The notes below the pieces were generated by a model. The model had not been told where the DNA came from, made no database searches, and worked only from the letters and a program-made list of their open reading frames with translations. A stretch of DNA of 38,496 bases from a virus. Numbering within the stretch: position 1 is the stretch's first letter; each line of letters begins with the position of its first letter. Below, piece by piece: positions 1 to 38,496 of the stretch. Both the position numbers and the translations under genes were made by a program. The DNA lies in IMG/VR virus record IMGVR_UViG_3300025131_000144, positions 1 to 38,496 of that record. One strand, given 5' to 3'.

Positions 1-2698
1 GCACAGGGTATGCTTTGGTGAATAACTTCATAGCCTCTGCTGGTGACTTCGCACTTGTGCCTGTTTGGTCAGTGCCTAGCCACAGCACCTTGTCGGGATT
101 CTTAATTTTAAGAAGATGACCATACTTTCTTTCAGAGGCGAAGATCTTATTTTTCTTTGCTCGCCGAAGAGTGCGTTGGGTGAAGTGCCATCCGTAGATG
201 CCTGCTGGAGTATTGAAAGAAGTCCCAGGGTTGAGGCCGACTTTATTAATGTCAGAAAAGGAGATGAGATGGTTCTCGTCGCCGACAGCCTTCTTGATGA
301 GGTCGGCTTGAGGATGCTTGTCAATGCGGAGATCTTCCTCGATGACTTCTTGGATCATGTTCCGCAAAAATTGCACACCCTCCTCTTGAGCGATCGGTGC
401 GTTCTCATTATAGGCATCGACAAACTCGTCCCAAACTTTTTGGATGGCTGTCTGAACTACATCGTAGTGTTCGTCAAAATATTTTAAGAACTGCACAAGT
501 CCTTTGATGGTGTATTCGTTATCTGTTTCGTTGAATTTGAAATATAGTCCGCCGGTTCCTCTGCGGCTTGGCTTATTTGTGGCGCTATATGTTTCTCCTC
601 CTAAATAAATTACATCTGCGCTGAAATAAACCTTAATACTTCTTAGCACCTCTAAAGCATCTTTGCGCTCGCCCCACTCTTTGTCTTCCTCTGCATCTCT
701 GTCAGAAGCATCAAACGCTAAAGCAAGTTGATTATGGGCAGCAACGGACGCATCAACGAGGTCGCTCTCAAGATGTGCTATTACTTTGTCGCCCCACATT
801 GGGTTGAGGAGCATACCAATAATCCGCTTCGGGCTATAGGCGATAGTAGTGGACATTCCGCTAAAATTGTGTGCATCAAATCCCATAACATGTGCCAAAG
901 GAGGAGACTCATTAGATTTTACCCACTCGGGGAACTTGCCAATCTTGCGGATTCCCGGTGCTGGATAGTTGTCCAATTTCTCGTGGGTGTATGCGGTAAG
1001 ATGACCACTCTGGAACTCTATACGAAAGTGTCCGAGCTTCTCGCCATCAAGACGGTTCAGATACTCATCTTCATCAAACTCTATAGATTTACGAAGTTTT
1101 TGGTATTTTGTCGGAGCATAAACTTCCTCTTCTATGAGTTTCTCAACAATTTCTATTTTGAGTTCGTCATAGTAGTTATGAATATTGTAAACCTCTTGAG
1201 CAATGTTTTGATCAAACATTGCAATAGGTTCTCCGCCGCCTTCCCAAACTAACCTAATGCGATAAATAAGCTTTCCTTCTGCTCCAAAGCGGATCACTTC
1301 TGCTTGGGCATCATAGCTAGGCTGTTCAAGATACTCATTGTAATGATCCGAATTTTCGTAGGCTTCTTCCACTAGTGATTCTATATGTCCCCAGACACTG
1401 TTGTGGTTAAGTTCGTCTTGTTGGATGGTCCATGGATCTTCGGGATCGACATTTACGCTCTCGTTGTTTTTTACGAATTCCGAATTGAGAATTGCGTGGA
1501 CTGGAAGATCGAATTCCACTGTCACCTTCCACGACTCTACTACTACAGACTCCCCCCACTCATCCCACTCTAAATCGTAATCAAGATTCACATCGTCGTG
1601 ATTGAAATATTCATGATTAAGATCCGACATCATTTCTTCGCCGTGATCCATTTGGCGTTGAAGTCCTTCTCCGGAAACATGATCAACATACTGTTCATCT
1701 GTTGTATCGTTGATCATGGGCATCGAATGAGGATACATCTCTAAATCATCATTGAGTTCAATATTCTCCAGTCCCAATAAATTATTGAACATAGCCGAAA
1801 ATGCCGAATCTGAATATGATCCGCCACGATGGTATATGTTACTGGGGTCGAGTTGCTTCTTAAAGAAGGGGTGATCATCCTGCTCTTCTCGGGCCCAATC
1901 TATGACGCTGTTTAAGAATCCCGGCACAGAGCGACCATAGATTCTACTCTCGGGAACCAAGAAAGCGTCTATAAATCCATTATCCGGCTCGACATAATCA
2001 AAGCGCCGGAGGCGGACACGAGCAAGCGGAGTTACACCCTCCGTACCTCTGTCACGATCGACAAATACCTCTGGATCGTTTAGGTGAGATTCAATATAGG
2101 GTGCATCATCGCTGTCGATCAAGTAAGCGATGGCTCCGGCACGGCGAGCATCTGCCAACGCACACTGGAAATAATCAGAGCCAGGAGAATGACAAGATTG
2201 AATTTCTCTGTGATCCGACATGCGAGCCACATCAACAGGATTCTGAGAGATTACAATCGAATACTTATTGTCAAGAACTTCAGGGTTGCCTAAGAATTTT
2301 GCTTGGACTTTATTCCACCATTTTTGGGTTTCTTCTGGTAATTGTTTTCCAATCACCTTTCCTAATTTTATTTTTCTTTCTTGTTTCCCTCGTTGGGTCT
2401 CTACCTCTTTGACAGCAACACCGTCCTTAAGGTCTACTCGTAGTCCTTTGGAAGCGAGAGGAATAACAACCTCATCATAGAACTTTTTAATCTCTTCGTT
2501 CTCTGATGCTATCAGGGGTATGACTACCCTTTGTTGTCCACCAAAATAAGAATTCATTGAGCCGGGCTTTAGGTCTGCCGCCTGATCTACAATATAGTCG
2601 TAAGTATCATCGTCTATCTCATTAAGAAGACGGACGGGAGTTTGGTGCTCTTCTATAATTTCATTAATAAGATTATCGAGAAGCTTGTCGAAATTCAT
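1..2698 (-). CDS. Large hypothetical phage protein, C-terminus cut by window edge
   Basis: The reading frame is open without a stop from the ATG at 2698 to the window edge, giving at least 899 residues; the C-terminus lies outside. I do not recognise a function. Three things can be seen. The N-terminus (MNFDKLLDNLINEIIEEH) is a short helical peptide with Leu/Ile-x-Glu sites, like the capsid-targeting peptides of T4 internal proteins. Residues about 150-260 hold a module with two cysteines (C169, C179), the string GAIAYLI at about 188-194, then PLARVRLRRF and a later IYG. I recall this arrangement from other large phage proteins of unknown role. Residues about 810-865 contain NTPAGIYGWHF followed by a basic stretch and YGHLLKIKNP, which looks like a second globular domain. 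The protein is acidic overall. The SD is GAGGA at 2708-2712, partly inside a hairpin. Function is unknown; a packaged or ejected virion protein is my inference. Confidence 0.85.
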   Translation of the reverse strand, partial: MNFDKLLDNLINEIIEEHQTPVRLLNEIDDDTYDYIVDQAADLKPGSMNSYFGGQQRVVIPLIASENEEIKKFYDEVVIPLASKGLRVDLKDGVAVKEVETQRGKQERKIKLGKVIGKQLPEETQKWWNKVQAKFLGNPEVLDNKYSIVISQNPVDVARMSDHREIQSCHSPGSDYFQCALADARRAGAIAYLIDSDDAPYIESHLNDPEVFVDRDRGTEGVTPLARVRLRRFDYVEPDNGFIDAFLVPESRIYGRSVPGFLNSVIDWAREEQDDHPFFKKQLDPSNIYHRGGSYSDSAFSAMFNNLLGLENIELNDDLEMYPHSMPMINDTTDEQYVDHVSGEGLQRQMDHGEEMMSDLNHEYFNHDDVNLDYDLEWDEWGESVVVESWKVTVEFDLPVHAILNSEFVKNNESVNVDPEDPWTIQQDELNHNSVWGHIESLVEEAYENSDHYNEYLEQPSYDAQAEVIRFGAEGKLIYRIRLVWEGGGEPIAMFDQNIAQEVYNIHNYYDELKIEIVEKLIEEEVYAPTKYQKLRKSIEFDEDEYLNRLDGEKLGHFRIEFQSGHLTAYTHEKLDNYPAPGIRKIGKFPEWVKSNESPPLAHVMGFDAHNFSGMSTTIAYSPKRIIGMLLNPMWGDKVIAHLESDLVDASVAAHNQLALAFDASDRDAEEDKEWGERKDALEVLRSIKVYFSADVIYLGGETYSATNKPSRRGTGGLYFKFNETDNEYTIKGLVQFLKYFDEHYDVVQTAIQKVWDEFVDAYNENAPIAQEEGVQFLRNMIQEVIEEDLRIDKHPQADLIKKAVGDENHLISFSDINKVGLNPGTSFNTPAGIYGWHFTQRTLRRAKKNKIFASERKYGHLLKIKNPDKVLWLGTDQTGTSAKSPAEAMKLFTKAYPV

Positions 2699-2707
2699 TT
2701 ATGGGAT

Positions 2708-2748
2708 TCCTCGCGCCTATAAAGAGACCTTCAATAAATAGGTGCGAG
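2708..2748 (-). promoter_or_regulatory. Leader hairpin over the SD with embedded late-promoter-like motif (copy 1)
   Basis: Plus-strand arms 2710-2720 and 2738-2748 form an 11-bp stem with one G-U pair and a 17-nt loop. In the mRNA the right arm includes the GAG of the Shine-Dalgarno sequence GAGGA (2712-2708) of the downstream 899+ residue gene. The minus-strand motif CTATTTATTGAAG (2741-2729) overlaps the base of the left arm and enters the loop, about 43 nt before the start codon. There is no T-run after the stem, so it is not an intrinsic terminator. It nearly duplicates the leader at 3089-3130. Roles as promoter or translational switch are inference. Confidence 0.5.
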
Positions 2749-2773
2749 ATTTAATAAAGGGAACCTAAGAGAG

Positions 2774-3082
2774 CTAGGACACATCCATCTCGTCAATTTC
2801 GACTTCAACATGCGGTGCTACTTTTTCGAGACCATACTTGAAAGACATAACTCCGGCCCTAGGTTTGAGGTTTGTTCCGAAAAGCTCATTGAACTTTTCT
2901 ATGCTCCGCAATACTTCCTCTTTCCCGTCTTTGTAGAACAACTCTATCTTATACAATCCCATTCCCTGGGGATGGACTGCCTCTACATAAGTTACTTTAT
3001 TAAGTTCGCCAAGCCTTGGGTTGGATTCTTCTCGGATAGCTTCTTTAATAATCTTTCGTAGTTGTGATTTTGTGATTTTCAT
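2774..3082 (-). CDS. Small protein with capsid-targeting-like N-terminus
   Basis: This is a 102-residue hypothetical protein starting at an ATG preceded by GAGGGA (3094-3089). The N-terminus MKITKSQLRKIIKEAIREE is a basic then acidic amphipathic helix containing IIKE|A, which fits the Leu/Ile-x-Glu cleavage rule of T4-type prohead proteases. The rest (residues about 30-95) reads as a small alpha/beta domain with alternating hydrophobic strands and an acidic end (VEIDEMD). No catalytic motif is visible. It follows the primase gene by 10 nt, but its leader carries its own hairpin and promoter-like motif, so it may be expressed separately. It is probably a minor virion or internal capsid protein by analogy with the other proteins here that share the N-terminal peptide; a regulatory protein is the alternative. 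Confidence 0.8.
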   Translation of the reverse strand: MKITKSQLRKIIKEAIREESNPRLGELNKVTYVEAVHPQGMGLYKIELFYKDGKEEVLRSIEKFNELFGTNLKPRAGVMSFKYGLEKVAPHVEVEIDEMDVS

Positions 3083-3088
3083 TTTTTG

Positions 3089-3130
3089 TCCCTCACGCCA
3101 TTAAAGCGATCTTGAATAAATAGGCGTCAG
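3089..3130 (-). promoter_or_regulatory. Leader hairpin over the SD with embedded late-promoter-like motif (copy 2)
   Basis: Plus-strand arms 3092-3099 and 3123-3130 pair over 8 bp with one mismatch. The mRNA right arm contains the GAG of the SD GAGGGA (3094-3089) of the 102-residue gene. The minus-strand motif CTATTTATTCAAG (3123-3111) overlaps the foot of the left arm and lies about 41 nt before the start codon. By hand alignment, 31 of the first 40 positions match the leader at 2708-2748. The element overlaps the last codons and TGA stop (3095-3093) of the primase gene, so ribosomes finishing the primase would pass through it. Confidence 0.45.
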
Positions 3131-4040
3131 AATCAATAAACGACGCTTTCTCTCTCCGTTTTTGAAACACATCTCGTGGCATTTCGCCAATGTCTTTATA
3201 TCCAGAGGTGTCCATTAAGCGAACTTCTACATCATAAGCCAGCAAAGCCTTCACAAGTTTCATCGCTTTCTTGTGTGCGTCGTTGTCTAACCCCAGCAGG
3301 ACTGGTGTGTCGTTTTTTACGATCTTCCTGAAAAGTCTGCTGTCTTCTCGTAGGGTTGAGCCGAGGAGTGGGATGCTGTTTTCGCCAGCAACGATTGCGT
3401 CAAAGACGCCCTCAACCAAAGTCACCTCTCGCTCCCAGTCAATTAGCAGTTCGTTGAAGATGATGTCTTTGTTGCCGGGTCCGTTCATATACGGAGGCCA
3501 AATGTTAGGGTCGTATGTGCGGGACGTGAAAAAGTTACAATAACCTTCTTCATCAAATGATGGGAGGATTATCCTGTTTTTGTATTCCCCGGAAGCGCAG
3601 TAGCCTATCTTCCAAAACAGAACGTCTTTACCTACAACGGCACGTTTGCGCAGATAGTTTAATGGAACTCTTGCGGAGGCAGGGTGGGAACGACCTGTAA
3701 GCGTTTGAAACTCATTTGGAAGGTCAATTCGTTGGCTAGTTTCTTCTTGCTTGGCAAACAGGTTGTCTAGGTCGCCCAACTCAATATCGGCGTCAAAATC
3801 TTTCCATCTATGGATGTGACTTATATCGCCCCAACGCCTGACTAGGCGTCGTAAATTTTTGGTGCGCCAGTCACAAGCCCAGCACTTGCCGACATTCTTG
3901 TCAAAGTTTACTGAGAGCTTACGTTTGTGGTGCCCGCAACATCGGGAAGGATAAAGATATTCCTTGCCTTGGCGTTGAGGTCTGCCAAGGATTTCATCAA
4001 GGATTCTTTTCTTCTTCGCTGAGTTGGGATCGTTGAGCAA
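3093..4040 (-). CDS. DnaG-type DNA primase (zinc finger + TOPRIM)
   Basis: This 315-residue protein is a probable primase that makes RNA primers for lagging-strand synthesis. The N-terminus has a CHC2-like zinc finger: CCGHH at 34-38 (Cys-x2-His) and C53-x2-C56. Residues about 150-200 have the conserved basic NRIILP and following strands typical of the DnaG catalytic core. A TOPRIM fold follows, with E210-G211 in TLVEGVFDA, the DxD pair D252/D254 in GLDNDAH, and K282-D283 in YKDIG. There is no helicase domain. The start is odd: the codon is TTG, directly after the TAA of the HAD gene and in the same frame, with no ATG or GTG before the zinc finger and only a weak AAAGAA upstream. Translation therefore depends on coupling or on stop read-through. 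It probably shares the promoter at 4670-4698. Confidence 0.88.
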   Translation of the reverse strand: MLNDPNSAKKKRILDEILGRPQRQGKEYLYPSRCCGHHKRKLSVNFDKNVGKCWACDWRTKNLRRLVRRWGDISHIHRWKDFDADIELGDLDNLFAKQEETSQRIDLPNEFQTLTGRSHPASARVPLNYLRKRAVVGKDVLFWKIGYCASGEYKNRIILPSFDEEGYCNFFTSRTYDPNIWPPYMNGPGNKDIIFNELLIDWEREVTLVEGVFDAIVAGENSIPLLGSTLREDSRLFRKIVKNDTPVLLGLDNDAHKKAMKLVKALLAYDVEVRLMDTSGYKDIGEMPRDVFQKRREKASFIDSDAYLFKIALMA

Positions 4041-4646
4041 TTAGTAGCCGAGTTCTTTAAGTTGTCTAATCGTATTATCCACGTCATCTGGATTATGTTT
4101 AATGGCGATGCCGCCGCCCTCACGGAACTCGTTGACATATTTGTCACGGTCGTCAATCAGAAGTCCTTGTTTTCCGTTGTGAACTCCGTAGGGCTTCTTG
4201 CTGTCAGCCAAGTTGACTTTTTCAACTGGGACGCCCAGTTCTCGCTCAACCCAAATCCGCTTGCCGATCTTGGAGCCTTCAGCCATTGGGGCTGATAAAA
4301 TCTCTAGCCCTGGAATGTCTTTGATATAATCCCAAAGTTTCTTGCCGCCACGCTCCCAGCCGAGATTGGCCCAGAGTTCAGCGTCGTCTTCAACGAGCCG
4401 GTACATGAAGTCTCTCGTCCGGTAGTTTCTTTTTAGGCTGCCTTCTTGGTCAGACCGAGCAATGTGCCACCTGCTGATTACTACGTCCCAGCCGCCAAGC
4501 TCTTTGGCTGCCGAGCGGGCAAGTTTGTGATCAGGATGATCAGGCTGATCTTTTAGTTCCTGAAAACGCTTGTTCATGTGCTCTAGGACGCCACCCTCAA
4601 AATTGACGAGGACGCCATCCATATCACTGAATACCTGATAAGTCAT
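4041..4646 (-). CDS. HAD-superfamily phosphatase, 5'(3')-deoxyribonucleotidase-like
   Basis: This is a 201-residue hydrolase of the haloacid dehalogenase superfamily. Motif I is D8-M-D10-G-V-L, the nucleophile and acid/base pair. Motif II is a strand ending in LSAP (S118), followed by lysines in SKIGKR. Motif IV is LLIDDR (D165, D166), which would bind Mg. The layout, with a long helical cap between residues 20 and 105, resembles the 5'(3')-deoxyribonucleotidase (NT5C-like) group, so dNMP dephosphorylation is the likely role; a nucleic-acid end phosphatase is an alternative. The ATG is well supported by GAAGGAG (4660-4654) seven bases upstream and by the sigma70-like promoter before it. It ends in TAA immediately before the in-frame primase start. 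Confidence 0.88.
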   Translation of the reverse strand: MTYQVFSDMDGVLVNFEGGVLEHMNKRFQELKDQPDHPDHKLARSAAKELGGWDVVISRWHIARSDQEGSLKRNYRTRDFMYRLVEDDAELWANLGWERGGKKLWDYIKDIPGLEILSAPMAEGSKIGKRIWVERELGVPVEKVNLADSKKPYGVHNGKQGLLIDDRDKYVNEFREGGGIAIKHNPDDVDNTIRQLKELGY

Positions 4647-4653
4647 AACGGTA

Positions 4654-4660
4654 CTCCTTC
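4654..4660 (-). promoter_or_regulatory. Strong ribosome binding site of the HAD gene
   Basis: Minus-strand GAAGGAG with a 7-nt spacer to the ATG at 4646. It is among the better Shine-Dalgarno matches in this half of the window and contrasts with the SD-less starts of genes between 6531 and 8213. Confidence 0.7.
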
Positions 4661-4669
4661 CGCATGAAT

Positions 4670-4698
4670 ATTATCGCACAGACTGAGGATTAGGTCAA
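4670..4698 (-). promoter_or_regulatory. Sigma70-like promoter of the HAD-primase unit
   Basis: On the minus strand TTGACC (4698-4693) and GATAAT (4675-4670) are separated by exactly 17 bases, each hexamer matching the bacterial housekeeping consensus at 5 of 6 positions. It lies in the 59-nt gap after the 357-residue gene. It would start RNA near 4663, giving a leader of roughly 17 nt that begins just before the SD. This suggests host polymerase transcribes the HAD and primase genes, as expected for early or middle replication genes. Confidence 0.6.
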
Positions 4699-4705
4699 GA
4701 AGTTT

Positions 4706-5779
4706 TTAAAAATTGATGCCGCTGGGCAGCGCGCCGGGAGGTTTGGTTTTGGGTTGCAATTCAAAATCAGGGCTCTCTTCTTTCTTTTTCTTGGGGCAAA
4801 CCGTACTATAAACAGCAGGAACCGATGGCATCGCCATATTACTACCCATCACTGGTTTATAGACACCCCCCGCTTTTGATCCCGTGCTTTTCATTATATT
4901 TAAAAATTCTTGTGCGCCGTCGGGGGTGAGAAAATAAGGGTATTCTGAATATGGTTTTTTAATGTCGCCAAAAGAAACTACAACCGCAGGAAAATAATCA
5001 TTGTTCCATATAATGTTCATTGTCCCTACTATAATTTTATCCCTTGTTTGATATCTCGGATCTGTTGAACCTATCTGATCACCGGGCACTAGAAGAGTAT
5101 CCTGATACCGGTCTTTCTCGACTTTTGGGTGTTGTCGGAGGAGGTCGTCGTGGGCCGCGTTTACCATTCTGACAGAGCACTCTCCTATTATGCCCTTTGT
5201 TCCTTTAGTATCGGATATGGCTTCTTTCAACAAGCGAAGAAATGCTTCATATTGCCCCTGATCATCAAAGAAAAATCTAACCTCACCATCGTGTCCCGGA
5301 AGTAGATCTCCGGTGTCCAAGTTCCAAACGGGTGCGGCGACCCATAATGATGCCTCTCCGTGCTCATCCCAGTTGTTGTTTGCTATTGCGCAGCGCTCGC
5401 CGTCGGCGATCATAAATGCCCGAGCGTCCAAGCCAAAAGAAGCCAGTCCGCCTTGGTTGACAGTGTGATCACCGAGTTTGTTTTCAAAGTCTGTTACTGC
5501 TCTTACTGCCTTTTTGTCCTGGGTCGTGGTGGGCCAGGTTGTGCCTTTGTCCATAAGTTGTGCAGCACCCATTCTGGAGGCTATAGGATAAGCGGTTATC
5601 CCTTTGCCTGTTGGTGCTTTTTTGCCGCCAAAAGCGCCTCGATAATATTCATGCGAAACAGGAGATCCAAGCGTTTTGGCGGCATCGCCGAAGGGGCCTT
5701 CAGATATATTTGAAGCTTTATTCTCGTTTATGAACTGTTTCCAGGTTGTTATATACTTTTTGTATTCGTTGTTACTCAT
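4706..5779 (-). CDS. Hypothetical protein with capsid-targeting-like N-terminus (357 aa)
   Basis: I do not recognise the fold. I chose the ATG at 5779 over an in-frame TTG at 5785, because the ATG lies two bases after the upstream stop (TGA, 5784-5782) and GGAGC precedes it at a workable distance. The N-terminus is KKYITTWKQFINEN, followed by NISEGPFGD. WKQFINEN resembles the T4 internal-protein leader (KTYQEFIAEA in IPI and IPIII), and ISE|G is a textbook Leu/Ile-x-Glu prohead-protease site at residues 25-28. The middle (about 90-270) reads as a compact alpha/beta domain with runs such as RFFFDDQGQYEAFLRLL and NIIWNNDYFPAVVVSFGDI. The C-terminal 60 residues are low complexity with KKKKEE and PKTKPPG. 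It is probably a packaged internal protein, by inference. Confidence 0.82.
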   Translation of the reverse strand: MSNNEYKKYITTWKQFINENKASNISEGPFGDAAKTLGSPVSHEYYRGAFGGKKAPTGKGITAYPIASRMGAAQLMDKGTTWPTTTQDKKAVRAVTDFENKLGDHTVNQGGLASFGLDARAFMIADGERCAIANNNWDEHGEASLWVAAPVWNLDTGDLLPGHDGEVRFFFDDQGQYEAFLRLLKEAISDTKGTKGIIGECSVRMVNAAHDDLLRQHPKVEKDRYQDTLLVPGDQIGSTDPRYQTRDKIIVGTMNIIWNNDYFPAVVVSFGDIKKPYSEYPYFLTPDGAQEFLNIMKSTGSKAGGVYKPVMGSNMAMPSVPAVYSTVCPKKKKEESPDFELQPKTKPPGALPSGINF

Positions 5780-5781
5780 AA

Positions 5782-6531
5782 TCAAAAAGCTCCGCCGCTG
5801 CCGGCTAAAATCGCCGCTAATCGGTCTTGCTTTGTTTGACCTTTTGTTGGCTTTGGTGTGGATGGTGTAGCAGGGCCAGCAGGAACTGTAGAAGATCCAT
5901 CACCTGCTGGTGTAGGTTTACTGCGCGCAAAAGGAGATGACCATTTGCTCTTGGGTGGCTTCTCTTTTAGTTCTTCGGGATCTGGAATGATAGGCTTGAA
6001 CGAGGCTCCGGTGGCTGCGGCGGATCCAGCCGGGGAGGCCGGGGCGAGGTACGAGATGCTTTCCAGGGGAGTTTTTCTGTCGAATTGTGAAAAAACGCCA
6101 GCTAGCGATTTCATCATAGCCGGGGAAATGTTAGGGTGCCCAGAGAATCTTCCCTCCTCCTCTGGGAGTATTTCCCCCTCCTTGAAATAGCCATATGCCC
6201 TCTCCCACCACTCTTTACTGTTAAAAGTGATATTAGACTCCTGTCCACTCATAGATTTTCGACTACGCTTCTCCTGAGGGTGTGTCTTTTCATAAAATTG
6301 ATTAAGCGCGTCGGCATGCAGATAAGCATCTCTTGCGTCGCCATAGATCCTCTCTGGGTCTCTTGCCCAATCCATCGCGTTGTACAGGTTAGATACTTTT
6401 TTGTTTTGGTCGTTATAGAGTATTGCCGAGCCATCATCGGGGACTACAATGTAGTATTGCTTTGCACTCTCAAAGAGTTGGCTTAGTTCCTCTTTAATAA
6501 GGTGCCTAATGTGTTCGGGAGTTATTTTCAT
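5782..6531 (-). CDS. Hypothetical protein with capsid-targeting-like N-terminus and Pro-rich tail (249 aa)
   Basis: The N-terminus MKITPEHIRHLIKEELSQL is the same kind of peptide as in the 102-residue protein at 2774-3082 (shared MKIT, then a helix ending in IKE), with possible cleavage after LIKE or LFE. Residues 25-75 look like a small beta domain with a following helix (YYIVVPDDGSAILYN...). Residues about 100-150 contain a Trp/Tyr-rich segment (KEWWERAYGYF). From about 165 on the protein is a low-complexity Pro/Ser/Ala/Lys linker ending in a short helix and GGAF. The start codon has no clear SD; a 13-nt repeat lies 15 nt upstream. No function recognised. Placement among packaged-type proteins suggests an internal virion protein. 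Confidence 0.8.
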   Translation of the reverse strand: MKITPEHIRHLIKEELSQLFESAKQYYIVVPDDGSAILYNDQNKKVSNLYNAMDWARDPERIYGDARDAYLHADALNQFYEKTHPQEKRSRKSMSGQESNITFNSKEWWERAYGYFKEGEILPEEEGRFSGHPNISPAMMKSLAGVFSQFDRKTPLESISYLAPASPAGSAAATGASFKPIIPDPEELKEKPPKSKWSSPFARSKPTPAGDGSSTVPAGPATPSTPKPTKGQTKQDRLAAILAGSGGAF

Positions 6532-6545
6532 ACAATATATAGGAT

Positions 6546-6558
6546 ACTAATCAACTAA
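6546..6558 (-). repeat. 13-nt direct repeat in gene leader, copy A
   Basis: Minus-strand TTAGTTGATTAGT, identical to 7640-7652 and in both places ending 15 nt before an ATG. Here its first TAG (6557-6555) is the stop of the metallopeptidase gene. It is followed by ATCCTATATATTGT and no visible SD. Confidence 0.6.
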
Positions 6559-7625
6559 AGATATTTACCAAACGGAGACTTCTTCTTGGCCATGGCGGCA
6601 AGTCCCTGGGCTCCACCCCAAATGGTCTTCATTTTTTTAAGGGCTTGGTTGGATATTTTTCTGATTTTGGAAGGCTTATTGCACCTAGGGGATACTGGCT
6701 TGCCATTGTTCATCATCGCACAGGGTAAATTCTTTTGAGCATATTTGATAAGCTCAGGCTTTACGCGAGTATCTAATTGGTTACGCATATCATCTATTTG
6801 TTGGGGGGTTGAGGGGACTTCCATCCATTTGCCTGTGCTTTGGGTGAATGTGACCACATCTTCAAAAAACTGGTCAATAAGTTGTTCCCATGGGACTCCT
6901 AGATTGCGGGAATCAAGATAATAACCACGAGCATGACCCTCAATCTCAGCAGGCTGTAGCATATATTCAACAAAGGGTGTAGTGTCTTGTTTGATTCCGG
7001 CTTCTATTTGTTTTTGAAACTGTTTTATTATGGCTGGGCCGTCGGGGATATCGCTTTTTTGTTGCCCACTGGATTTTATCAGATCGTTCTCTTGGAGGTA
7101 GTGAACAAACTCATGGTAGAGAACCCCATCCAAGGTAGACAATAACTTCCCAAGATCCTGCTCCGCATTTTTAGAGAATAATTCTTTGTCATATGCTATT
7201 CTTATTGAGATTCCTGTTTTTTCCGCTCCGCCGCCGATCAGTGAAAAAACACTTCCTGCCGCCGGTCCAGAAATGGATCTATCTACACCAGGGCTCAAAG
7301 ACAGCCTTAGTCTTAAATTATTCAATAGTGACTTGGGAAGCCCATCTTTAAGCCATTGGTCCAATAATGTAGGTACCTTATCTAATCCTTCCGATAAAAT
7401 ATCTCCATATTTTCCGGCGGTGATCAAAACTACTTTACCTTCTGTTCTCCATTTCTCACGATAAGCGGGGAACTCCTCCTTGTCATACGTCAGTCCTTGT
7501 TGGTCCTCTTGTGTTATAAAAGTACGAAGCATTAGCATATAAATTCTTGTAAGTTGTCGGGTTGCTGCACGGGCTTTTATTTCAGTGAGAAGGTACCTCT
7601 GCCAGTTTTCATTTATTTTATCCAT
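6555..7625 (-). CDS. Zinc metallopeptidase (HExxH zincin) with capsid-targeting-like N-terminus
   Basis: This 356-residue protein contains LYHEFVHYLQEN, a clear HExxH zinc site (H171, E172, H175) in a predicted helix. A likely third ligand is in PAEIEGHA (E227 or E229), about 52 residues later, as in gluzincin-type peptidases. The preceding strand (SIRIAYD, 140-146) would be the edge strand. The N-terminus MDKINENWQRYLLTEIKAR is a short helix with LLTE|I, a candidate prohead-protease site. The C-terminus is basic (KIRKISNQALKKMK, KKKSPFGKYL) with two cysteines in PCAMMNNGKPVSPRC. There is no signal peptide or membrane segment, so it is not an obvious secreted or lysis enzyme. A packaged protease delivered to the host is possible; a virion-maturation protease or a wall-degrading enzyme are alternatives. 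The start lacks an SD. Confidence 0.85.
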   Translation of the reverse strand: MDKINENWQRYLLTEIKARAATRQLTRIYMLMLRTFITQEDQQGLTYDKEEFPAYREKWRTEGKVVLITAGKYGDILSEGLDKVPTLLDQWLKDGLPKSLLNNLRLRLSLSPGVDRSISGPAAGSVFSLIGGGAEKTGISIRIAYDKELFSKNAEQDLGKLLSTLDGVLYHEFVHYLQENDLIKSSGQQKSDIPDGPAIIKQFQKQIEAGIKQDTTPFVEYMLQPAEIEGHARGYYLDSRNLGVPWEQLIDQFFEDVVTFTQSTGKWMEVPSTPQQIDDMRNQLDTRVKPELIKYAQKNLPCAMMNNGKPVSPRCNKPSKIRKISNQALKKMKTIWGGAQGLAAMAKKKSPFGKYL

Positions 7626-7639
7626 AATATATTTAGTAC

Positions 7640-7652
7640 ACTAATCAACTAA
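7640..7652 (-). repeat. 13-nt direct repeat in gene leader, copy B
   Basis: Identical 13-mer to 6546-6558 and likewise ending 15 nt before the next ATG (7625). Here its second TAG (7643-7641) is the stop of the RuvC-like gene, so the two copies are read in different frames. The leader continues as GTACTAAATATATT with no SD. Confidence 0.6.
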
Positions 7653-8213
7653 TACTATCTTTTCCGTCAAGAACCCTTTGTTGTCTTTATTGCGCAAGAG
7701 AAACTCTCCGGCTCTGGCTATTACGATAGCGTCTGCACGGTCGTCAGTTCCCTTTTTGTAGTTTCTTCCGCCCCGAGCCATCTCATATTTAAAAGCGCTC
7801 TTCTCTTTTTCGATAACGCTTTCAATAACCATCTTCTTTCTCTTTGGTCCCTTTGTTCCGCGGGGAAAAGATAAGCCATAGAGTGATCGGGCACTGTTAA
7901 CGTTCAAGTAGGTGGGCTCTCTTTCAAAACTGTCATAACACATCCATGAAACAATACCATTAAATTTGGCAAGCTTCATGAGGGTGTCGGCTCTTGATCG
8001 TCCTGGGATAAACTTCTTTAAGGCTGTTTCGATGAATATGTGCTCAATATTATAATTGTTGCGAATCTGCCAAAGCTCTGATCCGACTAGCTCTGCTTTA
8101 GAAAACAGGGTATCGAGTTTGGAAAGATCCCAGTGGGTGCTGAGTACGAGTTTGCGGTCATCAATAACCGCCACTCCGACGATGGAGGTAGAAATGTCTA
8201 AACCAAGGATCAT
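7641..8213 (-). CDS. RuvC-like Holliday-junction resolvase / RNase H-fold nuclease
   Basis: This 190-residue protein has a RuvC-type active site: D6 in ILGLDIS on the first strand, E62 in IFIE, and the acidic cluster D157-D158 and D161 in TDDRADA before the C-terminal helix. A lysine/arginine-rich stretch (KGPKRKKM, about 121-128) could contact DNA. The length is close to bacterial RuvC (about 170-190). The expected role is cutting branched DNA before packaging, a job done in T4 by the unrelated endonuclease VII. It sits between the fibre genes and the proteins with capsid-targeting-like starts. Just upstream is a TAGTATACTA palindrome (8219-8228 region on the minus strand) instead of an SD. 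Other RNase H-fold nucleases are possible, but the four acidic residues fit RuvC best. Confidence 0.85.
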   Translation of the reverse strand: MILGLDISTSIVGVAVIDDRKLVLSTHWDLSKLDTLFSKAELVGSELWQIRNNYNIEHIFIETALKKFIPGRSRADTLMKLAKFNGIVSWMCYDSFEREPTYLNVNSARSLYGLSFPRGTKGPKRKKMVIESVIEKEKSAFKYEMARGGRNYKKGTDDRADAIVIARAGEFLLRNKDNKGFLTEKIVLVD

Positions 8214-8224
8214 ACTGTAGTATA

Positions 8225-9448
8225 CTACATGTCCAACTTTAGTTTAAATGTGAAGTCTTGGCTTTCCTTTTTCTTCACAGGGTTTGCAAGCTTGGCCACG
8301 CCAATTAGATTTTTATGCTCATCAAATATACCAATCTCGCTGATGAAGGTTTGCTTTTCAAAAGGAGAGTCATACTCACAGTACTCATTCTGGATTGTAT
8401 TTGTGATTTTAAGCTGTCTGGGCTCAATATAGCCTCCGGAGCCAGTGAGAATATTAGCTCGCCAATCACCGTTGGAAGAACTTGGCCAAGTAGGATTAAG
8501 AGAATTATTTACTTCTCCCTTTTTAGCGGTAGCGAACATTGTCATTGTTGGAATCTTCTGTGTTCCTTTAAAGTTGACAGAAAATAAACTAGCACTAGCA
8601 TAACCCCCAGAGCTTGCAGAAATACTAGCTTGAGAATATGCGCCGAAATAAAGCCATTTTGCTTGAGTCTGTGAACCATCCGCCAAATAGTCGTCAGCAG
8701 TAGTGGCTGCGCCGATATCGGCAGAAGAGGTTATGAGCATATACCCCTCGTTATACAAAACCATCCCGATAGTTGATCCGCTCAGTGTACCCCTCGTGGA
8801 AATTAATTCTCCATTCTGACGGGAATCAATTGCCTCATCGACTAGTGTGCCAGTAAAATAAAACTTTAAACTGACGGAGCCCTTTGCAATGGAGCTTCCG
8901 TAAAATATTGATGGGATCTCGACCATGTTTACCGCGCCAGAGACATATGCCCTGGTGAACTCATATTTGTCACTTAGATAGCGATAATAGTTCATTGTAT
9001 TTTTTAGTGCCATTAGGTTTTTACGATGCTCGACGAAACTAGTCTTAGCAGCGTTAGTTCCGTCGGGAAATGGCCACGCTCGGGAAGGCTGGAATTCTCG
9101 GCGGATCGAGGAGGTCATTGGATAAGATGCTGTCAGTATGGTTCCTGGGAGGTCTTCGCTATAACTAGAGGTAGTGATGGATCGAAAAGCCAGCCAATTC
9201 CCATCACGTATAACATATGGTGTGATTAAAGAAGATGGCACTGCGTTTGCCCCGCCAACAGTCGCGACTTCAGTCCGATTAATATTATATTCGTAAAGAC
9301 TTAGATACCCATCGGGTACGTTAAGCCCTAAGTTACGATCATTGTTAATATACGCAGATCCGCTATATAACGTAAATTCATATTGCGGATGTGTGACCAT
9401 CCGATTAATTAATATGTCGTCTTTCTCGAACCGGTGGAGGTATGGCAT
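8225..9448 (-). CDS. Tail fibre / adhesin-like structural protein (407 aa), paralogue of the next gene
   Basis: This Ser/Thr/Gly/Asn-rich beta-type protein is probably part of the tail fibre or baseplate periphery. It shares with the 351-residue protein at 9461-10516 a middle segment (IGMVLYNEGYMLITSS at about 225-242) and a C-terminal domain (residues about 368-407: ISEIGIFDEHKNLIGVAKL, PVKKK, then alternating FTFKLKLDM). The N-terminal 150 residues differ from its paralogue, so the pair may share an attachment domain but differ in function. The start is well defined: AGGAGG (9459-9454) precedes the ATG. No enzymatic motif is visible. Assignment as a fibre-type protein is inferred from composition and position after the tail genes. 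Confidence 0.8.
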   Translation of the reverse strand: MPYLHRFEKDDILINRMVTHPQYEFTLYSGSAYINNDRNLGLNVPDGYLSLYEYNINRTEVATVGGANAVPSSLITPYVIRDGNWLAFRSITTSSYSEDLPGTILTASYPMTSSIRREFQPSRAWPFPDGTNAAKTSFVEHRKNLMALKNTMNYYRYLSDKYEFTRAYVSGAVNMVEIPSIFYGSSIAKGSVSLKFYFTGTLVDEAIDSRQNGELISTRGTLSGSTIGMVLYNEGYMLITSSADIGAATTADDYLADGSQTQAKWLYFGAYSQASISASSGGYASASLFSVNFKGTQKIPTMTMFATAKKGEVNNSLNPTWPSSSNGDWRANILTGSGGYIEPRQLKITNTIQNEYCEYDSPFEKQTFISEIGIFDEHKNLIGVAKLANPVKKKESQDFTFKLKLDM

Positions 9449-9460
9449 TCCAACCTCCTG

Positions 9461-10516
9461 CTAGTAGTCTAGTCTTACCCGAAGAGTGTATTCGTTGCTT
9501 GGAGTCTTTTTTAGAGGCTCGCTTACCTTGCCAACTGCTAGCAATTCATTATCGGGGCTGTACAGTCCTACCGTCGTAATGTAAGACACTGGATCGTCGG
9601 TAGCGACACTCTTGACTCTTAGTTTGCTTCCCGTAACATAAGTAGGGTTGCTACTATAATTAAACTCATTGAAGCTAGATCGGCAGAAATAGATAGTAGA
9701 ATTAAGTTCGGTGGTGTTGTTGAAGGATATATTATCTATCCTGCGACGGATTGCATCACAGCTTGAACTAATTGATCCTGATACTAATAGTTCTTCCATA
9801 TCTAGCCCACCGTCATCCATGATACAATCTGTTGCACCATTGAAAGTAGAAGAGAATAGGGAAGCAGTAAGGATAGCTACGCCGGCATCATAGAATACTA
9901 AACCGCAGGCTTCGTTAGTCACTACTCCGGCGTTTGTTGCGAACAGAGTATTAAACTCACCGGCAGGAGAATTAGTGTAGGCGTTAGTTCCGTTATTATC
10001 TTGAACAATTACTGTATCCGAGAAGGGCGTGGAATAGGCAGCGCCAACGCCGAATTTCATTTGGAAACCATTGGAAGAAACTTGTATCTGATCTTTAGTA
10101 AGCAGCCTAGCAAAATTAAAAACAATGACATCTTTCATCGTAGTGGCTGCGGCATTTGAGCCAAACGACCCGCTGTGATCAAAAGGATGTATGCTCCCTG
10201 AAGAACTGTACCCGGCCAACATCTGGGACATTTCATTATAAATATCTATTTTTGGATCATTCTGGGTTACCCCTGTTGATCCGGAAAGTCCGGAGTTAGA
10301 AGAGAATCCAGCAGTCATGTCAAATATGTGGTTAGCCGAAGAACTTAGATAAGGATAATCATATATTGATTGGAACATCCCGTGAGAGTAGTTCTTAATA
10401 TTATTATCTGAATATGTTCCTGAAATTATCGTCCCTGTCAAAGGGATAGATTCATGCAGTTTTGTTCGGCTGCTTTGGATATCGTTAGGTAAGAGAGTCT
10501 TAAAGCTAGTAGCCAT
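9461..10516 (-). CDS. Tail fibre / adhesin-like structural protein (351 aa)
   Basis: The N-terminus (TSFKTLLPNDI, HESIPLTGTIISGTY, then SHGMFQSIYDYPYL) is of a type I associate with marine phage structural proteins. The middle (about 130-220) contains FNFARLL and ACGLVFYDAGVAILTAS, matching the corresponding segment of the 407-residue paralogue. The last 40 residues (ITTVGLYSPDNELLAVGKV, PLKK, YTLRVRLDY) match its C-terminal domain. It is rich in Ser/Thr/Asn/Gly with many short beta segments. Spacing to neighbours is 10-12 nt, consistent with one structural transcript. No catalytic motif. It is likely a virion surface or baseplate-periphery protein. Confidence 0.8.
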   Translation of the reverse strand: MATSFKTLLPNDIQSSRTKLHESIPLTGTIISGTYSDNNIKNYSHGMFQSIYDYPYLSSSANHIFDMTAGFSSNSGLSGSTGVTQNDPKIDIYNEMSQMLAGYSSSGSIHPFDHSGSFGSNAAATTMKDVIVFNFARLLTKDQIQVSSNGFQMKFGVGAAYSTPFSDTVIVQDNNGTNAYTNSPAGEFNTLFATNAGVVTNEACGLVFYDAGVAILTASLFSSTFNGATDCIMDDGGLDMEELLVSGSISSSCDAIRRRIDNISFNNTTELNSTIYFCRSSFNEFNYSSNPTYVTGSKLRVKSVATDDPVSYITTVGLYSPDNELLAVGKVSEPLKKTPSNEYTLRVRLDY

Positions 10517-10526
10517 ATTTTATTTC

Positions 10527-11513
10527 CTATTGTTTCTTCAAGAGTTTAAGGGGTACATCTACTCGATATCCCGTGGTGACTCCCGTGACTCGAATGACGG
10601 TATCAATATAATAGTAGGTAACAGTATCAATTACTACCGTACTTCCAAGCTCTGTAAAGAGCGTTGTTCCTGTCTCTATATCCTGGGAGGATTTCAGACG
10701 AAAGGTTAATCGGCTCCCTAATCGACCGCGGGTAGAACTTCCAATCGCCGACCCTTCTTGGGTGGCATTTGGACCCATATTGTTAATAATAAAGGGGATA
10801 GTTGCATTAGCATTTTGGGCGTTGGCACCACCTGGCTGAGCCCCAAAATAGTGACCGTCTGAGTTCATATTAAAATAATAGCTCGCCACACTATCATCAT
10901 CGATAAAACTGGCGATCGCCATGCCCTGCCCGTCCGTTGTGGCTAACATTAGGAGACGATTATCACATTCAACCATATACTCTGTCTCAAGTAATTCTGC
11001 CTGTCTTGCCGACAAATACCCTAAAGTCAACTCTTCGCTATCAAGACCTTGGTCAAAAACTATTTGGGAGGCATTTGAAGCTATAGAATTTGCGTCAGCA
11101 TAGCGGTATCCGGATTGATTATCTCCAATTTGCGTTGTGGTAGTCTGATCGACCGACACATAATACCCGCCTACTGGTCCCGGTGATGCTGCTGTTGAGG
11201 CACCAAACCGAGTCAGACTATTAAGCTTAATAACGGGAAGATATAAAAGAGTCTCATCAGCATAAGTGAGAAGCTTGCTTTTAAGGGCTGCGGCATTATT
11301 AGTAAACGACTCAAAAATAGGAAGCTTAAGTATCCGCAAGTCCTGATATCCTGAAGATGTTACTGGCGTATAAAGGGAGTAATCTATTTCGTCGTCTCCG
11401 AACGCAAATTTAGCGATCCTGAAGCTGCCATCACCAGCAGCCAAACGTTGCCGTCCCTTCTCGGTCAGCACCGCATCAAGTATAATATCACCACTATTGT
11501 TTAAGAATGCCAT
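10527..11513 (-). CDS. Phage tail fibre-type protein with LTxxG N-terminal domain (328 aa)
   Basis: The first 45 residues (FLNNSGDIILDAVLTEKGR, then FAFGDDEIDY) form a compact domain I recognise from many phage structural proteins next to tail fibres. The same spacing L16-T17-x2-G20-[RK]-x-[RK]-x3-G27 occurs in the 304-residue protein at 18786-19700. The middle is a beta-rich fibre-like region, and the C-terminal 70 residues (about 260-328) form another beta domain ending KLLKKQ. The SD GAGGG (11524-11520) lies 6 nt before the ATG. The leader also holds a hairpin and a late-promoter-like motif. It probably begins a small transcription unit of fibre genes. Confidence 0.82.
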   Translation of the reverse strand: MAFLNNSGDIILDAVLTEKGRQRLAAGDGSFRIAKFAFGDDEIDYSLYTPVTSSGYQDLRILKLPIFESFTNNAAALKSKLLTYADETLLYLPVIKLNSLTRFGASTAASPGPVGGYYVSVDQTTTTQIGDNQSGYRYADANSIASNASQIVFDQGLDSEELTLGYLSARQAELLETEYMVECDNRLLMLATTDGQGMAIASFIDDDSVASYYFNMNSDGHYFGAQPGGANAQNANATIPFIINNMGPNATQEGSAIGSSTRGRLGSRLTFRLKSSQDIETGTTLFTELGSTVVIDTVTYYYIDTVIRVTGVTTGYRVDVPLKLLKKQ

Positions 11514-11525
11514 AACTTTCCCTCA

Positions 11526-11557
11526 TAATAAACTAGTTGCTAGTTCTTATTAAATAG
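11526..11557 (-). promoter_or_regulatory. Hairpin and late-promoter-like motif in leader of the 328-aa gene
   Basis: In the 67-nt gap, minus-strand CTATTTAATAAG (11557-11546) resembles the CTATTTATT motifs at 2741 and 3123. Its first base is 44 nt before the start codon, against 43 and 41 nt there. It overlaps the left arm of a hairpin: TAATAA, a 2-nt bulge, ACTAG, loop CAA, then CTAGT and TTATTA (arms 11526-11536 and 11540-11552). The stem ends one or two bases before the SD GAGGG. A promoter role is inferred from the conserved position. Confidence 0.4.
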
Positions 11558-11580
11558 TCTCGCTTCTGCAAAATAATCAT

Positions 11581-14500
11581 TTATTCCTCTTCGTCTGCGA
11601 TTGGGTTATCTTCATAATTGAAATCAAGTTCGATATCAAACTTTCTTCCGGTGTCCCTAGATGTAAGACGGACAATGAATTTATTACCAACAATAGAGCT
11701 TTGACCTGGCTGCCCGGCAAGGTTCCGGATAGAAGTTATACGACCCTCATCGTCTCTTTCGGTAAAAGGGTTTGACTGAAGAGGGGACGGCCTAATTTGC
11801 ATGAAGCGTGCAAATTTTTTAGTTGGAACAGTTGCCGGCATAGGGCTGTGTTCATATATATTAACTTCCGGTATCAGAAGACCCTTATCATAAACAAGAC
11901 GTACCTGATAAATTGCAGAAGGAGAAGAGACATTATCGTGTGCATCGACTGCCACACATGTATAATAGTAATAAGTATTTGTTTCAATCTCGTCAGTTAT
12001 ATTGAAAGATAAGACGCCAACCTGTCCAGAATCTTCATTTACTTCCATTTCTGGCGCATACAAAGTATTAATCAAAGTAAGGTGCCTTACCGAATCTGGG
12101 TTCTTCTCTGGATCAAATGATTGATATGCGCGTAGTGAAGATGTTGCAGTCTGATCTATCTCCAGTGACCTGTACACTCTCATCGCCTTTATTTCGGTTA
12201 CGCCTTCAGATTTACAATTTGCTGTTGCCACTAATCCTACTTCTCCGGGCCACTCTTTAGGTTCTGGCGGCGGCATCGCGTATTGTCTTTGATACCTCAT
12301 AATATCTAGAAGGCTAGTTCCATCGCCAGGATGGAAAGTCCCTCCGTGTGGAATAAATACTATAGGGAGGGCGTTAAGACCTTCATAGACCCCAGTAGAG
12401 GGGGACATTCTTATTTTAACTTGGTTCTTTCTTCCCTTCAAGGGGAAGACTTCAATATCTGGCGGTGGCGGGGGTGCGTCCATTACCTTTACAGGCGGGT
12501 ACGAAATGCCGAAACTTCTATCAAATACCTGTGCGCTAGACGCATCCCATGGCACTCGGTCGCCGGCATCATTGGTGGCATAGAATGTCCTATCATAAAC
12601 CGGCACCTCTACTAGTTCTATCTTTGGTCGGCGGAGAACATAACACCGATAACTAATAGGACTAGGCCTGTTTCCCATCAGAGCACTAATAACGTCAGCG
12701 GCATTCCCTTCCAGTCCCGCGGGAACACTTAAACCATCCATAAATAATTCATATTCTGTACTATAAATTAAACGATATTCAAAAAGTGAATATCCATAAA
12801 CATCCCCGTATTTAATCTGAGTGTCAACATATGTCAAATCCTGAACTTCTGCTCTTTGCCCCTCTAATATTGGCGTGTTCCCAATCATGATAGTCTGAAG
12901 CGTTGGCCCAGGCTGCCAAATATTTTCTTCTGTTTTGTTCAGTCTGTATTTAGTTATCTTATACCCAATAGCCTCAGAGGTGGTATGTGATCTTGTTTGA
13001 CTATTTCTAGAAGAAATGTCTAAAATTTCTTGGTATTTTTTACTCTTAACATTTGCAACACCTTGTAAACTAGTGCCCAGACTGCTTTGGTGACCCCCTA
13101 GGGCATAGGGATATGGACGTAGCCCTGTGGAGCCCTCCATGCAATGATCAGTCACAACTAGTGGTTTCACAAGTTGATTGTCCTCTGATCCATATGAGAT
13201 TATATCAGGAAGATTGTAGAACATAAGCCCCTTATTTTGTCTCCTGATGGGTGTTCGTTGGACTCGACCGTGGGGATCATGTGCAAGGTTCGAAGTTTCT
13301 ACAGAACATTCTCTAGGTGTTGGGGCAGAAGCCGAAAGCCCAGACAATACCCCAACGCTCTGTAGTTGCTGATATATCAGTGTCGATGCATGATTATTTT
13401 CAGCATCTCGGCGGAAGCTGACAGATATATTAAAAGGAAACACATGATGCTTCCCACTAAAATCATTAACAAGATCTTGATCAGTTGCTGGTAATATAAT
13501 TGTCTCTGTCACTTCGCCGGAAGAAGAGGTAGTACTACCTATGGTTCTTGATACTAGGGTATAATAATCTGACACAGAAGATGGGAGCGGCGAATCTTCT
13601 TGGCTTGCTTGGCGAGTATTTGGGTTTATAGGATTTTGGTATATGGCACTCCTTGGAAGGTCGCCGCCAAAAGTAAGGGCGTCAGACATTACCCCGATGG
13701 TGATTTCCCCGTTTTCTCTAATCTGTTCTTGGTCCATTAATATTGGGTCAATGCCGGGCCACTCAGGAGATTCAGCCCCTGCCAATAGTTCTGGTGCGAC
13801 TAAATTATGAGAAGGTATCCTTAAGTCACCAGCATCAGGAGAAACACCCGGAGCTAGAATAGAGTCAGAAACCAAATGATAGGCATACCCGTTAGTAAGA
13901 GAGGTTTCGTGAATTGAGTCTAAGGCTATAGACTTCTCATATCCTGGAATATACAGATTATAGTTCGGAGAGACTGCCGCTGGCTTACTTGTTCTTCGGC
14001 TCTCATTTAAATATAGGCGGCTCTCATACTGGTCAACAAACGGAGTAACCTGATTTGTTCTGTAGTACGACCACTGGAATGTTTCTTCTGGGTTTTGGTA
14101 TTCGGGGGAATTGGCCGCTAGCTCCAAAAGCTTGCCAAATGCAAAGCGCGGAAAGCGCCGACTTATGCCTATAATAGAACGGAAAATAAATCCAGGCGCT
14201 AGAGTTGGCGGGGCAGCGTCATCACGAGGAGCTTCCGGGTTTCGATTAAGGCGGTCGATTATTGTCCATAAAGTATCCTCGTCGTCAACAACAAACTGTT
14301 GAGCGTCAAGAGTGGTACCAAAAACTTCCTCTACGGTAATTCCTAGTGCATTAATTATAGGAGCATTTTGTCCCCCGACCTGGGACTGGAGGTTGATCAA
14401 GAATTGTGTCACTTCTCCGCTGTCTGCTGAGAAAGATCCTAGAAATTCTTGGACTGCTGAGTTCCTGAGAAGTTTTCTATAGGTTCTTTCTCTTTCTGCC

Positions 14501-14949
14501 TCGAAAAATCGTGGCAGGTTAATCGATAAAGAAGGGTCTGTAGATATATTTCCACAAAATTTAGCCTCTGCGCCGCCATAGTTTCGAGTAATATAGGAAA
14601 ATTTCCATGCTCGGTATTCCTCTGCCGTTGGCCTTAATGGCGCGTCGCCGGCGAATTGAAAACCTCCCACTGACCATTCGTAAATATCTACTCTGCTCTG
14701 TAAACTGGCTGGCAGCCCAACAGAAGCAGGAGATTTAAAAATTAACATAGGATCAGTATCTGGAGACAAATCAGATCCCCGAACAGATTCCTGATAATAG
14801 TAGTACATTAGAAGAGGGTCTTGTTCGCCAATAGCGACCGGCTTCTCGATAGATAGAGATCTTCCGGTGCCTTGCTGGGCAGGCTGATTAGAGTGGCGGT
14901 TTTGACGCAGTTGGCGTCCTGCCTGGCGAGGTGGTGGTGCTTGAGCCAT
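11581..14949 (-). CDS. Large virion structural protein with FN3-like C-terminal region (1122 aa)
   Basis: The protein starts with a Pro/Gln/Arg-rich disordered leader (residues 1-35), then a long mixed domain without a family I can name. A Pro-rich hinge (APPPPPDIEVFP) occurs near residue 825. Residues about 905-1020 look like an FN3-type beta sandwich, with NTYYYYTCVAVDAHDNVSSP near 985-1005, the Tyr-rich strand and following Asp/Asn turn typical of such domains. The C-terminus is acidic (YEDNPIADEEE). The ATG overlaps the TAA of the preceding gene by one base, with AGGAG upstream, so translation is probably coupled. It is likely a tail, baseplate or neck component. The long overlap-linked run with the 1277-residue gene suggests the two products work together. 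Confidence 0.78.
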   Translation of the reverse strand: MAQAPPPRQAGRQLRQNRHSNQPAQQGTGRSLSIEKPVAIGEQDPLLMYYYYQESVRGSDLSPDTDPMLIFKSPASVGLPASLQSRVDIYEWSVGGFQFAGDAPLRPTAEEYRAWKFSYITRNYGGAEAKFCGNISTDPSLSINLPRFFEAERERTYRKLLRNSAVQEFLGSFSADSGEVTQFLINLQSQVGGQNAPIINALGITVEEVFGTTLDAQQFVVDDEDTLWTIIDRLNRNPEAPRDDAAPPTLAPGFIFRSIIGISRRFPRFAFGKLLELAANSPEYQNPEETFQWSYYRTNQVTPFVDQYESRLYLNESRRTSKPAAVSPNYNLYIPGYEKSIALDSIHETSLTNGYAYHLVSDSILAPGVSPDAGDLRIPSHNLVAPELLAGAESPEWPGIDPILMDQEQIRENGEITIGVMSDALTFGGDLPRSAIYQNPINPNTRQASQEDSPLPSSVSDYYTLVSRTIGSTTSSSGEVTETIILPATDQDLVNDFSGKHHVFPFNISVSFRRDAENNHASTLIYQQLQSVGVLSGLSASAPTPRECSVETSNLAHDPHGRVQRTPIRRQNKGLMFYNLPDIISYGSEDNQLVKPLVVTDHCMEGSTGLRPYPYALGGHQSSLGTSLQGVANVKSKKYQEILDISSRNSQTRSHTTSEAIGYKITKYRLNKTEENIWQPGPTLQTIMIGNTPILEGQRAEVQDLTYVDTQIKYGDVYGYSLFEYRLIYSTEYELFMDGLSVPAGLEGNAADVISALMGNRPSPISYRCYVLRRPKIELVEVPVYDRTFYATNDAGDRVPWDASSAQVFDRSFGISYPPVKVMDAPPPPPDIEVFPLKGRKNQVKIRMSPSTGVYEGLNALPIVFIPHGGTFHPGDGTSLLDIMRYQRQYAMPPPEPKEWPGEVGLVATANCKSEGVTEIKAMRVYRSLEIDQTATSSLRAYQSFDPEKNPDSVRHLTLINTLYAPEMEVNEDSGQVGVLSFNITDEIETNTYYYYTCVAVDAHDNVSSPSAIYQVRLVYDKGLLIPEVNIYEHSPMPATVPTKKFARFMQIRPSPLQSNPFTERDDEGRITSIRNLAGQPGQSSIVGNKFIVRLTSRDTGRKFDIELDFNYEDNPIADEEE

Positions 14950-17900
14950 TAGTAGATGCTCCTAGGGATATTCGACTGTAACAAGACTGAATCCAGAGAC
15001 TCTTTTGTTATTCTTGGCTGCCTAGCTGGTGTGTGTGCTTGCTCCCCCAATAGCTTATGAGCGTGGGGAGGCGCGCCCTTAACTCCATATTTCGCCTCAC
15101 AATTTGGGTAACAGTGGCTTTGAGCACTTTGAACTTCATAGTTGATTATTTGGTGCTTATGTTTCACTTCGGAGCTTTCAGTATGGATGGCTTCAGATGT
15201 CCATCCGTTTCCTTTTTCGTCTACATAATAAGTATGGTCATGGCATTCGTTTTCTGATGTTTTAAGCTTACTTTCTTCTATCTTTTCGTCATCTGTTTTT
15301 TCTTTATTGTCTTCTCCCAGAAAAAAGTATCGGTTATAAACCGGAAAATCATATATCTTTTCATCATATTCTGCGTGCGGGTTACGCTTCATGCTTCCAG
15401 AAAGAGAATCAATATATTCCGCAAGAGTATAGTTCCGAATTCGACACAGGACTTTTTTTCTGGTCTTCTCTGCGGCGACTAATATGTTTTGAGTAAATGG
15501 TCGCCACTGGGATAACTTGAGCTTATTGAAACGAGTCCCGTCAGCTTGCAGTTCTGGCATGTCCATATTATCAAGGCTGCCAAATCCTGCCAAATATTCT
15601 ACTATGGCAATTTGTTTATAGTTCATCCAGAAGGCCATAAACTTAGCATATATTTTCATCGGGTCGCCCGTGACTTGAATATTATTTCCTTCGCCGAAGA
15701 TCTCTACTCCAATATTGTTATTGCTTGTGTCAGAGTCTTTATCTTCTAAGACTGGGCGGATTACATCGAGGTTAAGATTGATAATTGGATTTTGATCACT
15801 TGTGGATGCCAGGATTAACATACTCTTAATAGAGGATGGTATTTCACTAGCGCTCGGTGAGGATAAAAAGCTTCCTATATTTTCGTGGGACAGAGACAAA
15901 GCACTACTTAAATTCTTGAGAGAATTGATCATCTTATCTTGATATGTCACTGCTAGCCTAAGTTCGGGATCTATAGATAGCTCTCCAAAAATAGCGAAAG
16001 GAAACTTAATGGGTCGCTGCACTTCTTTTAGTTCGGATTGCTTCTCATCTTTATACCCCTCCTTGTTAATGGCATAGATCGATGCCAGGGAGGAGTCCAC
16101 TGCATTGAAATAGGCTTTATCAGCAGAGCCGAGATCGCTCTTCCCGCCAATAATAGATGGAATTGCCAAAGGCCCGTCAAGGATTGGAAGATAATTGTGC
16201 CGTGGAACGTCAAGGGAGGTTGAGATATCTTTCGCAGTAGCGATAGAGTCAAGAGAGGGATATTGTATAGTCGGGGAATCATTAATACTTGATTCGTGCT
16301 GTTCTTGTAATAACCCAACTACACAGTCATATAAGCGTCCGTTAGCACTTAATTTCTGGTCATTGTCTAATATTAGAGGATCGTGAAGTCCCCCTGGATG
16401 TATTAGGCTTTTATGACGAAACACATCAACAAACATTTGAGCATATTCTGACAATGGATATACAGAACCTTGCACTTCTGCTGTTTGGATTATGTCTTTT
16501 CTGTTTGGGACTCGGATAATTAATGGGGTAAAAAACTTATAGGCTGACTCTCCCAAAACAGGAGCCAGGGATCCATATGCCACGGCGGCCCGGGCGGGTT
16601 CGGCGCTGCCGGCTGTCTTGAAATACTTACCAATCTCCGCTCCAATGCGAATACCATACTCTGATATAAGGATCCGAGACAACCCATTACGATCACTACT
16701 GTCATTCTCTGTTTTAATTAAATAATCTATTCCAAACCCATAATCTTTTCCAACAATTACTTTTTTATCAAAATAGTGAGACCCGCGCATTAAAGGCATT
16801 TTAAACTCAGAGACCCCTCTAGACTCGAAATTGTTTCTTTCCAGTGAGCTTATGTCTCTTCCTAAAGGATTAGTTGGAAAAACTTCAGATAAGCGACGGT
16901 ACAACATATGGATAAAGATATTCATATGTTCAATGAATTCCTGTATGTACGAAACCCTTAAATATTCAGCGCTAAAGCGATCTGCAAAATAATCTAAAGG
17001 AAGCGTGTCCACTTTATCTGCAAAGTTTTGAATTATTCCCTTGTACTCGGTCATGGCATATGATAGATGTTCTTCTACGCTCCAAGACTTGCCGGCGTGC
17101 TTATTATAGGTTCGGATTTCCGATGCTTTAGAAGTTAGATATCCAGTGTTGTGGTCAAATATATTCTGAACATCTACAAAAGTAGCGTGTTCCGCTGTTG
17201 GTCGTAATGGAGTATTTGTCAATTTATAATGCAAGTCGTCTAAAATATTCCTCACTAAGATCAACCGCTTTAGGGCTTCCCTTATAAAAATAGGAGAAGC
17301 ATCATATATTGTATAATCTACGCCGTAACGAAAAGAGCCATCATGTCTTGCATTTGGATCCCCCCCTTCGTTTAAAATATCTTTCCCCTCAAAAAAGGAA
17401 ATCTTATTCTTAGCTATAGTTTGCCCGATTGAAGAGTCGATATTTGGGATTGCTATATCATCTAGCCTAGAAACATTCATTATTATCTTCTGCGGGAAAT
17501 CACTATTTGGCCCTAGTTCAGTAGAATAACCGTTTGTTCCAAGATTATTAATAGGAAGATTAGAAGGCGGGTCTATAAAGATTCTCTTTGCTGTCATGTT
17601 CATAATATATGACGGAGACTGAGTGTCCATTAGTCCTGTTCCGTCAAGAATCTGGACTGACGTGTCTCTATTTCTGTAAAGATACGGGAATAGACTGTGT
17701 TCTGCCAAATATGATTCTAGGTCGAAAGCAAAAGAGAACCGATGATTCTCTTGACTATCTTTTGTGAGCCAAAAATTAGAGAAGTAGTTCCCTTTTTTGA
17801 CAATTTTTCTTATTCCCTCTCTCCGGGTTATTTTGGCAGAGGCAGGTGGGCTCGTAAGGTTCTTTTCTATCTGGGCAATACTAGAAAATAAAGCCCAGGC

Positions 17901-18782
17901 ATTATTATTAGAATTAAAAATTGTCAGCTTTTGCTTATCTGGAGATGATGTAGTTGTAGTTTTGGAGAACGTGCCTTTTTTGGGCTTGTTCCCTATTCCT
18001 ATCATTGGGTTATCTAAGGATATGCTTTTCCAAATAGTCTTGTTGCCTATTAGAGTTTTTGAAACAGGATTTGTCATTCCTGTAGATAATGATATTTGGG
18101 ATACTCCAACATCTGAATCTGACAGAGTGTACATATAGGCATACAGGCTAAGCTGTTTTGTGTTTTTTAAATCTGTTTCCTTGAATTTAAAATGAATAGG
18201 ATCAAGATGAATCAAGATTTCAGAAAGGGAGTCGTAGTCCCCCTTGTTAGCCAATTTAGATACTTCTGTTCCCAACAGATCAGAGATCGGGGCATCAAAC
18301 ATTGCCATAGAAGGCGGTAAATTTACTCCATCTCCGTTATAAACAAATTGGTTTTTAAACATTAATTGAACGGCAGCCATTTTTGAAGAATATGGTGATA
18401 GTGGTTGTGACTCTTCCAAGAAGTCATAAAAATATTCACAACCTTTGTCAGCAGACTTAGTGGAAAAGTCGCCCTTCATGAAGGAAATAAATTGTGGGGC
18501 CGGAACCTTGGCAGAAAACTTTCCATCTTGTTCTTGTAATCCCTTATATTCTTGGATCCTCTGAGTTATAAAATCCATTACTTCAGATGAATGCTTGCCG
18601 TATGAGGCGACTACTCTCATTCTTACATTTGAAAAGGAAAGGTGCCCACTTGATTTAGATTTTGAAGTTAAGCGGAAAGAGGAGAACACAGACATTGTGC
18701 TCTTGGTTCCGGACTCCTTCTTATCTGTAGAGTCCAGTGTTACCGAGTTTATTTCTATATCCTTAATCATTCTAATAGACAT
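14949..18782 (-). CDS. Large virion protein with His/Cys-rich C-terminal metal-site-like domain (1277 aa)
   Basis: I recognise no family for residues 1-1170, which mix helical and beta segments and are rich in Ser, Lys and Asp. Residues about 1175-1245 are distinctive. CHDHTYYVDEKGNGWTS is followed by HTESSEVKHKHQ, then HCYPNC, and finally PPHAHK. These regularly spaced His and Cys pairs would suit one or more metal sites. I have seen similar H-x-H...H-x-H...C-x3-C...H-x-H modules in large phage tail proteins. The ATG follows GGGGAT and the TAA of the preceding gene. Its product probably belongs to the tail or baseplate; a metal-stabilised tip or contact domain is inference. Confidence 0.78.
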   Translation of the reverse strand: MSIRMIKDIEINSVTLDSTDKKESGTKSTMSVFSSFRLTSKSKSSGHLSFSNVRMRVVASYGKHSSEVMDFITQRIQEYKGLQEQDGKFSAKVPAPQFISFMKGDFSTKSADKGCEYFYDFLEESQPLSPYSSKMAAVQLMFKNQFVYNGDGVNLPPSMAMFDAPISDLLGTEVSKLANKGDYDSLSEILIHLDPIHFKFKETDLKNTKQLSLYAYMYTLSDSDVGVSQISLSTGMTNPVSKTLIGNKTIWKSISLDNPMIGIGNKPKKGTFSKTTTTSSPDKQKLTIFNSNNNAWALFSSIAQIEKNLTSPPASAKITRREGIRKIVKKGNYFSNFWLTKDSQENHRFSFAFDLESYLAEHSLFPYLYRNRDTSVQILDGTGLMDTQSPSYIMNMTAKRIFIDPPSNLPINNLGTNGYSTELGPNSDFPQKIIMNVSRLDDIAIPNIDSSIGQTIAKNKISFFEGKDILNEGGDPNARHDGSFRYGVDYTIYDASPIFIREALKRLILVRNILDDLHYKLTNTPLRPTAEHATFVDVQNIFDHNTGYLTSKASEIRTYNKHAGKSWSVEEHLSYAMTEYKGIIQNFADKVDTLPLDYFADRFSAEYLRVSYIQEFIEHMNIFIHMLYRRLSEVFPTNPLGRDISSLERNNFESRGVSEFKMPLMRGSHYFDKKVIVGKDYGFGIDYLIKTENDSSDRNGLSRILISEYGIRIGAEIGKYFKTAGSAEPARAAVAYGSLAPVLGESAYKFFTPLIIRVPNRKDIIQTAEVQGSVYPLSEYAQMFVDVFRHKSLIHPGGLHDPLILDNDQKLSANGRLYDCVVGLLQEQHESSINDSPTIQYPSLDSIATAKDISTSLDVPRHNYLPILDGPLAIPSIIGGKSDLGSADKAYFNAVDSSLASIYAINKEGYKDEKQSELKEVQRPIKFPFAIFGELSIDPELRLAVTYQDKMINSLKNLSSALSLSHENIGSFLSSPSASEIPSSIKSMLILASTSDQNPIINLNLDVIRPVLEDKDSDTSNNNIGVEIFGEGNNIQVTGDPMKIYAKFMAFWMNYKQIAIVEYLAGFGSLDNMDMPELQADGTRFNKLKLSQWRPFTQNILVAAEKTRKKVLCRIRNYTLAEYIDSLSGSMKRNPHAEYDEKIYDFPVYNRYFFLGEDNKEKTDDEKIEESKLKTSENECHDHTYYVDEKGNGWTSEAIHTESSEVKHKHQIINYEVQSAQSHCYPNCEAKYGVKGAPPHAHKLLGEQAHTPARQPRITKESLDSVLLQSNIPRSIY

Positions 18783-18785
18783 ATT

Positions 18786-19700
18786 TTAATATCCCCAATC
18801 CTCGGCTGTGCCAATAGAATCTACAATATCGCATATATTGCCCGGCTCTCTTTCTATATTTCGGCGATAAACCGTTGAGTGAGTTGGCATCTCAATCCCT
18901 GGGACTTCTTGATCAACTAAGACTTCCAAGAAATATTCCACATAACTATTATCTAGTGACGGGTAAGCTTGAAGAATATCATCGTCTGTGCCCTCAATTG
19001 TAGTGGCTAAAACACCAGCCTCTGCTTGAAAGAATAAATTATCAGCATTTTCTGTATTTGGGTTGATGAACCCTAGCGCCGTAATCTGGTTTGAATCATC
19101 TACTTTAAAGATTTCAACATCATAGTTCCCGTTGAGTTTGAACAAAGTGTTTATTTCTTGTACATCTAGAGTAATATTTTGGTTTTCACTTAGTCTATAA
19201 AAATTATCTTCCGTGCCCGGCAATGCAGAGACATCATACCCAATAACTAAAGATGCGCTTACGACAGGGATAGTATTTCCTGCTCGAAAATTAGTCGTTC
19301 CCGATAAGGCAACATCACTATATCTGTTTATAGTGATATGCCACGATGGAACATAATCCGACCAAGGGCTGCTGTCACCAAGATATCTATTAAAAGGTGC
19401 AGTATATTCAGCCTGCTGGTTAAAGCTATTAGCAAGATTTAGACTCCTCATGGAGACTATCGGGGAAACGCTTCCGGTAAATCGAACGAGGGGGCCAAAC
19501 CGAGGAGTTTGTGTACTGATGCGGGTGACTATGTTATTTTGAGATTCTGACAGTCCTCCATACACCCCGTCATATAAAATATCATTATCATAAAAAGCAT
19601 AATATTCTGGCTTTAGTTCGCCTTTCGAGAACTTCTCTTTTCCATAAGGAGTTAGTTCTAGTCGAATAACCTCCTCTTTTTGATTTAAAAACTTTACCAT
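18786..19700 (-). CDS. Structural protein with LTxxG N-terminal domain (304 aa)
   Basis: The N-terminus (FLNQKEEVIRLELTPYGKEKF, split here as FLNQKEEV and LTPYGKEKF, then PEYYAFYDNDILYDG) is a conserved module I recall from phage structural proteins. It aligns position for position with the start of the 328-residue protein (L16, T17, G20, basic 21 and 23, G27, then an aromatic-Asp-Asp-Ile-x-Tyr end). The remainder is a beta-rich domain (about 60-265) with an acidic FFLEV-like region near the end. It sits 7 nt after the 3361-residue tail gene and 3 nt before the 1277-residue gene, in one run. It may be an adaptor between large tail proteins, which is inference. The SD is weak. Confidence 0.8.
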   Translation of the reverse strand: MVKFLNQKEEVIRLELTPYGKEKFSKGELKPEYYAFYDNDILYDGVYGGLSESQNNIVTRISTQTPRFGPLVRFTGSVSPIVSMRSLNLANSFNQQAEYTAPFNRYLGDSSPWSDYVPSWHITINRYSDVALSGTTNFRAGNTIPVVSASLVIGYDVSALPGTEDNFYRLSENQNITLDVQEINTLFKLNGNYDVEIFKVDDSNQITALGFINPNTENADNLFFQAEAGVLATTIEGTDDDILQAYPSLDNSYVEYFLEVLVDQEVPGIEMPTHSTVYRRNIEREPGNICDIVDSIGTAEDWGY

Positions 19701-19707
19701 ACTTTAA

Positions 19708-22700
19708 TTATGTCTCTTCGTTATTATTTGGCGTAGCCAGTAAAGATAATGTCACTGGCTGATTAGACGCCATTGGTAATGTTGAGCCTGGAGGAATGTT
19801 AATATTGATTGGCAACAAATTATTCGAAGAATTTTCTTCCTCTGCATACTCTTTTTCAAGGTCAGGACGGAAGCCTACTTTTGTATCAATCTTGGCTAGC
19901 TCTAGAAGTGAGAAATAGTCATATGGCCAGTTGTAGGTAGGGTTATTGACAGAGTGCTTGAGAAGATAACTATTTTTAGCGAAAGTATCTTTCATCTGAT
20001 CAAGGGCAGTGAGTTGCTCCTCGGACATGCCGCTCCTCGCGAGGTAACCTCGTACGTTATCATATCCAAGGGCGGCATTTCCATCAACCTCTTCCATAAC
20101 CATATGAGAATAATCCGTTAGTCCGCGCTCTTTAACTTTGAATACGAGCCATTTAATCTCGGGGAAGAGTCCATTCTTAGAGTTTGGTGTTGCAACGTCC
20201 AATAAATCATATCTAGGGTGTCCTGTTCTCTCTACGCTTAGCTCTAGTTGCTTCTTTAATACTTCTGGGAATTTTGTTGTCCCATCTTCCACTAAGTTTC
20301 CTGGCATGTAATGATCGATAGCTGAGAAACTAAGTTTAAAGTTGCGACCAATGTCCGGAAGCACGCCTTGCCAAATATCTGCAAGATCTTGGCGGCTGAG
20401 GTTTATTACGTGCTCCATCAGATAGACTACAGGGATTGTACTTATTTTTCCTCCCTGCAATATTTCATCATAATCATCATCACCGAAGGGGTTAATCACT
20501 TCAGGTATGTGAGGATATCCGCTTGGCACAAGATCTTGTAGTTGTTTTGCTAAAGCAGGTGGGAAAGAATATTTTGTAAATTTCTTCCTGAACTCTTTGA
20601 TTTTTGGCCCCAATTCATTAGCTGGGGCGTTCAGCGTCACTAAGCGAATGTTCTGCTTTTCATCTCGATATACTGGCAAAGCAACTATAGCTTCTGATAG
20701 TTTCTTCTCATTATCTTCTGGCAATTCTCCCATTCTTTTTGCCTTATTGGGATCAAAACCCTTCCGGATAATTTCATCGGGATCAAAGCCGCACAAATCA
20801 GCTAAGGATCTTACCTGTCGCTGGGAGTCTATTACAAACTTGGGAATCTTTTTAACATATTCATAATTTACAGCGGTATTTCCCCCTGTTCCATCAAGTT
20901 GTCCTAGGGCGACGCGATCATATTCCTCGTCTTTCCCAGTTGGAATATCCTTAATATAAAGATAAATACCCTTGTTGTGGTCAGGGGTAACACCATACTG
21001 GTGCCACATCCCCTGAGCAGAGGAAGTGTATTCACTTGGTGTGACTGAAGAAGAGAAATCATAAGAAGTTCCGCCGCCATAGCGATTAGGGAAATCTAAT
21101 ATGGGAGTTTCCCACTTCGGCATAATTGTCCACTTATTAGGATCAGAAGAGATATAGGTTCCGCCAACGCCGATAGGGAATTGATTGTGGACATTGATTG
21201 TTGCGTCTATATCCATTCGATTTTGCCAAGCCCTGTTCCACCCATAATCAGGGGTTGCTGTAGTCGCGACATCATTTCCGTCGCGATCAACATAAGACCC
21301 GCTGGCTACATCAAAATAGCTTCCACTTTCATTTAAATATTGAATGAATAACTCGCCCTCTTCGTTGTTAATAATCTGTTCTAGAGTATATTCTTCTCTC
21401 CTCGAAGATGGCACAAACAATAGCCGAACCAAGCTTGGACCATAATAATAGGGGGGAGTGAAGGGCGCAAATTCGCCGCGGTGGACAGGCCACGTAGATC
21501 CGCTTGGAGTTTGGTTTGGAGTAAGTCCTGACCAGCCTTCTGAACCGGTGGCTGTTGGTATGCCGAAAGCATAAGGATTACTATAGAGATTAAAGTTGTC
21601 TGTCTTTAGAAGTCCAACTTCCATCATATATGCGCTCTTATTATCCACTACAACAGTTCTTTCAGGATTTGTTACCTGTTGGCTGCTCTTTGGTAGTGAG
21701 CCAAACTGTGACACAAATTTCGTTAAGTGTCCCTCGTGTCCAAACTTATTGAACTTCTTCTTTAAAAAGAACTTTGGAACATTGGCTAAGAAGTTGGAAA
21801 CCATCTTCTTATAAAGGGTGTCGTCTAGTCCCTTAGCAGAGATTGAACCACTAACATCGTGATGTAAATATTCATTAATATCTGATAATACGACCGGTTG
21901 GTCAAATCCTTGTTCTAAGAAACTGGCTGGATCCATGATCGATTCAAAAGGGAGCCTATCTCCCCAGAAAAATTTATTAACGTCAGCGTCAGACCAATCT
22001 AATTCATTAGTTTGGCGGCGTTGGTTCCCAGGAACTTGTCCTGCCGCTACAGCAGCAAGTGTGCCGGAAAGTGCTCCCTTTAATGGAGTTGTAGCCGAAG
22101 AAGACAGGAAAGCGCCATCATTTCTGGTTGCTCTGCGAATAGGGTAATCAACCGCTAAACCAGATTTTATAGAGTTATATAAAATTCCTGGAGCAAAGAA
22201 TGGTTTATATATTGATCGCCAGGCTTGAGTCGTGGCTGCATCATCGCCCTCATACACTGCTTGTGAGTTATATGACTCATAGAAAGACTTGGCGATATCC
22301 AGTGTTCTGTCTACGGGATAAAATCCATTATAAGGAAGCAGCTTAGCAACAGCGTTTGAAGAGAGTTCAAAATGACGGGGATGATTATTAAAAATAAAGT
22401 TACGATTATCTTCGCTCATTGGCATCAGGTCACCTAGGAACTCTGGTGTATCTGTTAGGGCGAAGCGTTCATAAAAAGAGGTATTAAGTCCACTGTAATT
22501 ATCTCCGTTGGCTCCTGTAATTGACAGGGACGATGAAATTGTGGCTGCCAATGGCCCAAGCTGCTGATATTGAGAAACGTGCTCGCTTATACGGAATTCT
22601 GGGATAATTGTGTGATCTTTCGCTGCCAATCTTATATCTTGTGCATAATCTTCATAGGTATTGTAGAACGGATAAGAGGCATCGGCTGATGTTCCTTTGG

Positions 22701-25700
22701 CTGCGCCATCAACGTACATGCGATATTGTCCGGCAGCCCAAGATGGGCGTGTATATGCAGCGCCGGGTGAGCGGGGCTCTGGCAAATAATAATTGGATAC
22801 GTTGGCATTTTTGCCGCCGGCAAAAGCTACAACATCTAAGTACCCTTCATCTGCTACCGCAGATCCTGTGATTGGCTTTGTATTCATCGCAGTCCCGGCG
22901 TTATCTGCACTAAGATCGACAATCCCAACTGTTGGAGATCCATTGACTGATATATCGATTAATCCCGAGGCTTGTGCATCAGTGATAGAGCTAGCGATCG
23001 CCGTGGCGACGTCATTAGCAGAAGAAGTTGCGTCTTGAACACCTATGATCGGGGGCGAAGATGCGGCAATGGTTACGCTGCTATCAAAAGTCATCGTATG
23101 GGTTGCTGAGGCATCCTCTAATATTAAAGTCTTCCCGTCAAAATCTGCATCAGCGCCATTCGCCCAAGAGACAACACCTATTCCGCTTGATAATCCCATA
23201 ATAGAGGAGATGGTCTTGCTGTTCATCGCACTGCCAACGGTTGATGCAGTTAATTGTATTTTAGCTGTATCTGATGGGTCTTTGTTGACGGAATAATCAA
23301 TTGGAACAGACGATACGGAATCAGACAGAGCATTATACAGGGAGTCTCGAATATCCTCTGTTGTAGCTCCGGCTGAACCAACTAGCCCAACGGTATAGGT
23401 GGCCACCGCGGGGTCGTATACAAATCCGCCGGTAGACTTATCAAACTCAAAATAAATAGTAGCGGATGATCCCTGTGCGGTTACTACTTCTGCTCCCCCG
23501 TGTAAAGAATTTCTATCGGCTGTCGATCCAACAGTTATCTCTGCCGTAGCAGCCACAAGAGGTTGTCCCTGGTACAACGACGCGGTAATTGATGCGGAAG
23601 CCGTAGCTGGGGTTTCGGATAAAGTTACAAGCTGAGTTGCCGGGATGTTATAAACATATTGAGCAGAGTTAACACTGGCTGTCTGATAAGATGCCGAGCC
23701 ATTAGCATAAGAAGAGTTTGTTATATTATCGTTAATTGATCCATAGTGAGTCATCATTAGCTCACCGCAAGCCATAGTAGCAGCGTCGGCCATCAAAACC
23801 GGGATAGATGCTGTCAATACCCCCACGAGCGAGGAATTATAATCAGCGTACAGGTAGGTATCCAATGGCCACATAGAAGCCGAACCGTTACCTATTGCCT
23901 CTGGGTAGCTTGGGTCTAGCGTGTTGTAGGGCGTCTGCTCTTTTGCTAGGATAGTATAACCCTGTGAAGTGACATAATCCCCTGTTTGCCTAGGCATTTG
24001 GCGGTTATAGTAATTCTTTATAGATGGAGTTCGAAGGCTCACATAAGATGCTAACGGAGCGGGTGAACCCCCAGGTAGAGTAGAGTTATCCTTCCAGAAA
24101 TCATTTACAAAAGAGAATCTTGCGCGGGTGCCCGAAAGATAAGTGTATATTTCTTTTGGGTAGATTGTTTCAGAATATTCGAATATCTTAATCAGGTTTA
24201 ACCCGTTTACATACTCTGGAAGGTTTGAGACTCTTTGGTCTCTCATTATCTCATATGGTCTTTTTATTTGTCCGTGCGAAAATTTTAGTCTTCCTTGAAT
24301 TTCACGGTTTAACTCACGGTTAGCAAACCCCATTAAAGAGTTTCCATAGCTATATTTCATACCTAGAGTTGTAAGCGTTTGCCCGGTTCTTGAAGGAGTT
24401 CCTAAGGGAGTCCGAACAACGTGACGAAGGGGCTTATACCGAGATGTCAAGGGCGTTTCCTTAAACCTCTGGGAATAGTAATATCCTAAAGTATTTCCTG
24501 CTCGGTCTGTAGTTTGTCTGCTCGTTGTGCCACCGCCGTACGTAACTTCAGAAGGTGGTGACGGAATTGTAATTTTATAACGACGAGTTGGGGGAAGTTC
24601 AAATATGTTATTTCGTCTAAAGTACGATCCCTGATTTGTTGATCCCTCTCTTAATTGTGTCCATGGTGCTATCTCAGGGTCATGACCCCAGATAAATTCA
24701 TATTTCCCAGCAGAGGAAGTATAGATCGCTTTGCCGAAAGAAGGGTCAGAGTCAAAAGAAGTTACTGGGACTGGTATATCATTAGGGTACCGATTTCCAG
24801 ACAGGATATAGTCGCTATAGAGCCCAGTGTTTGATCCGGAGAGCGCCATAAACCACTGTGTGCTATCACCGGCTGGAATAGGCCGGGTAACAAAAGCATT
24901 GTCGTAAAAGGTGCCAGTTATATAAGCCAAAGGAGAAGTTGTAGAAATCTGAAGTCTTCTAGTCTGGTTGCTTGGAGCCTTGTGAACCGAAGGAGTTGTT
25001 GGGTCTCCTGATTCATAGCCGCCAAATAGAGTATGCGCAGACAAACGAGTATTAAGAGATGTGCGTACTGGAATATTACGGAAAGGCAACGCGTTATTAG
25101 GAGAGTACTGATTTGAGTTCACATCCCTAAATTGCTGTTTAGAATCAAGCTTTGAGCCAGGTGCTGCGAAAGTGTTGACTATAATGGTCTGGGTTGTGCG
25201 GCGGGCTGGTCTTTGTCGAGGTGCAGCATAATCAGCAGACCCTGTAGCATTATTTGAGCGCATTGAAGGGGTTGTTATAAACGCCGAAGGCATGGAAACA
25301 TCATATTGATCTGTGTTAAAAACAAAGTCGATATTTGTGTCTGCTCTGTTGTTACCTAGGACGACTTCATAGTTGCGTTCAAAGTTTCCGATTTGACGAA
25401 CCCCAGAAGTAACCGAGTGGTTTGTTACTGATGTTTGAATATTTTTAAGGTTTACCGGCCGTTTGGCTGCCAATCCCCTTAGGTACTGTCCTTTGGGGGC
25501 AGAAGTTGGCGATACCGACGAGATCGTGCCTACGCCCGCGGAAATCGATAAATTGTATTCCTCTGTTCGATCTGCTGTTCTAAACGCTGCGTTATGGCGT
25601 GCTTCAGTGCCGCCGACATAGCGTCTAGTGAATGGACCCTGTAAAGGAGAAGAGCCGCCCTCTGGTTGAACCACATCCTGATGCATATTCGTAAGGTCTA

Positions 25701-28700
25701 CATTCGGCAGCCCAACTGATGCTAAATAGGCATTATAGCCCGCGGTTATTGTTGTGCTTAGCGCAGTAAAGGGCGTCATCTGCTCGCCGTTAAATGATTG
25801 TCCGCCAATTGTAGCCCGGAAACTAACTCGCTTCTTTTCGTCGGGGACAGGTGAATCAACAATATCTGGCTGCTCTTCAAAGGAGTCAAAGGTTACTCCT
25901 GTTATTTTATACTTCTTGTTCTTTGCCTGATTTGCCCCCGAGCTATAATCTCCAGAAAAGCTCATTCCGAAGCTAACTGTTCTTTTTGAATCAACCTCTC
26001 TCTGGAGCGCTTTCTGGATAGATTGGCGGCTATAAATTAGTGTACCGGGGCCGGACAAGACATTGCTATATCGTTCAGCGCTTAGTTGCCACCAAGTTGC
26101 GTTATGCGACTGTAAATTATTGACAGGGGCATGATTATACCGCCAACTATAATTTGGAACTCTTGGGTTTATTCCGCCGCCAAGTCCTGCTCCGCCTGGG
26201 GATCTCGGGATTGGGCTAGGAATAACTCGATTTGGTATTGGAGGCGGGTCAATTGGTCTAATACCGCCCGGAGTGTCTCTTGGAGCGGGCGGAACGACAG
26301 GAGGATAAACAACTGCATCGTGAGGGTCGCCCTCTAGTCCTAAGTCTACAGGCGCGCCGCCAGCGTTACCGGCGGGGCCTAGAATTCCTTCTCCAAAATT
26401 TGACCGGTCTTTTAAGAGCGGGAAACCATACTGAATCTTGGGTCGTTCTAATACGTGACTCTCGACAACATTCCGAACATTTGGAGCATAGCGAGCAGAA
26501 CCCGGAAGAAGCTGCTGAATCATCTCCGACATGGCGTCGTCGAGCCATTTATAATACTTTACATATTTGTCAATATCTATAGTGTTATTATTTACTTTCC
26601 GGAAAAATATTTCCCGCATCTTCTCCATGCGTTTATAATTGAGTCGGAATTTATTAACTGGTTCGCCGATAAGATTATTGAATTCATCGATTGAGGCGAA
26701 AAGGTGCAACATCCGGTTGGAAATGCTCCGATATAGGCTGCGCTCAACTGCAAAATAGAAGTTCTCTGGGCGGATATTCACCCCGAAGGCTTCGTCGTCT
26801 GATGATAATACCCGAATCATGTCCTCGCTGCTAATATATTCTGGGCCCTGGAGTTTGTTTGTGTAAACGTACTCTTTCCGAACCGGAGTAGAACTAGCCT
26901 TAAAGAAGTCGCCGCGCCCGGTGTGTTGACGTAAGTTTATAGAACTTAACATCGTTCCTTGATAGTCTGAATCATATTCTCCGGCGATTGACCCAGAAGA
27001 AAAATCAACAACACTAAACTGTCCGCTAGCATTGCTGCCAGTAATATTTGTAAAGTCCCAATCTAAAGCAAGTGTCTGAATTTGTGGAATATAAGCGTTC
27101 GGAGCGTTTGTCTGGAAAGAATAAGCATTACGGGAAGGATTAGTTCGACCATAAGAGTCTGCTTCCAGGGCCTGGTTAACCAGGCTCCCAGTTGGTAAAT
27201 AATCTGTCCAGTAACGAACGCTTGAAATTTTAGAATCTGCGTAAGTTAAAAGGCTGCCGGTATAGTTTGTACGATGTGCGCCGGCATAAATTCTCTTTGA
27301 AGACTCTATAATTGACTGCCCAGTGGCGTAAGCTATTCCTTCTTCTGTACTAAATTCTGTCTTCGCAACACCGTTATCACAGTTAACACCATGTAATTGC
27401 AGAGTATATCCATCAGTAGCTACGGATGCTCCTAGAACCCCATCATTAAATGGCCACTTCTTTGGGCGCAAAGATAAAGTAAAGTTCCATCGCTGATTAT
27501 CGTATACGTTGTTGAATATACTACTTGTTAATAGTGTTGTGCCGGCTCGATCCTTTACAAGAAAGAATGCATCCATAACTCTGCCGGCAGGTTCATAAAC
27601 GGCTGGGTATTCTCCCGGACTCTTAACTGCATAAACTTGGAGTCCATAATCATTTGGTGCAGATGCCCAGGTTAAATCAACTGAAGAAGCAGTCGAATCA
27701 AGAGGTGTATGGAAACCAAACAGAGACGAAGAAATGACAGTGGGAAGACGATGAGAAAGAAGTTGATAGTTTTGTTTATTTGGGAAAACTACTTCTGATT
27801 GTAAGGAGAAGACAAAGTCTTGCAGATCCGTTGATCCGCTAATCACGCCTACAGAATTAGAATTAGTCGAATCATAATACTGATATACTGTAGCAGAGGC
27901 TGCATCAACATCTTGAAGTGCAGAGAAATCTACATACTTCTTTTCACTTGAATCTGTCTTATACGACGAAGCTAATTTAAAGTCTGAATTGTTTGAATAT
28001 GTGTTTAGGGAAATTATTTCTTCACCAACACCTAAGCATCGAATAAAGTTTCTTATTGACTTTTCATTACCCTTGGACTTAAGAATGAAATTAATATTAT
28101 TATAGATGTTTTTGTATATTGAATTTTTTATATCCTTTAAATTCTGATCAAAAACTATCTGTTCATCTCTCTTCAGGAACTGTTGAAGCGTTCCAATATT
28201 TGCAAAGATTTCTGGGGTCTCAATACCCATGCTCTCGACAAGCCTATCATTAAACGGAAACTCATTCATAGAAGCAGACAAACTGCCGCTATTATAGTTC
28301 ATGTGTTTAATGTTCTTTAGGGCGGTAATCTGATTATAAATTGTGTCGAAGTAGCTTGCAATAATCTGAGTAAGACTGAGTATTTCATTTGCACCGTCCT
28401 CTTCCTCTTCAATAATCCAAGCCGGAAGATGGTTGAGCAAGCGGGCCGAGTTTAAGCCGTCGTAGTAGCTTCCTGTGTTAACATAGGTGGTGTAGGTCGT
28501 CTGGTAAAGAGAATTTGAAGTTCTGATAATTGGGCTGGCAATTTCCTCAATATTTTTAATAGACAAATCATTTATTGCCGAACCGGTGTTGCGGCTATAT
28601 GTCTCATCATATCCTAAATAATGACCATTTGAAAGTCGTCCTGAATAGTCTAATAAAACCCTATCAACACTAGCTGTTTGGGTAATGCCCTCGTTAAATC

Positions 28701-29793
28701 TTAAATAAACTCCTAGATCTACGTTCGCACTGTATTTGTTAGACCCTCCGCCGACATCGTCAAACCACCAACGTCCAATTTCTTGAGCGTTCCTTGCCGA
28801 TTTCCAAAAACGGAATTCATCTAAAGAGGCAGACAGTTTTCCGTAGCCTTGTCCGACCCCGGCAACAGTCTCGACATCGGTTTGTAGGGCACCAAGAGTT
28901 GCGATCATTGTACCAGTGACAGAGCTAATGACTCCGGATCCGGTAGTTACTGTTTCTATACATTCCCCGTTAGTATAAAAATCTATAGTCGGAGTTGATC
29001 CAGAAGTATTAAATACAAACCCAAAGTTGCGCCAGGTTCCATCAGATATAGAAATATTTCCCGCAGATGGGACAGAAGCGGTGACAAAGCCGTTTGATCC
29101 CGATCTTAACGTGACAAGAAACTTATCTTCTCCGCTTGAACCAGAAGCTATCTCAATTCGCATACGCCCATAATCACTATCGGCGAGCGGTGCGCCGTTC
29201 CAAACATCAAGGATGACTTGTCGTTCTGAGCTTCGATCTTTATCAATCACGGAATTCTTTTTGAAGAAGAACTCAACACTGCTCCCGCTGACGCCGCCAA
29301 ATTCTAGGTTAGAAGTTCTTCCCTGGGATTCGTTGTATATTGACCCGCTATGTGGCCCGCCCTTAATACGAACAAATTGTTCTATTGACGAGGAATAATA
29401 TCCAGAAGGATCTGTAGTTATTACTCCGTAATTCGCACCATTCGTAATGTAGCCCGTTGATCGGGGATAAATCTCTTCAAGAACATACTTTTCAATAGGG
29501 GCTAAATCATTATAAAACTTAGTTTTTTCCAGGAACGAACCATCATACGGATAATAATTGGCAATATATGAAAAAGCATTTTTATAATACTCTTTAGCAG
29601 AGCCGAACTTTACAAAATTTTCTGGGTCACTATAATCTATATCTGGAAGGAAGTAGAGACTACGGGTTAGACTAGCCTTTAAATGAGCATCAGACTCTAT
29701 GCCGTTACCTAAAGTGTTCGGAGCACTTGACTTAAGATATTTGCCAACGGTTACAGCTTGTTTATTTTTCCGGAAAAGACTCTTAACACTCAT
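19708..29793 (-). CDS. Giant multidomain tail / adhesin protein (3361 aa, LamG-like domain, internal repeats)
   Basis: This 10-kb gene encodes the largest protein in the window. Residues about 165-370 look like a concanavalin-A/LamG-type jelly roll (SVEFFFKKN, WRNFGFVFN, TIDFYTNGE, LDEFRFWKSARNAQEIG, LYLRFNEG). Residues 555-600 form a basic helical segment (NNINFILKSKGNEKSIRNFI). About 1150-1215 is a Pro/Gly-rich hinge. About 2090-2330 holds two diverged tandem copies of a small beta repeat (GSAMNSKTISS in the first, GTAMNTKPITG in the second). The last 600 residues are more globular, with Pro, Tyr and helical segments. The ATG overlaps the stop of the preceding gene (ATGA) with AAGAAGAAG upstream. 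It is probably a long tail protein involved in baseplate-proximal adhesion; glycan binding by the LamG-like domain is inference. Confidence 0.85.
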   Translation of the reverse strand: MSVKSLFRKNKQAVTVGKYLKSSAPNTLGNGIESDAHLKASLTRSLYFLPDIDYSDPENFVKFGSAKEYYKNAFSYIANYYPYDGSFLEKTKFYNDLAPIEKYVLEEIYPRSTGYITNGANYGVITTDPSGYYSSSIEQFVRIKGGPHSGSIYNESQGRTSNLEFGGVSGSSVEFFFKKNSVIDKDRSSERQVILDVWNGAPLADSDYGRMRIEIASGSSGEDKFLVTLRSGSNGFVTASVPSAGNISISDGTWRNFGFVFNTSGSTPTIDFYTNGECIETVTTGSGVISSVTGTMIATLGALQTDVETVAGVGQGYGKLSASLDEFRFWKSARNAQEIGRWWFDDVGGGSNKYSANVDLGVYLRFNEGITQTASVDRVLLDYSGRLSNGHYLGYDETYSRNTGSAINDLSIKNIEEIASPIIRTSNSLYQTTYTTYVNTGSYYDGLNSARLLNHLPAWIIEEEEDGANEILSLTQIIASYFDTIYNQITALKNIKHMNYNSGSLSASMNEFPFNDRLVESMGIETPEIFANIGTLQQFLKRDEQIVFDQNLKDIKNSIYKNIYNNINFILKSKGNEKSIRNFIRCLGVGEEIISLNTYSNNSDFKLASSYKTDSSEKKYVDFSALQDVDAASATVYQYYDSTNSNSVGVISGSTDLQDFVFSLQSEVVFPNKQNYQLLSHRLPTVISSSLFGFHTPLDSTASSVDLTWASAPNDYGLQVYAVKSPGEYPAVYEPAGRVMDAFFLVKDRAGTTLLTSSIFNNVYDNQRWNFTLSLRPKKWPFNDGVLGASVATDGYTLQLHGVNCDNGVAKTEFSTEEGIAYATGQSIIESSKRIYAGAHRTNYTGSLLTYADSKISSVRYWTDYLPTGSLVNQALEADSYGRTNPSRNAYSFQTNAPNAYIPQIQTLALDWDFTNITGSNASGQFSVVDFSSGSIAGEYDSDYQGTMLSSINLRQHTGRGDFFKASSTPVRKEYVYTNKLQGPEYISSEDMIRVLSSDDEAFGVNIRPENFYFAVERSLYRSISNRMLHLFASIDEFNNLIGEPVNKFRLNYKRMEKMREIFFRKVNNNTIDIDKYVKYYKWLDDAMSEMIQQLLPGSARYAPNVRNVVESHVLERPKIQYGFPLLKDRSNFGEGILGPAGNAGGAPVDLGLEGDPHDAVVYPPVVPPAPRDTPGGIRPIDPPPIPNRVIPSPIPRSPGGAGLGGGINPRVPNYSWRYNHAPVNNLQSHNATWWQLSAERYSNVLSGPGTLIYSRQSIQKALQREVDSKRTVSFGMSFSGDYSSGANQAKNKKYKITGVTFDSFEEQPDIVDSPVPDEKKRVSFRATIGGQSFNGEQMTPFTALSTTITAGYNAYLASVGLPNVDLTNMHQDVVQPEGGSSPLQGPFTRRYVGGTEARHNAAFRTADRTEEYNLSISAGVGTISSVSPTSAPKGQYLRGLAAKRPVNLKNIQTSVTNHSVTSGVRQIGNFERNYEVVLGNNRADTNIDFVFNTDQYDVSMPSAFITTPSMRSNNATGSADYAAPRQRPARRTTQTIIVNTFAAPGSKLDSKQQFRDVNSNQYSPNNALPFRNIPVRTSLNTRLSAHTLFGGYESGDPTTPSVHKAPSNQTRRLQISTTSPLAYITGTFYDNAFVTRPIPAGDSTQWFMALSGSNTGLYSDYILSGNRYPNDIPVPVTSFDSDPSFGKAIYTSSAGKYEFIWGHDPEIAPWTQLREGSTNQGSYFRRNNIFELPPTRRYKITIPSPPSEVTYGGGTTSRQTTDRAGNTLGYYYSQRFKETPLTSRYKPLRHVVRTPLGTPSRTGQTLTTLGMKYSYGNSLMGFANRELNREIQGRLKFSHGQIKRPYEIMRDQRVSNLPEYVNGLNLIKIFEYSETIYPKEIYTYLSGTRARFSFVNDFWKDNSTLPGGSPAPLASYVSLRTPSIKNYYNRQMPRQTGDYVTSQGYTILAKEQTPYNTLDPSYPEAIGNGSASMWPLDTYLYADYNSSLVGVLTASIPVLMADAATMACGELMMTHYGSINDNITNSSYANGSASYQTASVNSAQYVYNIPATQLVTLSETPATASASITASLYQGQPLVAATAEITVGSTADRNSLHGGAEVVTAQGSSATIYFEFDKSTGGFVYDPAVATYTVGLVGSAGATTEDIRDSLYNALSDSVSSVPIDYSVNKDPSDTAKIQLTASTVGSAMNSKTISSIMGLSSGIGVVSWANGADADFDGKTLILEDASATHTMTFDSSVTIAASSPPIIGVQDATSSANDVATAIASSITDAQASGLIDISVNGSPTVGIVDLSADNAGTAMNTKPITGSAVADEGYLDVVAFAGGKNANVSNYYLPEPRSPGAAYTRPSWAAGQYRMYVDGAAKGTSADASYPFYNTYEDYAQDIRLAAKDHTIIPEFRISEHVSQYQQLGPLAATISSSLSITGANGDNYSGLNTSFYERFALTDTPEFLGDLMPMSEDNRNFIFNNHPRHFELSSNAVAKLLPYNGFYPVDRTLDIAKSFYESYNSQAVYEGDDAATTQAWRSIYKPFFAPGILYNSIKSGLAVDYPIRRATRNDGAFLSSSATTPLKGALSGTLAAVAAGQVPGNQRRQTNELDWSDADVNKFFWGDRLPFESIMDPASFLEQGFDQPVVLSDINEYLHHDVSGSISAKGLDDTLYKKMVSNFLANVPKFFLKKKFNKFGHEGHLTKFVSQFGSLPKSSQQVTNPERTVVVDNKSAYMMEVGLLKTDNFNLYSNPYAFGIPTATGSEGWSGLTPNQTPSGSTWPVHRGEFAPFTPPYYYGPSLVRLLFVPSSRREEYTLEQIINNEEGELFIQYLNESGSYFDVASGSYVDRDGNDVATTATPDYGWNRAWQNRMDIDATINVHNQFPIGVGGTYISSDPNKWTIMPKWETPILDFPNRYGGGTSYDFSSSVTPSEYTSSAQGMWHQYGVTPDHNKGIYLYIKDIPTGKDEEYDRVALGQLDGTGGNTAVNYEYVKKIPKFVIDSQRQVRSLADLCGFDPDEIIRKGFDPNKAKRMGELPEDNEKKLSEAIVALPVYRDEKQNIRLVTLNAPANELGPKIKEFRKKFTKYSFPPALAKQLQDLVPSGYPHIPEVINPFGDDDYDEILQGGKISTIPVVYLMEHVINLSRQDLADIWQGVLPDIGRNFKLSFSAIDHYMPGNLVEDGTTKFPEVLKKQLELSVERTGHPRYDLLDVATPNSKNGLFPEIKWLVFKVKERGLTDYSHMVMEEVDGNAALGYDNVRGYLARSGMSEEQLTALDQMKDTFAKNSYLLKHSVNNPTYNWPYDYFSLLELAKIDTKVGFRPDLEKEYAEEENSSNNLLPININIPPGSTLPMASNQPVTLSLLATPNNNEET
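22805..23523 (-). repeat. Two diverged tandem repeats inside the giant tail protein
   Basis: Coding repeat units of roughly 120 residues. Each has a strand of type KTLILED or ATIYFEFD, then a helix (DIRDSLYNALSDS or DVATAIASSITDA), a strand pair, and the marker SAMNSK or TAMNTK with a following Ile, ending near ANGAD or AGGKNA. This is a repeat style seen in marine phage tail proteins. The two copies are too diverged at DNA level to suggest recent duplication. Confidence 0.6.
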
Positions 29794-31310
29794 TTATCTT
29801 CTTCTTTTATCTTAAATTTAAACGTTTGTGGCTGCTCTGCATAAGTACCTTGTAAATAGTATACAAATTGAATTCCATAGGCATATCCGGATTCTAGATA
29901 ACTTGTATCTAACTCAAAGTAGTTTCCACTAACATCATAAGATAAACGAGAAAATTGATTGTTTTCGCTACCCGTCCCGAAAGGGATAATGTCTAAATTA
30001 TCTACAACACGATAAACTCTATAGTAAGCATCTTCTATAATATCTGGTACTATATTTTTTGAAGCAACTGTATAAATGTTGGGATCCCAATTCTTATTCC
30101 GAGCAAAAACTCGCAGTTTTGGCTTCTGTCCTTTCAAGTAGGAACTTTCTAGGTTAGTAACAGTCGTTACATATTCATCAGCGAATAAAATATCTGAAGT
30201 CTGTACAGACGAGGGTTCTACAGATCCTGTGAAGAAGGTGACTTTGCTTCCGGCAGAACCGGTTGACCATACATCGAAAAGGGTCGTAAAAGAACTAGAA
30301 GAGGCCAACGATGCTGTATAAATTCCAGTGATAATATGTCCGTTCTCTTTTAAGAGCCCAGCCTCTGTCACCGTCGCTAAACTTTGCTTATGGTTCCGAA
30401 TCTGTAGCTCAGATCCAGAGGGGGAAGTTGTGCCGGAGTATATACGTACATCTAATTTATCATTGGTTAGGTTAGGAATGTTCTGTAATTGTCCTCGAAC
30501 ATTGTTATAAAGATAAAGAGTGTTCATATTATTGTCTGCGGTTACTAAGCTACTACTAATAAAAAAGCTTCCACGGTTATCTTTTCTAGAAGAGTCCCAC
30601 CTGGCCTCTAGTGTTGGGCGATAATTGTAAAATTCGCTAGTTCTTCCGAAGAACATTTTCGTATACATGGTATCAGAGCCAGAAACTATACTATCTGGGA
30701 ACTTCAGTAAAAGTCCTGAATTTGTTGCTCCATTAATCCAGCTATAAACAAGTTCTGATACGTCATGTTTTATATTTTCTAGCCCACTCTCGAAAAACAC
30801 ACTTGAGGTTGGCGAGTCAAGATAAGAGCCGCCCTCTCTGGCTGTGGATCCCTTTTCTTGCCAACGAAGGGCGCTGGAGGCACTTAGCCAGTTTGAATAA
30901 CCTAGATCAGAATAGTTATCCATATCAAGCCCGCGGCCCTCGTCCCAAGACTGAGATAGCATATAGACATCTAGGCTATAACTAAGCGGTACAGTATTCC
31001 CGTGAGGGGCGTTGTACATATTTAAATAAAATTTGATACTTCCGGAGTCAGACGGTAATGTGCCGGCTGTCATATCTGAACTAATTGTATTTATTGGGAA
31101 CTGTAAGATAATTCTGCTCTGTTCGGCGTTAGCGGCATTGGCTGCCGAAGGGGCAACCGAGATAGATGCAGATGTCTGCCCATGTATCACAAAGGTTTCG
31201 AGAATATCGGATGCGCCCATATTTGAGCCAGTTCCTCTAAGCTTTAAATCTGCCTTAAAAGCGTTTGTAATGGTATTATCTTTTGAGGCATAGTATTTCT
31301 TAATACCCAT
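29790..31310 (-). CDS. DNRLRE-like structural protein (506 aa)
   Basis: The N-terminal half has the hallmarks of the DNRLRE/CBM96-like beta sandwich. A strand SRIILQFPI (65-73) is followed by IKFYLNMYNA (92-101), the stretch LSQSWDEGRGLDMD (118-131), then VSELVYSWINGATNSGLLLKF (184-204, given in part) and a closing FGRTSEFYNYRPTLEARW (221-238, given in part). Such domains occur in secreted, cell-wall and phage surface proteins. The C-terminal half (about 260-506) is beta-rich and ends in KFKIKEED. The SD GGAGTT lies in the last codons of the gp6-like gene. It sits between the baseplate wedge gene and the giant tail protein, so it may connect fibres to the baseplate; exact role unknown. Confidence 0.8.
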   Translation of the reverse strand: MGIKKYYASKDNTITNAFKADLKLRGTGSNMGASDILETFVIHGQTSASISVAPSAANAANAEQSRIILQFPINTISSDMTAGTLPSDSGSIKFYLNMYNAPHGNTVPLSYSLDVYMLSQSWDEGRGLDMDNYSDLGYSNWLSASSALRWQEKGSTAREGGSYLDSPTSSVFFESGLENIKHDVSELVYSWINGATNSGLLLKFPDSIVSGSDTMYTKMFFGRTSEFYNYRPTLEARWDSSRKDNRGSFFISSSLVTADNNMNTLYLYNNVRGQLQNIPNLTNDKLDVRIYSGTTSPSGSELQIRNHKQSLATVTEAGLLKENGHIITGIYTASLASSSSFTTLFDVWSTGSAGSKVTFFTGSVEPSSVQTSDILFADEYVTTVTNLESSYLKGQKPKLRVFARNKNWDPNIYTVASKNIVPDIIEDAYYRVYRVVDNLDIIPFGTGSENNQFSRLSYDVSGNYFELDTSYLESGYAYGIQFVYYLQGTYAEQPQTFKFKIKEEDK

Positions 31311-31311
31311 T

Positions 31312-33105
31312 TTAAGTTATAACTCCTGCAATATCTGTGGTAGGTAATAAAATCTGAGCGGCTGTATCTTGAGGAATTACTAAGTATCTTCCGTCATCTG
31401 ACATATTTGAATCAATGTTATAAATATAGTTTCCATATACGCCGCCAACATGATTAACTAATTCTACATCTGTGGTATCTACTACGCCAGGGACTTGATT
31501 TAAAAGTTTGTATATCTCAGAGATATAGACAGCCTCTCCGATATCAAATTTAACATTCAAGAATCTTCGGATTAGCTTATCCGTGCATGTCTGCAACAGT
31601 TCATACTTATTAGTTTCTAAATCTGCTATAATCTTAAAGTTAATACCAATATTAATTACTTTCCCGTCCAAAACGTCAATAGTATCATTTATCATTCGGT
31701 ACCGGTTAATCCATGTCTTAACATTCTCTTTGAGATTCTGATTTGGCTGAACAAGGTCTCCGTCTGTATCTTCGGATAAAATATACAAATTAAGATTTCT
31801 TTTAAGAGAGTTGGGATCACGTATGACATTACATTTTCTAACTTTGCCAAACTTTGCCGGCATCCGATAAATAAGACTAATATAGTCAGATCTCGTAACA
31901 GCACGGTTCTGAGAAGCGTAAGCGCTCGATGCCCTCTCCCTGATTTCGTCTGCCAGAATAACACTAGTGTCTCCTAGGATGGGATCTTCGTTTTCCACCT
32001 CCAGGGAGGAAATAACCGACGATACTAATGTTGAATCTAGGCTAGCCTGGTCTCTAAAATTAAAGACGGGAGTAATTGCCCTACTGACTGCTCCAACGGC
32101 AGCGTTGACAGTTCCGGCTGTATTGGCTGTATATTCCACCGTCAAAGTGGTGTTGACTGGAACTACACCGAATTTATCTGTTTGTATAAGGTTTGTTGGG
32201 TCAAAAGTCTTATCTGTAATATAATTTCTTCCGTTAACATCCAAGACAACATCGGCAGGGTCAGCTATTAAATCACCAGTAAGATTATCTTCTGACCCAT
32301 ATCCAAACTGAATATGAGTTGTCCCGTCTACTCCATATTGGGCAACAAATCGGCGAGGTACTGGTTTCAATCTCATAATATATGGAACGGCTGTCCTATC
32401 AGACGCTGTATTTCTAACCTCACTCATTACTACGTCTTGAGATAGATATTCTACTTCGTAGTATTCGTTTCCTTGTGAATCTTTCACAGACATAATTTCT
32501 GTAATATTGGCTTTTGACAGCCCTAGGCGGAGGAAACGACGGTAGTCACCGACAGACATAGTGTCCATATATCTTTTCCCTGAAACTACTTGTCCAAATG
32601 CTTTAACAGCAAAAAATGTTGGGTTTCCCGTTATACTATCTACTCGGGCGACAGTGACTTCATTATTCTCAGCAGAAAAATCCACATCTTCTATTAGAGT
32701 GAAGACGCTGTTAGTGTTTGAAGACAAGACCGTCCCTCGTTGAAGAATGGGGAGATAATCTATGTTTGGGCCACGAGCATTAGCTTTTGCTGGTATAATA
32801 ATATAGAATGCAACCTGTCCTGTTGATTTGGCAGCGGCTTGATGTTTATAGCCAAAAGTCTCAGCTAGCCGGCTTACATTCTCGTAGCGGATCGCTGAAT
32901 CTATGAAAGTCTCATTAGACTGGAAGTCTGCATAAAATGACAGTTGGTCGCCAACATAAGATACTAAATCGAGCATCAATGAGCCGAAGGAAGCTTCACT
33001 AAAATCTTTAAAAGTAGTTGGGTAGTAACGTTTTGTATAATTTACTAAATCGTCACGTATTGACTGGAAGTCCCTACTAGTATAGTTAATGGGTTTTTTA
33101 GCCAT
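31312..33105 (-). CDS. Baseplate wedge protein, T4 gp6 / phage Mu-P2 baseplate J family
   Basis: A 597-residue protein with the N-terminus typical of gp6/J-like wedge proteins: NYTSRDFQSIRDDLVNYTKR, then FKDFSEASFGSLMLDLVSYVGD, DQLSFYADFQSNETFID and a YENVSRLAETFGYK segment. The centre (about 100-330) is beta-rich. Residues about 375-470 contain ILADEIRERA, AVTRSDYISLIYRMP and the following strand, the usual J-type core. The C-terminus includes VNIGINFKIIAD and IYKLLNQVPGVVDTTDVEL. In T4, gp6 homodimers join the wedges into a ring. The position directly after the gp25-like gene matches the usual order. SD AAGGA precedes the ATG within the 18-nt gap. Confidence 0.93.
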   Translation of the reverse strand: MAKKPINYTSRDFQSIRDDLVNYTKRYYPTTFKDFSEASFGSLMLDLVSYVGDQLSFYADFQSNETFIDSAIRYENVSRLAETFGYKHQAAAKSTGQVAFYIIIPAKANARGPNIDYLPILQRGTVLSSNTNSVFTLIEDVDFSAENNEVTVARVDSITGNPTFFAVKAFGQVVSGKRYMDTMSVGDYRRFLRLGLSKANITEIMSVKDSQGNEYYEVEYLSQDVVMSEVRNTASDRTAVPYIMRLKPVPRRFVAQYGVDGTTHIQFGYGSEDNLTGDLIADPADVVLDVNGRNYITDKTFDPTNLIQTDKFGVVPVNTTLTVEYTANTAGTVNAAVGAVSRAITPVFNFRDQASLDSTLVSSVISSLEVENEDPILGDTSVILADEIRERASSAYASQNRAVTRSDYISLIYRMPAKFGKVRKCNVIRDPNSLKRNLNLYILSEDTDGDLVQPNQNLKENVKTWINRYRMINDTIDVLDGKVINIGINFKIIADLETNKYELLQTCTDKLIRRFLNVKFDIGEAVYISEIYKLLNQVPGVVDTTDVELVNHVGGVYGNYIYNIDSNMSDDGRYLVIPQDTAAQILLPTTDIAGVIT

Positions 33106-33123
33106 GTGTATTGTTCCTTAGTA

Positions 33124-33528
33124 CTAACTAGTCATAGTGGAAGTAATCTTTAGCTCATCTCTTGCATTGGCCGGCAAAATATCATAAGTTATGGCTACTG
33201 TGATCTGGTTTGTGGCTAATGTTGCATCTTCATCACTAGTGATAAAATCAATAGAAACTAAATTTATGGCAGGGATATACGTCCCAGTTTGTTCTTTTAT
33301 CCGAGAAACAATATCAGCCATTATATCACCGTCGATGTTCTCAAACAGAAATCGTCGGAGCCCAACGCCAAACTCTGGCTCCATTATTCTCTCGCCAGGA
33401 CTAGTGAGGATTAGATTTTTAAAATTTTGCTTAAGGGTCTGCCCAATCGTCTTATTAAGTCGATAAGGCCCGTCTACATAATCGTACACCAATGGTACTT
33501 GTGGGGATATACCCTGTCTTTTACTCAT
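33124..33528 (-). CDS. Baseplate wedge protein, gpW/gp25 family
   Basis: A 134-residue protein that matches the gpW/gp25-like family in length and motif. The signature is at residues 38-63: NLILTSPGERIMEPEFG, then VGLRRFLFEN, including the conserved Glu-Arg and Pro-Glu-Phe-Gly. The C-terminal strand region (NQITVAITYDILPA) is also typical. In T4, gp25 sits at the inner baseplate next to the sheath and helps start sheath assembly. Its ATG overlaps the TAA of the 1654-residue gene by one base (TAATG), which suggests translational coupling. It confirms a contractile-tail injection system. Confidence 0.95.
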   Translation of the reverse strand: MSKRQGISPQVPLVYDYVDGPYRLNKTIGQTLKQNFKNLILTSPGERIMEPEFGVGLRRFLFENIDGDIMADIVSRIKEQTGTYIPAINLVSIDFITSDEDATLATNQITVAITYDILPANARDELKITSTMTS

Positions 33529-36500
33529 TACTCGATAATTAGTTTCTCTAGAGAGTTTCTCTCAGTCCGAATATTTTCCATAGCCGCTGCTCGGCGTGAA
33601 ATGTCAGTATATAAAGCAGACATTGCGCGTGGCAGGAAGTGTTCGTTAAGCTTTATAAAGGCAGCCCGGTTATTTTCTTGTCCTCGGTCGAGGCGTCTAT
33701 ATCCAACGTTGGCGAAGCTCTGATTGGAATACTTTTCATCATAGACAGCATTATAGAACCTTCCGAATTCTTCAAAATATTGTTTAGGAGTAAAAATACC
33801 AGGGACGATATCCTTATTAATATCGAGATAGCCCGAGGATTCTGCTAAAATCACCCTATTGGGGTCACCTCTTTGGTTTCGATCCCAATCTCCGAAGATC
33901 CATTTATATACATCGTTATAATATGTGTAACCCCCACCTCCTGGCGGCGGGCCGATCGGGTAGCGTGCTATTATATTATACCAACCCTTTTCTATTAACT
34001 CTGTTGCCGCGGCGTCGTCTAGGTCGGTAAGTCCTGGGAGATTTCCACGCGACAGTCCTTCTATTGTACCGTCATTCTCTCTCATCCACAATTCCACATA
34101 AGGAACTATCCTTTCTTGGAAATCCAAGAATGACATGTTGACTAATTGATCAACACTATAATTGATAGCACCGAATTGTCCGCCGAAGCTAGCTATAGTG
34201 GCTTTGCTCTTCAAGAGTTCTAAGCGGCGGCGAACTTCTATAGAATTATAATAAGTTATCTCAGATTCTCCTGTGTATTCTTTTACTGTCTGCGGAAAAT
34301 TCCTAAATGGCTCTGAGAATTGGCGTGTTGTCACACCCCTGTATGCTGTCAATAGCGCGTCGTCGGCTCCAGCGGCCTCTAGTTGAAGTCTGTAATTGGT
34401 TTGTGAATATCTGCCGGCTGAATTGATGGAATAATCATAATAGATAATTTGTGCGGCAGTTAAGACTCCTAGTGGGAAATAATAATGTCCAACTGATTTT
34501 ATACCATCTGGACTGTTTATAATTCTGTCAATTAAACTAACTGTAGTAGGAATTTCTTCTGGTTCTAACCCATACGTTGCTTGGTCGTTTTCAAGGTTTT
34601 CTTTCATTTCCCTAAAGAACAAATTTAAAGCTATGCCATATCTGGTCAAAGTTTCATTATCTTTTCCGTGTTTTGTAACATATTCTGTAGAATAATAAGA
34701 ATAAGTATTTGTATTTGCCCATTCATATTCAGAATATTTAGAGATGTTATTTAACATTCCGACATATATTGCCTCAACTAACTCATAAAAATTATCTTTT
34801 GGAAGACTGTCTCGCGAGAATGAGAAATTATTATCTGGTTCATCTGCAAAGACTTTTTCTACAATATGTAAATTCTGATATACGAGCCCCATTAATGCAC
34901 GATCTGTTAATTCTTGAGTTATGCTTCTAGAAAGATAATCACATACAATCTTTTTAGTTGAGATAGTATTCCAGCCTGTATAAATTCTAACTATAGGCAT
35001 TGCGTTTAAGAAAAGTTTTTGTACCCTTGTTTGAACAGTTTTTACAATCGCCGTGGCCTTCTTAATATCATCATGAGTCACACATCGATCATCTAGCACC
35101 TTTAAGGGGTCTCTGTTAATTGCTCCAATGTATTGGGGTAACCTTCTTTTTCCTATATCTGTGTAGTATGTTTGGTCGAGAGCCTTTTCCGGGGACATTT
35201 TCCAATTAGCAAAAGCAGCCCAGGGGGCTCTCGGGTCTTCACGTCCAAATAGCCCTAAAAAATATTTATTCAAAAGTTCCTTAACTTGCCGATTATTAAT
35301 AGATGGCATGTTACCGGATCCAATAAAAATAGGTGTATAAGTATCGTCGTTAGTCCAGCCGGCGTAGGCATGTCCGTAAACTAGAGGTGAGTTATCTCCA
35401 GTAAGCGGCTGCCCACTGTCTAAATTTGATTCCACATCGCCGTCGAGCCATAATCGACCCAATGTACCGATTTCTGGTGCCCACGAGGCTAATTTTTCAT
35501 ACTCTGGAGTATCTACCCCTACATTAATCCCATAAAAGTCATAGCCACCTCGGAGAAGATTTCTCGCTGATACAAAGATAGGAGAAACGAAGCCCGTATA
35601 AGGCTGGTTTTTCCATGCAGTATTTGATATCTTTTCTAGAATATCCGACCCATATTCAAGTTGCTGGGAGTCTGTTCTGGGGTAATGCCCGGAATTAAAT
35701 CCCGGCCAAAGTGCTTGGCGGTAGGCCCATGGGGCTGTACGTGAGGCATATTCTGCCTCGTCGTAAAATTGTTGATAGTTGTGTGGCTCTATATATGGTA
35801 ACGGTAAGCGGCGGAGTGAAGCGCCCGGCTGCATGGGGGACGCCTCAAATACATAAGACATATTCGGATTAAGATATTCTATAACTACATTAGTCGGCGT
35901 GTCCCTGGACAGGAAAGGTACACCAAGATGTTGAAAATTGGCATTGGGGTAGGTTCCCTGAGGGCCTCCAAGTACATAAAATGTCTGTCCATCATCTGGA
36001 TCATAAAAATCATCCCTCTCTACTGGGGGCGACATGGTTGAGTCCAGCGTAATTACTTCAAAAGTATTAAAAGATTTTAAATTATCCCTTATTTGAAAAA
36101 ATAATTCTGCGCCCATACGAGTACTATAAAAATTGTCAACCTTGGCAAGTGCTCGTGGTGGCGCTTCATCGAACCACTTAGCAAATAAGGAAGTTATAAA
36201 GTCTACAAAAGAATTACTACTATCAGCTAGAAGTTGTAAAATAGCATCATACCAGTCCATTACTGGAATCCAGTTGAGCATCTCGTTGATATACTCTTCT
36301 ATCTGATTAAGGCTTTGTAAAAATTCACATAAAGTATTGATTTTATTGATTCGAGAATCAATTACTTGGACATATTGTGTTTGTAATTGTTCCATACTAA
36401 CTCTTAACTTAAGAGGCGAAAGATCTGGCTCTTTTCCGCTACAATAAGCTTCCAGCGGCGACTGAAAACTCATATCGTCAACGCCGCTCATGTCGTCAGG

Positions 36501-38496
36501 CATCATAGCGTTGCCGACGTTCTGGAAGAATGTTCTAATAATATCCTTTGTTTTAGTCAAGCTCTTGTAAACCACTGGTCTCACAATATAATAAGTTGGC
36601 TCCATATCACCATTGACGTCAGGCTTCTCGCCTGTCTTAATTTTTACTTCTCCGTTGGTGACAGTTTCGTAAATTAATTCATAAAGAAGATTATCAGCCT
36701 CACCAAAAAGCAGTTGCTGTAGTTCAGCGGGAGTACACATCATTGAAATGTCCCTCAAGAACGACTTCATTTGCTGTGGAGTTGGTGGGATCGCCTCCGT
36801 GAGTCCTTGTGCGCCTTGTTCTAATATGCTTTGTTTTTCCGCAATCTGCTGAGTTAGTCTATCGACAAAGTCATATGATCGTTGGGGCACATTCTGATCT
36901 CTGTCTAGAGTCTCCTCAATATCGTCTAAAGCCTCTTCTCTTCGTCTAGTAAGATTATTAATTTCTTCCCTTAAATTTACTGGGAGCATGTTTTCTGGAA
37001 GAGTTACCAGTCCTGAGTCTACTGCTATTTGCCGAAGATTGAGTCCTTCTGTGTGTTCGGACAATAGGCTATAGCCATAGTCATGTCGTTTCAACAAATT
37101 ATCTAATTGTTGATCTTGTGAGGGGTTTGGCCCGCAGCCCAAGGAGGCTCGTAATAAATCCCTGGCGATGCCGGCTAATAGAGACTTTAACATTTGCTGT
37201 ATCATGGTCTCTATGACCTTGCCATAAACCTCTGACATATCTCCCTTGGCAGAAATAGTTGGAACCTTTTTTAGTTTTACCTTCAAAGGAAGGTCATTTA
37301 CCCCGGATCTTACCAGGCTATTTATTTCTGGGGGAGCACCAATTGGATTTAATATGCCATCCTGAATAACGTCTCCGAATACATCAAGGGCGCAGGTAAT
37401 CTGAGAGTTTATAAGATTCTCTATTTCTTTGCGAATAAAAGCCTGGTTTCCGTTCTGTTCGTTTGACCACAGTCCTGCTGTCTGCTCGGCCCAGCCTTCG
37501 CCGGGTTGCTTGCTTGGGTCGAGATCTAGACTCCTATTTAAACGTTCGGTTCCGTCCAACACATCATGGTTAGACATCCCTAAGATAAGGGCATCATTCT
37601 TTATCTCTCTCTTCATTAATATTATAGTTTCTCTAATTAGTGCCCGAACATTTTGCTTTTCGTTTAAAGCATTCCAGAAGCCAACTACATCATTAGCAAG
37701 TTGAGCTTGTGCAGTATCACAGTTTGCACCCTTTACGAGTTCTGTAACTCGGGTGCGTACCCAGTTCTTATCGGTAACTTTACGTTGATATAATAATTCA
37801 GCCTGATGGGGAGGCACACTGGCTATTTTTGAGATTCTCTCAAAGAGAAGCTTTTTCCTTTTATTTAAAAGGGAGTTCTCTTCATTTACAATTTTTATTG
37901 TTTCAGGGTCAATGTCTATTTGTGGGTATGTATATTTCGGCAGGAAAGTTGTCCACTGTTCTCCGTTCGCCATTCCCGTACTATCTTGTCCAGAAGAAGA
38001 ATATTCTCGATGAATCGTTCTTGCATGGCGAAGATATGAAAAAGTGGTGGAAGTCATAAACCCAAATGCATTTAATATGGTTCCGAACTGGCGATCCTCA
38101 CCGAGCTTTACAAAATCTGTGTTCCCAAGCCCTCTTGTCAGCAGTTCTCCATCTGCACAAATATATAAAAGTTTATATTTTGAGTTAAAGAAAAATTCTA
38201 AAACGGTATCTTCTGTTATCGTTCTTTTGTTATATGAAAGAAAGGTACTCAATACATCTGGAATCGCCCCTATCCGAGCGATCTCATCGTCTAAATAGAA
38301 CATTCCGGATCTATCTGAGGGTTCCGGAGTTCTATCTTCGGGGGATCCAAAAGGCAAAGAATAAACTCCCTCTTCGGACATGCTGGTAACATAACCCTCC
38401 AATAGGATCCTAGTAGACCTAAGGTATTGTAGTAGATCATCGAAAACATATGTTTCATGATGGGCAATGACAGTTTTCTCGGGGTCCATCAATACC
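33528..38496 (-). CDS. Large virion-block protein of unknown function (about 1654 aa), 5' end uncertain
   Basis: The frame is open to the window edge. An ATG at 38489 (MDPEKTVIAHHETYVFDD) and a TTG at 38492 are possible starts, but an upstream start outside cannot be excluded, so treat it as possibly 5'-partial. No family recognised. It is mostly helical in residues 1-800, with a charged coiled-coil-like stretch near 505-560 (TRRREEALDDIEETLDRD). A Pro/Tyr/Trp-rich segment lies near 880-960, and a helical C-terminus ends in RTERNSLEKLIIE. It ends in TAA, overlapping the gp25-like start. Position upstream of the wedge genes suggests a tail, baseplate hub or neck component; this is inferred from context only. 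Confidence 0.8.
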   Translation of the reverse strand, partial: VLMDPEKTVIAHHETYVFDDLLQYLRSTRILLEGYVTSMSEEGVYSLPFGSPEDRTPEPSDRSGMFYLDDEIARIGAIPDVLSTFLSYNKRTITEDTVLEFFFNSKYKLLYICADGELLTRGLGNTDFVKLGEDRQFGTILNAFGFMTSTTFSYLRHARTIHREYSSSGQDSTGMANGEQWTTFLPKYTYPQIDIDPETIKIVNEENSLLNKRKKLLFERISKIASVPPHQAELLYQRKVTDKNWVRTRVTELVKGANCDTAQAQLANDVVGFWNALNEKQNVRALIRETIILMKREIKNDALILGMSNHDVLDGTERLNRSLDLDPSKQPGEGWAEQTAGLWSNEQNGNQAFIRKEIENLINSQITCALDVFGDVIQDGILNPIGAPPEINSLVRSGVNDLPLKVKLKKVPTISAKGDMSEVYGKVIETMIQQMLKSLLAGIARDLLRASLGCGPNPSQDQQLDNLLKRHDYGYSLLSEHTEGLNLRQIAVDSGLVTLPENMLPVNLREEINNLTRRREEALDDIEETLDRDQNVPQRSYDFVDRLTQQIAEKQSILEQGAQGLTEAIPPTPQQMKSFLRDISMMCTPAELQQLLFGEADNLLYELIYETVTNGEVKIKTGEKPDVNGDMEPTYYIVRPVVYKSLTKTKDIIRTFFQNVGNAMMPDDMSGVDDMSFQSPLEAYCSGKEPDLSPLKLRVSMEQLQTQYVQVIDSRINKINTLCEFLQSLNQIEEYINEMLNWIPVMDWYDAILQLLADSSNSFVDFITSLFAKWFDEAPPRALAKVDNFYSTRMGAELFFQIRDNLKSFNTFEVITLDSTMSPPVERDDFYDPDDGQTFYVLGGPQGTYPNANFQHLGVPFLSRDTPTNVVIEYLNPNMSYVFEASPMQPGASLRRLPLPYIEPHNYQQFYDEAEYASRTAPWAYRQALWPGFNSGHYPRTDSQQLEYGSDILEKISNTAWKNQPYTGFVSPIFVSARNLLRGGYDFYGINVGVDTPEYEKLASWAPEIGTLGRLWLDGDVESNLDSGQPLTGDNSPLVYGHAYAGWTNDDTYTPIFIGSGNMPSINNRQVKELLNKYFLGLFGREDPRAPWAAFANWKMSPEKALDQTYYTDIGKRRLPQYIGAINRDPLKVLDDRCVTHDDIKKATAIVKTVQTRVQKLFLNAMPIVRIYTGWNTISTKKIVCDYLSRSITQELTDRALMGLVYQNLHIVEKVFADEPDNNFSFSRDSLPKDNFYELVEAIYVGMLNNISKYSEYEWANTNTYSYYSTEYVTKHGKDNETLTRYGIALNLFFREMKENLENDQATYGLEPEEIPTTVSLIDRIINSPDGIKSVGHYYFPLGVLTAAQIIYYDYSINSAGRYSQTNYRLQLEAAGADDALLTAYRGVTTRQFSEPFRNFPQTVKEYTGESEITYYNSIEVRRRLELLKSKATIASFGGQFGAINYSVDQLVNMSFLDFQERIVPYVELWMRENDGTIEGLSRGNLPGLTDLDDAAATELIEKGWYNIIARYPIGPPPGGGGYTYYNDVYKWIFGDWDRNQRGDPNRVILAESSGYLDINKDIVPGIFTPKQYFEEFGRFYNAVYDEKYSNQSFANVGYRRLDRGQENNRAAFIKLNEHFLPRAMSALYTDISRRAAAMENIRTERNSLEKLIIE

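Follow-up and report, generated by a model that had tools for sequence, protein, structure and literature searches.

The capsid-targeting sequence (CTS) of the T4 protein IPIII is formed by its first 10 residues, of which residues 4 and 7 act in targeting and residues 8 and 10 in processing, and the cleavage motif of the phage protease gp21 is L/I-X-E (PMC9026906). No protease is among the ejected T4 cargo described there. In the T4 record, ipII and ipIII both start with MKTYQEFIAE. The polyvalent proteins, for which entry into the host together with phage DNA is predicted, provide a second point of comparison; in their zincin-like peptidase (MPTase) domains HEXXH is joined by a Glu from the helix that follows (Iyer et al., 2017; PMC5512222). 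The protein described here would belong to a kind of system already known from these precedents, the CTS cargo of T4 (Alt and the IP proteins) and the metallopeptidase domains of polyvalent proteins.

The window, by which we mean the whole stretch of DNA analysed (38,496 bases, an entire IMG/VR viral record), comes from a bacterial virus with a contractile-tail gene block. The genes follow one another on one strand: the contractile-tail block, tail/fibre genes, a gene for a RuvC-like resolvase (7641–8213, minus strand), the gene at 6555–7625, and then HAD and primase genes (DNA primase at 3093–4040, minus strand). The gene at 31312–33105 encodes a gp6-like baseplate wedge protein, for which tblastn gave hits in myoviruses, both T4-like and other, and in our own reading that at 33124–33528 is gp25-like; a very large protein of 3361 residues is encoded within the tail block (19708–29793). 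Head genes are absent from this 38.5-kb fragment, and a prohead protease was not seen in it. The window edge cuts a large protein, leaving its N-terminal 899 residues (1–2698, minus strand), which are 42% identical to a 1868-residue protein of locus L036 and have matches in L036 and L046 only among the fetched loci. A near-identical short intergenic sequence, TTAGTTGATTAGTrTmCTAwATAT, lies at 6532–6558 and 7626–7643, ahead of 5782–6531 and 6555–7625; it is perhaps a cassette junction or an expression signal.

The gene at 6555–7625 had earlier been read as that of a metallopeptidase that may be carried inside the capsid. We assign a probability of about 0.6 to the full reading, that its product is a zincin carried as capsid cargo, which the prohead protease trims after E15 and which is injected with the DNA and cuts one or more host proteins.

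The leader and the T4 capsid-targeting sequence

The gene at 6555–7625 (minus strand) encodes 356 residues from an ATG start, a predicted zincin metallopeptidase whose putative capsid-targeting leader, MDKINENWQRYLLTE, spans residues 1–15 (7581–7625, minus strand); the predicted mature form comprises residues 16–356. We gathered relatives by scanning with the gp6-like and RuvC-like neighbours, which gave 72 related viral loci; those recovered by synteny, with the RuvC-like gene as upstream and the primase as downstream anchor, are mostly large T4-like myovirus contigs. None of the 72 loci has a close copy of the 6555–7625 gene. Runs of leader genes occupy the same place in the relatives, near ruvC, the HAD gene and primase, and some of their products have HExxH. 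Two kinds of N-terminal peptide are shared among the genes there, MKKLLTEWRKFLKE-like and MKITKSQLRKIIKEE-like, and a leader of the form W-x-x-[FY]-[LI]-x-E is found on 65 proteins that fall into 37 body families.

A leader score matrix trained on the relatives alone, with the window excluded, gave 16.3 for 6555–7625 and 20.1 for 4706–5785, the next window gene scoring 0.04. The distribution of scores is bimodal, and these two genes fall in with the leaders. When the first 25 residues were shuffled, the real score was reached 16 times in 200,000 for 6555–7625 and twice in 200,000 for 4706–5785. The pattern by which leaders were gathered requires the W, the aromatic residue and the Glu; freedom from selection is therefore limited to the unconstrained positions and a pentamer test. 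The unconstrained positions before the W hold 2.1–2.7 bits of information, and those after the final E at most 1.0. In the pattern-free test, which covered 1,439 genes from relatives in 428 body families, 91 pentamers were common to at least three unrelated families within residues 1–25 (MKITK, IIKEE, TEWRK and LTEWR at the top); the three 25-residue stretches that follow gave 4, 3 and 2. The sequence-only reading had proposed a helical N-terminal peptide ending in LLTE|I that was shared among putative cargo proteins. The leader is real, but those letters are not what is common; the common motif is W-x-x-[FY]-[LI](x)-x-E. Within the window only 4706–5785 shares it, whereas 2774–3082 and 5782–6531 carry a second class of leader.

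The L/I-x-E motif forms the end of the leader. The leader behaves as a module, because in G015 the class B body (defined below) is paired with another leader subtype: 44 of its 49 body residues are identical, against 8 of 14 in the leader. The 6555–7625 leader has one residue more before the final E than most relatives, a longer spacing that recurs in P0006 (WRTFILDE) and L073:17167 (WRKFVLTE).

Residues Y4, F7, I8 and E10 of the T4 peptide align, with equal spacing, with the W, F/Y, L/I and E of the leader; in 6555–7625 the corresponding positions are W8, Y11, L12/L13 and E15, with L-T-E at residues 13–15, where cleavage after E15 is predicted. The internal head proteins and Alt of T4 likewise have a short N-terminal peptide with an aromatic-x-x-F/Y-L/I-x-E pattern and an L/I-x-E cleavage motif. 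Near-complete relatives, moreover, encode T4-type head proteins: of 10 related records, 6 have a Peptidase_S77 domain (gp21-type prohead protease; E 1e-29 to 3e-34) and 5 have a capsid protein of the Gp23 family. The N-terminal region of that capsid protein contains a conserved LLENQA..LL[RK]E|[TSA], where the propeptide ends in L-x-E, in line with a protease that cuts at this motif. In contrast to the T4 CTS, the leader here is longer, has a strongly conserved LLTEWRK-like core and has Trp in place of Tyr.

Amphipathic N-terminal helices can have other roles, and the leader, itself real, has been recognised here by its sequence; it might direct a peptidase made after infection to some other site than the capsid, for example a membrane or a phage compartment. 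We consider this improbable, given the prohead-protease motif at the end of the leader, the fall in conservation right after it, the T4 spacing, and the S77 protease and gp23-type capsid protein of the relatives. These features of sequence, together with the leader-bearing ADP-ribosyltransferases described next, give good support to the earlier proposal of a capsid cargo, and packaging of the 6555–7625 protein in the capsid is highly probable.

Other leader-bearing proteins

The second protein of the window with a W-type leader (4706–5785, minus strand; YITTWKQFINE|N) has its likely start at the ATG at 5779 and no family match. The second leader class, MKITKSQLRKIIKEE (MKIT...I[IL]KE), ends in [IL]-x-E and is found on many genes in the relatives; in G001, G002 and G003 one member, starting MKKSELKSLIKEC, is a neighbour of the prohead protease. 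The window has two such proteins, both probable cargo: 5782–6531 (minus strand; MKITPEHIRHLIKEE), whose N-terminal pentamers are common to unrelated families in the relatives, and 2774–3082 (minus strand; MKITKSQLRKIIKEA).

Domains recognised on leader-bearing proteins include ART-PolyVal (6e-15), NUDIX (1e-15) and GNAT (4e-6). ADP-ribosyltransferases, Nudix enzymes and acetyltransferases are of the type for which injection is established or has been suggested, as in T4 Alt and the polyvalent proteins. As in the T4 head system, then, one leader is found on otherwise unrelated proteins, with ADP-ribosyltransferases among the cargo; unlike in T4, the body families are many more (37). Partner domains of polyvalent proteins (ART, GNAT and ParB-like) recur here as separate leader-bearing proteins.

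Several of the individual proteins can be described further. Those at L045:16607–17182 (ART-PolyVal, 6e-15) and L041:14722–15315 (3e-4) are leader-bearing, ADP-ribosyltransferase-like analogues of T4 Alt, and another at L084:6001–7089 is ADP-ribosyltransferase-like by a VVYHYT motif and has no Pfam match. Leader proteins resembling 2H phosphoesterases, at L139:2091–2540 (minus strand; LigT_PEase, E 4e-4) and L084:5528–5977 (plus strand), could be packaged counter-defence against cyclic-nucleotide signalling. The leader protein at L105:8432–9130 matches DUF3293 (3e-9) and, weakly, S-AdoMet_lyase (5e-4), and is possibly a packaged SAM-depleting anti-restriction enzyme. A leader-like protein at L074:8074–9420 has a weak match to Peptidase_M74 (murein endopeptidase) and adjoins a GH25 lysozyme (7222–8049, 1e-39). 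A HELGH membrane protein that is conserved in relatives near the cargo genes (L041:16032–16835, L045:19169–19972 and L073:19322–20125) looks like an M50 site-2 (RseP-type) protease.

The zincin body and its homologues

The HExxH zincin residues named in the sequence-only reading, H171, E172, H175 and a later Glu, are borne out by the open reading frame and its homologues. HEFVH (residues 171–175; 7101–7115, minus strand) supplies the predicted zinc ligands H171 and H175 and the predicted general base E172, and is invariant in 11 family members, as is E227 in PAEIEGHARGYY (6945–6947, minus strand), the predicted third ligand. At the composition of the window, an HExxH is expected by chance about 0.004 times per 356 residues. 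A C-terminal motif, LPCA...P.C (residues 300–315; 6681–6728, minus strand), contains two Cys common to P0001, P0005 and P0006.

Scans of viral contigs with the single protein found no relative. The profile that includes class B (P0002, P0003, P0004, P0007 and P0008) led to P0005, in the 190.7-kb contig L074, and to P0006, in L075. With leaders removed, the 6555–7625 body aligns to P0005 and P0006 with an hhalign probability of 96% (E 2e-9), the alignment spanning HExxH, an E-x-x-HARGYY motif and the C-terminal LPCA motif. Class B aligns less well (E 6e-4 and 8e-4), and these weak statistics make its kinship with the zincin body a tentative one; all these remote-homology E-values refer to single comparisons. 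A third class, C (HELEH), was found by profile search of the records in L141, L142 and L145. Positions invariant across the 11 members include H171, E172, H175, Q178, Y221, E227 and Y236, at identities of 17–26%, each measured to the reference sequence of another class. The clustering of zincin genes with leader genes in relatives adds to the support for capsid cargo; P0005, for example, lies within a run of five W-leader genes at 158–164 kb of its contig.

Searches of reference collections returned little. Pfam and PADLOC gave zero matches to the 6555–7625 protein, PHROGs and PDB sequence searches nothing meaningful, and tblastn against GenBank phages none; tblastn of P0002, P0005 and P0006 against GenBank phages gave none either, and no relative emerged when genome contigs were scanned for the core motif. 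Class C matched only Immutovirus in the GenBank phages (tblastn, E 1e-3). The Immutovirus protein, gp088 of Flavobacterium phage vB_FspM_immuto_2-6A, is a remote zincin relative (HEIEH...PKEVDANLQGMY) from the same primase–HAD region; unlike 6555–7625, it has its zincin domain as the C-terminal part of a 907-residue protein that lacks a W-type leader. It corresponds to L146:5892–8615, annotated as an NMN adenylyltransferase, and has two HExxH (642 and 805) that are absent from the annotation.

The 6555–7625 protein shares HExxH and a downstream Glu, here on a predicted helix, with the MPTase domains of polyvalent proteins (PMC5512222), and a similar entry into the host with phage DNA is proposed for it. 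It differs from them in being a single-domain protein with its own leader, consisting of that leader and one recognisable region without multidomain polyvalent architecture, and in having no match to Pfam MPTase-PolyVal (PF18818); none of the 11 members matches this family up to E 5. A sub-threshold PF18818 match in G006 is located elsewhere in G006. Judged with these tools, a family of free-standing zincins that carry a CTS-like leader of their own and fall outside Pfam and PHROGs is new.

The zinc site of the earlier proposal stands on conservation across divergent homologues and has gained no structural support. The AlphaFold model of the 6555–7625 protein (pLDDT 48) places a helix at residues 225–242, but this model and that of a class C protein (pLDDT 60) are both of low confidence, too poor to judge the site or the zincin core fold of a helix, a three-stranded sheet and two helices; Foldseek and VIA-align searches gave unrelated helical matches only. 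The zincin body is strongly divergent outside the motif and its activity is deduced from residues, as might be expected if a packaged zincin-fold protein acted by binding, without proteolysis. HExxH and the third Glu nevertheless form the invariant core at 17–26% identity, which leaves this alternative only a slim chance, and zinc peptidase chemistry is likely for the 6555–7625 protein, judging from its conserved residues.

A phage HExxH protein could also be a lysis enzyme, and in L074 the homologue P0005 is followed directly downstream by a GH25 lysozyme. However, the highest 19-residue Kyte–Doolittle mean in the 6555–7625 protein is 0.87, and therefore it has no membrane helix and no hydrophobic N-terminus, in agreement with the earlier statement that signal peptide and membrane segment are missing. 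It has no export signal and no match to a peptidoglycan-binding, lysin or other lysis family in Pfam or PHROGs, and the obvious endolysin of L074 is its GH25 protein (E 1e-39, with PG_binding_1). A lysis role had been named earlier as what would overturn the cargo proposal; we found no support for it and reject this identity, which would be very hard to credit for a protein without any lysin feature.

Proposed course of infection and its meaning

We propose that the N-terminal 15-residue amphipathic peptide would direct the protein to the prohead core in the manner of the T4 CTS, as its matching residues and spacing suggest, and that a gp21-type phage protease would then cut after E15 at L-T-E. 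The 341-residue mature enzyme would stay with the DNA in the head and be ejected into the host, by analogy with T4 Alt and the IP proteins. There, at the start of infection, an enzyme with zinc on H171, H175 and E227 and with E172 as base would cut one or more host proteins, a chemistry suggested by conservation.

The packaged zincin might instead act on phage proteins, processing other cargo, or large proteins with several domains, either inside the head or soon after ejection. Iyer et al. (2017; PMC5512222) proposed autoprocessing for the metallopeptidase domains that polyvalent proteins contain, and homologous zincin domains occur inside larger proteins in L046 and Immutovirus gp088. Against this, the 6555–7625 enzyme is free-standing, and the zincin is uncoupled from the large neighbouring protein at 1–2698, which is found in L036 and L046; in G002 (L036) the zincin alignment finds no match. 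Processing of that large protein by the zincin is disfavoured, as the two occur independently. We regard a phage substrate as rather unlikely. We favour a host target for two reasons: the zincin is a rare, free-standing enzyme that related phages interchange, as one would expect of an effector more than of a fixed assembly function, and it occurs independently of the large neighbouring protein; taken by itself, we would put the host target at even odds. A takeover or anti-defence action of the protease, as suggested earlier, is plausible.

We found no description in the literature of the leader or of an injected phage metalloprotease, a weak absence given that journal coverage was partial. As far as our tools show, the wide range of proteins that bear leaders in uncultivated T4-like phages is also new. 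To our knowledge, few head-delivered enzymes of T4-like phages are known. We suggest, tentatively, that a modular capsid-loading tag, comparable to a secretion signal, may arm virions with exchangeable effectors of at least 37 unrelated families, among which the zincin would cut a host protein of defence or regulation during DNA entry. For takeover or counter-defence, a head-delivered protease, if true, would be an uncommon means. The tag, being recognisable in sequence, marks dozens of so far uncharacterised proteins as candidates for injection as effectors, whose delivery and targets are testable gene by gene, and searches for the tag family could bring to light effectors that act early in infection by uncultivated phages.
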